A DNA stretch of 64,000 nt from Burkholderiaceae bacterium (lineage in GTDB: Bacteria; Pseudomonadota; Gammaproteobacteria; Burkholderiales; Burkholderiaceae_C): the NCBI GenBank assembly GCA_016790515.1, contig JAEUOY010000015.1, positions 50,995-114,994 of the forward strand. Direction: 5' to 3'. Below, piece by piece: positions 1 to 64,000 of the stretch. Under the pieces are notes generated by a model. It saw only the letters and a list, made by a program, of their open reading frames with translations, made no database searches and was not told where the DNA came from. Within the stretch, counting starts at the first letter, position 1, and every line of letters begins with the position of its first letter. Both the position numbers and the translations under genes were made by a program.

Positions 1-2
1 CC

Positions 3-1697
<1,695 letters not shown>

Positions 1698-1712
1698 ACG
1701 ACAGGAACCGCC

Positions 1713-2570
<858 letters not shown>

Positions 2571-2572
2571 GC

Positions 2573-2863
2573 ATGGCGGCCTACATCATCGCCGACGTCA
2601 CGGTGACCGACGCCGAGAAGATGGCGGCCTACCGCGTCTGGTCGAGCCGCGCGATGCAGGAGTTCGGCGCCGAGATCCTGGTGCGCGGCGGCGAGGTCGA
2701 GGTGCTCGAGGGCCCCTGGACCCCCGGCCGTCTGGTGGTGCTGAAGTTCCCCGACCGGGCGACCGCCAGGGCCTTCTACGACAGCGCCACCTACACCCAC
2801 GCCCGCACGCTGCGCGAAGGCGCCGGCGTGATGCGCCTGGTGGTCGTCGACGGCGTGAGTTGA
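2573..2863 (+). CDS. DUF1330 family small protein
   Basis: A 96-residue protein starting two bases after the kdsA stop, so probably translationally coupled to it. The sequence MAAYIIADVTVTDAEKM, followed by a conserved EVLEGPW and ending in LVVVDGV, matches the DUF1330 ferredoxin-like dimeric alpha-beta barrel family. No catalytic function is established for that family. DUF1330 genes are often found between kdsA and eno in Burkholderiales. Family assignment is fairly secure; function is unknown. Confidence 0.88.
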   Translation: MAAYIIADVTVTDAEKMAAYRVWSSRAMQEFGAEILVRGGEVEVLEGPWTPGRLVVLKFPDRATARAFYDSATYTHARTLREGAGVMRLVVVDGVS

Positions 2864-2876
2864 TGCACGCCGGTAA

Positions 2877-4211
<1,335 letters not shown>

Positions 4212-4230
4212 CCGCAGGGCCTGCCGGCCG

Positions 4231-4506
4231 ATGCGCCCCGTCACCATCGCGCTGCTGCTGTTGCTGGGCGCCGTGCACTACCAGCTGTGGCTGGGCGACG
4301 GCGGCGTGCCCGAGGTGCGGCGGCTGCAGGCGCAACTGGCCGAAAGGCAGCGCGCCAACGCCGAACGGCGCGAGACCAACCGGCGCCTGGTGGCCGAGGT
4401 CGAGGACCTGCGCCAGGGCCTGGAGATGGTCGAGGAGCGCGCCCGCGCCGACCTGGGCATGGTCAGGCCCGACGAGATCCTGGTGCAGTACGCGCCGCGG
4501 CGCTGA
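4231..4506 (+). CDS. ftsB: cell division protein FtsB (septum formation initiator family)
   Basis: A 91-residue bitopic membrane protein. A short cytoplasmic start (MRP) leads into a hydrophobic segment at about residues 4-18. A periplasmic coiled coil rich in Q, R and E follows (VRRLQAQLAERQRANAERR), with the family motif around NRRLVAEVEDL and a C-terminal ERARADLGMVRPDEI. FtsB forms the FtsQBL complex that activates septal peptidoglycan synthesis. It lies 19 bases after eno, as in many gamma- and betaproteobacteria. Confidence 0.95.
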   Translation: MRPVTIALLLLLGAVHYQLWLGDGGVPEVRRLQAQLAERQRANAERRETNRRLVAEVEDLRQGLEMVEERARADLGMVRPDEILVQYAPRR

Positions 4507-4542
4507 ACCTGCCCGCGGCGCGCGAGGCGCGTCCCCGCTGCG

Positions 4543-5190
4543 ATGAGCAACTTCCTGTCCGCCACCGCCCCGCTGCTCGCGCCCGCCTTCAGCCTGGCCG
4601 GCAGCGCGATCACCTGGCTGGAGATCGTCGCGGTCGTGCTGTCGGTGTGGATGGTGCTGTGCAATTTCCGCGTCGACCCGCTGGGCTGGCCGCTGGCGAT
4701 CCTCAGTTCGGCGCTGTACGCGCTGCTGTTCGTGCACAGCAGGCTCTACGGCGAGGCGGCGCTGCAGGGGGTGTTCATCACGCTCGGCGCCTGGGGCTGG
4801 TGGCAGTGGCTGCGCGGCACCACGCGCGAAGGCGAACCGCTGCCGGTGCGCACGCTCGAGGCGCGCCAGCGCTGGGCCGCGGTCGCGGTGACGGCGGTCG
4901 GCTGGCCGCTGCTGGGCTGGCTGCTGTCGCGCATCACCGACAGCGACGTGCCCTATCTCGACGCGCTGCCCACCGTCGGCAGCCTGGTCGGCCAGTACCT
5001 GCTGGCGCGCAAGTGGCTCGAGAACTGGCCGGCCTGGGTCGCGGTGAACCTGGTCAGCATCGTGCTTTTCGCGACCAAGGGGCTGTGGCTGACCGTAGGC
5101 CTGTACGCGCTGTTCGCGGTGCTGGCCGTGGTCGGCTGGCGGGCCTGGGCGGCCTTGCTGCCGCGCCCGGCCGCGGTGTCGCATGGCTGA
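4543..5190 (+). CDS. pnuC: nicotinamide riboside transporter PnuC
   Basis: A 215-residue integral membrane protein with about seven hydrophobic segments. The PnuC signature is visible in WLEIVAVVLSVWMVLCNF, the WPLAILSSALYALLF helix and the W-rich loop GAWGWWQWLRG. PnuC proteins move nicotinamide riboside by facilitated diffusion, driven by phosphorylation inside the cell. The next gene, overlapping by 8 bases, encodes a predicted riboside kinase, which supports this substrate over the thiamine (PnuT) or riboflavin (PnuX) relatives. No riboswitch is evident upstream. Confidence 0.9.
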   Translation: MSNFLSATAPLLAPAFSLAGSAITWLEIVAVVLSVWMVLCNFRVDPLGWPLAILSSALYALLFVHSRLYGEAALQGVFITLGAWGWWQWLRGTTREGEPLPVRTLEARQRWAAVAVTAVGWPLLGWLLSRITDSDVPYLDALPTVGSLVGQYLLARKWLENWPAWVAVNLVSIVLFATKGLWLTVGLYALFAVLAVVGWRAWAALLPRPAAVSHG

Positions 5191-5866
5191 GGCGCTGCGC
5201 ATCGCGATCGTCGGCGCCGAAAGCACCGGCAAGACCTGGCTCGCACAGGCGCTGGCCCAACGGCTCGCCGAACTGACCGGCCTGCGCTGCACCGCGGTGC
5301 ACGAGTGGCTGCGGATCTGGTGCGAACGCGAAGGCCGCACGCCGCGGCCCGACGAGCAGCCGGCCATCGCCCGGGCCCAGCAGGCGCTGATCGACGCGGC
5401 CGCGGCGCGCCACGACCTGGTGATCTGCGACACCACGCCGCTGATGACCGCGGTCTACAGCGACCTGCTGTTCGACGACCGCAGCCTGCACGCCTACGCC
5501 GTCGAGCAGCAGCGCCGCTGCCGGCTGACGCTGCTGACCGCGCTGGACCTCGCCTGGGAACCCGACGGCCTGCAGCGCGACGGCCCGCAGGTGCGCGCGC
5601 CGGTCGACGACCGGGTGCGCGCGCTGCTGACCGGCCATGGCCTGCCCTGGTCGCTGGTCGCCGGGCTCGGCGCTGCGAGGCTGGAGGCGGCGCTGGACGC
5701 GGTGACGCCGTTGCTGCGCGGCCGCAGCCTGGCCGGCGACGGCCTGTTCACCCGGCTGGCCGAGCGCGACGAGGCCGCGCGGGCTCAGGCCGCCGCCTGG
5801 CGCTGGGTCTGCGAGGACTGCGACGTGGCCGATTGCGAACATGCCGCGCTCAGGCTGCGCGGGTAG
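5183..5866 (+). CDS. NadR-like nicotinamide riboside kinase / AAA_28 ATPase
   Basis: A 227-residue P-loop protein with the Walker A motif GAESTGKTWL at residues 11-20 and the CDTT segment typical of the kinase domain of NadR. It lacks both the N-terminal regulator and the nicotinamide mononucleotide adenylyltransferase domain of full-length NadR. It probably traps imported nicotinamide riboside as NMN. The start overlaps the pnuC end by 8 bases, so the two are likely translationally coupled. It runs toward the carboxylase gene with a gap of only 6 bases. Confidence 0.82.
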   Translation: MAEALRIAIVGAESTGKTWLAQALAQRLAELTGLRCTAVHEWLRIWCEREGRTPRPDEQPAIARAQQALIDAAAARHDLVICDTTPLMTAVYSDLLFDDRSLHAYAVEQQRRCRLTLLTALDLAWEPDGLQRDGPQVRAPVDDRVRALLTGHGLPWSLVAGLGAARLEAALDAVTPLLRGRSLAGDGLFTRLAERDEAARAQAAAWRWVCEDCDVADCEHAALRLRG

Positions 5867-5872
5867 CGCGCC

Positions 5873-8800
5873 TCACCAGGCGTCGACGAAGGCCCGCTTC
5901 TTGCCGCTGCGCGGCGCCGGCGCCGGCATCGAGCGCAGCCCGGCGAGGATCCAGTCGCGGGTGGCCGCCGGGTCGATCACGTTGTCGATCTCGAACAGCG
6001 ACGCGGTGTTCAGCGCCTTGCCGCGCTCGTAGGCCTCGGCAACCAGCGATTCGTACAGTGCCAGCCGCTCGGCCGGGTCGGCGATCGCCTGCAGCTCCTT
6101 GCGGCGGCCGAGCTTGACCTGGCCTTCCAGCCCCATGCCGCCGAACTCGCCGGTCGGCCAGGCGATCGTGAACACCGAGGCGTGGAAGCTGCCGCCGGCC
6201 ATGCCCAGCGCGCCCAGGCCGTAGCCCTTGCGGATCACCACCGTGAAGGTCGGCACGCCGACGTTGGCGCCGACCAGGTAGGTGCGGCAGCAGTGGCGCA
6301 CCAGCGCGGTCTTCTCGTGCTCGGGGCCGACCATGTTGCCCGGCGTGTCGCACAGGAAGATCAGCGGCAGGTCGTGGGCGTCGCACAGCTGCATGAAGCG
6401 CGAGGCCTTGTCGGCGGCCGGGCTGTCGATCGCGCCGGCCAGGTGCGCCGGGTTGTTGGCAACGACGCCGAAGGGCCGGCCCTCGATGCGCACCAGCGCG
6501 GTGATCATGCCGGCGCCGAAGCCCTTGCGGATCTCGAGCACCGAGCCGGTGTCGGCCAGCCCGCCGATGACCCGGCGCATGTCGTAGGCACGCAGCCGGT
6601 TCGGCGGCACGACATGGCGCAGCGCGAGCGGGTCGGCGCAGTCCCAGTCGGCCACCGCGCCCTGGAAGTACGACAGGTACTGGCGCGCGACCCGCACCGC
6701 CTCGACCTCGTCGGCCACGGCGATGTCGACGACGCCGTTGGGCACCTGCACCGCCATCGGCCCGACCTCCTCGGGCCGGTAGACGCCCAGGCCGCCGCCT
6801 TCGATCATCGCCGGGCCGCCCATGCCGATCGACGAACCGGCGGTGGCGATCACCACGTCGCAGCAGCCCAGCAGCACCGCGTTGCCGGCGAAGCAGCGGC
6901 CCGAGGCGATACCGACCAGCGGCACCAGCCCCGACAGCCGCGCGAAGCGGTGGAAGGTGTCGAGCTGCAGGCTGCCGACAGCGACCGAATCGGTGTCGCT
7001 GCCGCGGCCGCCGCCGCCTTCGGCGAACAGCAGCAGCGGCAGCCGCCACTGCTCGGCCAGCCTGAAGATGCGGTCCTTCTTCTCGTGGCCCTTGCGGCCC
7101 TGGGTGCCGGCCATCACCGTGTAGTCGTAGGCCACCACCGCGACGCGGGCGCGCTCGTCGGCGAAACGGTCGCCGTTGACCCGCGCCAGCCCGGTGATCA
7201 CCGAATCGGCCTGCGTCGTCTCGATCAGCGTGGCCAGCGGCACCGTGCGGCGGCGGGCGGCGACCGCCAGGCCGCCGTATTCGTGGAAGCTGCCTTCGTC
7301 GACCAGCGCGGCGATGTTCTCGCGCGCGGTGCGCTGGCCGGTCCGGCGCCGGCGCGCGACGGCGTCGGGGCGGTTCTCGTCGAGCAGCCTGGCCTGGCGC
7401 GCCAGCACCTCGGCCAGGTCGGGGCGGATCGCATCGAGGTCCGGCGCAGCCTGCGCCTGGGCGGTGGCGCCGTCGTCGTCGGCCGGCTCGATGAAGGCCA
7501 ATGGGTGGTCTTCGTGGACGGTGTCGCCGACCGCCACCGTCAGCGCCTGCAGCCGGCCGCCCAGCGGCGCGGCGACGACATGCTGCATCTTCATCGCCTC
7601 CATCACCAGCAGCTGCTGGCCGGCGCGCACGCGATCGCCCTCGCGGACCTCGATGGCGACCACCGTGCCCAGCATCGGCGCGCGCACCGGCTGGGTGCCG
7701 GGCGGACTCTCGGGGTGTGGATCGGCGACCGGATCGTCGGCCGGCGCCGCCGGCACCGGCGCACGCCGGCCATGGTCCAGCACCGCCAGCGGGTCGGCGG
7801 CGTCGACCCTGGCACCGGCCAGTCGTGCCGACGGCGCGGTGGCGGCGACCGCGAAGTGCAGCGCCGGTACCGGCGTCGCCGCATCGGCGACCAGCGCGGC
7901 GATGTGTTCGTCGACGAAGCGGGTGTGCACCGCGTTGGCCTGCACCGCCGGATGGCGCAGCAGTGCCTGCAGGAAGCCGATGTTGGTCGCGGCGCCGGCG
8001 ATGCGGAACTCGGCCAGCGCCCGCGCCGCCTTGCGCATCAGCGCCGGCAGGTCGCCGTCGGCGCTGTGCACGATCAGCTTGGCGATCAGCGAATCGAAGC
8101 GTGCGCTGGTGCGGTAGCCGGCGTAGCCGTAGCCGTCGACGCGAACGCCCGGGCCGCTGGGCGGCTCGTAGGCCGACAGCTGGCCGCCGGCCGGCCGCGC
8201 GCTGCCGTCGGCGGCCATCGTTTCCAGGTTGATGCGCGCCTGCAGCGCCAGCCCACGCGGCGGCGGCACGCGGTCCTGGGTCAGCGCCAAGTCGGCCAGC
8301 GTCGCACCGTCGGCGATGCGCAGCTGCAGCGCGACCAGGTCGAGCCCGGTCACCGCCTCGGTCACCGTGTGCTCGACCTGCAGCCGCGCGTTGGCCTCGA
8401 TGAAGGCGAAGCCGCCGTCGCCGTCGACCAGGAACTCGAAGGTGCCCAGGCCGCGGTACTGCACCGCGCGGGCCATCGCCAGCGCGGCGTCGAGCAGGCG
8501 CTGGCGCAGCGCCGTCGCCAGGCCGGGCGCCGGCGCCAGCTCGACCAGCTTCTGGCGCTGGCGCTGCAGGCTGCACTCGCGCTCCCACAGGTGGCTGGCC
8601 GCACCGCTGCCGTCGCCGACGATCTGCACCTCGAGGTGGCGGGCGTGCGGGATCAGGCGCTCGACGTACACGTCAGCGACGCCGAAGGCCTGCTGCGCCT
8701 CCGACCGGCACAGCGACCAGGCCGCCTCCAGTTCGTCGAGCGAAAACACCGGCCGCATGCCGCGGCCGCCGCCGCCGGCCACCGCCTTGACCATCAGCCC

Positions 8801-9256
8801 CTCGCCGGGGCCCAGCGCCTCGAAGAAGCCGCGCGCCTCGTCGAGGCTGGTCGCCCCGCTGCTGCCGGCCAGCACCGGCACGCCGCATTGCCGGGCCAGC
8901 GTGCGCGCCCGCGCCTTGTCGCCGAACACCGCCAGTGCCTCGGGTGACGGGCCGACGAAGACCAGCCCGGCGTCGGTGCAGGCCTGCGCGAACTGCGCGT
9001 TCTCGCTGAGGAAGCCGTAGCCGGGGTGGACCGCGTCACAGCCCGCGGCCTGCGCGGCGGCGACGATGCGCTCGCCGTCGAGGTAGGCGGCCGGCCCCAG
9101 GCCGCCGAGCGCCAGCGCGTCGTCGCAGGCCCTGACGTGCAGCGACCGTGCGTCGTCGTCGGAATGCACCGCGACGCTGGCGATGCCGAGATCGGCGGCG
9201 CTGCGGGCGATGCGGATCGCGATCTCGCCGCGGTTGGCGATCAGCAGGCGTTTCAT
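5873..9256 (-). CDS. single-chain biotin-dependent acyl-CoA carboxylase (BC-BCCP-CT)
   Basis: A 1,127-residue fusion of all catalytic parts of an acyl-CoA carboxylase. Residues 1 to about 450 are the biotin carboxylase (MKRLLIANRGEIAIRI, the ATP-grasp loop KAVAGGGGRGM, EANARLQVEHTVTE). The biotinyl domain follows, with the modified lysine in VMEAMKMQH near residue 555. From about 620 to the end is a carboxyltransferase (FAEGGGGRG, GRCFAGNA, LFLCDTPGNMVGPE, WPTGEFGGMGLEG). This order matches the single-chain long-chain acyl-CoA carboxylases described from mycobacteria and Rhodopseudomonas; propionyl- or other acyl-CoA substrates are possible. It is monocistronic, and a perfect palindrome lies just upstream of its start. 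Confidence 0.9.
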   Translation of the reverse strand: MKRLLIANRGEIAIRIARSAADLGIASVAVHSDDDARSLHVRACDDALALGGLGPAAYLDGERIVAAAQAAGCDAVHPGYGFLSENAQFAQACTDAGLVFVGPSPEALAVFGDKARARTLARQCGVPVLAGSSGATSLDEARGFFEALGPGEGLMVKAVAGGGGRGMRPVFSLDELEAAWSLCRSEAQQAFGVADVYVERLIPHARHLEVQIVGDGSGAASHLWERECSLQRQRQKLVELAPAPGLATALRQRLLDAALAMARAVQYRGLGTFEFLVDGDGGFAFIEANARLQVEHTVTEAVTGLDLVALQLRIADGATLADLALTQDRVPPPRGLALQARINLETMAADGSARPAGGQLSAYEPPSGPGVRVDGYGYAGYRTSARFDSLIAKLIVHSADGDLPALMRKAARALAEFRIAGAATNIGFLQALLRHPAVQANAVHTRFVDEHIAALVADAATPVPALHFAVAATAPSARLAGARVDAADPLAVLDHGRRAPVPAAPADDPVADPHPESPPGTQPVRAPMLGTVVAIEVREGDRVRAGQQLLVMEAMKMQHVVAAPLGGRLQALTVAVGDTVHEDHPLAFIEPADDDGATAQAQAAPDLDAIRPDLAEVLARQARLLDENRPDAVARRRRTGQRTARENIAALVDEGSFHEYGGLAVAARRRTVPLATLIETTQADSVITGLARVNGDRFADERARVAVVAYDYTVMAGTQGRKGHEKKDRIFRLAEQWRLPLLLFAEGGGGRGSDTDSVAVGSLQLDTFHRFARLSGLVPLVGIASGRCFAGNAVLLGCCDVVIATAGSSIGMGGPAMIEGGGLGVYRPEEVGPMAVQVPNGVVDIAVADEVEAVRVARQYLSYFQGAVADWDCADPLALRHVVPPNRLRAYDMRRVIGGLADTGSVLEIRKGFGAGMITALVRIEGRPFGVVANNPAHLAGAIDSPAADKASRFMQLCDAHDLPLIFLCDTPGNMVGPEHEKTALVRHCCRTYLVGANVGVPTFTVVIRKGYGLGALGMAGGSFHASVFTIAWPTGEFGGMGLEGQVKLGRRKELQAIADPAERLALYESLVAEAYERGKALNTASLFEIDNVIDPAATRDWILAGLRSMPAPAPRSGKKRAFVDAW

Positions 9257-9272
9257 CGGCTCAGGCGTCGTC

Positions 9273-9288
9273 GTGGTCGGGCGACCAC
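9273..9288. promoter_or_regulatory. perfect palindrome upstream of the carboxylase gene (possible operator)
   Basis: GTGGTCG-GG-CGACCAC is a perfect inverted repeat with 7-base arms and a 2-base centre, 17-32 bases before the carboxylase ATG. Position and symmetry fit a binding site for a dimeric repressor of the TetR or GntR type, which often control acyl-CoA metabolism. No regulator gene is adjacent. It could also be an mRNA hairpin. Confidence 0.4.
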
Positions 9289-9330
9289 CTTAGCCGCAGC
9301 CGCTGGCCGGCGGCGTCCCCTGAGCGACCG

Positions 9331-9366
9331 CCGGGTCTGACCGGCGGCGCAGCGCGTCAGACCCGG
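9331..9366 (-). terminator. strong hairpin at the end of the fliA-side transcript
   Basis: Perfect 11-base arms CCGGGTCTGAC and GTCAGACCCGG flank a 14-base GC-rich loop. The hairpin overlaps the last codons of the chemoreceptor remnant and separates the fliA transcript from the carboxylase gene. There is no T tract, so it may work with Rho or as a processing barrier. Confidence 0.6.
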
Positions 9367-9853
9367 AGCGCCGGCCGCGCCCCGCCCCAGTGCCGGCCGG
9401 CGACGGTGATCGGCGCGGCGGCTGCCTCCGGCCGCACGAACGGGCCGCCGCCGCTGTTGCGACGGTCGCTCCGCGGCAGGACGGGCTTGCCGTCGTGCAC
9501 CGGGCGCAGCCCGGTTCGGTCATCGAAGATGCGGCGGTTGCGGCCGTTCGCGGAATGCCACGCCAGCTTGCCGGGCCGGTCGATGCGGCCGCCCTGCAGC
9601 GCCTGCTCCAGCAGCGCGGCGATGCGCGCCGCAGCCTGCAGCGCGGCCTGCACGAAGGGCGTGCTGGCGGCCTCGATGCCGCAGGCCGCGGTGCGCCGGA
9701 TCAGGTGCTCGGAGATGTCGGGCAGCGCCTCGGTGCACGCCAGCGTGCCGAGGCGCGCGTCGGGCTGGCCGACGGTGCCGGGCTCTGCCTGCTCGTCGCT
9801 TCGACCCGCGCCGCCAGGCCCTCGACCGCGGCGCGCCGGAGGACCGCCCTCAT
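9357..9853 (-). pseudogene. decayed C-terminal remnant of a methyl-accepting chemotaxis protein
   Basis: The reading frame ending at 9357 has strong coding-type third positions and contains LPDISEHLIRRTAACGIE, AARIAALLEQALQGG, NGRNRRIFDDRTGL and PITVAGRHWGG. From memory of the family, these blocks occur in the same order in the C-terminal sensor part of a group of chemoreceptors whose usual text is close to NRRIFNDRVGL ... APIHVRGRHWGGLR. The methyl-accepting hairpin is absent. The segment expected between the LLEQAL and NRRIF blocks is missing, and no start codon precedes the frame. A possible old start (MRAVLRRAAVEGLAARVEA at 9853) is in another frame. Hence a truncated, internally deleted and frameshifted gene just downstream of fliA. 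Family identity is moderately sure; loss of function is fairly sure. Confidence 0.6.
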
Positions 9854-9866
9854 CGCCCTGCCGTCG

Positions 9867-10580
9867 TCACCACGCCCGCAGCTTGCTGCGCAGCCGCGCG
9901 ATGCTCTGGCTGTGCAGCTGGCAGACCCGGCTCTCGGTCACCTTCAGCACCGCGGCGATCTCCTTGAGGTTCATGTCGTGCTCGTAGTACATGCTCATCA
10001 CGTACTGCTCGCGCTCGGGCAGGTTCTTGATCGCCTCGACCAGCGCCTCGCGCATGCGGCGGTCCTGCAGCATCGCCAGCGGGTTGGCCTCCTCGTCGGC
10101 GACATGGCGGTCGAGGTAGTCGTCGTCGCCCTCGTCGCCGGTCATGTCCTCGAGGTAGACCAGCTGGGTGCCGCGCACCTTGCCCAGCAGGTCCTGGTAC
10201 TCGGTCAGCGTCAGGCCCATCTCGGCGGCGATCTCGCTCTCGTGCGGCGCGCGCTTGAGCTTCTGCTCGAGCTTGTGCACCGCCGATTCGATGCTGCGCT
10301 GCTGGCGCCGGTCGCCGCGGCTCATCCAGTCGTTGCCGCGCAGTTCGTCGAGCATCGCGCCGCGGATGCGCTGGGTCGCGAAGGTCTCGAACTGCACGCC
10401 GTGCGCGGTGTCGAAGCGCGTCAGCGCGTCCGACAGGCCGATCATGCCGACCTGGATCAGGTCGTCGATCTCGACGTTGGCCGGCAGCTTGGCGATCATC
10501 TGGTGGGCCAGCCGCCGTACCAGCGGGCTGTATTGCTTGAGCAGCGCGTTCGCGTCGAGGCGGCCCTTGGCGGTGTACAT
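9867..10580 (-). CDS. fliA: RNA polymerase sigma factor FliA (sigma-28)
   Basis: A 237-residue sigma factor for late flagellar, motor and chemotaxis genes. Region 2 shows YSPLVRRLAHQMIAKLP, IDDLIQVGMIGLSDAL and FETFATQRIRGAMLDELR. Region 4 shows REQYVMSMYYEHDMNLKEIAAVLKV and ESRVCQLHSQ. Three ATGs compete (10589, 10586, 10580); I chose 10580 because MYTAKG is the usual family start and a GGAG lies 10 bases before it. It follows flhG directly. Promoters with its expected recognition sequence are seen before motA, cheY and the giant repeat gene. Confidence 0.96.
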   Translation of the reverse strand: MYTAKGRLDANALLKQYSPLVRRLAHQMIAKLPANVEIDDLIQVGMIGLSDALTRFDTAHGVQFETFATQRIRGAMLDELRGNDWMSRGDRRQQRSIESAVHKLEQKLKRAPHESEIAAEMGLTLTEYQDLLGKVRGTQLVYLEDMTGDEGDDDYLDRHVADEEANPLAMLQDRRMREALVEAIKNLPEREQYVMSMYYEHDMNLKEIAAVLKVTESRVCQLHSQSIARLRSKLRAW

Positions 10581-10601
10581 GGTCATCATGCTCCGGTCGA
10601 T

Positions 10602-11411
10602 TCAGTTCAGGCGGCCGGCCGCCGGGGGCCGTCGCTCGGGCGTGCGGGGGGCGGGCAGCTCGGCCAGGCCGTTGACGGCCGCAGCCGGCCCCGGCGGCGC
10701 GACCAGGCCGGCGGCCAGGCGGCGCAGGTCGGCGCCCAGCGGCGCGTGCGGCGGCGCCAGGGTGTCGACCACCGCCAGGTCGCGCAGCGCGGCACCGAGG
10801 AAATGGTCGGCGCAGTCGTCGAGCCGGTCGGCCATGCGGCGCGCGCGCCGCGCCGAGACGTCGCCGGCGACGACCAGGCCGTAGGCCAGCGCGCCCAGCC
10901 GCTGTGACAGCAGCTTCATCGAGGTGTAGGCGTGGGTCAGGCTGTCGGCGCCGGCGCCGGCCAGCAGCACCGGCCGCGGCGTGGCGCCGATGAACATGCG
11001 CCGCAGGTCCAGCGCGCCGGCGTGCAGCAGCACCACGTCGGCCTGAGGCGCCGCGCCGCGCAGCGCCTCGAGGAATCCGGTCAGCGTCGCGCGACCGTCC
11101 AGGTAGTTCATCGCCAGCCCGCGCGCGGCCAGGTACGAGACCTGCGGCGACAGCGGCTCGATGCAGGCCGCCAGGTCGACGCCGGCCAGTTCGTGCGGCG
11201 GCGACGCGGTGTCGGCCGCGTCGACGACCAGCGTGCGCAGGCCAAGCGTCGCGAACGCGGCGCACAGCCGCTCCATCACGACGCCGGTGTCGCCGACATG
11301 CGGGTTGTGGACCAGCGGCACGAAGCACGAGGGACGGCCGGCAAACAGCTGGCGCAGGCCGTGGGCCTGGTCGCGCGGAGCGGCGGCGCGGCGGGTGGGC
11401 GTGGCGGGCAT
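10602..11411 (-). CDS. flhG: FlhG/FleN-like MinD-family protein without a canonical P-loop
   Basis: About 269 residues between flhF and fliA, the standard place of flhG, whose product sets flagellar number and activates the FlhF GTPase. The MinD-like core is recognisable: DQAHGLRQLFAG matches the N-terminal FlhF-activating DQAxGLR helix, and LRTLVVDAADT matches the Walker A' strand. However, the deviant Walker A motif (KGGxGKT) is replaced by NPHVGDTGVV, so ATP binding and hydrolysis are doubtful. An alternative TTG start lies at 11432; the ATG at 11411 is preferred, but neither has a clear ribosome site. Confidence 0.8.
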   Translation of the reverse strand: MPATPTRRAAAPRDQAHGLRQLFAGRPSCFVPLVHNPHVGDTGVVMERLCAAFATLGLRTLVVDAADTASPPHELAGVDLAACIEPLSPQVSYLAARGLAMNYLDGRATLTGFLEALRGAAPQADVVLLHAGALDLRRMFIGATPRPVLLAGAGADSLTHAYTSMKLLSQRLGALAYGLVVAGDVSARRARRMADRLDDCADHFLGAALRDLAVVDTLAPPHAPLGADLRRLAAGLVAPPGPAAAVNGLAELPAPRTPERRPPAAGRLN

Positions 11412-11450
11412 GGCGGGGATTCGGCGGGACAACGGGGCGAGGTGGCAGGC

Positions 11451-13127
11451 TCAGGCCGGCAGCGCGGCGCCGCGCGGCGCAGCGGCCGCGCCGGGGTAGC
11501 CGGCGCCGTGGATCGCGGCGAAGACCAGGTTGACCTCGGCCGCATCGAGCTTCCACGACGCGCTGCCGCCGCCGCGCAGCGCGCGCTGCACCAGCGAGCT
11601 GGCCGACAGGCGGTGCCAGTCCTCGGGCACGCGCTGGCCGTTGGCCACGCCGACCACCTTGGCACGGTGGCGGATCAGCGCGTCCAGCGCCGGCCCCAGC
11701 TTGACCGCCTCGTCGAGCTTGCTGACGATGACGCCGTGGCATTGCTGCACGCCGTAGGCGACCATCACGTCCTCGACCGTCTCGCCCTGCGCCGCGGCGT
11801 TGAGCACCAGCAGCTTGCGGATCGCGCGGTGCTGCAGCATCTCCAGCAGCTCGCGGGTGCGGGCGTCGCGCTGGGCCATGCCGGCGGTGTCGATCAGCAC
11901 CAGCTTCTTGCCCGACAGCAGGTCCAGCAGGTCCTCGAGCGAGGCGCGGTCGTGCGCGGTGTGCACCGGCACGCCGAGGATGCGGCCGTAGGTGCGCAGC
12001 TGCTCGTGGGCGGCGATCCGGTAGGCGTCCAGCGTGATCAGGCCCAGGTTGGCCGCCCCGTGCCTGGTGGCGAAGGCGGCGGCCAGCTTGGCGGTGCTGG
12101 TGGTCTTGCCGACGCCGGTGGGGCCGATCAGCGCGAACACGCCGTCGCAGTCCTCCAGCGGCGGCTCGTGCTCGTCGGTGTGCAGGTTGCGTTCGAGCAC
12201 GCCGGCGGCCCAGGCCAGCTCGTCGGGCGCCTGCTGGCGATCGGCCGGCAGGCTCTGCACCAGCTTGCGCACCAGCGCCGGCGACAGGCCGGCCTCGAAC
12301 AGCTTCTGCGACAGCGCGGCCTGGCGCGGGTCGCGCTGCAGCCGTTCCATGAAGGCCAGCGTGCCGAAGCGCTCGTCGATCAGCTCGCGCACCGAGCGCA
12401 GCTCGCTGCGCAGCTCATCGCCGAGGCCGTCCAGGCGCCGGGCCGGCGCCTGGCCGTCGTCGAGGCTGCCGCGCTGCGCGGGGGCGCCGAAGCGGATCTC
12501 GTCGCGCAGCACCGGCGGCTCGCGCCGCGGCGGGTTGATGCGCTCGCGCAGTGCAGCGTGGCGCAGCGGCGGGCCGTCCGGGGCGGCGCGCGGCGGCTCG
12601 GCATGGCGGCCGTCGGCGGCCACCACCCGCAGCGGCGGCGTCGCCGGGCCGGCGGCGCGCGCCACCGCAGCGGCCGCCGGGGCGACCAGCGGCTCGTCCT
12701 GCGGCCGGCCCTGCTGCGCCAGCTCGGCCTGACGGCGCTTGAGCATGCGCTCGCGAACGTAGTCCTGGAAGGTCAGCGTGCTCATGCCCAGGGTCTCGAC
12801 ATCGCGCTCGACGCCTGGGTCGGCCCCGGCCCCGGCCAGCGTGGGCTCGAGCCGCGGCTCCAGCCGTTCGCCGCGGGCGGCGATGCGCTCGGCCAGGGTC
12901 GCCGGGCGCGTCGAGGCCGGCGCCACCGCGCTCGGCCTGGCCCGCAGCACCGGCGCCTGGGCGGCGGCCTGCTCGAGGCGGGCCATGCCCTCGGGCGCCA
13001 TCGCCAGCACCTCGACGCCGTCGCCGGCCGGCTTGGTCGACAGCACCACCGCATCCTCGCCGAGGGCCTCGCGCACCTGGGCCAGCGCCTCGCGGGCGGT
13101 CTTCGCGCTGAAGCGTTTCACGTTCAT
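11451..13127 (-). CDS. flhF: flagellar biosynthesis GTPase FlhF
   Basis: An SRP-family GTPase that positions the flagellum, usually at a pole. The 558 residues begin with the conserved MNVKRFSAKTAREALAQVRE, then a long low-complexity region rich in A, P and R to about residue 230. The NG domain has the G1 loop IGPTGVGKTTSTAKLA near residue 333, ITLDAYRIAAHEQLRTYG, the G3 motif LIDTAGMAQRD and the G4-like SKLDEA. It lies between flhA and flhG; the gap to flhA (181 bases) holds a duplicated repeat. Confidence 0.96.
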   Translation of the reverse strand: MNVKRFSAKTAREALAQVREALGEDAVVLSTKPAGDGVEVLAMAPEGMARLEQAAAQAPVLRARPSAVAPASTRPATLAERIAARGERLEPRLEPTLAGAGADPGVERDVETLGMSTLTFQDYVRERMLKRRQAELAQQGRPQDEPLVAPAAAAVARAAGPATPPLRVVAADGRHAEPPRAAPDGPPLRHAALRERINPPRREPPVLRDEIRFGAPAQRGSLDDGQAPARRLDGLGDELRSELRSVRELIDERFGTLAFMERLQRDPRQAALSQKLFEAGLSPALVRKLVQSLPADRQQAPDELAWAAGVLERNLHTDEHEPPLEDCDGVFALIGPTGVGKTTSTAKLAAAFATRHGAANLGLITLDAYRIAAHEQLRTYGRILGVPVHTAHDRASLEDLLDLLSGKKLVLIDTAGMAQRDARTRELLEMLQHRAIRKLLVLNAAAQGETVEDVMVAYGVQQCHGVIVSKLDEAVKLGPALDALIRHRAKVVGVANGQRVPEDWHRLSASSLVQRALRGGGSASWKLDAAEVNLVFAAIHGAGYPGAAAAPRGAALPA

Positions 13128-13129
13128 GC

Positions 13130-13311
13130 GGCCTCCCGCCGAGCCGCCTCGAGGGAGGCCAGCCCCCCAATGGCACCGCAGGGGCCCGTCCCGGGCCCGG
13201 GGGGCAGCGAACGCACGTGAGCGTGGGGGGTCACGGCCTCCCGACGAGCCGCCTCTAGGGAGGCCAGCCCCCCTGGGGGGGGCAGCGAACGCACGTGAGC
13301 GTGGGGGGTCA
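13130..13311. repeat. duplicated intergenic repeat in the flhA-flhF gap
   Basis: Two direct copies, 13130-13234 and 13235-13311. Each opens with GGCCTCCCG.CGAGCCGCCTC and AGGGAGGCCAGCCCCCC, which can fold on itself, and each ends with GGCAGCGAACGCACGTGAGCG then TGGGGGGTCA. The first copy has about 28 extra bases in the middle. The end of the second copy supplies the flhA stop codon. The GCGAACG...GTGAGCGTGGGGG core resembles REP-like intergenic sequences common in Burkholderiales genomes (recognised from memory). Confidence 0.75.
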
Positions 13312-15432
13312 TGTCGTACCTCCGATGATCGAGCCGATGCGGATCGAATGCGTCTCAGGAATCTCGCTGTGGCCCAGCACCTTCAGCCGCGGCGCGGCGC
13401 GCTTGAGCAGCCGGGCCATCGGCACCCGGATCGGATCGGGCACCAGCAGGCAGGCGGGCTGGCCCAGGTCCTCCTGCTTGCGCGCGGTGTCGGCGGCGGC
13501 GCGGGTCAGCGTGTCGGCGACGCCGGGGTCGAGCGCGGCGCCGTGCGGGCTGGTCAGCGCCTGGGTCACCAGGCGCTCGAGCTCGGGCTCGAGCGCGATC
13601 ACGTCGAGCTCCCTCACCGGGCCGTAGATCTGCTGCACGATCACCGGCGACAGGTGCACCCGGATGCGGCGGGCCAGCTCGCCGGGATCGGTGATCGCCG
13701 CGGCGTGCTCGGCGATGCATTCGACGATCGAGCGCATGTCGCGGATGTGCACGCCCTCGTCGAGCAGCAGCTGCAGCACCTTCTGCAATGTGGCGATGCC
13801 GACCATTTTGGGGATCACGTCCTCGATGAGCTTGGGGGCCTGCTTGGTGACGTGCTCGACGAGCTGCTGGGTCTCGACCCGGCCCAGCAGGCGAGCTGCG
13901 TTCACTTGCATCAAGTGTGAAAGATGGGTCGCGACGACGGTCGCGCAATCAACCACCGTAAATCCGTTCATCTGGGCCATTTCGCGCTGGCGCTCGTCGA
14001 TCCAGGTCGCGGGCAGGCCGAAGGCCGGGTCGGTGGTCGCGGTGCCGGGCAGCTTGACCGTCGCGCCGCCGGGGTTGATCGCCAGCAGCATGCCCGGGTA
14101 GGCCTCGCCCTCGCCGACCACCGCGCCGCGCAGCAGCACGCGGTAGGCGCTGGGCTTGAGCTCCAGGTTGTCGCGGATGTGCACCGCCGGCGGCAGGAAG
14201 CCGACCTCCTGCGCGAACTTCTTGCGCACGCCCTTGATGCGGCTGAGCAGGTCGCCGGCGCGGGTCTTGTCGACCAGCGCGATCAGCCGGTAGCCGACCT
14301 CCAGCCCCAGCGTATCGACCGGCTGCAGGTCGTCCCAGCTGGCCTCGGCGTTGGCCGGCTGGGCGTCGGGCGGCGGCGCCGGCGGCGTGGCCCTGGCCAG
14401 CGCGTCGCGGCGGCGCAGCCACCAGGCCAGCGCGCCCAGCATGGCGGCGATCAGCAGGAACACGAGATGCGGCATGCCCGGGATCAAGCCCAGCAGGCCG
14501 ACGATGCCTGCGGTGATGCCCAGCGCCCTGGCGCTGCCGAAGACCTGGCTGCCGATCTGGCTGCCGATGTTCTGTTCCTTGCCGACGCGCGAGACGACCA
14601 TCGCCGCGGCCACCGAGATCAGCAGGCCCGGGATCTGCGCGACCAGCGCGTCGCCGACGGCCAGCAGCACGTAGCGCTCGGCCGATTCGCCGGCGCTCAG
14701 GGAATGGCTGGCGACACCGATGACGAAGCCGCCGACGATGTTGATCACCAGGATCAGCATGCCGGCGATCGCGTCGCCGCGAACGAACTTGCTGGCGCCG
14801 TCCATCGAGCCGAAGAACTCGGCCTCCTCGCCGACCTCGGCGCGGCGGCGCTTGGCCTCCTTCTCGTCGATCAGCCCGGCGTTGAGGTCGGCGTCGATCG
14901 CCATCTGCTTGCCGGGCATCGCGTCCAGCGTGAAGCGCGCGCCGACCTCGGCGATGCGCTCAGCGCCCTTGGTGACGACGATGAAGTTGATCACCACCAG
15001 GATCGCGAAAACGATCAGGCCGACCGCGAAGTTGCCGCCGACCAGGAAGTGGCCGAAGCTCTCGATCACCTTGCCGGCCGCCGCCGCGCCGGTGTGGCCC
15101 TCGAGCAGCACGACCCGGGTGGAGGCCACGTTCAGGCTCAGCCGCAGCAGCGTGGTGACCAGCAGCACCGCCGGGAAGGCGGCGAAGTCCAGCGGGCGCA
15201 CCATCTGCGAAGCGACCATCATCACCATCAGCGCCATCGCGATGTTGAAGGTGAACAGCAGGTCCAGCACGAAGGGCGGCAGCGGCAGCACCATCATCGC
15301 CAGCACCATCACGATGAACACCGGTGCGCCCAGCGACTTCAGCATCCCGGCGCCGACGCCCAGCCGGGCGGACGCCTGCTGGACGCGCGGGTTGCCGAGC
15401 AGGCCTTGCAGTTGGGCGATGAGGGCGTTCAT
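13309..15432 (-). CDS. flhA: flagellar type III export gate protein FlhA
   Basis: A 707-residue integral membrane protein of the flagellar export apparatus, which couples proton flow to substrate export. The N-terminal half has about eight membrane segments with the FHIPEP signature region around RLSLNVASTRVVLLEGHTG and the cytoplasmic loop DAMPGKQMAIDADLNAGLI. The C-terminal cytosolic domain (from about residue 360) binds export chaperones. The stop codon lies in the second copy of the repeat at 13130-13311, so the local sequence may have altered the last residues. The start overlaps the flhB stop by 4 bases. Confidence 0.97.
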   Translation of the reverse strand: MNALIAQLQGLLGNPRVQQASARLGVGAGMLKSLGAPVFIVMVLAMMVLPLPPFVLDLLFTFNIAMALMVMMVASQMVRPLDFAAFPAVLLVTTLLRLSLNVASTRVVLLEGHTGAAAAGKVIESFGHFLVGGNFAVGLIVFAILVVINFIVVTKGAERIAEVGARFTLDAMPGKQMAIDADLNAGLIDEKEAKRRRAEVGEEAEFFGSMDGASKFVRGDAIAGMLILVINIVGGFVIGVASHSLSAGESAERYVLLAVGDALVAQIPGLLISVAAAMVVSRVGKEQNIGSQIGSQVFGSARALGITAGIVGLLGLIPGMPHLVFLLIAAMLGALAWWLRRRDALARATPPAPPPDAQPANAEASWDDLQPVDTLGLEVGYRLIALVDKTRAGDLLSRIKGVRKKFAQEVGFLPPAVHIRDNLELKPSAYRVLLRGAVVGEGEAYPGMLLAINPGGATVKLPGTATTDPAFGLPATWIDERQREMAQMNGFTVVDCATVVATHLSHLMQVNAARLLGRVETQQLVEHVTKQAPKLIEDVIPKMVGIATLQKVLQLLLDEGVHIRDMRSIVECIAEHAAAITDPGELARRIRVHLSPVIVQQIYGPVRELDVIALEPELERLVTQALTSPHGAALDPGVADTLTRAAADTARKQEDLGQPACLLVPDPIRVPMARLLKRAAPRLKVLGHSEIPETHSIRIGSIIGGTT

Positions 15433-16577
15433 GGCTTGGGCGCCGCTTCAGGGTGCTGCGGGTCGAGGTCGGGCGGCACCGCGATGGCCGGCAGTTCGCC
15501 GGGCATCGCGCCGCGGCCGGACAGCGCCGCGCGCAGCTGGTAGACGTAGGCCAGCACCTGGGCCACCGCCGAGAACAGCCGCGCCGGGATCTCGCGGTCG
15601 ACCTCGCCGTGGGCGTACAGCGCGCGCGCCAGCGGCGGCGCCTGCAGCACCGGCACCTGGTGCTCGCGGGCGATGTCGCGGATCTTCAGCGCCAGCAGGT
15701 CGGCGCCCATGGCGACGATGCGCGGCGCGGCCATGCGGGCCTCGTCGTACTTCAGCGCCACCGCGTAGTGGCTGGGGTTCATCACCACCAGGTCGGCCTT
15801 GGGCACCGCGGCGAGCATGCGCTTGCTGGCCATCTCGCGCATGCGGGCCTTGATGCGGCCCTTGACCTCGACGTTGCCCTCGGCCTCCTTGTGTTCCAGC
15901 TTGACTTCCTGGTGGCTCATCTTCAGCCGCCTGGCCAGCATCATGCGCTGCAGCGGCACGTCGATCGCGGCGAACACCACCAGCAGCACGACCAGCAGCG
16001 CCAGCCCGCCGGCCAGCGTGCGGCCGGTGTGGGCCAGCGCCACCGGCAGCGGCATCTTCAGCGCATCGTGGAAATCGCTCAGGTGGGCGACCAGCCAGCT
16101 GCCGCCGATCACGCCCAGACCCAGGGCCAGCACGCAGGCCTTGGCCAGGTCGCCCAGGTGCTGGCCCGAGACCATGCGGCCCAGGCCGGCCAGCGGGTCG
16201 AGCTTGCCGAAGTTGGGCAGCAGCGGCTTCAGCGTGAAGTTCCAGCCGCCCGAGGCCAGGCTCGCGCCCAGCGCCAGCGCCAGGCCGGCGCCGCCCAGCG
16301 GCAGCAGCACCAGCAGCCAGGCCCGGGTCAGCTCGCCCAGGCGCTGCACCATCGCGCCGTCCTGCGCCAGCAGGGCATGGTCGAAGCGCAGCCCGGCGGC
16401 CAGCAGCCGGTGCAGCCAGTCGCCCAGCAGCGGCATCGCCGCGACCAGCAGCGCGCCGCCGCCGCCGACCACCAGCAGGTGCGCGAGGTCGCGCGAACGC
16501 GCCACCTGGCCCTCGCGGCGGGCCTTGCGGATCTTGCGTTCTGAGGCGGGAAGGTTGCGGTCCTGGGCGTCGGCCAT
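15429..16577 (-). CDS. flhB: flagellar export switch protein FlhB
   Basis: A 382-residue export-gate protein that switches substrate class after self-cleavage of its cytosolic domain. The chosen ATG at 16577 gives MADAQDRNLPASERKIRKAREGQ-type family text; a longer frame to 16616 adds 13 unconserved residues. Four membrane segments are visible. The linker ends in MASKRMLAAVPKADLVVMNPSHYAVAL, where the autocleavage motif reads N-P-S-H rather than the usual N-P-T-H. It overlaps flhA by 4 bases and is transcribed divergently from the giant repeat gene. Confidence 0.96.
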   Translation of the reverse strand: MADAQDRNLPASERKIRKARREGQVARSRDLAHLLVVGGGGALLVAAMPLLGDWLHRLLAAGLRFDHALLAQDGAMVQRLGELTRAWLLVLLPLGGAGLALALGASLASGGWNFTLKPLLPNFGKLDPLAGLGRMVSGQHLGDLAKACVLALGLGVIGGSWLVAHLSDFHDALKMPLPVALAHTGRTLAGGLALLVVLLVVFAAIDVPLQRMMLARRLKMSHQEVKLEHKEAEGNVEVKGRIKARMREMASKRMLAAVPKADLVVMNPSHYAVALKYDEARMAAPRIVAMGADLLALKIRDIAREHQVPVLQAPPLARALYAHGEVDREIPARLFSAVAQVLAYVYQLRAALSGRGAMPGELPAIAVPPDLDPQHPEAAPKP

Positions 16578-16644
16578 GGCAAGGGTGGCCCGGGCCGCAA
16601 GCCCGAGCCATGCCATGGTGCCCGCCGCCCGCGTCCCCCAGGGG

Positions 16645-16652
16645 GCCGATAA
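16645..16652 (+). promoter_or_regulatory. second sigma-28-like -10 element upstream of the giant gene
   Basis: An exact GCCGATAA followed by GCC. No TAAA- or TCAA-like -35 is found at the expected 15-base distance, so it could be a weak or inactive second promoter. Confidence 0.35.
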
Positions 16653-16758
16653 GCCTCGGCAAACGCCTTGTTTTCGGCCCGCAGCCCGGCGCAGTTGAGG
16701 CCCAAGCTAGCGGGACACGTGAAAAAGCGGGCAAAGCCTCGCCTGATCGGTTTTCAGC

Positions 16759-16786
16759 TCAAGTTCGCCGAGCCGGGGCCCGATAA
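16759..16786 (+). promoter_or_regulatory. sigma-28 (FliA) type promoter of the giant repeat gene
   Basis: A -35 element TCAAGTTC at 16759-16766 and a -10 element CCCGATAA at 16779-16786. The TCAA to -10 distance is 16 bases, one more than the 15 seen at motA and cheY. Consensus for sigma-28 is TAAAGTTT then GCCGATAA. The element lies 115 bases before the ATG at 16901 and points the same way. Confidence 0.65.
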
Positions 16787-16900
16787 GCCGACGAGGAACG
16801 CGCCGAAGGTGCCGTCCATGCCCTGCACGGGCCGACGACGCCAGCGCCGCAAGACCCCGAGATTGCTGCAGAAACATTTGCGCCGAAGGACCTTCTGATC

Positions 16901-19900
16901 ATGGCCACCAACATCACGAGCCTGACCCCCGCCGAAATCGCTGCGATGTCGACGGCGCAGATCGCCGCTCTCTCTGCGGCCGACTGGGCAGCGTTCAGCG
17001 TCGACCAGATCGCCGCGCTCACGGTGGAACAGGTCATGGCCATCCCGGCGCAGCGCATCGGCGGCCTGACGGCGACGCAGATGGCGGCCTTCGACCCGAG
17101 CGACTTCGGGGCGATGAGCACGGCGCAGCTGCGCGCGATCTCGACCTCGGCGATGTCGGGCCTGGTCGCGGCCGACCTGGACTCGCTGTCGGGCAGCCAG
17201 CTCAACGCCATCGGCACGGCGCAGATGCGGATCCTGGCGACGGCCGAGGTGGCGACGCTGTCCGGCAGCACGCTGGCCGCGCTGTCGACGGCACAGGTCG
17301 CTGCGCTGTCCTCGCCGCAACTGGAAGCGCTGGGCGCCGGCCAGATCCAGAATCTCGGCACGGCACAGGTCGGTGCCCTGACCTCCCAGCAGCTGAGCAA
17401 CCTCGCCACCGAAGACCTGCTGGCGCTGAACCAGGACCAGTTCACCGCGCTGAGCAGCCGGCAGCTGGCGGCATTGACCAGCACCCAGGTCGGGGTGCTG
17501 TCGGACACGACGATCGCGGCGCTGAACACCGCCCAGCTGCGCGGCCTCAGCACCGCGGCGACCGGCGCGCTGGACTCGGCCGACCTGACGGCGCTGAGCA
17601 GCGTGCAGCTGGCGGCGCTGAGCACCGCCCAGGTGCGCTCGCTCGACGGCGCGGCGCTGGCCGGCCTGGACGCCGACACCGTGTCGCGCTTCGGCACCGC
17701 CCAGGTGGCCGCGCTCGGCACGGCCCAGGTGGCGGCGCTGACCTCGGTGCAGCTGCAGGCGCTCAGCGCCAGCCAGCTGGCGGCGCTGGGCTCGGCCCAG
17801 CTCAGGGCCCTGGGCAGCAACGGCCTGAACGAGCTGACGAGCAGCCAGTTCCAGGCGCTGACCAGCGTGCAGCTGGCCGCGCTCGCCACCGACCAGATCG
17901 CCGGACTGCAGTCCGACGACCTGGCAGCGCTCAGCTCGACCCAGCTGCGCGGCCTGAGCGCGGACGGCATCGCGGCGCTGGACTCGGCGGACCTGGCGAC
18001 GCTGTCGGCCGGCCAGGTGGCCGGCCTGACCAGCAGCCAGCTGCGGGCGATCGACGCCGCCGATCTGCCCGGGCTGGGCACGGCGGCGCTGTCGGCGCTG
18101 AGCAGCGTGCAGATCGCCGCGCTGAGCAGCAGCCAGCTCGCCGCGCTCGGCTCGGAACAGTGGCAGTCGCTGTCGAGCGCGCAGCTGCGCGCGCTGACCA
18201 CGGCCCAGCTCGCCAGCCTGGCCACCGATGAACTCAACCAGCTGACCAGCGACCAGTTCCGCGCCCTGAGCAGCGCGCAGATCGCCGGCCTGACGACCCA
18301 GCAGATCAGCCAGCTCGAGGGCGAGGACCTGGCCGCGCTGAGCACCGCGCAGCTGCGCGGCCTGAGCGCCGGCGGCCTGGCCGCGCTGGACAGCGCCGAC
18401 CTGGCGGTGCTGACCACCGAGCAGCTGGCCGCCCTCGGCTCGGCCCAGTTGCGCGCGATCGAGACGGCCGACCTGGCCGGCATCGAGGCCGGCAAGCTGG
18501 CCGCGCTGAGCTCGGTGCAGATCTCCCAGCTCAGCACCGCCCAGCTCGCTGCGTTGTCCAGCGACCAGCTGCAGGCGCTGTCCACGGCCCAGTTGCGCGG
18601 CCTGACCATCGCCCAGCTGGCCTCGCTGTCGACCGAGGACCTGAACAACCTGAGCGCCGGCCAGTTCGGCGCGCTGACCAGCGCGCAGATCGCCGGCCTG
18701 AGCAGCGCCCAGATCGGCGCCCTCGGCGGCAACCTGCTGGCAGCGCTGGGCACCGCGCAGCTGCGCGCCATCGACGCCGGCGACTTCGCCGCGCTCGACA
18801 GCGCCGACCTCGCGGCCCTGAGCTCGACCCAGTGGGCGGCGATGAACAGCGCCCAGCTCGCGACGCTCGACTCGGCCGACCTCCAGGGCCTGAGCGTCGC
18901 GGCCCTGGCCGGCCTGGGCAGCGCACAGATCGCCGTGCTCGGCAGCGCCCAGCTGGCTGCGCTGTCGTCCGACCAGTTGCAGGCGCTGAGCGGCACGCAG
19001 CTGGCCGGCCTGAGCAGCCGCCAGCTCGCCAGCCTGGCCAGCGATGACCTGAACCAGCTCACGACGGCGCAGTTCGCCGCGTTGGGCACCCGGCAGATCG
19101 CCGCGCTGACCACGGCCCAGCTCGCCGCGCTCGAGAGCGCCGACCTGGCCGCGCTGAACACCGCGCAGCTGCGTGCGCTGGGCGCCCGCGGCATCGCCGC
19201 GCTGGACAGCGCCGACCTGGCCGTGCTCGGCTCGGCCCAGCTGGCCGCCCTGAGCACGACCCAGATCGCCGCGATCGAGACGGCCGACATCCGCGGCGTC
19301 GCGCCGGCCGTGCTGGCCCAGTTGAGCACCGCGCAGATCGCCGTGCTGACCACGGCGCAGATCGACGCGCTGAGCTCCGACCAGCTGCAGGCCCTGACCA
19401 CCACCCAGCTGCGCGCCATGGGCAGCGCCCAGCTGGCCTCGCTGTCCAGCGACGACCTGGGCACGCTCACCGCCAGCCAGCTGCAGGCGCTGAGCACCAG
19501 CCGCCTGGCCGCGCTGACCAGCAGCCAGCTGGCCGCGATGGCCTCCGACGACCTGCAGGCCCTGACCACCGCCCAGGTGCGCGGCCTGTCGACCGCCCAG
19601 CTGACGGCGCTGGGCAGCGAGTCGCTGAACCTGCTGAGCACGACGCAGTTCGCGGCCCTCAGCAGCGCCCAGATCGGTGCCCTGAGCAGCAACCAGATCG
19701 CCAACCTGGCCAGCGCCGACCTGGCCGCGATGAGCAGCGCCCAGCTGCGCGGCCTGAGCACCGGCCAGATCGCCGCGCTGGACAGCGCCGACCTGGCCGT
19801 GCTCGGCAGCAGCCAGATCGCCGCGCTGACCTCGGCCCAGCTGCGCGCGATCGAGACCGCCGACCTGGCCGGCATCAGCGCGGCCAAGCTGGCGCTGCTC

Positions 19901-22900
19901 GGCTCGGCCCAGATCGGCCTGCTGACCACGGCCCAGCTGTCCGCCCTGTCGAGCGACCAGCTGCAGGCGCTCAGCGGCGCCCAGCTGCGCAGCCTGACCA
20001 CCGAGCAGCTGGTCAGCCTGGCCACCGACGAGCTCAACCTGCTCACCTCCGACCAGTTCGCCGCGCTGGGCACCGGCCAGATCGCCGCGCTGACCAGCGC
20101 CCAGATGGGCGCGCTGGAGTCCGCCGACCTGGCCGCCTTGACCACGGCCCAGGTGCGCGCGCTCGAGACGCGTGACCTGGCGGCGCTGGACAGCGCCGAC
20201 TTCGCCGCGCTGTCCAGCACCCAGATCGGCGTGCTGACCACGGCGCAGATCCGCGCGATCGAGACCGCCGACCTGGCCGGCCTGGACCTGCGCGACCTGT
20301 CCGGCGCGCAGGTCGCTGCGCTGACCACCGCCCAGCTGGCGGCGCTGTCCAGCGACCAGCTGCAGGCGCTCAGCAGCAGCCAGCTCGCCGTGCTGACCAC
20401 GGCCCAGCTGGCCTCGCTGGCCAGCGACGACCTCAACGCGCTGACCAGTGCCCAGTTCCGCCAGCTGTCGACGACCCAGATCGCCGCGCTGTCCAGCGTG
20501 CAGATCGGCGCGCTGGCCTCGGACGACCTGGCCGCGCTGACCTCGGCCCAGGTCCGCGCCATCGGCGAGCGGGCGATCGCGGCGCTGGACAGCGCCGACC
20601 TGGCGGCACTGGGCTCGAACCAGCTGGGCGCGCTGACCAGCACCCAGCTCGCCCGCCTGGGCACCGACGACGTCGCCGGCCTGAGCACCGACACCATCGC
20701 CGGCCTGACGTCCGTCCAGGTCGCCGCGCTGACCTCGGCCCAGCTGGCCGCCCTGTCCAGCGACCAGTGGCAGGCGCTCGGCACGGCGCAGCTGCGGGGC
20801 CTGGGCACGGCCCAGCTCGCGGCGCTGTCCAGCGATGACCTCAATACCCTGACCAGCGCGCAGTTCCAGGCGCTGACCACGCAGCAGATCGCCGCGCTCA
20901 GCTCGACCCAGATCGCCAGGCTGGAGTCGGCCGACCTGGCCGCGCTGACCACCGCGCAGATCCGCGCGCTGGACACCCGCGACATCGCCGCGCTCGACAG
21001 CGCCGACATCGCCGCGCTGACCACCGCCCAGCTGGCGGCAATGAACTCGGCCCAGCTGCGCGCGATCGAGACCGCCGACCTGGCCAGCCTGGCCACCGAC
21101 ACGCTGGCCAGCCTCAGCTCGCAGCAGCTGGGCGTGCTCAGCGCCGCCCAGCTCGGCGCGCTGTCGTCCGACCAGCTGCGCGCCCTCAGCAGCAGGCAGA
21201 TGAGCGGCCTGAGCACCAGCCAGCTGGCTGCGCTGGGCAGCGACGACCTGGCGACGCTGAGCACCGGCCAGATCGCCGCGCTGAGCACCGGCCGCATCGC
21301 CGCGCTGACCAACGCCCAGCTGGCCGCGCTGTCCAGCGACCAGCTGCAGTCGATGACCTCGACCCAGCTGCGCGGCCTGAGCACGGCCCAGTTGGCGGCC
21401 CTGGCCACCGACGACCTGAACACCTTCACCAGCGACCAGTTCCGCGCCCTGAGCTCGACCCAGATCGCCGCGCTGGCCAGCGACCAGCTGTCGAAGCTGG
21501 AGAGCGCCGACCTGGCCGCGCTGACCACGCTGCAGCTGCGCGGCCTAGGCGCGCGCGCCCTGGCGGCGCTGGACAGCGCCGACCTGGCCGCGCTCAGCTC
21601 GTCCCAGCTGGCCGGCCTGAGCTCGACCCAGCTGGCCGCGCTGGACAGCGCCGACCTGGTCGGCCTGACCACCGAGACGCTGCGCGGCCTCGGCGCAACG
21701 CAGATCGCCGGCCTGACCAGCAGCCAGCTCGGCGCGCTGGGCTCCGACCAGTGGCAGTCGCTGACCAGCCTGCAGCTGCGCGGCCTGAGCACGGCCCAGC
21801 TGGCCGCGCTGTCCACCGACGACCTGAACACCCTCACTGCCGCCCAGTTCGCGACGCTGGCCACGGCGCAGATCGCCGGCCTGACCAGCGTGCAGATCGG
21901 CGCGCTGGAGTCGGCCGACCTGGCCGCGCTGAGCACCGCCCAGATCCGCGCCATCGACACCCGGGACCTCGGCGCGCTGGACAGCGCCGACCTGGCCGTG
22001 CTGTCCAGCGCCCAGGTCGCGGCCTTCGGCAGCGCCCAGATGCGCGCGCTGGACAGCGCCGACCTGGTCGGCCTGAGCACCGATGCAATGGCCGGCCTGA
22101 GCAGCACCCAAGTCGCCGCGATGAGCAGCGCCCAGCTCGGCGCCCTCGGCACCGACCAGTGGCGGGCGCTGTCGACCGCGCAGCTGCGCGGCCTGGGCAC
22201 GGCCCAGGTGGCCGCGCTGGCCAGCGACGACCTGGCCGCGCTGTCGACCCAGCAGGTGGCCTCGCTGGGCACCGCCCAGGTCGCGGCGCTGACCAGCACC
22301 CAGCTGGCCGCACTCGGCACCGACAACCTCGCCGCGCTGACCGGCACCCAGCTGCGCGCGCTCGACAGCCGCAGCATGGCCGCGCTGGACAGCGCCGACC
22401 TCGGCGCCCTCACCTCCGCCCAGCTGGCGGCCTTCAGCTCGACCCAGCTGGGCGGCCTGGGCAGCGCCGAGATCGGCGGCCTGAGCACCGCGGCGCTCGC
22501 CGGCTTTGGCGGCAGCCAGCTCGCCGGCCTGACCAGCGTCCAGCTGGCCGCCCTCGGTTCCGACCAGTGGCAGTCGCTGTCCAGCGGCCAGCTGCGCGCC
22601 CTCGGCACGCAGCAGATCGCCAGCCTGACCAGCGACGACCTCAACGCGTTGACCACCTCGCAGGTCGGCCTGCTCGGCACCGCGCAGGTCGCCGCGCTCA
22701 CCAGCCGCCAGCTCGGCGCGATGGAGAGTGCCGACCTGGCCGCGCTGGGCTCGGCCCAGGTGCGCGCGCTGGGCACGCTGGCCCTGACCGGCCTGGACAG
22801 CGCCGACCTGGCCGCGCTGGGCTCGGCGCAGGTGGCCGCGCTGACCTCCGACCAGCTGCGTGCGCTCGGCACCGAAGACCTCGCCGGCCTGAGCACCGCC

Positions 22901-25900
22901 GCGCTGACCGGCCTGGGCAGCGCCCAGCTGGCCGCGCTGAGCAGCGCCCAGTTCGGCGCGCTCTCGTCCGACCAGGTGCAGTCGCTGGGGTCCGCCCAGC
23001 TGCGCGGCCTGAGCACCCAGATGCTGGCCGCGCTGGCCAGCGACGACCTCAACCTGCTGACCAGCGAGCAGTTCACGCTGCTCAACACCAACCAGATCGC
23101 CGCCCTCACCAGCAGCCAGCTCGGCGCGATGGAAAGCGCCGATCTGGCCGCCTTGACGTCGGCCCAGATCCGCGCCATCGACCCACGCGCCCTGCAGGGC
23201 CTGGACAGTGCCGACCTGGCCGCCCTGAGCTCGGCGCAGACCGCCGCGCTGACCTCGGCGCAGCTGGCCGCGCTGGGCACCGACGACCTGAGCGGCCTCA
23301 GCGGCAACGCGCTGGCCGGCGTGTCGACCAGCCAGATCGCCGGCATGGGCTCGGCCCAGCTCGCCGCGCTGGGCAGCGACCAGTGGCGTGCCCTGACCTC
23401 GGCCCAGCTGCGCAGCCTGAGCACGCGGCAGCTGGCCGAGCTGGCCACCGAGGACCTGGTCGCGCTGAGCACCGCGCAGTGGCAGGACTTCAGCAGCAGC
23501 CAGATCGGCGCGCTGACCAGCCGCCAGCTCGCCGGCCTGGGCTCCGACCAGCTGCAGAGCCTGTCCAGTGCCCAGTTGCGCGGCCTGTCGACGGCCCAGC
23601 TGGCCAGCCTGGCCACCGACGACCTGAACCAGTTCACCACGGCGCAGTTCGCCGCACTGGGCACGCAGCAGATCGCCAGCCTGACCAGCACGCAGATCGG
23701 CGCACTGGAATCGGCCGACCTGGCCGCGCTCGGCTCGACCCAGCTGCGCGCCATCGACGCCGAGCGTCTCGGCGCGCTGGACAGTGCCGACCTGGCCGTG
23801 CTGTCGTCTTCGCAACTGGCCGGCCTGGGCAGCGCCCAGCTGCGCGGCCTGGACAGCGCCGACCTGGTCGGCCTGGACACCCTGGCACTGTCCGGCCTGT
23901 CGGCGGCGCAGATCGCCGCGCTGACCACGGCCCAGCTGGCCGCGCTGGGCAGCGACCAGTGGCAGTCGCTGTCGACCGCCCAGCTGCGCGCGCTGACCAC
24001 CGAGCAGGTGGCCGGTCTGGACAGCGCCGACCTCACCGCGCTGACCAGCCAGCAGCTGGCCAGCCTGAGCACCGCCCAGGTGGTGGCGCTGACCACGGCG
24101 CAGTTCGCCGCGCTGGACAGCGGCGACATCGCCGCGCTGGGTACCGCCCAGTTCCGCGCGCTGGAGACGCGCGACATCGCCGCCCTCGACAGCGCGGACT
24201 TCGGCGGCCTGTCCACCGCCCAGGCCGCTGCGCTGACCACCGACCAGTTGCGCGCCATCGAGAGCGCCGACCTGGCCGCACTGAACACCAGCGCGCTGGC
24301 GGCCATCGCCGGCACCGGCCTGGCCACGCTGGGCACCCAGCAGCTGGCCGCGCTGGGCAGCGACCAGTGGCAGGCACTGGGCAGCACCCAGCTGCGCTCG
24401 CTGACCAGCGCCCAGATCGCCCACCTGACCACCGAGGACCTGAACGCGCTGACCAGCACCCAGCTCGGCTGGCTGACCACCGACCAGTTGCGCGCGCTGA
24501 CCACCGCCCAGGTCGCCGCGCTGGAAAGCGGTGACATCGCCGCGCTGGCGTCGACCCAGCTGCGCGCGCTGAGCACGCAGCAGATCGTCGCGCTGGACTC
24601 TGCCGACCTGGCCGCCCTGGGCACCGCCCAGGTGGCTGGCCTCGGCTCGGCCCAGTTGCGCGCCCTGGAGACCGCCGACCTGGCCGCCATCTCCAGCGCC
24701 GGCATCGCCGCGCTGGCCACGGCCAACCTGCAGGCGCTGAGTTCGCAGCAGCTCGGCGCACTGGGCAGCGAGCAACTGCTGGCGCTCGGCAGCGCCCAGT
24801 TGCGCGCGCTGTCCAGTGAGCAGCTGACCGGCCTGGACAGCACCGACATCGCCGCCCTCGGCAGCCACCAGATCGCCGCGCTGAGCACCGCCCAGCTGGC
24901 CGCACTGAGCACCTCGCAGATCAATGCCTTGCAGAGCGAGGACCTGGCCGCGCTCTCGACGGCGCAGATCCGCGCCCTGAGCACGGCCGCCATCGCCGCG
25001 CTGGACAGCGCCGACTTCAGCGTGCTGAGCTCGACGCAAGTGGCCGCGATGACCTCGGCCCAGCTCGGCGCCATCGAGACCGCCGACCTCGCCGCCATGA
25101 CCACGGCCGGCATCGTCACGCTGCCCACCGAGGCCCTCAGCGGCTTCAGCACGGCGCAGCTGGCAGCGCTCGGCAGCGACCAGTGGCGTGCGCTGAGCGC
25201 CGGCCAGCTGCGCGGCCTGAGCACGCAGCAGATCGCCAGCCTGACCACCGAGGACCTGGGCGCCCTGACCAGCACCCAGCTGCAGGCGCTGACCACCGAC
25301 CAGGTCGTCGCGCTGAGCTCGGCGCAGTTCAGCTCGCTGGACAGCACCGACATCGCCGCGCTGACCACCGCGCAGGTCCGCGCGATGGAGACGCGCGACA
25401 TCGCCGCCCTCGACTCCGAGGACTTCCTCGCCCTGTCGTCGGCCCAGGTCGCCGCGCTCACCACCGAGCAGCTGCGGGCGATCGAGACCGCCGATCTCGC
25501 CGCGATGACCACGCAGGCCCTGGCCGCCATCGCCAGCGACCGCATCGCCGCGCTGAGCTCGATCCAGCTCGACGCGCTGGGCAGCGAGCAGCTGCGCGCC
25601 CTCGGCGCCGACCAGCTGCGCGGCCTGAGCACGCTGCAGATCGCGACACTGGCCACCGACGACCTCGACAAGCTGACGACCACCCAGCTGGCCGCGCTGA
25701 CCGGCGACCAGGTCGCCGCGCTGACCACGCTGCAGGTCCCCTCGCTGGACAGCAGCGACATCGCCGCGCTGGGCACCGACCAGCTGCAGGCGATGGAAAC
25801 CCGCGACATCGCGGCCCTCGACAGCAGCGACATCCAGGCCCTGACCAGCCTGCAGTTCGGCGCCCTGGGCACCGCCCAGCTGGCGGCGATCGAATCGGCC

Positions 25901-28900
25901 GACCTCGCCGGCATCACGACCAAGTCCCTGGCGGGCCTGGCGCCGGCCAGCCTGGCGGCGCTGAGCACCCGCCAGCTGGACGCGCTGGGCAGCGACCAGT
26001 TCCAGGCCCTGACCACCGACCAGCTGCGCGCGCTCACCACCGCGCAGATGGCCGGCCTGGCCACCGAGGACCTGAACGCACTGACCACGGCGCAGTTCGC
26101 CGCGCTCAGCTCGACCCAGGTGGCCGCGCTGACCACGGCGCAGATCCGGGCGCTGGAAAGCGCCGACCTCGCTGCGCTGCAGGCCAGCCAGGCCGCGGCC
26201 CTGTCCACCCGCGCCATCGTCGCGCTGGACAGCGCCGACACGGCCGCCCTGACCTCGACGCAGCTGGCCGCGTTCAGCACCGCGCAGATCCGCGCCATCG
26301 AGACCGCCGCGCTGACCGGCCTCAGCTCGCAGGCCCTGGCCGGCCTGAGCACGGCGCAGGTCGCCGCGCTGAGCAGCGGCCAGCTGGGCGCGCTGGCCAG
26401 CGACCAGCTGCAGGCGCTGACCACCGAGCAGCTCGGCGGCCTGAGCACGGCGCAGCTGGCCGGCCTGGCCACCGACGACCTCAACACCTTCACCGCCACC
26501 CAGTTCGCCGCGCTGGGCACCGCCCAGGTCGCCGCACTGAGCACGCTGCAGTTCGCCAACCTGGAGACCGCCGACCTGGCCGCCTTCAGCACCGCGCAGA
26601 TCCGCGCCATCGAGACCCGCGACATCGCAGCGCTCGACTCGGCCGAGCTGCGTGCGCTGAGCGGCGAGCAGCTGGCCGCGCTGAGCACGGCGCAGCTCCG
26701 TGCCATCGACTCGGCCGACATCGCGGGCATCCGCGTCAACGCGCTGGAGTCGCTGAGCAGCGGCCAGATCGCCGCGCTGAGCACCGGCCAGCTGGGTGCC
26801 CTGGCCAGCGACCAGCTGCAGAGCCTGAGCGCCCAGCAGCTGGCCGGCCTGACCACGTCCCAGCTCGCCGGCCTGGCCACCGACGACCTCAACACCTTCA
26901 CGGCAAGCCAGTTCGCCGCGCTGGGCAGCGCCCAGATCGCCGCGCTGACCACGCAGCAGTTCGCCAGCCTCGAGACCGCCGACCTGGCGGCCTTCAGCAC
27001 CGCGCAGATCCGCGCCATCGAGACCCGCGACCTCGCGGCGATGGAGTCGTCGGCCATCGCAGCGCTGTCGGGCAGCCAGCTGGCCGCGCTGAGCACGGCC
27101 CAGATCCGCGCCATCGAGACCGGCGACATCGCCGCGATCGGGGTGTCCGCATTCGGCAGCTTCGGCTCGGCGCAGCTGGCCGCGCTGAGCAGCGCCCAGC
27201 TCAACGCCCTGGGCAGCGACCAGATCCGCAGCCTCAGCGCCAGCCAGCTGGCCGGCCTGGGCACCGCGCAACTGGCGGCCTGGGACACCGAGGACCTGAA
27301 TGCCCTCACCGGCAGCCAGTTCCAGTCGCTGGCCACCGCCCAGATCGCCGGCCTGAGCACGCTGCAGGTCGGCGCGATGGAATCGGCCGACCTGCTGTCG
27401 CTGAGCGCCAGCCAGATCGCCGCCATCGCCACCCGCGGCGTCGCCGCGCTGGACAGCGCCGACTGGGCCACGCTGAACGGCAGCTTCGCCGCGGCGCTGA
27501 CCACCGCCCAGGTGCGGGCCATCGAGACCGCCGACATCGCCGGCATCGGCGCGTCGACCCTGGCCGGCTTCGGCTCGGCACAGATCGCCGCGTTGTCGAC
27601 CGCCCAGCTTGCCGCCTTCGCCAGCGACCAGCTGCAGGCCCTCAGCCAGCAGCAGGTCGCCGGCCTGAGCACGGCGCAGATCGCCGCCTTGGCCACCGAC
27701 CAGCTCAACCACCTGACCGCCACCCAGTTCGGCTACCTGAGCACGGCGCAGATCGCCGCGCTGAGCACCGAGCAGGTCGCCAACCTCGAGAGCGCCGACC
27801 TGGCCGCGCTGAGCGCCACGCAGGTGGCCGCCTTCAGCACCCGGGCCATCGCGGCGATGGACAGCGCCGAGATCGGTCTGCTCAGCGCCACCCAGGTGGC
27901 GGCGCTGACGACGGCCCAGATCCGTGCGATCGAGAGCGCCGACATCGCCACGCTGACCGGCTCCGGCTTCAACGCCCTGACCTCGGTGCAGATCGGCGCG
28001 CTGAGCACCGAGCAGCTCGCCGCGCTCGGCTCCGACCAGCTGCAGGCGCTCAGCGCCCGCCAGCTGGCCGGACTGACCACGGCGCAGATCGCCTCGCTGG
28101 CCAGCGACGACCTGAACACGCTGACCGCCAGCCAGTTCCAGGCCTTGTCGACGCGCCAGATCGCCGCGCTGAGCACCGACCAGGTCGGCAACCTGGCGAC
28201 CGACGACCTGGCCGCGCTGAGCTCGGCGCAGGTCCGCGCCCTCGGCGTGGCCAGCATCACCGCGCTGGACAGCGCCGACCTCGGCGTGCTGTCGGCCGAC
28301 CAGATCGCCGGCCTGAGCACCGCGCAGCTGCGCGGCATCGACACCGGCGACATCGCCAGCATCAGCGTCGGTGCGCTGCGGGGCCTGAGCTCGACCCAGA
28401 TCGGCGCCCTGGCCAGCGAGCAGATCGCCGGGCTGGGCAGCGACCAGCTGCAGGCGCTCAGCGACACCCAGCTGCGCGGCCTCAGCGCCAGCCAGCTCAA
28501 TGCGCTCGGCTCCGACCAGCTCGGCACGCTGACCGGCAGCCAGTGGGCCGGCCTGTCGACCGCCCAGATCGCCGCGCTGAGCAGCGACCAGGTGGCCAGC
28601 ATGGCCAGCGACGACCTGATGGCGCTGAACACCGCGCAGATCCGCGCGCTGGGCACCGAGGACATCGTGGCCCTGGACAGCGCCGACCTGTCGGTGCTGT
28701 CGGGCGAGCAGCTGCGCGCCCTCAGCGCCAGCCAGGTGCAGGCCATCGAGACGGCCGACCTCAACGCCCTGGGCAGCGCGCTCAACGGCCTGGGCTCGGC
28801 CCAGATCCGCGCGCTGAGCCAGGCGCAGATCGACGCCCTGGCCACCGACACGCTGCAGGTCCTGGGCGGCGAGCAGATCGGCGCGCTGACCACGCAGCAG

Positions 28901-31900
28901 ATCGGCTGGCTGGACAGCACCGACCTGGGCGCGCTGACCGCCGACCAGCTCGGCGCGCTGAGCACGCTGCAGCTGCGCGCGATCGACTCGGCCGACATCG
29001 GCAGCCTGGCGGCGTCCGCGCTGGGCGGCCTGACGACGGCACAGATCGCGTCGCTGAGCAACGGCCAGCTGGGCGCACTCGGCAGCGACCAGCTGCAGGT
29101 GCTCGGCGACGACCAGATCGCCGCGCTGACCACGGCCCAGGTCGCCTCGCTGGCCAGCGATGACCTGGCCACGCTGACGGCCTCGCAGATCCAGGCCTTC
29201 ACCACGCGGCAGATCGCGGCGCTGGGCAGCGAGCAGATCAACGCCATGGCCAGCGACGACCTGCAGGCGCTGACCGCCTCGCAGATGGCCGGCCTGACGA
29301 CCCGCCAGATCGCCGCGATGCAGAGCGACGACGTCGCGCTGCTGAGCGCCGACCAGATCGGCGCCTTCGGCACCGCCCAGGTGCGCGCGATCGAGACTGC
29401 CGACATCGGCGCGGTCACGGTGGCGGCGCTGGCCGGCCTGCGCTCGGCCCAGGTGGCCGCACTCGGCAACGCCCAACTGGGCGCGCTGGGCAGCGACCAG
29501 TGGCAGGCGCTGACCGACGAGCAACTGCGCGGCCTGACCACCGCCCAGCTGGCGGCGATGGCCACCGACACGCTGAACCGCCTGACCGACACCCAGTTCC
29601 AGATGCTGGGCACGGCGCAGATCGCGGCGCTGACCACCCAGCAACTGCACCAGCTGGAGACCACCGACCTGGCCGCGCTCGGCGCCACCCAGGTGGCGGC
29701 GCTGCGCACTGCGCAGATTGCCGGCCTGGACAGCAGCGACCTGGGCGTGCTGGGCGGCGAGCAACTGGCCGCGCTGGGCAGCGCCCAGCTGCGTGCGATC
29801 GACACCGCAGCCATCGGCGCGATCGCCGTCACGGCGCTGGGCAGCCTGCGCGCCGACCAGATCGCCGTGCTGACCACCGCCCAGCTGGGCGCGCTGGGCA
29901 GCGACCAGTTGCAGGCCCTGAGCCACGACCAGCTGGGCGGCCTGAGCACCGCGCAGCTGGCCTCGCTGGCCACCGACGACCTGAACGCGCTGACCGCCGA
30001 CCAGTTCGGCGCCCTGTCGGCCAGCCAGGTCGCCGGCCTGAGCACGCGTCAGATCAGCCAACTGGAATCGACCGACCTGGCCGCGCTCGGCGGTGACCAG
30101 ATCGCCGCGCTGCGCACCGCGCAGATCGCCGCGCTGGACGCCGCCGACGTCGGCGTGCTGAGCGCCGAGCAGGTGGCCGCGATGAGCACCGCCCAGGTGC
30201 GGGCGATCGAGACCGCCGACATCGGTTCGCTGTCGGTCGGCGCAATCGCCGGCCTCAGCGCGAGCCATGTCGCAGCCCTCGGCAGCGCCCAGCTGGGTGC
30301 GCTGGGCAGCGAGCAGTTGCAGGCGCTGAGCAACGACCAGCTGGCCGCACTGACCACCGCCCAGCTGGCCTCGCTGGGCACGGAGGATCTGAACGCGTTC
30401 AGCGTCGAGCAGTTCCAGGCCCTGTCGCCGGCGCAGATCGCCGGTCTGACGACGCGCCAGGTGTCCAACCTGGAGGCCGATGACCTGGCCGGGCTGTCGG
30501 CCCAGCAGGTGCGTGCGATGAGCACCGCCCAGCTGGCCGCGCTGGACAGCGCCGACCTCGGCGCCCTGAACGGCGACCAGCTCGGCAACCTGACGAGCGC
30601 CCAGCTGCGCGCCCTCGACAGCGCCGACATCCACGGCCTGAGCGTGGACGCGCTGGGCAGCCTGACCGGCACGCAGATCGGCCAGCTGACGACCCGCCAG
30701 ATCGACGCGCTGTCGACCGACCAGCTGCAGGCCCTGTCGGAGAGCCAGATCCTCGGCCTGACCACGGCCCAGATCGGTGCGCTGAGCGACGGCGACCTGG
30801 CGGCGCTGACCGACGCGCAGATCCAGGCCCTGAGCACCGCCCAGGTGGTGGCCCTGACGACCTCGCAGTTCAACCAACTGGCCGACGAAACCTTCAGCCT
30901 GTTCAGCGCGGCCCAGGTGCGGGCGATCGAGACCCTCGACATCGCGGCGATGACCGCCGGCGGCATCGCGGCCTTCAACGCCGAGCAGGTCGCCGCCCTG
31001 AGCACCGCCCAGGTCCGCGCCATCGAGACGGCCGACATCGCTGCGCTGAGCGCCGGCGACCTGCAGGAGTTCAGCGCCACCCAGATCCGCGCGTTCAGCA
31101 CGGCGCAGTTCAACGCGCTGGCCAGCGACGACCTGCAGGCGCTGAGCGCCAGCCAGTTCGCCGCGCTGACCACCCAGCACATCCGGCTGATGGACAGCAC
31201 CGACATCGCGGCGCTGAGCGGCGAGCAGATCGCGGCGCTGACCACGGCCCAGGCCGCGGCGCTGACCACCGCGCAGATCGTCGCGCTGACCGACGACCAG
31301 ATCGGTTCGCTGGAGGTGCAGGACATCGCCGCGATGTCGATGACCCAGGCCACCGCCTTCTCGACCGACGACTACAACCGGATGAGCGGCTCGCAACAAG
31401 CCGCGCTGACGGCGCTGTCGCCGATCGTGCTGGACCTGGACGGCAACGGCGTGAGCACCCGCTCGGCGGCCGAGGGCGTGCAGTTCGACCTGACCGCCAC
31501 CGGCCACACCGGGCAGTACGGCTGGGTCGGCGGCAACGACGGCCTGCTGGTGCGCGACCTCGACCACGACGGCGTGATCAACGACGGCAGCGAACTGTTC
31601 GGCGCGGCCACCCGGCTGGCCGACGGCCGCAGCGCCGGCAACGGCTACGTCGCGATGGCCGCGCTCGACAGCAACCACGACGGCAAGCTGTCGGCCGCCG
31701 ACGCCGCCTTCGGCGAACTGAAGGTCTGGGTCGACGCCAACCACGACGGCAAGACCGACCTGGGCGAGCTGAAGGGCCTGGTCGATCTGGGCATCGGCTC
31801 GCTGGACCTGGCCCACGTCCAGTCGGACGCGGTCGACCACGGCAACGCGGTGGCGCTGCAGGGCAGCTACACCACGGTCGACGGGCAGACGCACCAGATG

Positions 31901-32101
31901 GCCGACGTCTGGTTCGCCCAGACCCAGCGCAGCACCCCGCCGCAGATCGCCGACCTGCTGGCCGACGCCCCGGTCGACGTGCTGTCGGGCGGCCAGGCCG
32001 GTGCCGGCACCGCGGCTGCGGGCAGCGGCGGCAGCACGGCGACGGTGCAGCGCAGCTCGCTGGAAGAGGAACTGCTGCGCAACCAGCAGCCGCTGTTCTG
32101 A
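16901..32101 (+). CDS. giant octad-repeat protein with C-terminal calcium loops; predicted type I secreted surface protein
   Basis: A 5,066-residue protein; the start has AAGGA 10 bases upstream. From residue 9 to about 4840 it is a chain of some 600 octads, consensus x-[ST]-x-[QD]-[LIV]-x-[AG]-L. These form a higher-order unit of 17 octads (136 residues); octad 1 is typically GSDQ[LW]QAL, octad 4 ATDDLNTL, octad 10 xTRDIAAL, octad 11 DSADLAAL, octad 14 ETADLAGL. Octad 1 recurs every 408 bases with almost no drift. The repeats are poor in Lys, aromatics and Cys, and rich in Ser/Thr, Ala, Leu, Gln and Asp. The tail has calcium loops at residues 4845 (DLDGNG), 4886 (DLDHDG), 4923 (DSNHDGK) and 4945 (DANHDGK), then a short G/A/S stretch ending EEELLRNQQPLF. 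No N-terminal signal peptide: this fits C-terminal type I secretion. Function unknown; adhesin, surface filament or motility-related layer are all possible. Confidence 0.9.
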   Translation: MATNITSLTPAEIAAMSTAQIAALSAADWAAFSVDQIAALTVEQVMAIPAQRIGGLTATQMAAFDPSDFGAMSTAQLRAISTSAMSGLVAADLDSLSGSQLNAIGTAQMRILATAEVATLSGSTLAALSTAQVAALSSPQLEALGAGQIQNLGTAQVGALTSQQLSNLATEDLLALNQDQFTALSSRQLAALTSTQVGVLSDTTIAALNTAQLRGLSTAATGALDSADLTALSSVQLAALSTAQVRSLDGAALAGLDADTVSRFGTAQVAALGTAQVAALTSVQLQALSASQLAALGSAQLRALGSNGLNELTSSQFQALTSVQLAALATDQIAGLQSDDLAALSSTQLRGLSADGIAALDSADLATLSAGQVAGLTSSQLRAIDAADLPGLGTAALSALSSVQIAALSSSQLAALGSEQWQSLSSAQLRALTTAQLASLATDELNQLTSDQFRALSSAQIAGLTTQQISQLEGEDLAALSTAQLRGLSAGGLAALDSADLAVLTTEQLAALGSAQLRAIETADLAGIEAGKLAALSSVQISQLSTAQLAALSSDQLQALSTAQLRGLTIAQLASLSTEDLNNLSAGQFGALTSAQIAGLSSAQIGALGGNLLAALGTAQLRAIDAGDFAALDSADLAALSSTQWAAMNSAQLATLDSADLQGLSVAALAGLGSAQIAVLGSAQLAALSSDQLQALSGTQLAGLSSRQLASLASDDLNQLTTAQFAALGTRQIAALTTAQLAALESADLAALNTAQLRALGARGIAALDSADLAVLGSAQLAALSTTQIAAIETADIRGVAPAVLAQLSTAQIAVLTTAQIDALSSDQLQALTTTQLRAMGSAQLASLSSDDLGTLTASQLQALSTSRLAALTSSQLAAMASDDLQALTTAQVRGLSTAQLTALGSESLNLLSTTQFAALSSAQIGALSSNQIANLASADLAAMSSAQLRGLSTGQIAALDSADLAVLGSSQIAALTSAQLRAIETADLAGISAAKLALLGSAQIGLLTTAQLSALSSDQLQALSGAQLRSLTTEQLVSLATDELNLLTSDQFAALGTGQIAALTSAQMGALESADLAALTTAQVRALETRDLAALDSADFAALSSTQIGVLTTAQIRAIETADLAGLDLRDLSGAQVAALTTAQLAALSSDQLQALSSSQLAVLTTAQLASLASDDLNALTSAQFRQLSTTQIAALSSVQIGALASDDLAALTSAQVRAIGERAIAALDSADLAALGSNQLGALTSTQLARLGTDDVAGLSTDTIAGLTSVQVAALTSAQLAALSSDQWQALGTAQLRGLGTAQLAALSSDDLNTLTSAQFQALTTQQIAALSSTQIARLESADLAALTTAQIRALDTRDIAALDSADIAALTTAQLAAMNSAQLRAIETADLASLATDTLASLSSQQLGVLSAAQLGALSSDQLRALSSRQMSGLSTSQLAALGSDDLATLSTGQIAALSTGRIAALTNAQLAALSSDQLQSMTSTQLRGLSTAQLAALATDDLNTFTSDQFRALSSTQIAALASDQLSKLESADLAALTTLQLRGLGARALAALDSADLAALSSSQLAGLSSTQLAALDSADLVGLTTETLRGLGATQIAGLTSSQLGALGSDQWQSLTSLQLRGLSTAQLAALSTDDLNTLTAAQFATLATAQIAGLTSVQIGALESADLAALSTAQIRAIDTRDLGALDSADLAVLSSAQVAAFGSAQMRALDSADLVGLSTDAMAGLSSTQVAAMSSAQLGALGTDQWRALSTAQLRGLGTAQVAALASDDLAALSTQQVASLGTAQVAALTSTQLAALGTDNLAALTGTQLRALDSRSMAALDSADLGALTSAQLAAFSSTQLGGLGSAEIGGLSTAALAGFGGSQLAGLTSVQLAALGSDQWQSLSSGQLRALGTQQIASLTSDDLNALTTSQVGLLGTAQVAALTSRQLGAMESADLAALGSAQVRALGTLALTGLDSADLAALGSAQVAALTSDQLRALGTEDLAGLSTAALTGLGSAQLAALSSAQFGALSSDQVQSLGSAQLRGLSTQMLAALASDDLNLLTSEQFTLLNTNQIAALTSSQLGAMESADLAALTSAQIRAIDPRALQGLDSADLAALSSAQTAALTSAQLAALGTDDLSGLSGNALAGVSTSQIAGMGSAQLAALGSDQWRALTSAQLRSLSTRQLAELATEDLVALSTAQWQDFSSSQIGALTSRQLAGLGSDQLQSLSSAQLRGLSTAQLASLATDDLNQFTTAQFAALGTQQIASLTSTQIGALESADLAALGSTQLRAIDAERLGALDSADLAVLSSSQLAGLGSAQLRGLDSADLVGLDTLALSGLSAAQIAALTTAQLAALGSDQWQSLSTAQLRALTTEQVAGLDSADLTALTSQQLASLSTAQVVALTTAQFAALDSGDIAALGTAQFRALETRDIAALDSADFGGLSTAQAAALTTDQLRAIESADLAALNTSALAAIAGTGLATLGTQQLAALGSDQWQALGSTQLRSLTSAQIAHLTTEDLNALTSTQLGWLTTDQLRALTTAQVAALESGDIAALASTQLRALSTQQIVALDSADLAALGTAQVAGLGSAQLRALETADLAAISSAGIAALATANLQALSSQQLGALGSEQLLALGSAQLRALSSEQLTGLDSTDIAALGSHQIAALSTAQLAALSTSQINALQSEDLAALSTAQIRALSTAAIAALDSADFSVLSSTQVAAMTSAQLGAIETADLAAMTTAGIVTLPTEALSGFSTAQLAALGSDQWRALSAGQLRGLSTQQIASLTTEDLGALTSTQLQALTTDQVVALSSAQFSSLDSTDIAALTTAQVRAMETRDIAALDSEDFLALSSAQVAALTTEQLRAIETADLAAMTTQALAAIASDRIAALSSIQLDALGSEQLRALGADQLRGLSTLQIATLATDDLDKLTTTQLAALTGDQVAALTTLQVPSLDSSDIAALGTDQLQAMETRDIAALDSSDIQALTSLQFGALGTAQLAAIESADLAGITTKSLAGLAPASLAALSTRQLDALGSDQFQALTTDQLRALTTAQMAGLATEDLNALTTAQFAALSSTQVAALTTAQIRALESADLAALQASQAAALSTRAIVALDSADTAALTSTQLAAFSTAQIRAIETAALTGLSSQALAGLSTAQVAALSSGQLGALASDQLQALTTEQLGGLSTAQLAGLATDDLNTFTATQFAALGTAQVAALSTLQFANLETADLAAFSTAQIRAIETRDIAALDSAELRALSGEQLAALSTAQLRAIDSADIAGIRVNALESLSSGQIAALSTGQLGALASDQLQSLSAQQLAGLTTSQLAGLATDDLNTFTASQFAALGSAQIAALTTQQFASLETADLAAFSTAQIRAIETRDLAAMESSAIAALSGSQLAALSTAQIRAIETGDIAAIGVSAFGSFGSAQLAALSSAQLNALGSDQIRSLSASQLAGLGTAQLAAWDTEDLNALTGSQFQSLATAQIAGLSTLQVGAMESADLLSLSASQIAAIATRGVAALDSADWATLNGSFAAALTTAQVRAIETADIAGIGASTLAGFGSAQIAALSTAQLAAFASDQLQALSQQQVAGLSTAQIAALATDQLNHLTATQFGYLSTAQIAALSTEQVANLESADLAALSATQVAAFSTRAIAAMDSAEIGLLSATQVAALTTAQIRAIESADIATLTGSGFNALTSVQIGALSTEQLAALGSDQLQALSARQLAGLTTAQIASLASDDLNTLTASQFQALSTRQIAALSTDQVGNLATDDLAALSSAQVRALGVASITALDSADLGVLSADQIAGLSTAQLRGIDTGDIASISVGALRGLSSTQIGALASEQIAGLGSDQLQALSDTQLRGLSASQLNALGSDQLGTLTGSQWAGLSTAQIAALSSDQVASMASDDLMALNTAQIRALGTEDIVALDSADLSVLSGEQLRALSASQVQAIETADLNALGSALNGLGSAQIRALSQAQIDALATDTLQVLGGEQIGALTTQQIGWLDSTDLGALTADQLGALSTLQLRAIDSADIGSLAASALGGLTTAQIASLSNGQLGALGSDQLQVLGDDQIAALTTAQVASLASDDLATLTASQIQAFTTRQIAALGSEQINAMASDDLQALTASQMAGLTTRQIAAMQSDDVALLSADQIGAFGTAQVRAIETADIGAVTVAALAGLRSAQVAALGNAQLGALGSDQWQALTDEQLRGLTTAQLAAMATDTLNRLTDTQFQMLGTAQIAALTTQQLHQLETTDLAALGATQVAALRTAQIAGLDSSDLGVLGGEQLAALGSAQLRAIDTAAIGAIAVTALGSLRADQIAVLTTAQLGALGSDQLQALSHDQLGGLSTAQLASLATDDLNALTADQFGALSASQVAGLSTRQISQLESTDLAALGGDQIAALRTAQIAALDAADVGVLSAEQVAAMSTAQVRAIETADIGSLSVGAIAGLSASHVAALGSAQLGALGSEQLQALSNDQLAALTTAQLASLGTEDLNAFSVEQFQALSPAQIAGLTTRQVSNLEADDLAGLSAQQVRAMSTAQLAALDSADLGALNGDQLGNLTSAQLRALDSADIHGLSVDALGSLTGTQIGQLTTRQIDALSTDQLQALSESQILGLTTAQIGALSDGDLAALTDAQIQALSTAQVVALTTSQFNQLADETFSLFSAAQVRAIETLDIAAMTAGGIAAFNAEQVAALSTAQVRAIETADIAALSAGDLQEFSATQIRAFSTAQFNALASDDLQALSASQFAALTTQHIRLMDSTDIAALSGEQIAALTTAQAAALTTAQIVALTDDQIGSLEVQDIAAMSMTQATAFSTDDYNRMSGSQQAALTALSPIVLDLDGNGVSTRSAAEGVQFDLTATGHTGQYGWVGGNDGLLVRDLDHDGVINDGSELFGAATRLADGRSAGNGYVAMAALDSNHDGKLSAADAAFGELKVWVDANHDGKTDLGELKGLVDLGIGSLDLAHVQSDAVDHGNAVALQGSYTTVDGQTHQMADVWFAQTQRSTPPQIADLLADAPVDVLSGGQAGAGTAAAGSGGSTATVQRSSLEEELLRNQQPLF
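16925..31420 (+). repeat. 24-bp octad repeat organised as 408-bp higher-order repeat
   Basis: Codon 3 of octad 1 was located at 17339, 17747, 18155, 18563, 18971, 19379, 19547, 19955, 20354, 20762, 21170, 21338, 21746, 22154, 22562, 22970, 23378, 23546, 23954, 24362, 24770 and 25178, then on the same 408-base grid to 28442, and at 28847, 29087, 29255, 29495, 29903, 30311, 30719 and 31127. Steps are 408 bases (17 octads) except 168-base steps (7 octads) at 19379, 21170 and 23378, a 240/168/240 series at 28847-29495, one of 399 and one of 405. Octads are conserved mainly as protein; synonymous codons vary between copies. Confidence 0.9.
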
Positions 32102-32145
32102 GCCTGAGGCGACCGGTACCCGACCCGCGCCGGCCGCCTCCCTGA

Positions 32146-32181
32146 CACGCCGTCCGTCCCGGTCCCGGGACGGACGGCGTG
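32146..32181 (+). terminator. terminator hairpin after the giant repeat gene
   Basis: Perfect 17-base arms (CACGCCGTCCGTCCCGG and its complement) separated by TC, starting 45 bases after the giant gene stop. This is the strongest inverted repeat I found in the window. No T tract follows, so termination may be Rho-assisted; the hairpin would also protect the long mRNA from 3' exonucleases. Confidence 0.75.
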
Positions 32182-32296
32182 CCTGCATCGGGGATTGGCG
32201 GCTGCCGGCCAGGCGCACGGCCGACGCCGGCCGGTGGCCAGGCATGCCGTGGTGCGACGACCCGGCTACCCCGGGTGGTCGATCAGTGCCGGTGCG

Positions 32297-34000
32297 TCAG
32301 AGCAGGCCGGCCAATGGCTCGGCGGTCGCCCAGCTGCGGGCGAAGGCCTGGAACTGGTCGCGACCGAAACGCCAGAGGTGGACGGCGTCGGCCCGGTACA
32401 GGTCCAGCCGCGACAGCAACTCGGCCACCGGCAGGCGCGGCACCAAGGCACCGTCGACCAGGGCGGTCTCCTCGGGCAGCAGCGGGCGCAGTTGAACGTG
32501 CAGCGTCGGCACGCCGCCGCGCAGCAGCTCGACGGTGGCGCTGGTCGGCACGTCGTAGCTCAGGCCGATGTCGCAGCCCTGGATGAACTCGCTCAGGCTG
32601 CCGGCCATGTCGGCCAGCAGTTCGTCGGTCTCCAGGCCCAGGTCCTGCGTCAGCAGGCTGACCAGCGGCTCGCTGGGCTTGCAGCGGATGCGGCAGCGCA
32701 CGCCCCGCGCCGTGCACCAGTCGCGCAGCGCGCGCAGGCCCTGCACGAAGCGCGGCAGGTCGGCGCCGCACAGGCCGTTGTAGGACACGCCCGACAGCAG
32801 CACGCCCATCGTCTGCAGCGGCCGCGGTGGCCGCGCGGCCCAGCCCAGCGGCTCGGGGAAGGCCAGCGTGTGGGCGCTGACACGGCGGCCGTCGACGTCC
32901 TGCACCGGCTGGCCTTGCACGGCGTGCGTCAGGCAGTGCAGGTCCAACCCGGGCACGGCCGGCACCGGGGCGTTGAAGATCTTGGAGTGCGGCAGCAGCA
33001 GCACGCGTGCGCGGTGGCGGCGCGCCAGCGTCAGCAGCGGGCCGTGCAGGCCGGTGTCGTGGTTGGACAGCACCAGCGTGCGCGGCGGCCGCGCATCGAA
33101 GCGCTGGGCCAGCGCCGCCGAGAAGACCAGCAGCCGCTGCCATGCCTCGGCCAGCGCGCGCGCCTGGGGCAGGCGGTAGCGCGGGCTGGCGATCAGCGGC
33201 AGCAGCGCCGTCTGCATCGCCGTCTCCAGCGCGGCGGCGGCGGTGTCGATGCGGTCGAGCCGGGCGGCCGGCAGCGTCGCCCGCACCGCGTCCTGCGGCA
33301 GCAGCGGCGTGCTGGTCAGGCGCGGCAGCTCGACGTCGTAGTAGGGCGCGCGCAGGTTCAGGCAGCGCTCGCCGCGGCCGGCGGCGTGGTCGACCAGCAC
33401 GTCCTCGAAGTGGAGGTGGTCGTAGAAGCAGGTGGGCAGGTGGCTCAGCAGCGGCCAGTCGCCGTCCAGCCCCTCGCCGGCCAGCTGCGGCAGCGGGTCG
33501 GGCCCGGTGGGCGCCAGTGGGTGGCTGTAGGCCTGCATCGGCCGGCCGGTGGCCCCGAGCTGCTCCAGCAGCGCCAGTGCCGGCAGGCAGGAGTGCGCGC
33601 CGTAGCGGAAGGGAATCTCGGCCACCGGGACGTGCCAGCGCGGCACGTCGGGCTGCTGCTCGAGCAGCTGGCGCCACAGCGCGCGGTAGCCCAGGGCGGT
33701 GTAGCAGAGGTAGAACAGCTCCTGCTGCAGCCAGTCGGCGCCGGGGGCCAGCGGCTCGACGAGGCCCAGCACCGCATCGGCCTGGCGCTGCAGCGCGCGG
33801 GCCTGGCGGCGCGCCTCGGCATAGGCCGGTTGCACCTGGTCGCCACGCAGGCGCAGCAAGGTCACCGGCAGGCCCTCGGCGGCGCAGCGGTCGGCCAGGT
33901 GCGGGCAGGCCACCACCGGCTGGGCCTCGGGCAGCTGCCCGGCCAGCTGATGGACCGCCGGGATGTCCAGGCGGTGGGTCAGGACCAGCAGGGGTCGCAT
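32297..34000 (-). CDS. uncharacterised glycosyltransferase-like protein (GT-B-type C-terminus)
   Basis: A 567-residue cytosolic-looking protein. Residues 1-60 (LLVLTHRLDIPAVHQLAG) look like the first strand and helix of a Rossmann-type GT-B domain. Near the C-terminus CDIGLSYDVPTSATVELLRGGVPTLHV resembles the donor-site helix of capsule-type or TagF-like GT-B transferases, with a Ser/Thr-Glu pair before a gain-of-pocket glycine. I do not recognise a named family. It starts 14 bases after the methyltransferase gene, so the two are probably one transcript. Its cluster is rich in glycan enzymes. Confidence 0.6.
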   Translation of the reverse strand: MRPLLVLTHRLDIPAVHQLAGQLPEAQPVVACPHLADRCAAEGLPVTLLRLRGDQVQPAYAEARRQARALQRQADAVLGLVEPLAPGADWLQQELFYLCYTALGYRALWRQLLEQQPDVPRWHVPVAEIPFRYGAHSCLPALALLEQLGATGRPMQAYSHPLAPTGPDPLPQLAGEGLDGDWPLLSHLPTCFYDHLHFEDVLVDHAAGRGERCLNLRAPYYDVELPRLTSTPLLPQDAVRATLPAARLDRIDTAAAALETAMQTALLPLIASPRYRLPQARALAEAWQRLLVFSAALAQRFDARPPRTLVLSNHDTGLHGPLLTLARRHRARVLLLPHSKIFNAPVPAVPGLDLHCLTHAVQGQPVQDVDGRRVSAHTLAFPEPLGWAARPPRPLQTMGVLLSGVSYNGLCGADLPRFVQGLRALRDWCTARGVRCRIRCKPSEPLVSLLTQDLGLETDELLADMAGSLSEFIQGCDIGLSYDVPTSATVELLRGGVPTLHVQLRPLLPEETALVDGALVPRLPVAELLSRLDLYRADAVHLWRFGRDQFQAFARSWATAEPLAGLL

Positions 34001-34014
34001 CGCGGGCTCGGCCT

Positions 34015-34815
34015 TCAGTCCTCGAACAGGTAGCGCGCTTCGGCCAGCAGGCGGCCGCGGTGGTTGCCGGGCAGGTCGCCGACGATCTCGCGGTACAACG
34101 CGTCGGGCAGCATCGCGCCGCCGCGCGCCGCCTTGGCCTCGTACAGCCGGCGGTAGAAGGCCTGCATCGGCACCTCGAAGCGGCTGCGCGGCCGGTCGTC
34201 CAGGCGCTCGGCGACCACCACCACCAGGCTATCCGAGGCCGAGGCGAAGCGCAGGTTGTTGTAGTCGGCCGGCACGGGCACCAGGCGCGCGCTGCGCTGC
34301 TGCTCGTCCAGGTACTCGAGAATGCCGCAGTAGCGCAGCGCGAAGCCGTTGGCCTCGTAGAACGAGAAATAGAGCGTGGGCTGCATCAGCACGAAGCCGT
34401 GGTTGCAGTAGCCCTGCACCGGGTTCAGGTGCACCACCTTGCCACCGGGGCGTACCAGGCTGGCGGTGTTGAACAGCGCCTCCTTGACGTCGAAGACATG
34501 CTCGAGCGTGCCCGAGTCCAGCAGCAGGTCGTAGCGGCGGGCCAGCAGCGCATCGTCGGCCAGCGGCAGGTTGAGGTCCAGGAAGTGGTCGGCGCGGTCG
34601 GAGATCTCCAGCGACTCGCCGATCGGGTAGCCCAGGCTGGCCAGCAGCTGGCGGTCCGGCCGCTCGCCCGGCGCGCCGCCGCGCCAGCCGCGGCGGCGGA
34701 AGACCGCCGGCGTCACGTCCTGGGCGCCCAGGGTGGCGGCGCGGGCGCCCGCCGGCGGCGCGAGCATCGGGCGCAGGCTGTCCAGCACGTCGGCAACGAT
34801 GGCGTTGATGCCCAT
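34015..34815 (-). CDS. class I SAM-dependent methyltransferase
   Basis: A 266-residue protein; the ATG at 34815 has GAAGGA at good distance, while the open frame extends upstream without conserved text. The methyltransferase core is incomplete but recognisable in YDLLLDSGTLEHVFDVKEAL (acidic residue after the second strand, then the post-motif-II helix) and LVRPGGKVVHLNP. The sugar or peptide substrate cannot be told. It is paired with the glycosyltransferase-like gene downstream and diverges from the DUF4910 gene. Probably a sugar O-methylation enzyme, by context only. Confidence 0.72.
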   Translation of the reverse strand: MGINAIVADVLDSLRPMLAPPAGARAATLGAQDVTPAVFRRRGWRGGAPGERPDRQLLASLGYPIGESLEISDRADHFLDLNLPLADDALLARRYDLLLDSGTLEHVFDVKEALFNTASLVRPGGKVVHLNPVQGYCNHGFVLMQPTLYFSFYEANGFALRYCGILEYLDEQQRSARLVPVPADYNNLRFASASDSLVVVVAERLDDRPRSRFEVPMQAFYRRLYEAKAARGGAMLPDALYREIVGDLPGNHRGRLLAEARYLFED

Positions 34816-35088
34816 GGCGGTTCCTTCTCGGCGTGGGAATGGCCCGGCCAGTGTCGGCGCGGCGGGCGACCGCCGATGCGTCGAACACCAGCCGAACGAC
34901 CGGTCAATCCACCGGCAGTGGCCGCGGTCCGGCCAGGACCTCTGGCGGCAGAGATCGCGGGATTTCGGCTCGCATTTGCGGGCTTCCTGCACACCGGCCC
35001 GACCCTAGACTGGTCCGAGGCAGCGCCCCTGCGCTTGCCCGGTCGCGCCGGCCGCCGGCGGGTGCGGCCCACCGACAGGAGCCCCTCG
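34816..35088. other. divergent intergenic region (methyltransferase / DUF4910 gene)
   Basis: A 273-base region with no coding frame of its own. It holds CCTAGACTGG at 35004-35013, whose TAGACT could be a sigma-70 -10 box (a poor TTCCTG lies 16 bases before it), and an AGGAG ribosome site at 35077-35081. The same CCTAGACTGG 10-mer occurs upstream of the sulfotransferase-like gene at 62856. Confidence 0.4.
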
Positions 35089-36408
35089 TTGCTCGACCGC
35101 CGAACGCCAACCGCCGAGACCGCGCGCCAGTTGCAGCAGACGCTGGAACGCCTGTTCCCGCTGTGCCGCAGCCTGACCGGCGAGCCCAACCGCGAGACGC
35201 TGCGGGTGCTGGCCGCGATCGCGCCGCTGACCGTGCACGAGGTGCCCAGCGGCACGCCGGCGCTCGACTGGACGGTGCCCGACGAGTGGTCCATCGCCGG
35301 CGCCTGGATCGCCGACGCCAGCGGCCGCCGCCTGGTCGACTTCGCCGACCACAACCTGCACGTGGTCGGCTACAGCACGCCGGTGGACGCCCGGATGGAC
35401 TGGGCCGCGCTGGCGCCGCACGTGCACACCCACCCGACGCTGCCCGAGGCCATCCCCTACCGCACCAGCTACTACCGGCGCGACTGGGGCTTCTGCGTCA
35501 CCCAGGCCCAGGCCGCGGCGCTGGCCGCCGCGCCCGGACCGCTGCAGGTGCGCATAGCCAGCCGGCTGGCGCCCGGCAGCCTGAGCTACGGCGACCTGCT
35601 GCTGCCGGGCCGGCGGCCCGAGCAGATCCTGCTGTCGGCCTACATCTGCCACCCGTCGATGGCCAACGACAGCCTGAGCGGCGCGGTGCTGCTGGCCCAC
35701 CTGGCGCGCTGGCTGGCGGCGCGGCCCGAGCGCCAGTACAGCTACCGCTGCATCTGGGTGCCCGAGACGATCGGCGCGCTGACCTGGCTGGCGCGCAACG
35801 ACGAGGCGGCGCGGCAGATCGACATGGGCCTGGTCGTGACGACCTGCGGCGGCCCCGGCCCGATGAGCACCAAGCAGAGCTGGGACGCCAGCCACCCGAT
35901 CAACCGCATCGTGCGCGAGGTGCTGACCGCGCGCGGCCGACCCTTCCGCACCTACCCCTTCGACATCCACGGCAGCGACGAGCGCCAGTACAGCTCGCCA
36001 GCGTACCGGATCAACATGGCCTCGCTGCACAAGGACCGCTACTACGAGTACCCGCAGTACCACAGCTCGGCCGACGACCTGAGCCTGGTCAACGGCGCCC
36101 AGCTGGCCGAGGCACTGCAGGTGCACCAGGAGGTGATCGAGCGGCTGGAGCTGCGCGAGGTCTACCGCCGCACGCAGCCGGGCGGCGAGGTGATGCTGTC
36201 GCGTCACGACCTGTACCCGCCCCAGGGCGGCGCCCAGCGCCCCGAGCTGGGCGGGCGCAGCGAGCTGGACCTGATCCTGTGGCTGCTGTGGCACTGCGAC
36301 GGCCGCCGCAGCCTGGACGACATCGCCCACGCACTGGACGTGGACATCGCCCGGCTGCGGCCGATCGCGCTGCGGCTGTGCGAACACGGGGTGCTGAGCG
36401 ATGCCTGA
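35089..36408 (+). CDS. DUF4910/DUF2172 aminopeptidase-like zinc hydrolase
   Basis: A 439-residue protein that I start at TTG 35089 because AGGAG ends 7 bases before it and no ATG or GTG in frame has such a site. Residues 45-140 are the inserted DUF2172 part (WTVPDEWSIAGAWI, VVGYSTPVDA). The M28-like metal core has YICHPSMANDSLSGAVL (His and Asp ligands), WVPETIGALTWL (Glu), and DIHGSDERQYSSPAYRI; HSSADDLSLV supplies the last His. A winged-helix-like C-terminus follows (DIAHALDVDIARLRPIA). The family is common in polysaccharide and flagellar-glycan loci, where its substrate is not established; an N-deacylase or amidase for modified sugars is possible. First gene of a five-gene plus-strand cluster. 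Confidence 0.78.
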   Translation: MLDRRTPTAETARQLQQTLERLFPLCRSLTGEPNRETLRVLAAIAPLTVHEVPSGTPALDWTVPDEWSIAGAWIADASGRRLVDFADHNLHVVGYSTPVDARMDWAALAPHVHTHPTLPEAIPYRTSYYRRDWGFCVTQAQAAALAAAPGPLQVRIASRLAPGSLSYGDLLLPGRRPEQILLSAYICHPSMANDSLSGAVLLAHLARWLAARPERQYSYRCIWVPETIGALTWLARNDEAARQIDMGLVVTTCGGPGPMSTKQSWDASHPINRIVREVLTARGRPFRTYPFDIHGSDERQYSSPAYRINMASLHKDRYYEYPQYHSSADDLSLVNGAQLAEALQVHQEVIERLELREVYRRTQPGGEVMLSRHDLYPPQGGAQRPELGGRSELDLILWLLWHCDGRRSLDDIAHALDVDIARLRPIALRLCEHGVLSDA

Positions 36409-37402
36409 ACTGGACCTGCAGCCGGCCGACGGACCGGCACACGATGCCGCCTGGGACGCGCTGGTGGCGCGCTCGCCGCAGGGCACGCTGTTCGCCGAGA
36501 GCGCCTTCCTGCGCGCGGTGGGCTGCCCGCACCAGCGCTGGTGGCTGATGCAGGGCCAGGCCATCAAGGCCGGCCTGCTGCTGCCGACCTCGGCCGACGG
36601 CCGCGCGGTGGTCGCCGACGACCTGGTGATCCACGCCGGCCCGCTGCTCGATCTGGACCCGGCGCGCCAGGCGGTCAAGCGCCGCCACGACGCCTTCACG
36701 CTGTGCGCCTTCGTCGCCGCCGAGCTGCCGCGCCGCTTCGACCGCGTCGAGCTGCCGCTGGCGCCGCAGATCGACGACCTGCGACCCTTCCTGTGGCACG
36801 CCTACCACGGCCCGAGTGACCAGCAGTACCGCCCCGACCTGCGCTACACCAGCTACCTGGACATCGCCGCGCTCGCCGACGCGGCGCCCGAGGACGCCGA
36901 GACCGGCGCCTGCTTCGAGGCCATGGAGACGGTGCGCCGCTACAGCGTGCGCGAGGCGCGCAGGAAGGGCGGCCGGGTGGCCGTGGTGCGCGACAGCGCG
37001 CCGCTGCTGGCCTACTACCGCGCGCTGATGCAGGCCCAGGGCGAGCCGGCACCCGAGGACAAGCTGGCCGCGATGCAGCGCGTGATGGACGGCCTGATCG
37101 CGCGCGCCCGCGGCGCCATGTTCCATGTCCACGACGCCGCCGGCAAGCTGCTGTACTGCGTCTTCTACGGCTGGGACGCCAGGCGCGCCTACTACCTCTA
37201 CGGCGCCGGTCACCCGCAGGCCAGCGCGCCCTGGCAGGGCACGCTGGCGCACTGGTTCGCCTTCGGCCACCTGGCGCGCGAGCACGGCGTGCGCGAGGTC
37301 GATCTGGAAGGCGTCAACAGCCCGCAGCGCGGCTGGTTCAAGCTGAGCTTCGGCGGCAGCCTGGTGCCCTACCACACGCTGCGCTGGGGCCCCGCGGCGT
37401 GA
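36401..37402 (+). CDS. GNAT-fold acyltransferase (FemAB/BioF2-like)
   Basis: A 333-residue protein overlapping the previous gene by 8 bases. The arrangement is that of a duplicated GNAT fold as in FemAB-type or acetyltransf_6 proteins: an N-terminal TLFAESAFLRAVG, a central RRYSVREARRKGGRVAVVRD, and a C-terminal half with AMFHVHDAAGKLLYCVFYGWDARRAYYLYGAG and a final VREVDLEGVNSPQRGWFKLSFGG. The last block is typical of enzymes adding acyl or aminoacyl groups to amino sugars. Together with the next gene (DegT aminotransferase) it suggests synthesis of an N-acylated amino sugar. Exact acyl donor and sugar are unknown. Confidence 0.75.
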   Translation: MPELDLQPADGPAHDAAWDALVARSPQGTLFAESAFLRAVGCPHQRWWLMQGQAIKAGLLLPTSADGRAVVADDLVIHAGPLLDLDPARQAVKRRHDAFTLCAFVAAELPRRFDRVELPLAPQIDDLRPFLWHAYHGPSDQQYRPDLRYTSYLDIAALADAAPEDAETGACFEAMETVRRYSVREARRKGGRVAVVRDSAPLLAYYRALMQAQGEPAPEDKLAAMQRVMDGLIARARGAMFHVHDAAGKLLYCVFYGWDARRAYYLYGAGHPQASAPWQGTLAHWFAFGHLAREHGVREVDLEGVNSPQRGWFKLSFGGSLVPYHTLRWGPAA

Positions 37403-38532
37403 GCGAGCTGCAGGCGGTCGAGCGCATGCTGTGCCGGGCCACCGGCCGGCGCCACGCGCTGCTGGTGGGCAACGGCACCATCGGCCTGACGCTGTGCCTG
37501 CAGGCCCTGGGCCTGGCCGGGCGCCGCGTGCTGCTGCCCGACAGCAGCTGCCTGAACGTGCCGCTGGCCGTGCTGCACGCCGGCGCCGTGCCGGACTATG
37601 CCGAGGTGCGGCTGGCCGACCTGGGGCTGGACGCCGCCAGACTGGACGCGCCGCTGCGCGGCGCCGGCGCGCTGCTGGCGGTGCACGGCTATGGCTCGCC
37701 CTGCGACCTGGTCGCACTGCAGGCCCGCGCCGACGCCGCCGGCTGCCCGCTGATCGAGGACGCCTGCCTGGCCTTGGGCGGCCAGGGCCCCGGCGGCCGG
37801 CCGCTGGGCGGCTTCGGCCTGGCCTCGGTGCTGAGCTTCGGCGCCGGCAAGCCGGTGTCGCTGGACCACGGCGGCGCGGTGCTGACCGACGACGATGCGC
37901 TGGCCGCGCGCCTGCGCGCGCTGGACGCCGGGCTGCCGGCCTTCAGCGCCGGCGCCCAGGCCCGCATCGACACGCTGGGCGGCGAGCACACCCGCCTGTA
38001 CAACCAGCACTGCCTGGTGGGCGGCGACGGGGAGGCCGGCAACGGCGCGGCCGCCGCCGCGGCGATGGCCGGCTTCCGCCGCCGGGCGCAGGCCGCGGGG
38101 CCGGATTTCGGCCACCGCTTCGACCCGGCGCGCTGCGCCGAACTGGCAGCCGCGCTGCCCGGCCTGGCGGCCACCGTGGCGCTGCGCCAGCAACGCCTGC
38201 AGCAGCTGCACGAGGCGCTGGCCCCCTGGCTGGGCGGCGCGTTGCAGTGGCTGGCGCCGGTCCCCGGTGCCGTGCCCTGGCGGGCCAACCTGCTGGTGGC
38301 CGCGCCGCCGGCACGCGACCGCCTCTTGCGCGCGCTGCACGCCGCCGGGCTGCACGCCAGCAGCTGGCACCCGCCGGCCTCCGATTTCCTGGCCGATGCC
38401 CCGGCCGCACACCCGGTGGCCGGCCGCATCGGCCGCGAGGTGCTGAACCTGTGGCTGGACGCGCGCTGCACGCCGGCCTACCGCGACGCGGTCTGCCGGG
38501 TGCTCGACGAGCAATTGGCCGCCACCGCCTGA
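37399..38532 (+). CDS. DegT/DnrJ/EryC1/StrS family sugar aminotransferase
   Basis: A 377-residue PLP-dependent protein starting at GTG 37399, which overlaps the GNAT stop by 4 bases. The fold is recognised from the N-terminal GNGTIGLTLCLQAL (phosphate cup), PLIEDACLALGGQ, and LSFGAGKPVSLDHGGAVL, where the Lys would form the Schiff base with PLP. The PLP Asp is in IEDAC. It probably aminates a nucleotide-linked keto sugar; the neighbouring acyltransferase would then acylate the amine. The N-terminal 25-30 residues common in the family are missing, so it is slightly short. Confidence 0.82.
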   Translation: MSELQAVERMLCRATGRRHALLVGNGTIGLTLCLQALGLAGRRVLLPDSSCLNVPLAVLHAGAVPDYAEVRLADLGLDAARLDAPLRGAGALLAVHGYGSPCDLVALQARADAAGCPLIEDACLALGGQGPGGRPLGGFGLASVLSFGAGKPVSLDHGGAVLTDDDALAARLRALDAGLPAFSAGAQARIDTLGGEHTRLYNQHCLVGGDGEAGNGAAAAAAMAGFRRRAQAAGPDFGHRFDPARCAELAAALPGLAATVALRQQRLQQLHEALAPWLGGALQWLAPVPGAVPWRANLLVAAPPARDRLLRALHAAGLHASSWHPPASDFLADAPAAHPVAGRIGREVLNLWLDARCTPAYRDAVCRVLDEQLAATA

Positions 38533-38563
38533 ACCCCGTTCCCCTTCCGCGAAAGCCCGCGCC

Positions 38564-39469
38564 ATGACCGCCCCCGACCTGCTGCCGATCAGCGTCAACA
38601 TCTGCACCTACAACGAGGCCCGGGACATCGGCGATTGCCTGGACAAGGTGTTCGCCAACCACCCGGCCGAGGTCATCGTGATCGACGGCGGCTCGACCGA
38701 CGACACCGTGGCCATCGCCCGGGCGCGCGGCGCCAGGGTCATCCAGCCCGGGGTCAAGGGCCTGTCGTCGCAGCGCCAGGCCGGCATCGACGCCGCGACC
38801 CAGCCCTACCTGGCGATCATCGACGGCGACGACCACGTCGCGCCCGACTTCCTGGCCACCCTGCTGCGCGAGCTGCAGACCCACGGCTACGATGCGCTGC
38901 TGGGCCGCGAGCAGGCCTTCCAGCCGCGCACCTACTGGGAGCGCGCGATGGGCAGCACCAACCACGGCATCACCTACACCGAGACGCCGGTGGACACCAA
39001 CATGGTGGGCCGGCCCTCGCTGTACCGCACCGCGGCGCTGCGCCACTGCGGCTTCGACCCGTTCTTCGACGGCGTCGGCGACGAGGACACCGACCTGTCG
39101 ATCCGCATGGAGCTGGCCGGCTTCCGCCAGGGCATCGGCACCGGGCTGACGCTGCGCCAGCAGACGCCCGGCTTCGGCGGCATCGTGCGCAAGTTCGTCA
39201 AGTACGGCCGCGGCGACGCACGCATCGTCTACAAGTACCCGTTCAAGGCCGGCAAGCTGCTGTTCCACCTGGTGGTGCGCTACCCCTTCATCCGCGGCTT
39301 CAACGCCGTCGCCCGCGGCGAGGGTGTCTACTGGCCCTTCTACCTGATGTACGGCTGGGTGCGCGCCGGCGCCCTGCTGCCCGAGCTGCTGCGCCTGTGG
39401 TTGCGCCGCCCGGCGCACGGCCCCTACCCGACCCGGGCGCCGGCCGAGCTGTGCGGGAAGCCGGCCTGA
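38564..39469 (+). CDS. family 2 glycosyltransferase
   Basis: A 301-residue GT-A enzyme. NICTYNEARDIGDCLDKVF is the nucleotide-binding start, VIDGGSTDDTV the first acidic loop, and IIDGDDHVAPDFL the metal-binding D-x-D. The acceptor region has GVGDEDTDLSIRMELAG in place of the common ED motif. A C-terminal hydrophobic patch (WPFYLMYGWVRAGALL) may touch the membrane. It lies in the plus-strand cluster after the aminotransferase and overlaps the next gene at TGATG. It probably transfers the sugar made by the preceding enzymes. Confidence 0.85.
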   Translation: MTAPDLLPISVNICTYNEARDIGDCLDKVFANHPAEVIVIDGGSTDDTVAIARARGARVIQPGVKGLSSQRQAGIDAATQPYLAIIDGDDHVAPDFLATLLRELQTHGYDALLGREQAFQPRTYWERAMGSTNHGITYTETPVDTNMVGRPSLYRTAALRHCGFDPFFDGVGDEDTDLSIRMELAGFRQGIGTGLTLRQQTPGFGGIVRKFVKYGRGDARIVYKYPFKAGKLLFHLVVRYPFIRGFNAVARGEGVYWPFYLMYGWVRAGALLPELLRLWLRRPAHGPYPTRAPAELCGKPA

Positions 39470-40587
39470 TGGCCGCGGCGCTGGCGGTTCCGGCAGCGCG
39501 CGCAGCCGCCGCCGAGCCGGCCGCCCGCGCCTGGTGGTCGGACCTGGCGCTCAGCGTGCCGCGCTGGTTCGTCGCCCTGCCCTGCCCGGCGCCGGGCCGC
39601 TGGCCGCTGGCCGCGCGCGCCCTGCACCCCTGGTCGGTCGACGCCACTTCGCTGGCGCTGGACCTCGCCCAGATGCTGGCGCTGCCGGTGCCGGCGGCCG
39701 CGGCCTTCGCCGCGCTGGACGGCCAGCAGGAACCGGCCACCGGCTTCTTCCACGAACCCCACCGTGCCGAGCTGGACGCCACGGTGCCGCGCATCCACGA
39801 GATGTCGGGCACCTATTTCGGCTACCAGGTGGCCGCGGTGCAGCTGGCCTGGGGCCGCAGGCCGCGCCACCGCTACGCCTTCTACGACCCGCTGCGCGCC
39901 GGCGGTGCACTGGAACGCTACATGGCCGAGAACATGCCCTGGGGCCGCGCGCCGATGGGCGCCGGCAACATGTGCGACCATGCGGCAACGATGCTGCGCG
40001 CCAATGCGCGCTTCTTCGACGACGGCTCGGAGGTCCTGCTGCAGCGCATGCGCCGCTGGCTGGACGCGCGGCAGGACCCGGCCACCGGGCTGTGGGGCGC
40101 GCTGCAGGCCCAGGGCCGCAACGGCCTGGTGCAGGCCGGCTACCACCTGATGCGGGGTCTGCACTTCGCCGACGACGCGCCGCCGGCCTGGCCCGAGCGC
40201 ATCCTGGACACCACGCTGGCCAGCCTGGCCGAGAGCGCGGTGTTCGCCGAAGGCCAGGGCGAAGGCTGCCACGACATGGACCACTTCGTGGTGCTCGAGC
40301 GCCTGCTGCACTACACCAACGGCCACCGCGAGGCCGAGGTGCGCGGCTGGTGCGCGCGCCGGCTGGAGCAGCTGCACTGCCTGCACCGTGCCGACGGCGG
40401 CTTCTCGTTCGAGGCCGCGGGCAGCATCACCAACCACAACCGCCACGAGGTCACGGCGGGCCAGGCGCAGAGCGACCTGGTCGGCACCGTGTTCTACCTC
40501 GAGACCCTGCTGCGCCAGTGCCGCGTGCTCGGCCTCGCCGTGCCCTGGCAGTCCTCGGCCAGCCACGGCGTGCCGCTGCGCGGCTGA
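39469..40587 (+). CDS. uncharacterised alpha/alpha-toroid-like protein
   Basis: A 372-residue protein whose ATG shares a base with the glycosyltransferase stop. Helical repeats with Trp, His and Gly-rich turns (DPATGLWGALQA, HRADGGFSFEAAG, TNHNRHEVTAGQAQSDLVGT) resemble the six-hairpin toroid of terpenoid cyclases, prenyltransferases and some glycoside hydrolases. EGCHDMDHFVVLERLL contains a possible catalytic or metal-binding cluster (C, H, D, D, H). I do not recognise a named family. As last gene of a glycan cluster, a hydrolase, lyase or epimerase acting on a sugar chain is plausible but unproven. Confidence 0.6.
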   Translation: MAAALAVPAARAAAAEPAARAWWSDLALSVPRWFVALPCPAPGRWPLAARALHPWSVDATSLALDLAQMLALPVPAAAAFAALDGQQEPATGFFHEPHRAELDATVPRIHEMSGTYFGYQVAAVQLAWGRRPRHRYAFYDPLRAGGALERYMAENMPWGRAPMGAGNMCDHAATMLRANARFFDDGSEVLLQRMRRWLDARQDPATGLWGALQAQGRNGLVQAGYHLMRGLHFADDAPPAWPERILDTTLASLAESAVFAEGQGEGCHDMDHFVVLERLLHYTNGHREAEVRGWCARRLEQLHCLHRADGGFSFEAAGSITNHNRHEVTAGQAQSDLVGTVFYLETLLRQCRVLGLAVPWQSSASHGVPLRG

Positions 40588-40591
40588 ACCG

Positions 40592-40627
40592 CCGGCGCGC
40601 GGCCGGACCCGCCTCGGGCCGCGCCGG
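40592..40627. terminator. hairpin between convergent clusters
   Basis: CCGGCGC and GCGCCGG arms at 40592-40598 and 40621-40627, with an inner GGCC pair, form a GC-rich hairpin in the 77-base gap between two convergent gene sets. It could serve both directions; no T tract is seen. Confidence 0.45.
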
Positions 40628-40664
40628 ACCGGGGTCGTGTGCCGGAGCCTGCGCGATCGGCGGT

Positions 40665-41390
40665 TCAGGCCGCCAGCGGCGGCCTGCCCCAGCCCCGGCG
40701 CAGCGCGGCGGCCACCACCTCGACGGCCGTGCTGTGCAGGTCGAGCCCGGCGCCGGCGCGCAGCGCCTCCAGCGCCGCCAGGTGCTCGGGCTGGTCGACG
40801 TCGAAGCGCAGCGCCGGGTGGGCCAGCGCGGGCGGTGCCGGCGGCGCGGCGAGGCGAAAGTCGGCCGCGTGGTCCCACAGGTACAGCGTGACGTGCTCGC
40901 GGTGGCGCGGCAGCGTGGTGCTGCGGTGCAGGCGCTGCAGCAGGTCGGCGTCCAGCACCTCGGCGCCGAAGCCGTCGGCGTAGCCGCTGCCCAGGCGGTC
41001 CAGGTGGTTGCAGGCATAGTCGGCGCCGGCATGGTCGAAGAAGCCGAGCAGGCGGTCGACTTCGCCGGGACAGACGAAGGGGTTGTCGGCGCACACGCGC
41101 ACCACGCGCCGAGCGCCATGCGCCTCGGCAGCGGCGGCGAAGCGGCCGAGCACGTCGGTCTCGCTGCCGGCAAAGCTGGCCACGCCCAGGCCCTGCGCCA
41201 GCGCGACCAGCGGCCGGTCGCGCGGCAGCTCGCTGGTGGCCAGCACCACCGCGTCCAGCCGCTGCGACCGCTGCAGCCGCGCCAGCACCCAGTGCAGCAG
41301 CGGGAGGCCGCCCAGCGGCGCCAGCATCTTGCCGGGGAAGCGGCTCGAGCCCATGCGGGCCTGCACCAGGGCGACGCTGCGCGCACGCAT
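40665..41390 (-). CDS. cytidylyltransferase (NeuA/SpsF-like)
   Basis: A 241-residue nucleotidyltransferase. The start MRARSVALVQARMGSSRFPGKML is the CMP-sugar synthase signature (QARxGSxRxPxK); the ATG at 41390 was chosen because the longer frame only adds Arg-rich text. VCADNPFVCPGEVDRLL corresponds to the metal-binding D/N-P motif, and LRFDVDQPEHL matches the SpsF-type C-terminus. It would activate a keto-sugar acid as CMP-sugar. It is the last gene of the long minus-strand set and follows the NeuB-like synthase by 17 bases, an obvious pathway pair. Whether it prefers a nonulosonate or an 8-amino-KDO is unknown. Confidence 0.82.
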   Translation of the reverse strand: MRARSVALVQARMGSSRFPGKMLAPLGGLPLLHWVLARLQRSQRLDAVVLATSELPRDRPLVALAQGLGVASFAGSETDVLGRFAAAAEAHGARRVVRVCADNPFVCPGEVDRLLGFFDHAGADYACNHLDRLGSGYADGFGAEVLDADLLQRLHRSTTLPRHREHVTLYLWDHAADFRLAAPPAPPALAHPALRFDVDQPEHLAALEALRAGAGLDLHSTAVEVVAAALRRGWGRPPLAA

Positions 41391-41407
41391 CGCGGCAGCT
41401 GCGGGGT

Positions 41408-42502
41408 TCAGGCGGCCAGCGACAGCGCGGCGCCGGCGGCGGCCAGGTCGTCCCACTGCAGCACGTGGTCGGCGTCCAGCGCGCGCACGGCGCGGCGGCC
41501 GATGACCTCGTCCCAGTGCAGCGGGCTGACGCCGGTGCCGGGGCGCTTGCAGGTCAGGTCGGCCTCGGTGATCGGCTGGCCGGCGCGCAGCGGCCGCGCC
41601 AGCACGATGGAGCGGCGCGCATTCGCCCGCGCCGGTGCCTCGGTGGGCGTGGGCTGCTTGTGGTCGCCCTCGCCGAGCAGGGTGTGGACCAGGTCCATGC
41701 GCGCGACGAAGCGGCGCAGGTCGTGCACGTCCATCGCGTGGTAGTGGTCGTTGCCCGGCAGGGTCTTGTCGTGGGTGAAGTGCTTCTCGATCACCGCCGC
41801 GCCGAGCAGGTGGGCGGTGGTCAGCGCCGTCATCGCCTCGTCGGGCAGGGTGTGGTCGGAGTAGCCCAGCACCAGCTCGGGGTAGGCGCGGCGCAGGCCC
41901 TGCATCATGCGCAGGTGGGCCTGCGCGTCGGGCGTGGGGTAGTTCAGCACGCAGTGCAGCAGCACCAGGTCGCGGCAGCCGGCGCCGCGCAGCGTGGCCA
42001 CGGCCTGGTCGATCTCGCCGAGCGTGCTGGCACCGGTGGACAGCAGCACCGGCTTGCGCTTGGCCGCCACCTGGCGCAGGAAGGGCGTGTTGGTCAGGTC
42101 GGCCGAGGCGATCTTGAACAGCGGCATCAGCGGGTCGAGGAAGTCGACCGCGGCGGCGTCGAAGGGCGTCGACAGGAAGTCTATGCCCACGTCCTGGCAG
42201 TGGCGGGCCAGGGCCTCGTACTCGGCCGGGCCGAAGGCGTCGTACTTCCTGAACAGCTCGTACTGGCTGCGCGTGGGCTCCTTGCGCGTGTCCCAGTACG
42301 AGGGCGAGTGGCGCGAGGCCAGGGTACCGGCCTTGTAGGTCTGGAACTTGGCGGCGTCGGCGCCGCCCGCCTTGGCCAGATCGATCAGCCGCCTGGCCAG
42401 TTCCAGCCGGCCCTCGTGGTTGACGCCGATCTCGGCGATCACGTAGGGCCGGCCTGCGGCGGTGACGGTGCGGGAACCCAGGGTCACGGACGGTGCGGTC
42501 AT
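41408..42502 (-). CDS. neuB: N-acetylneuraminate/nonulosonate synthase (NeuB-like)
   Basis: A 364-residue PEP-dependent aldolase. The barrel opens with VIAEIGVNHEGRLELA, continues with DAAKFQTYKAGTL, STPFDAAAVDFL, FKIASADLTNTPFL, VLLSTGASTLGEI and HCVLNYPTP, and has EKHFTHDKTLPGNDHYHAMD for metal and PEP binding. A C-terminal antifreeze-like (SAF) domain follows (RRSIVLARPLRAGQPITEADL ending in RRAVRALDA). It condenses PEP with a 6-carbon amino sugar to a sialic, legionaminic or pseudaminic type acid; the residues visible do not separate these. The start overlaps the GT2 stop. In flagellated bacteria such acids often decorate flagellin. Confidence 0.9.
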   Translation of the reverse strand: MTAPSVTLGSRTVTAAGRPYVIAEIGVNHEGRLELARRLIDLAKAGGADAAKFQTYKAGTLASRHSPSYWDTRKEPTRSQYELFRKYDAFGPAEYEALARHCQDVGIDFLSTPFDAAAVDFLDPLMPLFKIASADLTNTPFLRQVAAKRKPVLLSTGASTLGEIDQAVATLRGAGCRDLVLLHCVLNYPTPDAQAHLRMMQGLRRAYPELVLGYSDHTLPDEAMTALTTAHLLGAAVIEKHFTHDKTLPGNDHYHAMDVHDLRRFVARMDLVHTLLGEGDHKQPTPTEAPARANARRSIVLARPLRAGQPITEADLTCKRPGTGVSPLHWDEVIGRRAVRALDADHVLQWDDLAAAGAALSLAA

Positions 42503-43251
42503 CAGGCGATCCTCAGCTGGCTGGAATAGGCGTGCACGGGCTGCGGCAGCAGCGGCAGCGGGGAGGTGGTCTCGAAGGCGCGGTGCGCGGCCTCGGCGCC
42601 GTGCTTGGCGCTCAGGCGCTCGCGGTGCAGGTTCATCGCCGCGGCGTCGTTGGTCATGTTGCGTTCGTGGCGGCGATAGCGGTACAGCGGCAGTTCCAGC
42701 CGGCCGATGCGGAAACGCTGCTCGAAGCGCAGGCGGAACTCGCGGTCCTCGTGGCGCAGGAAGCTCTCGTCGTAGCCGCCCACCGACAGCAGCTGCTCGC
42801 GACGGAACAGGATGCCGCAGCCGATCGGCTCGGCCAGGCAGTCGGCGCGCTCGAGCACCAGCTCGTCGTCGTCGACCAGCAGGTAGTCGCAGGCCACGGC
42901 GTCGTGGTTGGGGTTCTGGTCGAGGAAGAAGTGCAGGATGTTGACGAAGTTCGCGTTGACGTAGTCGTCGGAATCGACCCGCACGATGAACTGCCCGCGC
43001 GACGCAGCGATGCCGCGGTTCAGTGAGGCCGGCAGGCCCAGGTTGCTGGGATTGCGCAGGCGCACGATCTGGTCGTGGAACAGCTCCAGCGCGTAGGCGG
43101 TGCGATCGGTGCTGGCGTCGTCGATGACGATGATCTCGTAGCGGTCCTGCGGCATGGTCTGCTGCAGCAGCGAGCGCAGGCAGCGGCCGATGTAGCGTTC
43201 CTGGTTGTAGGCCGGGACGATCACCGACACCAGGGGCTGGGCGTGGGGCAC
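42502..43251 (-). CDS. family 2 glycosyltransferase
   Basis: A 249-residue GT-A transferase: [21 protein letters not shown] at the N-terminus, [12 protein letters not shown], and [13 protein letters not shown] with the D-x-[21 protein letters not shown] supplies the catalytic acidic region. It is shorter than the other GT2 of the window and has no membrane segment. It sits between the KdnA-like aminotransferase and the NeuB-like synthase, so it may transfer the product of this pathway. Confidence 0.88.
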
Positions 43252-43278
43252 GGGGCGCTCCTCGGCGGTCGAACGGGT

Positions 43279-44460
43279 TCAGGCCGCGGCGGGCAAGTCC
43301 AGGGCCAGGGCCTCGGACAGGGCGGCACGGGCGCGCTGCGGCGCGTCGTCGGCGAGGCTGACGCCCACCGGCATGGCCACCGCCCTCGCCAGCCAGCGGC
43401 TGGACTGCGGGAAGGCGGCCCGCAGGTCGCCGCCGTGGGCGCGCACCAGTTCGGGCATGTGGGTCCAGGTGCCGGCGAAGTGCCAGCGGGTGGCCTCGGG
43501 CAGGATCTTGGTGGCCAGACCGTGGGCCAGCAGCGCGGCACGGCTGCGGCGCGCGGCGTCGGCATCGGGCACGAAGAAGACCAGCGCGTCGGCCGTCTCG
43601 TAGGCGCCGGCGGGGACCGCGCGCGCGCTCACGCCGGGCAGGTCGGCGATGGCCGCCCACAGGCGGTCGCGGTGGGCGCGCTGGGCGCCGACGATGCCGT
43701 CGAGCTTGCGCAGCTGGGCCAGCCCCACCGCGCCGGCCAGCTCGCCCATGCGGAAGTTGAAGCCCGACGAGGAGCGCGAGTCCTCCCAGCGCGGCAGCGC
43801 CGGGTTGTTCTCGTGGCCGTGGTCGTGCCAGGCGGCGCAGCGGGCCCACACGTCGGGGTCGCGGCACACGACCATGCCGCCCTCGCCGGTCGTCAGGGTC
43901 TTGGCGAAGTCGAAGCTCAGCGTGCCGGCGGCGCCCCAGGTGCCCAGCGGCCGGCCGTGCAGCGCGCCGCCCAGGCCCCAGGCGGTGTCCTCGATCAGCG
44001 CCAGGCCGTGCGCGTCGCACAGCGCCTGGATCTCGGGCAGGCGGGCCGGCGTGCCCAGCATGTGCACCACGATCACCGCCTTGGTGCGCGGCGTGATGCG
44101 GCGTGCCAGGTCGACCGGGTCCATGTTCAGCGTGGCGTCGACCTCGGCGCACACCGGGGTGGCGCGCGACTCGATGATCGCTTCGACGGTGGCGACGAAG
44201 GTGAAGGCCTGGGTGATGACCTCGTCGCCGGCGCCCAGGCCCAGACCGGCCAGCGCCACGCGCAGCGCGGCCGTGCCCGAGCTGACGGCCAGCGCGTGCG
44301 GCACGCCCAGCCGGGCGGCCATCGCGGCCTCGAAGTCCTTGACCTTGTAGCGGCCCTGGCGCAGCGCGTCGAAGCCGTGGCGGAACAGCACCGCCCCATG
44401 GTCGAACACGTCCTGGATCTCGGCCAGCTCCTCGCGGCCCATCAGCTCGTAGCCCGGCAT
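43279..44460 (-). CDS. kdnA: KdnA-like PLP aminotransferase (8-keto-KDO amination)
   Basis: A 393-residue DegT-family aminotransferase. The N-terminus PGYELMGREELAEIQDVF and FRHGFDALRQGRYKVKDFE resembles KdnA of Shewanella as I remember it. The PLP cup is SSGTAALRVALAGLG, the PLP Asp is in IEDTAWGLGG, and the Schiff-base Lys in LSFDFAKTLTTGEGGMV. It directly follows an iron-type alcohol dehydrogenase with strong KdnB text. In Shewanella KdnB oxidises carbon 8 of KDO and KdnA aminates it, giving 8-amino-3,8-dideoxy-KDO. The pairing supports the same role here; a generic sugar aminotransferase is the alternative. Confidence 0.72.
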   Translation of the reverse strand: MPGYELMGREELAEIQDVFDHGAVLFRHGFDALRQGRYKVKDFEAAMAARLGVPHALAVSSGTAALRVALAGLGLGAGDEVITQAFTFVATVEAIIESRATPVCAEVDATLNMDPVDLARRITPRTKAVIVVHMLGTPARLPEIQALCDAHGLALIEDTAWGLGGALHGRPLGTWGAAGTLSFDFAKTLTTGEGGMVVCRDPDVWARCAAWHDHGHENNPALPRWEDSRSSSGFNFRMGELAGAVGLAQLRKLDGIVGAQRAHRDRLWAAIADLPGVSARAVPAGAYETADALVFFVPDADAARRSRAALLAHGLATKILPEATRWHFAGTWTHMPELVRAHGGDLRAAFPQSSRWLARAVAMPVGVSLADDAPQRARAALSEALALDLPAAA

Positions 44461-44476
44461 CTCGGTTCTCCTGCGC

Positions 44477-45598
44477 TCACATGGCCTCGAACAGCGCGCG
44501 CATGCGCTCGCGCGTCAGGATCTCGCGGTAGCCCTCGCCCAGCGCGTTGGTCAGCGGCTTGCCATGCACGATGCTGGCCTGGTACAGGGCCTCGAAGCCG
44601 GCATCGTCCAGGCCGGCGCACACACCCTGCGGGATGTGCACGCGCTGCAGGTCGGCCCAGCGCCAGAACTCGTCGTAGGCGGCGGGATAGAAGTCCTGCA
44701 TCGCCCGCATCACGATGCAGTTGCCCACGCAGTGGTGGATGCCCAGCACCACGCTCAGGCCCGCGGACAGCGGGTGCACCACACCGACGTAGCTGGTGGC
44801 GATGGCACAGCCGCCCAGGTAGGCGGCGACCATCAGCTGCTCGCGGCGCTCCGGCGCCATCATGTCGCCGGGGCCGAAGACCTGGCGGCACAGGTTGATG
44901 GTCTCGCGCGAGTAGGCGTCGCCGATGGCGTTGCGATAGCTGCCGCCGAGCGACTCGATGCAGTGGATGTAGGCATCCATGCCGGTGTGGAAGTACTGGT
45001 CGCGCGGCACCGTCGCGGTCAGCTCGGGGTCCATGATCACGTGGTCGAACACCGTGTGGTCGCTGTTCATGCCCAGCTTCAGGCCGCTGACCGGGTTGGT
45101 CATCACGCAGGTGCGCGTCGCTTCGGCGCCGGTGCCGCTGACGGTCGGGATGCCGATCTTGAAGATGCCGGGCACGCGCACCAGGTCCCAGCCCTGGTAG
45201 TCGGCGGCCTGCCCGCCGTTGGCCAGCAGGTTGGAGGTGCACTTGGCGGTGTCCATCGTGATGCCGCCACCCATGCCGACCACCGCGGCCGGCTGCGTCA
45301 GGCCGCGCCGGCGCAGCGTGGCGACCACGGCATCGATGCCGGCGGTGGTCGGCTCGTCGGCGGTGGCGACGAATTCCAGCGCATCGCCCGGCTGCAGGCC
45401 CAGGCGTTCGGCCAGACGGTTGTCGCCGCGGAAGAATTCGTCGACCAGGAAGACCACGGCAGCGCTGTCGCCCTGGCCGCGGGCGGTGGCGCGGCGCCGG
45501 GCCAGCAGCGGCTGCAACTCGTCCAGCGAACCGGCCCCGATGTTGTAGCGGCCCACGTTGCGCACCAGCTTCACGCCGGTGTCCAGTGTCGTCCCCAT
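44477..45598 (-). CDS. kdnB: KdnB-like iron-dependent KDO 8-dehydrogenase
   Basis: A 373-residue member of the iron-containing alcohol dehydrogenases; GGAGGA stands 4 bases before ATG 45598. Family features are NVGRYNIGAGSLDEL, VVGMGGGITMDTAKC for the dinucleotide, SGTGAEATRTCVMTNP, HTGMDAYIHCIESLGG, and the metal histidines in VHPLSAGLSVVLGIHHCVGN. The run GWDLVRVPGIFKIGIPTVSGTG and LKLGMNSDHTVFDH is, to my recollection, close to KdnB (3-deoxy-octulosonate 8-oxidase) rather than to general alcohol dehydrogenases. It is followed after 16 bases by the KdnA-like gene. Upstream is the longest gap of the set (208 bases). Confidence 0.75.
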   Translation of the reverse strand: MGTTLDTGVKLVRNVGRYNIGAGSLDELQPLLARRRATARGQGDSAAVVFLVDEFFRGDNRLAERLGLQPGDALEFVATADEPTTAGIDAVVATLRRRGLTQPAAVVGMGGGITMDTAKCTSNLLANGGQAADYQGWDLVRVPGIFKIGIPTVSGTGAEATRTCVMTNPVSGLKLGMNSDHTVFDHVIMDPELTATVPRDQYFHTGMDAYIHCIESLGGSYRNAIGDAYSRETINLCRQVFGPGDMMAPERREQLMVAAYLGGCAIATSYVGVVHPLSAGLSVVLGIHHCVGNCIVMRAMQDFYPAAYDEFWRWADLQRVHIPQGVCAGLDDAGFEALYQASIVHGKPLTNALGEGYREILTRERMRALFEAM

Positions 45599-45806
45599 GC
45601 TTCCTCCGATGACAGGTTGGGTGGCCGGCGGCCGACGCTCGGTCGCGCACGACGGCAGGCCCCTATGGGACCATGGCACCCCCCCGGGTGATCGGCGGGA
45701 AAGCGGGCTCGAGTCCGGCCAAATTCGGCCGATCCGGCCGATCCGGCGCGGCCAAGCGGACCCTGGCCCCACGCGCCGGCGCGCAACCGGGGGGGCCGCC
45801 CCGCGT
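45599..45806. other. 208-base gap inside the minus-strand operon
   Basis: No gene fits here. It contains a short direct repeat of the 9-mer CGGCCGATC at 45727-45745 and GC-rich hairpins. A separate promoter for kdnB onward is possible, but I see no convincing -35/-10 pair. Confidence 0.4.
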
Positions 45807-46511
45807 TCAGGCGGCTTCGGCCGGCGCGGCCGCCAGCGCCACCTCGTCCCAGCCGAAGCGCAGCAGGCCGCGCGCGCGCGGCAGGCCGGCGGCGGCCTTG
45901 GCGTGGATCAGCGCCTGGTTGCGCGCGGTGTCGCGGTCGAGGCCGCCGGTGCGGTGGCCGAGCTGCTCGAAGGCGATGTCGGTCAGCAGCACCTCGCCGC
46001 CGACGTGCCGGCGCCACTGGGTGCGGAACAGCACGTCCTCGAAGCCGTAGTGGCCGCTGAAGTCCTCGTCGTAGCCGCCGGCGCGGAAGAAGCCCTGGCG
46101 GGTGATCAGGAAGCTGTTGATGTGCGGCTCGACATCGACCCCGCCCTCGGTGCGGCGGAAGACGTGCAGCCGGTTCGGGTCCAGCCGCGGCAGCGCGTTC
46201 ACGATCCTGGCGATCGCCGCCTCGTCGGCGACGTTGTCGACGTCGAAGAACAGCATCCACTCGGTGCGCGACTGCAGCGCCGCCAGGTTGCGGCAGCCGG
46301 GCATGTTCCAGTCGATGTCGTCGCTGACGCGCAGCAGGCGCAGGTCGAGCCGACCCTTGCCGACCTGCAGCGGCGTGTCCGAGTGGTCGTCGATGACCAG
46401 GAACTCCAGCCGCGCCAGCAGCGCCGGGTCGTAGCGCTTCCACAAGGCCAGCTGGTGGTCCACCGGCTGCTGGGCGTTGTAGACGTGGGTGATCAGGGTC
46501 AGTTCGGCCAT
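45807..46511 (-). CDS. glycosyltransferase-like protein (GT-A fold)
   Basis: A 234-residue protein starting at ATG 46511 with a GGAG site. LTLITHVYNAQQPVDHQL, LVIDDHSDTPL, and the metal-binding-like FFDVDNVADEAAI give the GT-A outline. HYGFEDVLFRTQWRRH corresponds to the catalytic ED block. It differs from classical GT2 enzymes in being compact and lacking any membrane anchor. It is 46 bases downstream of another transferase-like gene and upstream of kdnB. Donor and acceptor are unknown. Confidence 0.72.
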   Translation of the reverse strand: MAELTLITHVYNAQQPVDHQLALWKRYDPALLARLEFLVIDDHSDTPLQVGKGRLDLRLLRVSDDIDWNMPGCRNLAALQSRTEWMLFFDVDNVADEAAIARIVNALPRLDPNRLHVFRRTEGGVDVEPHINSFLITRQGFFRAGGYDEDFSGHYGFEDVLFRTQWRRHVGGEVLLTDIAFEQLGHRTGGLDRDTARNQALIHAKAAAGLPRARGLLRFGWDEVALAAAPAEAA

Positions 46512-46557
46512 GGCGGGGCTCCGGCGGGCGTCGGGCGTGGAGGTCAGGCGGGGGGTG

Positions 46558-47610
46558 TCAGGCAATGTGGGTCAGGCATTGCGGGTTCAGGTACAGCCGC
46601 GCACCGGCGGCCACCAGGGCCGCGTGGTAGGGCACGTGCTCGCAGACCTCGCGGCCGCGGTCCAGCCCGCTGTAGCGGCCGCGGCCGGCCACCGCCGCCT
46701 TGTACAGGCCGAAGCCGCCGAAGGCCGAGCGCACCGGCACCCAGCCCCTGACCCGGCCCGGCGCCAGGATCTGCGTCGCGGCGTGGATCTCGCGGCCCTC
46801 GAACAGCGCCGCGTTGAGGCGGTGCTGGCCGCCGCGGACGTAGTCGTCGGGGCAGATCTGGTCCTCGCGCAGCGCCCAGAGGTCGTAGTACAGCGGCCAG
46901 GACAGCGGGAACACCGCGTCCCAGGCGTCCTCGAACTGGAAGTTGCTGAGGAAGCCGGCGGTCGAGAAGCGCGCGCCGACCAGGCCGTCGAGGTCGGCCC
47001 AGCACAGGTAGTCCCAGGGGCCGCGGTCCAGCACGTGGTCCAGCAGCCGGTTGCGGCCGTAGGCCAGGCGCTCGGTGCGCAGCGGCATTCGCGCGGCGAT
47101 GCCCTGCTCGCGCTGGGCCTGCAGCAGGCCCTCGGCGGCCCAGCCGTCGAGCAGCGCGCCGGTGGCGTCGCGCGAGTCGTTCTCGTAGACGTGGATCTCG
47201 TGGGCGCCGAACAGCGCGCCCAGCTCGCGCAGCCTGGCGATCGATGCCGGCAGTGCCGCGGCGCAATCGCGCGCGGTGCCGAGGAAGGCGATGCGCCTGC
47301 CGGCCAGGCGCTCGCGCACGGCGGCTTCGGGCTCGGCGGCCAGCAGGTCCAGCCGGCCCAGCGGCGCGACCTCGGCGCCAGGGTCCATCGGCAGGATGTC
47401 GAAGCCGAAGCGGGCCCAGTTGTCGGGGCGGTCGAAGCGGATGGTGGCGGTGTCGCCGTCGATGCGCAGGCGGTGGGCCGGGGTCTCCCAGTCCAGCGGG
47501 TCGTTGGCGCGGGCGGCGCCCAGGCGCAGGTCGCGGATCGCCGCGCCGGGCGTGCGCAGCGTGATGCCGCGCACGAAGCCGAAGTTGTCGTTGGCCAGGC
47601 GGTGTCGCAT
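46558..47610 (-). CDS. large-domain glycosyltransferase-like protein
   Basis: A 350-residue protein with an unassigned N-terminal 90 residues, then a GT-A-like part from about residue 100: RIAFLGTARDCAAALPASIARLREL, IHVYENDSRDATGALL, and YLCWADLDGLVGARF as a D-x-D equivalent. The C-terminal FGGFGLYKA resembles the CAP59/alpha-1,3-mannosyltransferase-type and related procollagen-like transferases. Assignment to a particular family is not secure. Spacing to the neighbours (27 and 46 bases) places it in the secretion and glycan operon. Confidence 0.62.
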   Translation of the reverse strand: MRHRLANDNFGFVRGITLRTPGAAIRDLRLGAARANDPLDWETPAHRLRIDGDTATIRFDRPDNWARFGFDILPMDPGAEVAPLGRLDLLAAEPEAAVRERLAGRRIAFLGTARDCAAALPASIARLRELGALFGAHEIHVYENDSRDATGALLDGWAAEGLLQAQREQGIAARMPLRTERLAYGRNRLLDHVLDRGPWDYLCWADLDGLVGARFSTAGFLSNFQFEDAWDAVFPLSWPLYYDLWALREDQICPDDYVRGGQHRLNAALFEGREIHAATQILAPGRVRGWVPVRSAFGGFGLYKAAVAGRGRYSGLDRGREVCEHVPYHAALVAAGARLYLNPQCLTHIA

Positions 47611-47637
47611 CGGGGCTCGCGGTTCAGGGTTCGCGGC

Positions 47638-48795
47638 TCAGAACAGCGCGATCAGGTCCTGCGTGACGCGGGACCAGTGGTAGTCCTGCGCCAGCCGGGC
47701 CCGGGCGGCGTGGCGCTCGGGGGTGTCGCGCGGCACGCGGCCATCGGCCACCGCGCCCATGCACTCGACCAGCGCGTCGACGTCGGGCACCAGGAACTCG
47801 CCGATCATCGCCGGCTCGTCGGCGCGGGTGCCGGGGCGGGCCGGCAGCTTCAGCGCCAGCGCGTCGGGGCAGAAATCGTCGGTGGCGCCGCCGCCGGTGA
47901 CGATCACCGGCGTGCCGCAGGCCATCGCCTCCAGCACCGGCAGGTTGAAGCCTTCGGCGCGGTAGGGCGAGACGTAGGCGTCGGCCACCGCGTACAGCGC
48001 ACGCAGCTGGGCCTGGTCGAGGCTGCCGCTGATCAGCGAGATGCCGGCCAGCACGTCGGCGCTGACCAGGCCCGGGTGCTCGCGCGAGACCTGGGCCAGC
48101 ACGCGGTCGGCGCCCAGGCCGTACAGCGACTTGTGGTCCTTGAGCAGCAGGCGCGCACGCGGGTGGCGCCGCCGCACCTGGGCGAAGGCCCGCACCAGCA
48201 GGTCCAGGCCCTTGTTCCAGGTCGCCACGCCGACGTTGACGAACAGCAGCTCGTCGTCGGCCACGCCCAGCGCGGCCCGTCCGGCGACACGGTCGGCCGG
48301 GTTCAGCGGTGCGAAGACGTCGGTCTTCACGCCGTGCGGCACCACCACGATGCCGGCCGGGTCCAGCCCGTAGTCGACCAGGCGGTCGCGCGACCAGCGC
48401 GAGGGCGTGACGATGCGGTTGCCGTCGCGGGTGAAGGCGCCGGGGTCGGCCGGCGCGGCGTCGAAGCACTCGGGCACCAGGCCGCACTCGGTGACCATGA
48501 AGGTCAGCGTCTTCTGCCCGGGGTCGACGGCGCTGCGGAACGGCGACGAGATGCGCAGCAGCGTGTCGAAGCGCTGGCCATCGGCCGGCGCCGCGATGGC
48601 GTCGATGCGCGCCTGCTCGCCGGGCGTGAATCCGGCGGGCATCTGCCGGGCGTTCCAGTGCTTCAGGAAGAACGGCAGGTCGCGGTGCCACAGCTGCAGT
48701 CCCGGCTGGTCGAGCAGGACCAGCAGCTGGCACTGGTTGACCAGCGCGATGGAATGGCTGACCCCTCGCCAGCCCTCGACGCACACCGTCTTCAT
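47638..48795 (-). CDS. family 4 glycosyltransferase
   Basis: A 385-residue GT-B enzyme. Features are VTPSRWSRDRLVDYGLDP and VVVPHGVKTDVFAPL in the linker, FVNVGVATWNKGLDLLVRAF as first strand of the C-terminal domain, and YVSPYRAEGFNLPVLEAMACGTPVI, the E-x7-E donor motif of GT4. The start at 48795 is preferred for its conserved MKTVCVEGWRG; an in-frame ATG at 48822 is possible. It follows the TolC-type gene after 35 bases, joining the secretion genes to the glycan genes. Confidence 0.86.
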   Translation of the reverse strand: MKTVCVEGWRGVSHSIALVNQCQLLVLLDQPGLQLWHRDLPFFLKHWNARQMPAGFTPGEQARIDAIAAPADGQRFDTLLRISSPFRSAVDPGQKTLTFMVTECGLVPECFDAAPADPGAFTRDGNRIVTPSRWSRDRLVDYGLDPAGIVVVPHGVKTDVFAPLNPADRVAGRAALGVADDELLFVNVGVATWNKGLDLLVRAFAQVRRRHPRARLLLKDHKSLYGLGADRVLAQVSREHPGLVSADVLAGISLISGSLDQAQLRALYAVADAYVSPYRAEGFNLPVLEAMACGTPVIVTGGGATDDFCPDALALKLPARPGTRADEPAMIGEFLVPDVDALVECMGAVADGRVPRDTPERHAARARLAQDYHWSRVTQDLIALF

Positions 48796-48830
48796 CGCCC
48801 CGCCCTTCGTTGCGTTGTTCATGGCAGCGT

Positions 48831-50234
48831 TCATTGCAGCCATTGGCTCAGGCCGCTGCCCAGCGAGGTCAGCATCGCGTTCATCTGCTGGCCGTCGGTC
48901 AGCGCGTTGACGTACTGCACGCGCAGGTTGTAGTGGTCGCTCTCGGCGGCGATCACGTCGAACAGCGAGCGCCGCCCCATCTGCTGCCACTGCTGCAGCG
49001 TGAAGTTGCGCAGCTGGTCGCTGTCGCGCAGCACCTGGGCGACGCGGCGCACGCGGTCGAAGGCCGAGCTCGCCTGCTCGTGGACCTCGACGATGCGCTG
49101 GCGCCGCTGCTCCAGCGCCTCGGCGCGCTGCAGCACCGCGGCATCGGCACGCTTGCGCGCGGCCTGGGCCGAGTACTCGAGCGACGGATTGAGCAGCGGC
49201 ACGCTGATCGTCAGGCCGGCGGCGACGCCGGTGTTGCGCGGGTTGCCGGCACCGGCGCCGGCGATCGCGTTGCCGGCGATGTTCCAGGACAGCTGCGGCT
49301 TGTTGCCGGCCTCGACGACGCGGGCGATCTCGCGCAGCGCGGCGGCGTTGGCGTCGAGCGCGGTGATGTCGGACGAGGTCGCGGCATCGGCCAGCACCGT
49401 CGGCAGTTCGGGCACGCCGAGCAGCAGCGTGCTGAAGCCCTCGGTGCCGGGCAGGCCGTCGCCGACGATGCGGCGCAGCCTGGCCTCGACACCGCGGGCC
49501 TGCGACTGCGCCTGCACCTGCAGCAGTTCGGCCTGCTGCAGCTGCTTGCGCGCCTGCACCAGCTCGCTGGTGCGGCCCTTGTCGGCGTTGACGATGGTCT
49601 GCAGGGCCTCGACCAGGCAGGCCATCTTGCGCACGTTCTGGCCGTAGATCACCGCCTGCATGCGAAAGCGCGCGCGCTCGAAGGCCAGCGAGGTGGTGGT
49701 CAGCGTCACCTGCTCGCGCGTCGACAGCAGCCCCAGCCGCGCGGCCTCGGACTGCTGGCGTCGCCAGTCGACGATGCGGTCGCTGCGGCCGCCGTCGTAG
49801 ATCGTCTGGCCCAGGTTGAAGCCGGCGCGGCCCTGCAGCTGCGTGGTGGTGCTGCCGCGGCCCGAGTCGAACGACGGGCTGAGGCCGCCCACCAGCGAGG
49901 CCTGCGGCTGCTTGTTGGCCTTGGCCTCCTCGACGTCCTGCTCGGCCGCTTCGGCCAGCAGGCGCGAGGCGCCCAGCGCGTTGCTGCGCACCAGCGCATC
50001 CTGCACCATCGTCTGCAGCTGGCTGCGCGGCGGCACCGGCGCGGCCTGGGCGGCGGCAGCGGCTGCCGCCGACAGCGCGGCGGGCGAGGGCTCGAGCTTG
50101 TCCTCGTCGAGGCACGACGCCGCGCCGGCGGCGCCGATCGCGCCCGGCAGCAGCAGCGCCGCGGCCAGGCCGCGCCGCCAGGCCGGCAGGCAGTGCAATC
50201 GCAGGGATGGAAGTGTCACGGCAGAGGGATTCAC
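48831..50234 (-). CDS. TolC-family outer membrane channel of a type I secretion system
   Basis: About 467 residues from GTG 50234, with a basic start and a hydrophobic stretch ending in AIGAAGAASC as signal peptide; the exact start is uncertain (GTG 50219 also possible). Two repeats of the outer membrane efflux fold are visible: coiled-coil text EQVTLTTTSLAFERARF and EHQASSAFDRV-type helices, and short strands such as GRAGFNLGQTIYDGG and TISVPLLNPSLEYSAQ. TolC proteins form the trimeric channel-tunnel. The adaptor and ABC transporter genes precede it, so this is a dedicated exporter. Confidence 0.88.
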   Translation of the reverse strand: MNPSAVTLPSLRLHCLPAWRRGLAAALLLPGAIGAAGAASCLDEDKLEPSPAALSAAAAAAAQAAPVPPRSQLQTMVQDALVRSNALGASRLLAEAAEQDVEEAKANKQPQASLVGGLSPSFDSGRGSTTTQLQGRAGFNLGQTIYDGGRSDRIVDWRRQQSEAARLGLLSTREQVTLTTTSLAFERARFRMQAVIYGQNVRKMACLVEALQTIVNADKGRTSELVQARKQLQQAELLQVQAQSQARGVEARLRRIVGDGLPGTEGFSTLLLGVPELPTVLADAATSSDITALDANAAALREIARVVEAGNKPQLSWNIAGNAIAGAGAGNPRNTGVAAGLTISVPLLNPSLEYSAQAARKRADAAVLQRAEALEQRRQRIVEVHEQASSAFDRVRRVAQVLRDSDQLRNFTLQQWQQMGRRSLFDVIAAESDHYNLRVQYVNALTDGQQMNAMLTSLGSGLSQWLQ

Positions 50235-50357
50235 GGGGCGCCGCCCCCGCCGCGGCAGGGGCCAGACCGGTGCCAAGTAGACGCCGTGCGCGGCGGCTGC
50301 GATCGGCCGAAACCCGGCGCCTTTCGCCGCCAAATCGGGCGGCTGCGCAACGGCCCG

Positions 50358-51593
50358 TCAGCGCTCGGTGAAGGCCTCCTGCGCCTTCATCATCGGCCGC
50401 AGCACGAAGCTCAGCACCGAACGGCGGCCGGTGCGGATCTCGGCCGTGCCGACCATGCCGGGCAGCACCGTCAGCGGCTTGCCGCCGGCCTTCAGCGTCG
50501 CCGCGTCGGCGCGCACCAGCGCCCGGTACCAGGTGGCCTCGGCGCCGGCGGCCGGCGCGTTCGGATCGCCCAGCGCGTCCGGGCTGACCGTCTCGACCTT
50601 GCCGTGCAGGCTGCCGTAGACCGTGTAGTCGTAGGCCGACAGCTTGATCTCCACCGGCTGCCCGACCTTCACGAAGCCGATGTCGGCCGGCTTGATGCGC
50701 AGCTCGACCAGCACCTGGTCGTCCACCGGCACGATCTCCATCACCGGCGCACCGGCCGCGACCACGCCGCCCAGCGTGTTGATGCGGATGTTCTTGACCA
50801 GCCCGCGCACCGGCGAGGTCAGCACGGTGCGCCTGAGGATGTCGTCGCGCACGACCTGCTGCTCGCCCAGCATCGTCAGCTCGGTCTGCACCCGCACCAG
50901 TTCGGCCGCGGCGTCCTGGCGAAAGCGGTTGATGCGCTCCTGCGTCGCCAGGTTCAGGTCGTTGACCTGCCGCCGCAGCCGCATCACCTCGACCTCGCTC
51001 ATCAGGCCCTTGGCGGCCATCGTGCTGGCCAGCGCCAGCTCGCGCTCGAGCAGGCGCTGGTTGCTCTGGTTCGAGGCCACCGCCTCGTTCAGCGCGCGCC
51101 GGCGCGCGTTGTACGAATCGGTCTCGCTCTGCGTGACCTGCGGCAGCGGCTCGAGCTCCTTCGGAAAGGCCAGCGGCTTGCCGTAGGCCTCGGCCTGCAG
51201 CCGCACCACGGTGGCCAGCAGCGCCAGGCGCTTGAGCCGCCCCTCGTTCTGCTGCGCCTCGACCCGCGTCGGGTCCAGCAGCGCCAGCGGCTGGCCGGCG
51301 GCCACCGCCTCGCCTTCGCGCACCTTCAGCTCGCGCAGGATGCCGCCCTCGAGGCTGGCGATCACCTGCTCGCGGCCGACCGGGATCACCCGGCTGTCGC
51401 TGCGGGTGATCATGTCGACCTTGGCGAGCGCTGCCCAGCTCACCGCCACCGCCAGCGCGGCCAGCATCAGGTAGACGATCCAGGTCGCCGCATCGGCCGG
51501 TTCGCGCTCGTGCGCGGCCTGCAGCGGGGTGAGGAACGCGTGGTCGCCGCGCTGCAGCGCCGCGCGGGGGCCCGGGTTCGAAGCGCCGGCCAT
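50358..51593 (-). CDS. HlyD-family membrane fusion protein (type I secretion adaptor)
   Basis: A 411-residue adaptor linking the ABC transporter to TolC. One membrane segment lies at about residues 38-58 (WIVYLMLAALAVAVSWAAL). The lipoyl-like half motifs are EGGILRELKVREGEAVAAGQPL and SPVRGLVKNIRINTLGGVVAAG, enclosing a long coiled coil. The C-terminal P-x-M region reads VRADAATLKAGGKPLTVLPGMVGTAEIRTGRRSV, the classic HlyD signature, and the end VLSFVLRPMMKAQEAFTER is typical. It starts 7 bases after the ABC transporter gene. Confidence 0.94.
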   Translation of the reverse strand: MAGASNPGPRAALQRGDHAFLTPLQAAHEREPADAATWIVYLMLAALAVAVSWAALAKVDMITRSDSRVIPVGREQVIASLEGGILRELKVREGEAVAAGQPLALLDPTRVEAQQNEGRLKRLALLATVVRLQAEAYGKPLAFPKELEPLPQVTQSETDSYNARRRALNEAVASNQSNQRLLERELALASTMAAKGLMSEVEVMRLRRQVNDLNLATQERINRFRQDAAAELVRVQTELTMLGEQQVVRDDILRRTVLTSPVRGLVKNIRINTLGGVVAAGAPVMEIVPVDDQVLVELRIKPADIGFVKVGQPVEIKLSAYDYTVYGSLHGKVETVSPDALGDPNAPAAGAEATWYRALVRADAATLKAGGKPLTVLPGMVGTAEIRTGRRSVLSFVLRPMMKAQEAFTER

Positions 51594-51600
51594 CGGCGGA

Positions 51601-53907
51601 TCAGACCGCTGCCCGGCTCTCGGCGGGCTGGGTGCTGGGGTGGCGGTGCACGTTGGTCGGCGGCGCGGCGCCCTGGGCCTGCGCCGGTGCGGCCTGGGCC
51701 GCCGGCCGCGCGCCCGACAGCGCCGCCAGCACCTGGGCCTTGGGACCGTCCATCACCACCTTGCCGGCATCGACGACGACGATGCGCTGCACCAGCTCGA
51801 GCACCGCCGGGCGGTGCGTCACCATCACCAGCGTGCAGCCCTGGGCGGCCTCGTTGAGCTGGCGCAGGAAGGCCAGCTCGCTCTGCGCGTCCATCGAGCT
51901 GGTCGGCTCGTCCATCAGCAGGATCTTCGGCCCGGTGATCAGGCTGCGCGTCAGCGCCACCAGCTGGCGCTGGCCGCCCGACAGCAGCGAACCCGATTCG
52001 CCGACCGGCAGGTCCCAGCCCAGCGGATGGCTCTCGGCCACCCGGGCCAGCCCGGTGAGCCGGGCCACCGCCGCCAGCCGCGCCGGGTTGGCGCCGGGCC
52101 GTCCCAGCAGCACGTTGTCGCGCAGCGTGCCGTTGAACAGCCGCGGATCCTGCGGCACGTAGGCCACGCCGCTGCGGAAGTCGCCCGGGTCGAGCTGGCG
52201 CAGGTCGATGCCGTCGACATCGACCATGCCCTCGCTGGGCCGGTACATGCCGGCGACGAGCCGCAGGATGGTCGACTTGCCGCTGCCGATGCGCCCGAGG
52301 ATGGCCACCCGCTCGCCGGGCTCGAAGCGCAGCGTCACGTTCTTCAGCACGCGCGGCGATTCCTGGCCGGCGTTGCCGGGGTACGAGAAGCCGACGTCGG
52401 CCAGCGCGATGCGGCCGCTCATCTCGCGCAGCGCGATGTACTGGCGCCCGGCCTCACGCTCCGTCGGCTGGGCCATCACCTTGTCCAGCGCCACCATCGC
52501 CGCGCGCGCGCCCTGCCAGCGGGTGGCCAGCATCACGATCGAGGTCAGCGGCGCGATCGCCCGCATGCCGAACATCACGCCGCCCATCAGCGCGCCGCCG
52601 GTGATGAGCTTGGCCTCGATCAGGTAGACGCCCCAGACCAGCATCACCAGCGTGACGGCCTGCTGCGAGATCATCGACAGGTTCATCGTCAGGCTGGTCA
52701 GCCGGCGCGAGCGCAGCTGGCTGTGCACCGCCGCCGCCGACGACTGCTCGTAGCGGTGCAGGAAGCGGCCCTGGGCGCCGGTGGCCTTGATGTCCTCGAT
52801 GCCCTCGACCGCCTCGACCAGCAGGCCGTGCAGGTCGGCCTGCTGCTGCATGTTGGCGCGGGTGGCGCGGCGCATCGCGCCCTGGATCAGCCAGGCGGCG
52901 CCCAGGATGGCGGGCACCGCCAGCACCAGCACCCAGCCCAGCGGCCCGGCGATCACGAAGGTCATCGCGATGAAGATCACGATGAACGGCAGGTCGGAGA
53001 TCGCCGACAGCGTCGCCGACGACAGGAACTCGCGCACCAGCTCGACCTGGCCGACGATGTGCGAGTAGGCGCCGGCGCTCTCCGGCCGGCGTTCCATGCG
53101 CACGGCCAGGCTCTGGCGGAACAGCTGCGTGCCCACCAGCAGGTCGGCCTTCTTGCCGGCAAGGTCGATCAGGTAGGCACGCAGCTGCCGCGCCGTCAGG
53201 TCGAACACCAGGGCCAGGCCGCCGGCCGCCGCCAGCGCCCACAGCGTGACGAAGGCCTGGTGCGGGATCACCTTGTCGTAGATCACCGAGGTGACGGTGC
53301 CGGTCACCAGCATCAGCGTGTTGCTCAGCAGCGCGGCCAGCAGCGCCGAGCGGTAGTAGGGCACGAAGCGGCGCAGCGTGCTCCACAGCCAATGGCTCGA
53401 CGGATCGATCGACGGATCGGTCGCCGGATCGGCCGCCGCGGCGCTGGCCGTGGCCGAACGCTGCGGCGCCTGCGAGCGCGGCGTCGCCACCAGCGCGACG
53501 CCGGCGTATTCGGCGGCCAGCTCGTCCTCGGTGGTGGTCAGCTCCTGCGGCACCGACCCCGGCATCACCACGGTGCACAGCGCGGCGCCGCCGGCCTGGG
53601 CGCGGCGCGCCAGCAGCAGCGCCGCATCGCCGCTGCGCAGCAGCAGCACCACCGGCAGCAGCAGGTCGCTGAAGTCGCCGATGCCGCGCTGCACCAGCGC
53701 GGCGTTCCAGCCGGCGTCGCGCAGCGCGCGCACCGCCTGGTCGGGGCCGACCAGGCCGTCGATCTGCTGGCTCTCGAACAGCGACGAGAACGAGCGGTCC
53801 TGGCCGTGGTGGCGCATCAGCCACAGCAGGGCCTGGGCCAGGGCGTCGTCGTCCCGGCCGGCCGCCTCGGCGGCTTCGTTCAGCGCGGGATCGTCGCGGT
53901 CGGGCAC
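51601..53907 (-). CDS. type I secretion ABC transporter with C39-like (non-peptidase) domain
   Basis: A 768-residue half-transporter. Residues 15-150 are a C39-like domain without the catalytic Cys and His, as in HlyB and LapB, so it binds rather than cuts substrate. Membrane domain about 180-450. The nucleotide-binding domain has Walker A GRIGSGKST near 540, signature LLSGGQRQLVAL near 640 and Walker B ILLMDEPTSSMD near 665. The lack of peptidase residues fits export of a large C-terminal-signal substrate such as an RTX-type adhesin. The only candidate substrate visible in the window is the giant repeat protein at 16901-32101. It starts 35 bases after the GT41 gene. Confidence 0.94.
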   Translation of the reverse strand: MPDRDDPALNEAAEAAGRDDDALAQALLWLMRHHGQDRSFSSLFESQQIDGLVGPDQAVRALRDAGWNAALVQRGIGDFSDLLLPVVLLLRSGDAALLLARRAQAGGAALCTVVMPGSVPQELTTTEDELAAEYAGVALVATPRSQAPQRSATASAAAADPATDPSIDPSSHWLWSTLRRFVPYYRSALLAALLSNTLMLVTGTVTSVIYDKVIPHQAFVTLWALAAAGGLALVFDLTARQLRAYLIDLAGKKADLLVGTQLFRQSLAVRMERRPESAGAYSHIVGQVELVREFLSSATLSAISDLPFIVIFIAMTFVIAGPLGWVLVLAVPAILGAAWLIQGAMRRATRANMQQQADLHGLLVEAVEGIEDIKATGAQGRFLHRYEQSSAAAVHSQLRSRRLTSLTMNLSMISQQAVTLVMLVWGVYLIEAKLITGGALMGGVMFGMRAIAPLTSIVMLATRWQGARAAMVALDKVMAQPTEREAGRQYIALREMSGRIALADVGFSYPGNAGQESPRVLKNVTLRFEPGERVAILGRIGSGKSTILRLVAGMYRPSEGMVDVDGIDLRQLDPGDFRSGVAYVPQDPRLFNGTLRDNVLLGRPGANPARLAAVARLTGLARVAESHPLGWDLPVGESGSLLSGGQRQLVALTRSLITGPKILLMDEPTSSMDAQSELAFLRQLNEAAQGCTLVMVTHRPAVLELVQRIVVVDAGKVVMDGPKAQVLAALSGARPAAQAAPAQAQGAAPPTNVHRHPSTQPAESRAAV

Positions 53908-53942
53908 GTCTCAGGCTCGCGGCGGCGCTGCCGGTCCGTGCA

Positions 53943-55724
53943 TCAGGCCGCGCGCGCCTGCAGGGCCAGGCGTTCGTAGGCGGCCTCGATGTCGCGCACG
54001 ATCTGCGGCAGGTCGAACAGCGGCGAGCTGCGGCCCTGCTCGGCCAGGTAGCGCTTGTACGAGGCCACCCGCGCCGGCTGGCGGCCCAGTGCGACGGCCA
54101 GGCGCTCGTAGTCGGCCAGCGTCGTGGTGGCCAGCTCGGGCAGGCCCACCGCGTTGAGCAGGCTGCCGGCCATGCGCGAGATGTAGCTGCGTCCGCTCAG
54201 CGTCACGATCGGCGTGCCCATCCACAGCGCGTCGCTGGCGGTGGTGCCGGCGTTGTACGGGAAGGTGTCGAGCACCAGGTCGGCGCACTGGAAGCGCGCC
54301 AGGTACTCGGGCGGCGCGACCCGCGGCGCGAAGACCAGCCGCTGGCGGTCCAGGCCATGGGCGTCGGCCTGGCGCAGCATGTTCTCGCGCGCGGTGTCGT
54401 TGTCGGCCAGCAGCCACAGCACGCTGCCGGGCACCTGCTGCAGGATGCGCATCCAGGCGCCGAAGACCTCGGGCGTGAACTTGAAGTTGTTGTTGAACGA
54501 GCAGTAGACGAAGCGGTCCTCGGGCAGGCCGTAGCGGCTGCGCGGCGGCCGCGGCGCCACCTCGCGCTGGCGGTCGCTGACCTGGTAGCAGTGCGGCAGC
54601 CGGATCGGCCGCTCGGTGCAGTAGGGCTCGAGCTCGGCCGGCATCACGTAGTCGTCGGCCAGGATCCAGTCGACCCCCGGCAGGCCCGAGGTGCCGGGCA
54701 GGCCCAGGTAGCTGATCTGCACCGGCGCGGCGCGCCAGCCGAGAATCGCCGGACGCGCGCCGCTGGTCAGGCCCTGCAGGTCGACCAGCACGTCGATGCC
54801 GGCCTCGGCGATCAGCCGCGCGGCGGTGGCGTCGTCGACGCCGGCCAGCCGCACATGGTGGTCCATCGCCGCCAGGATGCGCCGGCGCTGCGGCAGGTCG
54901 CTCTCGGGGGTCCAGCAGAAGGCCCAGACCTCGAAGCGGTCGCGGTCGTGCAGCTCGAACAGCTCCGGCGTCAGCAGGCCCACCGCATGCATGTGCAGGT
55001 CGCCCGACAGGTAGCCGACCTTGATCCGGCCGCTGCGCGGCGGCATCGCCTTGTGCAGCGCCACCGGCGCGGCCCTGGGCACCCGCTCGTGGGCGAAACG
55101 GCTGGCCGACAGCAGCTGCAGCGCCGGGTCGTCGCTGGCGCTCATCATCGCCAGCAGCGAGGTGCCCTGCAGCAGCTTGTTGGGACCGACCTCGCCCACC
55201 GGCCGGTACACCGGCCAGGCGCACTGCTTCTGCCGCAGGTGCACGTAGTGCTGCACCACGCTGGGCTGCTCGGGGTCGAGCAGCAGGCTCTCGCTCAGCG
55301 CGGCCTCGGCCTCGGGGTAGCGGCGCAGTTGCTCGAGCAGGCGGCCCAGGTTGTTCCAGGCATGCACCCGCATGTCCGGCGCGGCACCGCTGTCGATCAC
55401 CGCACGCCACTGTTCCATCGCCGCGTCGTGCGCGCCGCTGCGCTCGAGCTGGTGGCCCAGGTTCAGCCGCGCGTGCGGGAAGTCCGGCTGCAGCGCCACC
55501 GCCTGGCGGTAGGCGGCCTCGGCCTCGGCGCTGCGGTTCAGCGCTCCCAGCGTGGTGCCGAGGTTGAAGCAGGCCACATGGCGCATCGCCGGCGGACCGT
55601 CGGCGATGAAGTCGCGGTACAGCGCCACCGCCGCGGCCGCCTGGCCCGCCTGCTGCAGGCGCTGGGCCTCGGTGACCAGCTCGGCCAGCGACAGGGTGGA
55701 CGGTCTCAGCAGGGTTTCGGGCAT
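53943..55724 (-). CDS. TPR - GT41 (SPINDLY/OGT-like) protein glycosyltransferase
   Basis: A 593-residue protein; ATG 55724 has AGGAG 6 bases upstream. Residues 20-175 are tetratricopeptide repeats (AVALYRDFIADGP, CFNLGTTLGALNRSAEAEAAYRQAVALQPDF, WNNLGRLLEQLRRYPEAEAAL). The rest is GT41: IKVGYLSGDLHMHAVG, LVDLQGLTSGARPAILGWRAAPVQISYLGLPGTSG, YCSFNNNFKFTPEVF, FPYNAGTTASDALWMGTPIVTL. GT41 enzymes add GlcNAc, glucose or other sugars to Ser/Thr or Asn of proteins, and HMW1C relatives modify secreted adhesins. Being first gene of the secretion operon, it may glycosylate the exported protein in the cytosol; flagellin is the alternative target. Confidence 0.9.
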   Translation of the reverse strand: MPETLLRPSTLSLAELVTEAQRLQQAGQAAAAVALYRDFIADGPPAMRHVACFNLGTTLGALNRSAEAEAAYRQAVALQPDFPHARLNLGHQLERSGAHDAAMEQWRAVIDSGAAPDMRVHAWNNLGRLLEQLRRYPEAEAALSESLLLDPEQPSVVQHYVHLRQKQCAWPVYRPVGEVGPNKLLQGTSLLAMMSASDDPALQLLSASRFAHERVPRAAPVALHKAMPPRSGRIKVGYLSGDLHMHAVGLLTPELFELHDRDRFEVWAFCWTPESDLPQRRRILAAMDHHVRLAGVDDATAARLIAEAGIDVLVDLQGLTSGARPAILGWRAAPVQISYLGLPGTSGLPGVDWILADDYVMPAELEPYCTERPIRLPHCYQVSDRQREVAPRPPRSRYGLPEDRFVYCSFNNNFKFTPEVFGAWMRILQQVPGSVLWLLADNDTARENMLRQADAHGLDRQRLVFAPRVAPPEYLARFQCADLVLDTFPYNAGTTASDALWMGTPIVTLSGRSYISRMAGSLLNAVGLPELATTTLADYERLAVALGRQPARVASYKRYLAEQGRSSPLFDLPQIVRDIEAAYERLALQARAA

Positions 55725-55811
55725 GGCGGCTCCTGGCGCGGCAAAGGGGCCAGTCATGGTAGGAGCCGGCCTGTCCCGGCGGCGGGCGCATAAGGCCGGC
55801 CAAAGGGACGC

Positions 55812-55819
55812 TTATCGGC
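55812..55819 (-). promoter_or_regulatory. sigma-28-like -10 element before the GT41-secretion operon
   Basis: An exact GCCGATAA followed by G on the minus strand, 88 bases before the GT41 start. No TCAA or TAAA lies 15 bases upstream, so it is weaker evidence than the motA, cheY and giant-gene promoters. If active it would place the secretion and glycan operon in the same regulon. Confidence 0.35.
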
Positions 55820-55900
55820 GCTGCCGCATGGCCACCCGCCGCCTCGCCCTGCACGGGGGCTCGGCGACCGCGGTGGCGTGCGCGGCCTCGAATGCCGACG

Positions 55901-55948
55901 GATGGCCCACGAGATGGCCCACGAGATGGCCCACCAGATGACCCACGT
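55901..55948 (+). repeat. four tandem copies of a 12-base repeat
   Basis: GATGGCCCACGA repeated at 55901, 55913, 55925 (last bases CCA) and 55937 (GATGACCCACGT). The last two copies are diverged by one to three bases. Intergenic minisatellite; copy number could vary between strains. Confidence 0.85.
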
Positions 55949-56057
55949 CAACGCGCCCCTGCCGGCGCGCGAGGAGACTGGCGCAAACAAGGCGCATGGG
56001 TCGCCAACGGGTCGGTCGCAGGCGCTGTCCACCAACTCACCCGTGAAGGCTTCAACC

Positions 56058-56597
56058 ATGTCCAAGTTCCGCCGCATCGCCTGCGTCCTGATGCTGGCCA
56101 CGCTGGCCGGATGCGCGTCTCAGGTCACCCGCGCGCCCGAGTCCGTGGCGACACGCGAGCCGGTTCGCGCGCTGACCTCGTTCGAGATCGAGATCTCGCC
56201 CGCGGTCAAGGCGTCGATGGACGCCGCCGAGACCCAGAAGTTCGACGTCGGCGCGTTCCGCGGGGTCATCCAGCGCACGCTGGACGCGGCAAGGCTGATG
56301 TCCGCCGACGGCGATTTCAGGCTGACCGTGACGGTCGACGAGCTGCGCGTGCGCAGCACCTTCAACGCCATCATGTGGGGCTTCATGGCCGGCAGCGACA
56401 CGCTCAACGGGACGGCCACGCTGACCCGTCTCGACGGGCGCCCGGCCGGCAGCTTCAAGGTCGGCACGTCGTATGCGCTGGGCGGATTCGCCGGTGGTCA
56501 GGACAACTCGCGCGTGGTCTGGCTGTACGAGGAGTTCGCCAAGCTGCTGACGAAGGAACTGGTCGCCCTGCGCGACCAGCCCCCCAAGGCGCCGTGA
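56058..56597 (+). CDS. predicted outer-membrane lipoprotein, DUF4410-like
   Basis: A 179-residue protein beginning MSKFRRIACVLMLATLAGCASQ, with a lipobox LAGC and Cys at position 20 to 21. A longer in-frame start (55878) would bury the signal peptide. The mature part has alternating strands (FEIEISPAVKASMDA, FRLTVTVDELRVRSTFNAIMWG, GSFKVGTSYALGGFAGG), resembling DUF4410 lipoproteins, whose role is unknown. It stands alone on the plus strand between the secretion operon and cheZ. Family assignment is tentative; lipoprotein nature is strong. Confidence 0.75.
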   Translation: MSKFRRIACVLMLATLAGCASQVTRAPESVATREPVRALTSFEIEISPAVKASMDAAETQKFDVGAFRGVIQRTLDAARLMSADGDFRLTVTVDELRVRSTFNAIMWGFMAGSDTLNGTATLTRLDGRPAGSFKVGTSYALGGFAGGQDNSRVVWLYEEFAKLLTKELVALRDQPPKAP

Positions 56598-56602
56598 GCC
56601 CG

Positions 56603-56640
56603 GCTGCCGCTGGCCGCCCGGTCGGGCGCCATCGGGCAGC
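56603..56640. terminator. hairpin between lipoprotein gene and cheZ (convergent)
   Basis: Outer arms GCTGCC and GGCAGC enclose GGC-GCCCG-GT-CGGGC-GCC. Nested stems in the 53-base gap between convergent genes fit a bidirectional terminator; no T tract. Confidence 0.45.
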
Positions 56641-56650
56641 ACGTCGAGCC

Positions 56651-57283
56651 TCAGAACCCCAGGCTGGCGAGCAGGTCGTCGACCTCGCCCTGGTTGGCCA
56701 CCACGTCGGTGCGGCCCTCGGGGTTGACCACCGGGCCGTTGAGCATGCCGGCGCCGACCTTCTCGCGATGCTCGGGCGGCACCACCTGCACCAGCAGCTT
56801 GATCAGGCTGTCCTCGAGGTCGTTGGCCAGCGCCACGACCTTGGCCACCACCTGGCCGGTCAGGTCGTGGAAGTCCTGCGCCATCATGATGTCGGTCAGG
56901 TGCTCGTCGATCAACCGGGTGCGCGCTTCGACGACGTCGACGAAGTTGAACACCGCGCCCGAGGCCACCGCCTTGACCGGGTCGGCCTGCAGCGCGGCCG
57001 CCAGCGAGCGCGTCTGCTCGGCGATCGCGGCCTGCTCGGCCTTGGCCTGGTCGACCGAGTTGAGCACCTTGTCGGCGGCGGCGGCGGTCCGGCTGGCGAT
57101 GTAGCTCAGGCGACTGCGCGCGTCGGGGATGCCGTCGGCGGCCTGCTGCAGCTTGGGCATCACGCACAGTTGCTGCATCGTGTCGTGCAACAGGCGGGTG
57201 ATCGTGCCGATCTGCTGGAACACCTCGGGCGAGGCCGTCGCGCCCTGCTCGGGCAGCAGCACGGCCATGTCGTCCATCTTCAT
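56651..57283 (-). CDS. cheZ: CheY-P phosphatase CheZ
   Basis: A 210-residue protein that dephosphorylates CheY-P. The long helical hairpin contains the catalytic MMAQDFHDLTGQVV (Asp and Gln acting on the phosphoryl group), and the C-terminal CheY-binding peptide is VDDLLASLGF, nearly identical to the family consensus. It begins 17 bases after cheY. The C-terminal anchor peptide and catalytic residues are intact, so it should be active. No cheA, cheW, cheR or cheB gene is in the window. Confidence 0.96.
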   Translation of the reverse strand: MKMDDMAVLLPEQGATASPEVFQQIGTITRLLHDTMQQLCVMPKLQQAADGIPDARSRLSYIASRTAAAADKVLNSVDQAKAEQAAIAEQTRSLAAALQADPVKAVASGAVFNFVDVVEARTRLIDEHLTDIMMAQDFHDLTGQVVAKVVALANDLEDSLIKLLVQVVPPEHREKVGAGMLNGPVVNPEGRTDVVANQGEVDDLLASLGF

Positions 57284-57300
57284 CGCGCTCTCCCCGGGGC

Positions 57301-57699
57301 TCAGGCGGTCGCCGCCAGCTTCTGCATGATCTTGGTGACCTTCTCCTCGAGCGTGGCCTTCGTGAAGGGCTTGACCACGTAGCCGGCGGCGCCGCTCTGC
57401 GCGGCGAGCAGGATGTCCTCCTTGCGCGCCTCGGCAGTGACCATCAGCACAGGGATGTGCTTCAGCTGGTCCTCGGCCTTCAGTGCCTTCAGCAGGTCGA
57501 AGCCGTTCATGTTGGGCATGTTGATGTCGCTGACCACGAAGTCGTAGCGGTTGGTCTTGAGCATCTGCAGCGCGATCGCGCCATCCTCGGCCTCCTCGAC
57601 GTTGTTGCAGCCCATTTCCTTGAGCAGGCCGCGCACGATGCGGCGCATGGTGGAGAAGTCGTCGACGACCAGGAACTTGAGGTCGGAGGGATGGCTCAT
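57301..57699 (-). CDS. cheY: chemotaxis response regulator CheY
   Basis: A 132-residue single-domain receiver that binds the flagellar motor when phosphorylated. Key residues are the acidic pair in [13 protein letters not shown], the phosphorylated Asp58 in [12 protein letters not shown], the Thr of [11 protein letters not shown] and Lys of [33 protein letters not shown] is typical of true CheY. It has its own sigma-28 type promoter overlapping the end of motB, so cheYZ can be transcribed apart from motAB. Confidence 0.97.
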
Positions 57700-57764
57700 G
57701 TCTGTCCTCGGGGCGGGGGGCAAGGGGTGGTGGGAAGGCGCGGTGCGACCGCGTGGTCTCGGGC

Positions 57765-57791
57765 TTATCGGCCGGCCGGCGCCGGACTTGA
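57765..57791 (-). promoter_or_regulatory. sigma-28 promoter of cheY-cheZ
   Basis: On the minus strand TCAAGTCC then GCCGATAA, with exactly 15 bases between TCAA and the -10. The TAA ending the -10 element is the motB stop codon. The element lies 66 bases before the cheY ATG. Confidence 0.75.
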
Positions 57792-58751
57792 CACCAGTGC
57801 CGGCCTCGGCGGCCGGATCGACGCATCGGCGCCGTCCGCCGCAGTGGCGGCCGCGGCGGCCGGCTCGGCCAGGTCGGCGGTGGGCCGGTAGAAGCGGTCC
57901 TCGGCGTCGCGGTTCATCACGATGATGCTGATGCGCCGGTTCTGCGGGTCGGCCGGGTCCTGGCGGTTGAAGGGCTGGCTGCTGGCCAGCCCCAGCACCC
58001 GCAGCACGCGCTCCTCGGTCAGGCCGCCGGCGACCAGCTCGCGGCGCGAGGCATTGGCCCGGTCGGCCGACAGCTCCCAGTTGCTGTAGCCGGCCGCGCC
58101 GGCGGAGAAGGGCTGGGCGTCGGTGTGGCCTTCCAGCGTCAGCCGGTTGGGCACCTCGAGCAGCACGCTGCCGATCGCGCGCAGCAGCTCGCGCATGTGG
58201 GGTTTGACCACCGCGCTGCCCGAATCGAACATCGGCCGCGCCAGTTCGTCGACGATCTGGATGCGCAGCCCGTCGCGCGTCATGTCCAGCTTGATCTGCG
58301 AGGCGAACTGGGCGAGCTTGGCGTTGTTCTTCAGCTCCGAGGCCAGCTGCTCGCTCAGCGCCTGCAGCTGCGCCGCCTCGGCCTGGCGCTGCTCGGCGCG
58401 CAGCGCCTGCAGGTTGACGGTGCTGCGCGGCGCCCTCACCTCGCCGGCCTTGACCTGGCCCGACGAGCGGGTGATGTCGCTGCCGCCGCCCTTGACCAGG
58501 CTGGACGAATCGCCCGAACCCGAGCCGCCGTTGAGCAGGGCCACCTTCAAGGGGCTCTGGAAGTAGTCGGCGATGCCCTTCTTGTCGCCCTCGGAGGTGC
58601 TGCCCAGCAGCCACATCAGCAGGAAGAAGGCCATCATCGCGGTCACGAAGTCGGCGTAGGCGATCTTCCAGGCGCCGCCATGCGCCGCATGGCCGCCCTT
58701 CTTGACCTTCTTGATGATGATCGGCTGCAGCTTCTTCGCGTCACCGGCCAT
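57765..58751 (-). CDS. motB: flagellar motor stator protein MotB
   Basis: A 328-residue stator subunit. A cytoplasmic basic start (KKVKKGG) is followed by one membrane helix with the proton-carrying Asp34 in [20 protein letters not shown]. The periplasmic part ends with an OmpA-like peptidoglycan-binding domain: [28 protein letters not shown] and [24 protein letters not shown]. An Ala/Pro-rich tail follows. It begins 15 bases after motA. Confidence 0.97.
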
Positions 58752-58766
58752 GGCCCGCCCCTGCGA

Positions 58767-59624
58767 TCACTTCTTCTTGACGTGGCTTTCCAGCTCGCTG
58801 AAGCTGGGCCGGTCGCCCGAGAACAGCACCTTGCGGCCGAACTCGATCGCCACCTGCGGCGCGTAGCCCTGCATGCTGGCCAGCAGCGTGGTCTTGATGC
58901 ACTGGAATTCCTTGCCGGCGTCCTCGACCTTCTGCTCGAGCAGGCCGCCCAGCGGCTCGACGAAGCCGTAGGCCAGCAGGATGCCGAGGAAGGTGCCGAC
59001 CAGCGCCGAGCCGATCATGCCGCCCAGCACCGCCGGCGGCTGGCCGACCGAGCCCATCGTGTTGACCACCCCCAGCACCGCCGCGACGATGCCGAAGGCC
59101 GGCAGTCCGCCGGCCAGGCGGGCGATCGCCGCCACCGCGGCGTGCTCCTCCTGGTGGTGGGTCTCGATCTCGCTGTCCATCAGGCTCTCGATCTCGTGGG
59201 CGTTCAGATTGCCCGAGACCATCATGCGCAGGTAGTCGGTGATGAACTCGGTGACATGGTGGTCGTTGCCGACGATCGGGTATTTCTGGAACAGCGGCGA
59301 GCTGTGCGGGTCCTCGACGTCCTTCTCGATCGACATCAGGCCTTCCTTGCGGGCCTTCTGCAGGATGTCGAACATCAGCGCCAGCAGCTCCATGTAGCGC
59401 GCCTTGCTGAACTTGCTGCCCTTGAAGCACTGGCCCAGGCCGCGCATCGAGGCCTTGATGACCTTCATCTGGTTGTTGGCCAGGAAGGCGCCCAGCGCGG
59501 CGCCGAAGATGGTGATCAGCTCGAACGGCAGCGCATGCAGGATGACGCCGATGTTGCCGCCGTGCGCGATGTAGACGCCGAAGATGCAACCCAGCGCGAG
59601 GAGCCAGCCGACGATGACGAACAT
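58767..59624 (-). CDS. motA: flagellar motor stator protein MotA
   Basis: A 285-residue stator subunit with four membrane helices (MFVIVGWLLALGCIFGVYIA; PFELITIFGAALGAFLA; and two in the C-terminal third around AFGIVAAVLGVVNTMG and GTFLGILLAYGF). The cytoplasmic loop contains the charged residues that contact FliG (KARKEGLMSIEKDVEDP). The Pro residues of the proton path (GQPPAVLGG) are present. Preceded by a sigma-28 promoter. Confidence 0.97.
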   Translation of the reverse strand: MFVIVGWLLALGCIFGVYIAHGGNIGVILHALPFELITIFGAALGAFLANNQMKVIKASMRGLGQCFKGSKFSKARYMELLALMFDILQKARKEGLMSIEKDVEDPHSSPLFQKYPIVGNDHHVTEFITDYLRMMVSGNLNAHEIESLMDSEIETHHQEEHAAVAAIARLAGGLPAFGIVAAVLGVVNTMGSVGQPPAVLGGMIGSALVGTFLGILLAYGFVEPLGGLLEQKVEDAGKEFQCIKTTLLASMQGYAPQVAIEFGRKVLFSGDRPSFSELESHVKKK

Positions 59625-59645
59625 GGTGTGACGGGGGTGGCGTGT

Positions 59646-60533
59646 TCAGCGCCGGCCCACGACGGACCGGCTCGTGGGGGGGTTATCGGCCGCCACCGGC
59701 CCGGATTGAGCGGCGCCGGGGCGCTCGCCAATGCGGTAGGCCCAGACGGCCTGCGCCTGCGGGCGCCGCAGCACCGCGGTCGGCGCCACGCCGGGCACGG
59801 CGAAGTCCAGGCTGACCAGCCAGCTGCCGGGGGGCATCTCGGCGCTGGCCTTGGCCCAGGCGCGGGCCATGCTCTCCGGGCGCTGGAAAAGGTAGACCAG
59901 GGCCAGTCCCGACCAGTCGGCGGCCCACATGTCGCCGCGCCGCACCCGCGCCCAGCGGCAGCGCAGTGCGGCGGCCCACCGCAGCGGCCAGCTCCATTCG
60001 ATGCCCTCGAAGCCGGCCTGCGGGTAGGCCGCCCGCAGCGCGACCAGGCCATGGCCCAGGCCGCAGCCGGCGTCGAGCACCCGCGCGCCGGGCGCCAGCG
60101 GCACCGCGTCGCCGAGCCCGGCCAGGGCATGGTCCGGCGTGGGAAACAGCGGCGCATCGCGCCAGGCGCGCAGCGGGTAGGCCGCCAGCAGCAATGCCAG
60201 CGGCAGCAGCCAGGCCCAGGCTGGCACGGCGCCGGCCAGGCCGCTGGCCAGCGCCGATGCCGGAAAGCCGCCGGCGACGAACAGGCGCCGCCAGCGGCTC
60301 GCCGATGGCAATGCCAGCGCGGCAGCGCTGCCCAGCGCGGTGGCCGCGGCCCAGGCCCAGGCCGGCGCGAGGCCGGCCGCGCGGCACAGCGGCAGGCCGG
60401 CGCCGGCCAGGCCCCAGGCCGCCAGCCAGACCAGCAGCGCCGGCGCCGGCCAGGGCAGCCAGGTGGCGGCCGCGCCCTTCGACGGGCCCGGACCGGGCGG
60501 CGGGGCGGCAGGCGCCATGGGCGGGGATCGCAT
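59646..60533 (-). CDS. membrane-associated SAM methyltransferase-like protein
   Basis: About 295 residues from ATG 60533 (start uncertain, no clear ribosome site). The N-terminal 120 residues contain four hydrophobic stretches (WLPWPAPALLVWLAAWGL and others), then a class I methyltransferase fold with motif I in VLDAGCGLGHGLVAL and the acidic residue in FEGIEWSW. The enzyme probably faces the cytosol while anchored in the inner membrane. It lies between flhDC and motAB, a position where uncharacterised methyltransferases occur in related genomes; the substrate is unknown. The motA promoter overlaps its 3' end. Confidence 0.72.
   Translation of the reverse strand: MRSPPMAPAAPPPGPGPSKGAAATWLPWPAPALLVWLAAWGLAGAGLPLCRAAGLAPAWAWAAATALGSAAALALPSASRWRRLFVAGGFPASALASGLAGAVPAWAWLLPLALLLAAYPLRAWRDAPLFPTPDHALAGLGDAVPLAPGARVLDAGCGLGHGLVALRAAYPQAGFEGIEWSWPLRWAAALRCRWARVRRGDMWAADWSGLALVYLFQRPESMARAWAKASAEMPPGSWLVSLDFAVPGVAPTAVLRRPQAQAVWAYRIGERPGAAQSGPVAADNPPTSRSVVGRR
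59683..59709 (-). promoter_or_regulatory. sigma-28 promoter of motA-motB
   Basis: Minus strand TCAATCCG, then GCCGATAA, with exactly 15 bases between TCAA and the -10. It lies in the end of the methyltransferase gene, 59 bases before the motA ATG. Confidence 0.75.
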
Positions 60534-60656
60534 CGGCTCAGTGTCGGCAGCCGACGCGGCGGCCGATCGCCGGAAAAGACGGGGCCTCGACCGGGCGCGG
60601 GCGCGATTCGCGGCGGGTTTCGGCATCCATGTCGCCCATTGGCCGGGCACGCCCAG

Positions 60657-60688
60657 AAAAATGGGCGGTCTCCGTGAGGAGCCCGCCC
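60657..60688 (-). terminator. intrinsic terminator after flhDC
   Basis: Arms GGGCGG and CCGCCC with an inner CTCC/GGAG stem and GTGA loop, followed on the minus strand by A then TTTTT. This is the only hairpin in the window with a clear T tract. It lies 137 bases after the flhC stop and separates flhDC from the methyltransferase and motor genes. Confidence 0.75.
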
Positions 60689-60824
60689 GAAGAGCACAGG
60701 GGTGTGCTAGGAGGAGACAAACAGTGAAAGACGACCGATGGCGGCGGCAATCCGGCCGCGGCGCCCTGCCTGGGACGATATCGGCCTCAGGCGGTCCGCG
60801 GCCAGCCCCGGCCGTGCAGGGAAT

Positions 60825-61385
60825 TCAGTCGGCCAGGCATTCCTGCACACCGGGCAGGCGGATCGCGCCGGCATGGCGGCCCTTGCCGGCGCGTGCCGGC
60901 GGATTGCACAGGCCGCAGACATAGTGGCGTGCGATCTCGTGCGGGTGGGTGACGAAGTGGCCGCCGCACTTGCTGCACCGGGTCATCGTCAGCATGCCGT
61001 TGTCGACGAACTTGACCAGCCGCCAGGCCCGGGTGATCGACAGCTGGGGCTCCAGGTACTGTGCCCCGATCTGCTCCATGTAGAGCTTGTAGGCCTTGAT
61101 CACGGTGTCGATCTCGTCGAGTTCGGCCACCTTGTTGAGGTATTCGTGGATGTTCAGGAACAGGCTGGCGTGGATGTTGGGTTGCCAGGTCATGAACCAG
61201 TCGGTCGAGAACGGCAGCTGGCCCTTGCTCGGGCTCTTGCCGGCGACCTCCTTGTACAGGCGCAGCAGGCGCTCGTAGCTCAAGTCGGTCTCGCTCTCCA
61301 GCACCTGCAGGCGCGCGCCCAGGCGGATCAGCTCGACCGCGGTGTCGATCTGCTTGGCTTCGGTCAGGATGCTCTTGGTGCGCAT
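60825..61385 (-). CDS. flhC: flagellar master regulator subunit FlhC
   Basis: A 186-residue DNA-binding partner of FlhD; the FlhD4C2 complex activates class II flagellar promoters. LTEAKQIDTAVELIRLGARLQVLE is the conserved N-terminus, and the zinc cluster uses Cys137, Cys140, Cys157 and Cys160 (RCSKCGGHF and YVCGLCNPP). The helical core TDWFMTWQPNIHASLFLNI is strongly conserved. The gap to flhD is 47 bases. Length agrees with the family (about 190). Confidence 0.97.
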   Translation of the reverse strand: MRTKSILTEAKQIDTAVELIRLGARLQVLESETDLSYERLLRLYKEVAGKSPSKGQLPFSTDWFMTWQPNIHASLFLNIHEYLNKVAELDEIDTVIKAYKLYMEQIGAQYLEPQLSITRAWRLVKFVDNGMLTMTRCSKCGGHFVTHPHEIARHYVCGLCNPPARAGKGRHAGAIRLPGVQECLAD

Positions 61386-61432
61386 GGTCTCTCTCCGGGC
61401 TCTGGCTGGCGGTTGACTGGCAGCGGGCGGGC

Positions 61433-61756
61433 TCAGGCCGCCTCTTGATGGCGGCCGGCCATCAGGATCGAGGCATGCAGGCGCGAGACGCTCTCGTTGG
61501 CCGCGCTCTTGCCGTGGCTGGTCAGCAGGCCCCAGACGAGGTCGTCGTCGCAGCGCATGCGGCACAGCAGCGTGTTGCCGGAGGCGATCTTCATCATCTG
61601 CGCCGGGGTCAGCGCGGCGATCATGCCGGCGGAGTCCTCGCTCAGGCCGAGGCGGTACAGCGCCTGGTCGCGGTCGCTGCGGATCAGGGTCTGTGCCAGC
61701 ATCAGGTACGACAGGTTGGCTTCGCGGATTTCGGCAAGGATCTGTTCGGTGTTCAT
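61433..61756 (-). CDS. flhD: flagellar master regulator subunit FlhD
   Basis: A 107-residue helical dimeric protein that supports FlhC on DNA. ATG 61756 gives the conserved NTEQILAEIREANLSYLMLAQTLI; the open frame runs further upstream but without similarity. LYRLGLSEDSAGMIAALTPAQMMKIASG and LLCRMRCDD match the family. The master operon is expected to respond to global regulators; I see only a weak promoter upstream. Confidence 0.97.
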   Translation of the reverse strand: MNTEQILAEIREANLSYLMLAQTLIRSDRDQALYRLGLSEDSAGMIAALTPAQMMKIASGNTLLCRMRCDDDLVWGLLTSHGKSAANESVSRLHASILMAGRHQEAA

Positions 61757-62120
61757 GGCGCTGTTCCTGGGTTGGGTGGGAGGCAGACAGGTGCTGCTGG
61801 TGTGGGATGGACTGTAGGCAGCCCAACAGGCGGGCAACATCAGCCCAAATCGCCTTCTGGAGTCCCGCTTCTTCGCTGGACCTTGTCAGGCAAATTCCTA
61901 CAGCCTCGGGTGCTCGGCCACGGCGCCCGGGCCGGCGCCGGCAAGCCTTGCGCGGTCTTTTGCGCGCTTTCGGCGAGGCAGCGTGCCGGCGGCCGCTGCA
62001 GACGCCGGCACGCTTTGCCGATACCCTGCGGCATGCGCATCGCACCGCTCGCGGCGGCGGCCCGGCCGGGCCGCCGCGCCGGCGCAGCCGACCAACCGCC
62101 TCTTGCGAAGGAACCCCGGG
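61757..62120. other. divergent intergenic region upstream of flhDC
   Basis: A 364-base region between flhD (-) and the response regulator gene (+), with lower coding potential than its surroundings. Toward flhD a weak sigma-70 candidate is TTGCCC (61832-61837) and TACAGT (61811-61816), spacing 15. Toward the response regulator GCCGATAC (62017-62024) is a near match to the sigma-28 -10, without a -35. Its length fits a regulated master-operon control region. Confidence 0.45.
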
Positions 62121-62756
62121 ATGCTCGCCCCGATCCAGAACCTGCTGCTGTACGGCCTGGTCCCGCTGCTGGTCGTGCTGGCGCTGATCGGCGCCGCGCT
62201 GCTGTACGCAGCGTCGCGCCGGCGCCGGGAACCCGAGTTCGGTACCGACGCGCCCGAGTCGGAACTCGACTCCGGCGACCCTGCGCTGGCGACCACCGTG
62301 CCCGCGCTGCCCGCCGCCGCCATGCCCGGGGTCGACCCGCGGCCAGGAAGTCCCGGCTTTGCGGCCGACCTGCTGCTGGTGGACGACTCGGCCGTCGCGC
62401 GCGCCAAGCTGCGCCGGCTGTTCGAGACCTGCGGCTACCGGGCCCAGGTCGCGCGCGACGGCGTCGAGGCGCTGGCACTGCTCGACAAGGGCCGCTACCG
62501 GCTGATGATCACCGACCTCGAGATGCCCAATCTCGACGGCGTGGGCCTGATCGGCGAATGCCTGCGCCTGGGCCACGCCGCCGCGATGCCGATCCTGGCC
62601 ATCACCGGGCACGACGACTTGCAGGACCGGCTCGACGCCTGCCACCAGATCAGCGGCATCCATCGCAAGCCGTGGATCGACGATGACCTCGTCGGCCATG
62701 TCAGCTCGCTGGTCGGCCGGGCCGCCTCGCACACCGATCCCGCGCTCGCGAACTGA
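62121..62756 (+). CDS. membrane-anchored response regulator receiver protein
   Basis: A 211-residue protein: residues 5-32 form one membrane helix (LLLYGLVPLLVVLALIGAALLYA) followed by RRRR, a flexible acidic and Ala/Pro linker to about 80, then a CheY-like receiver domain. DLLLVDDSAVARAKLRRLFE gives the acidic pair, Asp132 in LMITDLEMPNLDG is the phosphorylation site, and LAITGHDD and IHRKPW supply Thr and Lys. There is no output domain. AAGGA precedes the ATG by 8 bases. It probably holds a receiver at the inner membrane, perhaps as a phosphate sink or localised CheY variant; no cognate kinase is adjacent. Confidence 0.85.
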   Translation: MLAPIQNLLLYGLVPLLVVLALIGAALLYAASRRRREPEFGTDAPESELDSGDPALATTVPALPAAAMPGVDPRPGSPGFAADLLLVDDSAVARAKLRRLFETCGYRAQVARDGVEALALLDKGRYRLMITDLEMPNLDGVGLIGECLRLGHAAAMPILAITGHDDLQDRLDACHQISGIHRKPWIDDDLVGHVSSLVGRAASHTDPALAN

Positions 62757-62891
62757 CGCACCGGCCCTCGCACGGCCGATCCCGGCGGCCGTTCCCGGGC
62801 CGCCAATGCGCCGGCTTTCCAGCGCTTTTCGGGGCATGGTCGCGGTTTCTCCCTGCCTAGACTGGGACTTTCCGATCGACGGAGTTGCGCG

Positions 62892-64000
62892 ATGATCGCC
62901 ACGGCCCTGGCCCTGCCCCTCCCCACGCCCCTGCCGGGCCCGCAGACGCTCGCCGCACCGCCGGGGCCGGCGCCGGCGGCCGGACTCGCGATGCTGGCGG
63001 CCACCTGCGTGCAGCAGACGGCCGAACTGCTGCGCCTGGCCTGCCGCAGCGGGCAGCTCGAGGACGCCAGCGCCGCCGCGCGCATCGCGCTTCCGCTGGC
63101 TGCCGCCCAATCGCCGCACGAGGCCCTGCTGCGCGTGCTGTCCGAGGCGCAGCCGGCGATGATGACGGCGCCCGAGGAGCGCCGGCTGTACCTGCTGCGC
63201 GACGCCGACGGCAGCGCGTCGGGCCTGATGCGGCTACGCGACAACGGCCGCATCAGCCCGGCCCGAGGCCTTGGCGCTGCGCGCTGGCGGCTCGGCGACG
63301 GCGACCTGACACTCAGCGACAGCGCCGGCCAGGCCACCGACCGCTTCGCGCTGTGCGGCGAACGCGGGGGCCTGCGGCTGTACCTGGGCGAGCACCTCGC
63401 CGACGGCGCGCCGCGCGTGCTGCAGGAAGTGCGCTGCACCTATGCGCGGCTGAGCATGCTCGACCCCGAGCTGTCCGACCCGTTCTGCGGCCTCTACGAC
63501 ACCGACACGATGATCGCCGCCGACCTGCCCGGCCGCGCCGCGCTGCTGCTGGCTGCGCCTCACAGCGGCGCCGACCGGCTGGCCACGGCGCTGAACCGTT
63601 GCAGAGGCGTCTTCTTCGATGGCGAGCTGCTGCACCCGCAGGCGATCCGGCTGGCCGAGGGTGCGCAGCCGGGAGCATCCGCGGTCACGCTGCACGCGAT
63701 GCGCGAGAAGGATGCGCCGTGGTTCGCCCGCATGATGCTGGGACGCAGCATCGATGCCAGCGGTCGCGACCTGTCGGCGGCGTCGGTGCGCGGCTTCACG
63801 CTGGCGCCGGCGCACAGCAAGGCCGCGCTCGACTGGGCGCTGGCCGAGCCGGGGCTGCGCATCGTCCACGTCGTGCGCAGCAACCTGCTGGCCGAGTTTG
63901 CCGACATCCTGACGTCCCAGCCGAGCGACCCGGGCAGCGAGCGGCTGCACTTCGAGCCCGAACGCTTCGGCCGCTTCATCGAGATGAAGCGGCGCTACCT
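62892..64000 (+). CDS. sulfotransferase-like protein with unassigned N-terminal region (cut by window end)
   Basis: The frame is open from ATG 62892 to the last base, 369 codons so far. The N-terminal 210 residues are unassigned and include a strand-rich stretch (LYLLRDADGSASGLMRL ... LYLGEHLAD). From about residue 218 LLLAAPHSGADRLATALNRCRGVFFDGELLHP resembles the PAPS-binding start of bacterial sulfotransferases (usually RSGSTLL), and LRIVHVVRSNLLAEFADILTSQ with HFEPERFGRFIEMKRRY resembles their 3'-phosphate site and following helix. The P-loop-like residues are atypical. CCTAGACTGG at 62856 may hold a -10 box. Sulfation of a surface glycan is a plausible role. Confidence 0.6.
   Translation, partial: MIATALALPLPTPLPGPQTLAAPPGPAPAAGLAMLAATCVQQTAELLRLACRSGQLEDASAAARIALPLAAAQSPHEALLRVLSEAQPAMMTAPEERRLYLLRDADGSASGLMRLRDNGRISPARGLGAARWRLGDGDLTLSDSAGQATDRFALCGERGGLRLYLGEHLADGAPRVLQEVRCTYARLSMLDPELSDPFCGLYDTDTMIAADLPGRAALLLAAPHSGADRLATALNRCRGVFFDGELLHPQAIRLAEGAQPGASAVTLHAMREKDAPWFARMMLGRSIDASGRDLSAASVRGFTLAPAHSKAALDWALAEPGLRIVHVVRSNLLAEFADILTSQPSDPGSERLHFEPERFGRFIEMKRRY

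Follow-up and report, generated by a model that had tools for sequence, protein, structure and literature searches.

Results

A single unbroken open reading frame (16901..32101, + strand), with an ATG start and a GC3 of 0.97, remains open for 15.2 kb in the window, by which the whole 64,000-nucleotide stretch analysed is meant. It encodes a giant protein of 5,066 amino acids (505.8 kDa, pI 4.05). Residues 9 to 4836 (16925..31408, +) form an array of about 600 ALTTAQ octads containing 30 complete 17-octad units, with 1,025 Ser/Thr and 5 Lys. The array is followed by a domain resembling the calcium-binding SPM (self-processing module; 31421..31918, +, residues 4841–5006) and by a C-terminal tail, SLEEELLRNQQPLF (32057..32098, +, residues 5053–5066). 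The divergent neighbour is flhB (15429..16616, −; Pfam Bac_export_2, E 2e-107), beyond which lie flhA (13309..15432, −; FHIPEP, E 1e-256), flhF (11451..13127, −; SRP54, E 3e-30) and fliA, for sigma-28 (9867..10589, −; Sigma70_r2/r3/r4), the last two being named from context. An octad ORF adjoins flhB at 16 of the 17 same-genus loci examined. Among culturable relatives, Aquabacterium humicola has flhB next to its array, and Sphaerotilus, Leptothrix and Roseateles have the gene as well.

The preliminary description had reported an exact two-level repeat, 8 residues within 136. Autocorrelation of the giant protein showed both levels: identity was 0.523 at a lag of 136, the highest among lags 1–899, and 0.358 at a lag of 8, against a mean of 0.097 at lags not divisible by 8. 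When the order of the octads was shuffled 200 times, the identity at lag 136 never exceeded 0.247. Segmentation by dynamic programming gave 603 octads (604 in another run, in which the last belongs to the next domain) and three gaps that are not multiples of 8, two within the array and the third at its end. Decoding into 17 slots required 8 register jumps, some of them of 7 or 10 octads. The run of 408-base spacings described from 23546 to 28442 is indeed 12 × 408 bases and lies within a 220-octad run in register; the 168-base (7-octad) break from 23378 to 23546 is the register jump decoded at residue 2198. Each slot also keeps its own character as described, the weighted entropy being 1.38 bits vs 1.87 bits with slot labels shuffled. 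The word exact therefore fits the spacing but not the sequence: neighbouring 136-residue units share 58% of their residues, and no pair of units exceeds 74% amino acid or 81% nucleotide identity. Between neighbouring units 594 synonymous changes were counted where saturation would give 746, or about 80%. As NG86 dN/dS values (median 0.79, 57 pairs) are of little use at 97% GC3, the comparison of units leans on register and synonymous change instead.

The Pfam database was searched with three 1,333-residue pieces of the protein (window 24899–28099 lies outside the scan). The octad is that of ALTTAQ_rpt (PF20080), with scores of 885.5, 954.9 and 683.6 bits against a curated cut-off of 26.4 and with 53, 56 and 41 matching stretches respectively. 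The Pfam model is only 38 positions long, however, and so cannot hold the 17-octad unit. At least 150 PF20080 matches were found in the genome, and all those listed are within the giant gene (150 of 219 candidates scored); in the order, at least 4 of 150 genomes carry the repeat at a strict threshold of E 1e-12, which is a lower bound. When the PDB was searched, the same octad pattern was found across 109 residues of entry 9zem, "HeliScrew4" (E 1.2e-25). The 9zem chain has 120 residues, and its homology to the array is one of sequence. No described function had been known for the repeat in the preliminary description. This holds in that no paper naming ALTTAQ, PF20080 or HeliScrew, and no title linking an ALTTAQ protein with the flagellum, was met in the literature searched, which was short on subscription journals and without preprints; the repeat itself, however, already has a name and a PDB entry. 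A plasmid search with the C-terminal domain gave only matches below 60% identity.

Two of the three pieces also scored above the cut-off for Pfam LRR_EndoS (59 and 65 vs 27.9 bits), which is taken as chance resemblance of Leu-rich repeats, and leucine-rich repeat profiles gave weaker PDB hits (3e-11 and worse). Kinship with leucine-rich repeats was rejected in spite of these scores because the AlphaFold model contains no strands. This model, of a 344-residue piece of the array, was built with an alignment of 70 segments, the best among 144 non-redundant ones, and has a pLDDT of 93.9. It places one helix of 4–6 residues in each octad, which bears out the helix-capping look noted earlier. A Foldseek search against viral models gave 3 matches at E ≤ 0.001 with TM scores of at most 0.23. 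Among the Foldseek matches listed (best 50 of 503) 9zem does not appear, and the top-ranked natural proteins are mesothelins; here the TM score is at most 0.38 and the likeness is one of predicted structure.

Octads with acidic residues follow one another at intervals of 3.4 octads (27 residues), five of which make 136 residues. Most of the relatives' arrays built of 192-residue units show a period of 3.43 octads. Arg/Lys peak in the phase opposite to the acidic octads, though the opposite-face Arg pattern taken alone is not significant under permutation of slot order (1,216 of 20,000). The 136-residue structural unit proposed from the letters is supported, with the qualification that the more basic repeat seems to be one turn of the structure, about 3.4 octads long, and that five such turns make up the unit. 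One number would then account for the odd lengths of both the 136- and the 192-residue units.

A promoter motif, TCAAGT-N15-CCGATAA, lies at 16759..16786 (+), 114 nt before the start codon, and matches at 13 of 13 positions. The consensus was derived from this site and its relatives. We take it to be of the sigma-28 (FliA) type, from general knowledge of such promoters and from the genes that it marks. Only one other site of at least 12/13 occurs in the window (57765..57791, −), before cheY (about 57301–57699, −), a gene named by sequence whose counterpart in genome G012 has Pfam Response_reg. The 5.0 Mb genome contains 6 exact hits to the pattern and none to a reversed-pattern control, and in 4 of 4 further genomes searched the motif marks cheY and fliS, and in one also fliD. 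All 15 same-genus regions with a located start have a site of at least 12/13 upstream, beginning at −130 to −147 in 13 loci and at −219 and −233 in the other two. Outside the genus a site of 11–13/13 was found at only 6 of 13 testable loci, including Roseateles, Sphaerotilus and Leptothrix. The flagellin promoter, tried as a further FliA control, failed: the genome's own flagellin gene has no site of at least 11/13 in the stretch searched, so the motif is not on every late flagellar gene.

Genes for type I secretion lie 17–22 kb downstream of the giant gene: a TolC-like outer membrane efflux protein (OEP; 48831..50333, −; Pfam OEP, E 6e-29), a HlyD-type membrane fusion protein (50358..51593, −; HlyD_3, E 4e-19) and an ABC transporter (51601..53907, −; ABC_tran, E 2e-30; ABC_membrane, E 2e-21). 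Next to them is a gene for a TPR-containing GT41 glycosyltransferase similar to O-GlcNAc transferase (53943..55757, −; Glyco_transf_41, E 2e-73), a candidate modifier of the array and the single GT41 gene found in this 82% complete genome (E 1e-20). Alternatively, the substrate of this enzyme could be flagellin. In the downstream sequence searched, up to 10 kb long, at least one of GT41, ABC, HlyD and OEP is encoded at 16 of 35 loci with the C-terminal domain (ABC in 9, HlyD in 5, OEP in 6), and a GT41 homologue is on the same strand and within 3 kb at 9 of the 35. Among 18 other same-genus genomes with a match to the C-terminal domain, GT41 is within 30 kb of the match on the same contig in eight; in one it is 80 kb off, and nine have it on a different contig, all the genomes being drafts. 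All 4 PF20080 genomes have GT41 vs 42 of 150 genomes drawn from the same order, although the numbers are small.

The C-terminal domain matches PDB entry 6sjw over 166 residues (phmmer E 8.6e-40), and Foldseek gave a TM score of 0.82 by target length. An Asp-Pro scissile bond is the defining feature of the FrpC-type self-processing module (PMC7078468). The giant protein has Ser4840-Pro4841 in this position, and the Asp is replaced by Ser or Thr in 51 of 51 octad-linked frames found, overlapping loci being counted more than once. As the scissile Asp is absent, canonical clip-and-link activity is not expected. The tail is predicted to be a short helix (353–360 of the C-terminal model) behind a disordered linker, and in 17 of 24 aligned rows, some of them one residue short, it ends in PL, with or without one further residue. 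SLEEELLRNQQPLF is a candidate type I secretion signal.

Other modules of large secreted proteins were also looked for. In the pieces scanned against Pfam there was no match to hemolysin-type calcium-binding repeats, the Gly/Asp-rich nonapeptides that mark RTX proteins, and none to cadherin or Calx-beta extender domains. No N-terminal retention module of the Lap type was found in these pieces; the octads begin at residue 9.

Discussion

On balance we favour the explanation that the giant protein is a type I-secreted, probably glycosylated solenoid fibre or adhesin belonging to the flagellar (FliA) regulon. Its export, glycosylation and adhesion are what we infer from the features above. The octads would wind into a solenoid in which each turn takes up about 3.4 of them, acidic residues running as a stripe along one face and Arg lying on the opposite one. 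FliA would turn the gene on late during flagellar assembly, the linked GT41 enzyme would O-glycosylate the array, probably ahead of export, and the ABC-HlyD-OEP system would export the chain unfolded, whereupon extracellular calcium would fold the C-terminal cap. The resulting screw would be a long fibre of about 0.15–0.2 μm, if its roughly 177 turns each rise by an assumed 1 nm or so, and its two faces may allow copies to bundle or to bind a partner. Such a fibre might serve swimming cells as an adhesin or spacer.

The most serious alternative, which we regard as possible though not probable, is that this is an ordinary secreted surface protein of the ALTTAQ family, from a polysaccharide or adhesin island, and that the flagellar locus and promoter merely time its expression, with no role specific to the flagellum. 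In Leptothrix sp. C29 the array is indeed followed by GT41, ABC, HlyD and OEP genes, and the ORFs upstream, judged by eye, resemble polysaccharide-export genes. Three further loci (L053, L055 and L056) have GT41, ABC and HlyD genes behind the array, and a search there with the window's flagellar genes met no orthologue. On the other hand, the adjacency to flhB recurs at nearly all the same-genus loci examined and the promoter at all 15 with a located start, and promoter sites of 11–13/13 extend to nearly half of the testable loci beyond it.

A bolder form of the favoured explanation, offered as a rather unlikely one, is that the protein represents a new type of surface fibre: a glycosylated helical screw of about 0.15–0.2 μm, deployed by swimming cells under FliA, whose copies zip together side by side through the opposed acidic and arginine faces. 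The SPM-type cap would then be a calcium-folded anchor, not a clip-and-link enzyme.

The turn itself might be questioned, since a period of 3.4 octads could be a relic of growth by duplication of blocks of 3, 4, 7 or 10 octads. Those register jumps that span 7 or 10 octads would fit such a history, as would the lags of 56, 80 and 192 that stand out in the relatives' arrays, a few of which peak away from 3.4 octads. Yet over 26 pooled arrays with differing long periods the gaps between acidic octads prefer 3, 4, 6 and 7 and shun 5 and 8. (Dropped from this pool were L025, L028, L034 and L037, which duplicate L061, L066 and L033; L031, L051, L053 and L056, with too few phased octads; and L058, with no acid pairs.) Moreover, a peak near 3.4 is seen even in arrays whose long period is indistinct (L044 at 3.41, L052 at 3.42). 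We therefore consider a growth relic improbable.

It is very unlikely that the protein belongs to the flagellum as a structural component or gauges its length, for example as a filament-associated sheath, a fibre or a molecular ruler. The position beside flhB and the FliA-type promoter would suit such a part, and a length that depends on species (in the genus the open frames range from 1,591 codons to over 6,420) would suit a gauge. The same wide variation inside one genus also speaks against it, however, and export by the type I rather than the flagellar route is suggested by the C-terminal domain and the linked genes for ABC, HlyD and OEP. In addition, a tblastn search with the window's flagellar genes (E 1e-8; short upstream sequence) met no orthologue near any array outside the genus.

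A beta-solenoid is the defining feature of ice-nucleation proteins. The resemblance to these proteins raised in the preliminary description, a two-level repeat in multiples of 8, to which Ser/Thr at set positions may be added, did not extend to kinship: the pieces scanned against Pfam matched no ice-nucleation family, and the 344-residue model is helical and strandless, which makes an ice-binding or ice-nucleating surface highly improbable. Misassembly of the array, or decay of the gene, is extremely unlikely, although the assembly is a draft of 176 contigs with a completeness of 82%, because synonymous change has come to about 80% of saturation and nine same-genus loci, in other assemblies, have long arrays of like kind; the frame is also open throughout and its units are too diverged for collapse.

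If the favoured explanation of a FliA-regulated, type I-secreted fibre or adhesin is right, a giant helical solenoid joins the few known flagellum-regulated adhesins and serves as a naturally occurring model of such screws of protein at great length. The ALTTAQ family gains a testable job, with a flagellar regulon, type I export and a GT41 partner.

Comparison with known systems

The FrpC self-processing module (6sjw, 6sjx) and the C-terminal domain described here have a homologous fold, but the giant protein differs in its missing scissile Asp and in having the domain near its C-terminus.

For regulation a precedent is FrhA, an RTX-family large adhesin of V. cholerae. FrhA shows class 4 flagellar regulation in the classical strain O395, where it is lowered without FliA, and other regulation is reported in strain A1552 (PMC6890996). 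It resembles the giant protein as a large adhesin under flagellar/FliA control, both being proposed here from the DNA. FrhA has a LapG-cleavable N-terminal retention module as well as cadherin and Calx-beta repeats, whereas none of these was found here in the pieces scanned.

For glycosylation a precedent is HMW1C, a GT41 enzyme that glycosylates the giant adhesin HMW1 in the cytoplasm, before export (PMC3983070). In both cases a giant surface protein, here a predicted one, is paired with a GT41 enzyme. HMW1 uses two-partner secretion and carries an N-linked sugar, and HMW1C is without the TPR fold, whereas the giant protein is accompanied by type I secretion genes and a GT41 enzyme of the TPR type.

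Results and discussion

The gene at 16901-32101 (+) is uninterrupted for 5,066 codons, with a GC3 of 0.97. The preliminary description had read its product as a repeat of 8 residues inside one of 136, and autocorrelation of the translation bore this out: residue identity was 0.358 at lag 8, against a mean of 0.097 for lags not divisible by 8, and over lags 1-899 it peaked at 136 (0.523), with 272 and then 408 ranking next. When the order of the octads was shuffled 200 times, identity at lag 136 never exceeded 0.247. Segmentation resolved 603 octads; the eight-residue spacing is broken by two gaps within the array (residues 9-4836) and by a third at its end. Decoding in 17 slots gave 30 complete 17-octad units and eight register jumps, of which four skip 10, 10, 10 and 7 octads, two fall at imperfect octads and two lie near the ends; the repeat positions first proposed, with their break between 23378 and 23546, are consistent with this decoding. 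Adjacent units are 58% identical in residues and 70% in bases, the maximum for any pair being 74% and 81%.

The array contains 1,025 Ser/Thr, 139 Arg and 5 Lys, and the whole protein lacks Cys. GC bias alone may have caused the scarcity of lysine and cysteine in residues 1-4840 (5 lysines against 139 arginines, zero cysteine). Two long antisense ORFs lie opposite the array, at 16759-27723 (-) (3,654 aa) and 21545-32245 (-) (3,566 aa); neither was picked by a codon-position screen, and both seem to be a side effect of GC-rich codons.

The octad matched the Pfam family ALTTAQ_rpt (PF20080) with 885.5, 954.9 and 683.6 bits (cut-off 26.4) in the three 1,333-aa pieces scanned, which leave out 24899-28099. 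An octad profile built from the best 70 of 144 segments found matched PDB entry 9zem_A, "HeliScrew4", at E 1.2e-25, with leucine-rich repeats behind at 3e-11 and weaker. The preliminary description, which knew of no function for such a repeat, thus stands in part: the octad itself is a known family, and no mention of ALTTAQ, PF20080 or HeliScrew was found in the literature searched. The helix-capping look it had noted in the octads agrees with an AlphaFold model of 344 residues (26333-27364; pLDDT 93.9, pTM 0.81), in which 42 short helices recur every 8 residues. Foldseek gave no close solved fold among the best 50 of 503 matches, where mesothelin structures were the top-ranked natural proteins (TM ≤0.38).

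A third period is carried by acidic residues. Fourier analysis of Asp+Glu per octad showed a single dominant peak at 3.39 octads (power 103); the maximum near this period was 104.8, and 500 octad shuffles, evaluated on a coarser grid, never went above 11.7. With slot averages fixed and slot order permuted, the observed share of harmonic 5 of 17 was reached in 16 of 20,000 cases. The acidic slots are 3, 6, 10, 13 and 16 (steps of 3, 4, 3, 3 and 4). Arg+Lys peaks at the same frequency, shifted by 175 degrees, with Arg chiefly at octad position 6 in slots 4, 11 and 15; the basic pattern alone was not significant by slot permutation (1,216/20,000).

The comparison was extended to 26 arrays, namely that of the window and those of 25 loci, among which L033, L034 and L037 are near-copies. 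In 18 of them the strongest acid period fell at 3.38-3.43, mostly 3.39-3.42 in arrays with a 136-residue unit and 3.43 in five of the six with a 192-residue unit (L033, L034, L037, L039, L040). Off-range values were 2.13 (L028), 2.40 (L029, 192-type), 6.81 with 3.41 second (L031), 3.52 (L035) and 3.34 (L058); the remaining off-range arrays, L051, L053 and L056, have runs of fewer than 14 octads. In a separate pool of 26 arrays, which gave 1,753 gaps between octads with at least two acids, 45% of gaps were of 3 or 4 octads and 27% of 6 or 7; gaps of 5 and 8 were rare, at 2.1% and 1.7%, where shuffling gave 7.9% and 4.1%. L029, L063 and L066 run counter to this pattern, their share of 3-4 gaps falling below that of their own shuffles. 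As 17/5 = 3.40 and 24/7 = 3.43, both long units are approximately integer multiples of one 27-residue turn. In a sampled series 3.4 octads is indistinguishable from its alias of 1.42, and 3.4 was adopted as the physical period; the sequence pattern would then correspond to about 3.4 octads (27 residues) per turn.

Near the C-terminus, residues 4841-5006 align with the self-processing module of FrpC (E 8.6e-40), and the modelled final 366 residues (pLDDT 83.5) superimpose on 6sjw with a TM of 0.82 (target length). In FrpC, calcium-induced folding leads to cutting of an Asp-Pro bond and joining of the Asp to a lysine (PMC7078468). The giant protein has Ser before the corresponding proline, and each of the 51 frames found linked to octads (26 + 25, with overlapping loci counted) has Ser or Thr there; Asp occurs only in L057, a locus without octads. 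Canonical clipping is therefore not expected. Relatives of this domain are mainly from Burkholderiales (Aquabacterium, Roseateles, Leptothrix, Sphaerotilus, Rhizobacter and others), with some from Desulfuromonadales and Nitrosomonadales and one Moraxella.

The giant gene is followed on its 3' side by an ORF whose product Pfam does not match, one resembling methyltransferases, and genes for sugar biosynthesis and glycosyltransferases; beyond these lie genes for a TolC-like outer membrane protein (OEP), a membrane fusion protein (HlyD), an ABC transporter and a GT41 glycosyltransferase (53943..55757 (-)), then cheY, motB and motA. The unmatched product, encoded at 32297-34000 (-), has 567 aa (Pfam threshold E 0.01), and a 38% homologue of it follows the L024 array.

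Linkage was assessed in 35 loci with the C-terminal domain, with up to 10 kb of downstream sequence (L057 has no octads and L045 none in the part examined). Homologues were found downstream for ABC in nine loci (two on the opposite strand), HlyD in five and OEP in six (four on the opposite strand). In nine loci GT41 followed in the same orientation at 3 kb or less, and in four of them (L050, L053, L055, L056) at 150 nt or less. At least one of the four was present in 16/35.

The window's GT41 gene is the only one found at E 1e-20 in its own assembly, which is 82% complete. A C-terminal-domain match occurs in 18 of the 20 other members of the genus. GT41 lies within 30 kb of it on the same contig in eight (G002, G005, G006, G008, G011, G012, G016, G020), in some of which the match is weak or other than the flhB-linked one; in G015 the distance is 80 kb, and in nine genomes it sits on a different contig. 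G014 has neither, and G017 GT41 alone. In the three other members of the order with strong arrays, GT41 is 2.3 kb (G164) or 8.4 kb (G093) from the octads, or on a separate contig (G131). GT41 was present in 4/4 array genomes vs 42/150 drawn from the order. G131, which also has an octad array, contains an open frame of 1,968 codons (C79:2-4804) with several GT41 stretches in succession.

Upstream and divergent from the giant gene lie flhB, flhA, flhF and fliA (some names from context). Orthologues of flhB at ≥65% identity were found in 18 of the 21 genus genomes, own included, and the flanks were examined in the window and 16 of the 17 others (G007 left out). An octad ORF adjoins flhB in 16/17 loci (15/16 other genomes plus the window); in G013 none was found in the 668 nt beyond flhB. 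In loci outside the genus, which include little upstream sequence, tblastn at E 1e-8 detected no flagellar orthologue of those in the window. In two Roseateles loci (L042:2-6097 and L044:2-2158) a second octad ORF lies directly upstream of the array gene, and G027 has two adjacent octad ORFs; these are tandem giant genes.

A sigma-28 (FliA)-type motif, TCAAGT-N13-15-CCGATAA, precedes the giant gene at 16759..16786 (+). It was found at ≥12/13 positions in all 15 same-genus upstream regions with a located start (eight exact, seven with one mismatch; G018, whose start was not located, left out), and none of 200 shuffles per region reached this score. The consensus was derived from these sites, so the independent test lies elsewhere. 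The 5.0 Mb own genome has six exact sites and none for the reversed control: ahead of the giant gene, cheY-cheZ, fliS-fliT and three others (names by eye except FliS). Four further genomes have 23 and again none reversed, with cheY and fliS preceded in 4/4, the giant gene in two, and fliD and an MCP gene once each. Pfam was run on 10 of the 29 motif-preceded genes and matched eight. Against the motif, the own flagellin gene (L085, G000:C140) has no site ≥11/13 in the stretch examined, unlike cheY and fliS. Among 15 loci outside the genus, six (L026, L029, L030, L036, L040, L043) have a site of 11-13/13; the other nine score 8-10, of which L031 and L039 begin inside the array and are uninformative.

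The motif also precedes a DUF1631 gene in L084, L089 and L092 (Pfam for L089, the rest by eye), a small lipoprotein-like gene in L081 and L105 (by eye) and HD-domain-like genes in L088 and L097 (Pfam for L088), which are possible further members of the FliA regulon.

Conclusions

The simplest account has the giant protein forming a solenoid fibre that is exported by a type I system, probably carries glycans and is controlled by FliA; we infer its secretion, glycosylation, fibre formation and adhesion. Its nearest published analogue in role is FrhA of Vibrio cholerae, a large adhesin that strain O395 regulates as a class 4 flagellar gene (PMC6890996), and the nearest for the pairing of a giant adhesin with its own GT41 enzyme is HMW1 with HMW1C (PMC3983070). 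The giant protein falls outside both groups because its repeats, N-terminus and linked export genes differ; by analogy, it may work like FrhA and HMW1/HMW1C.
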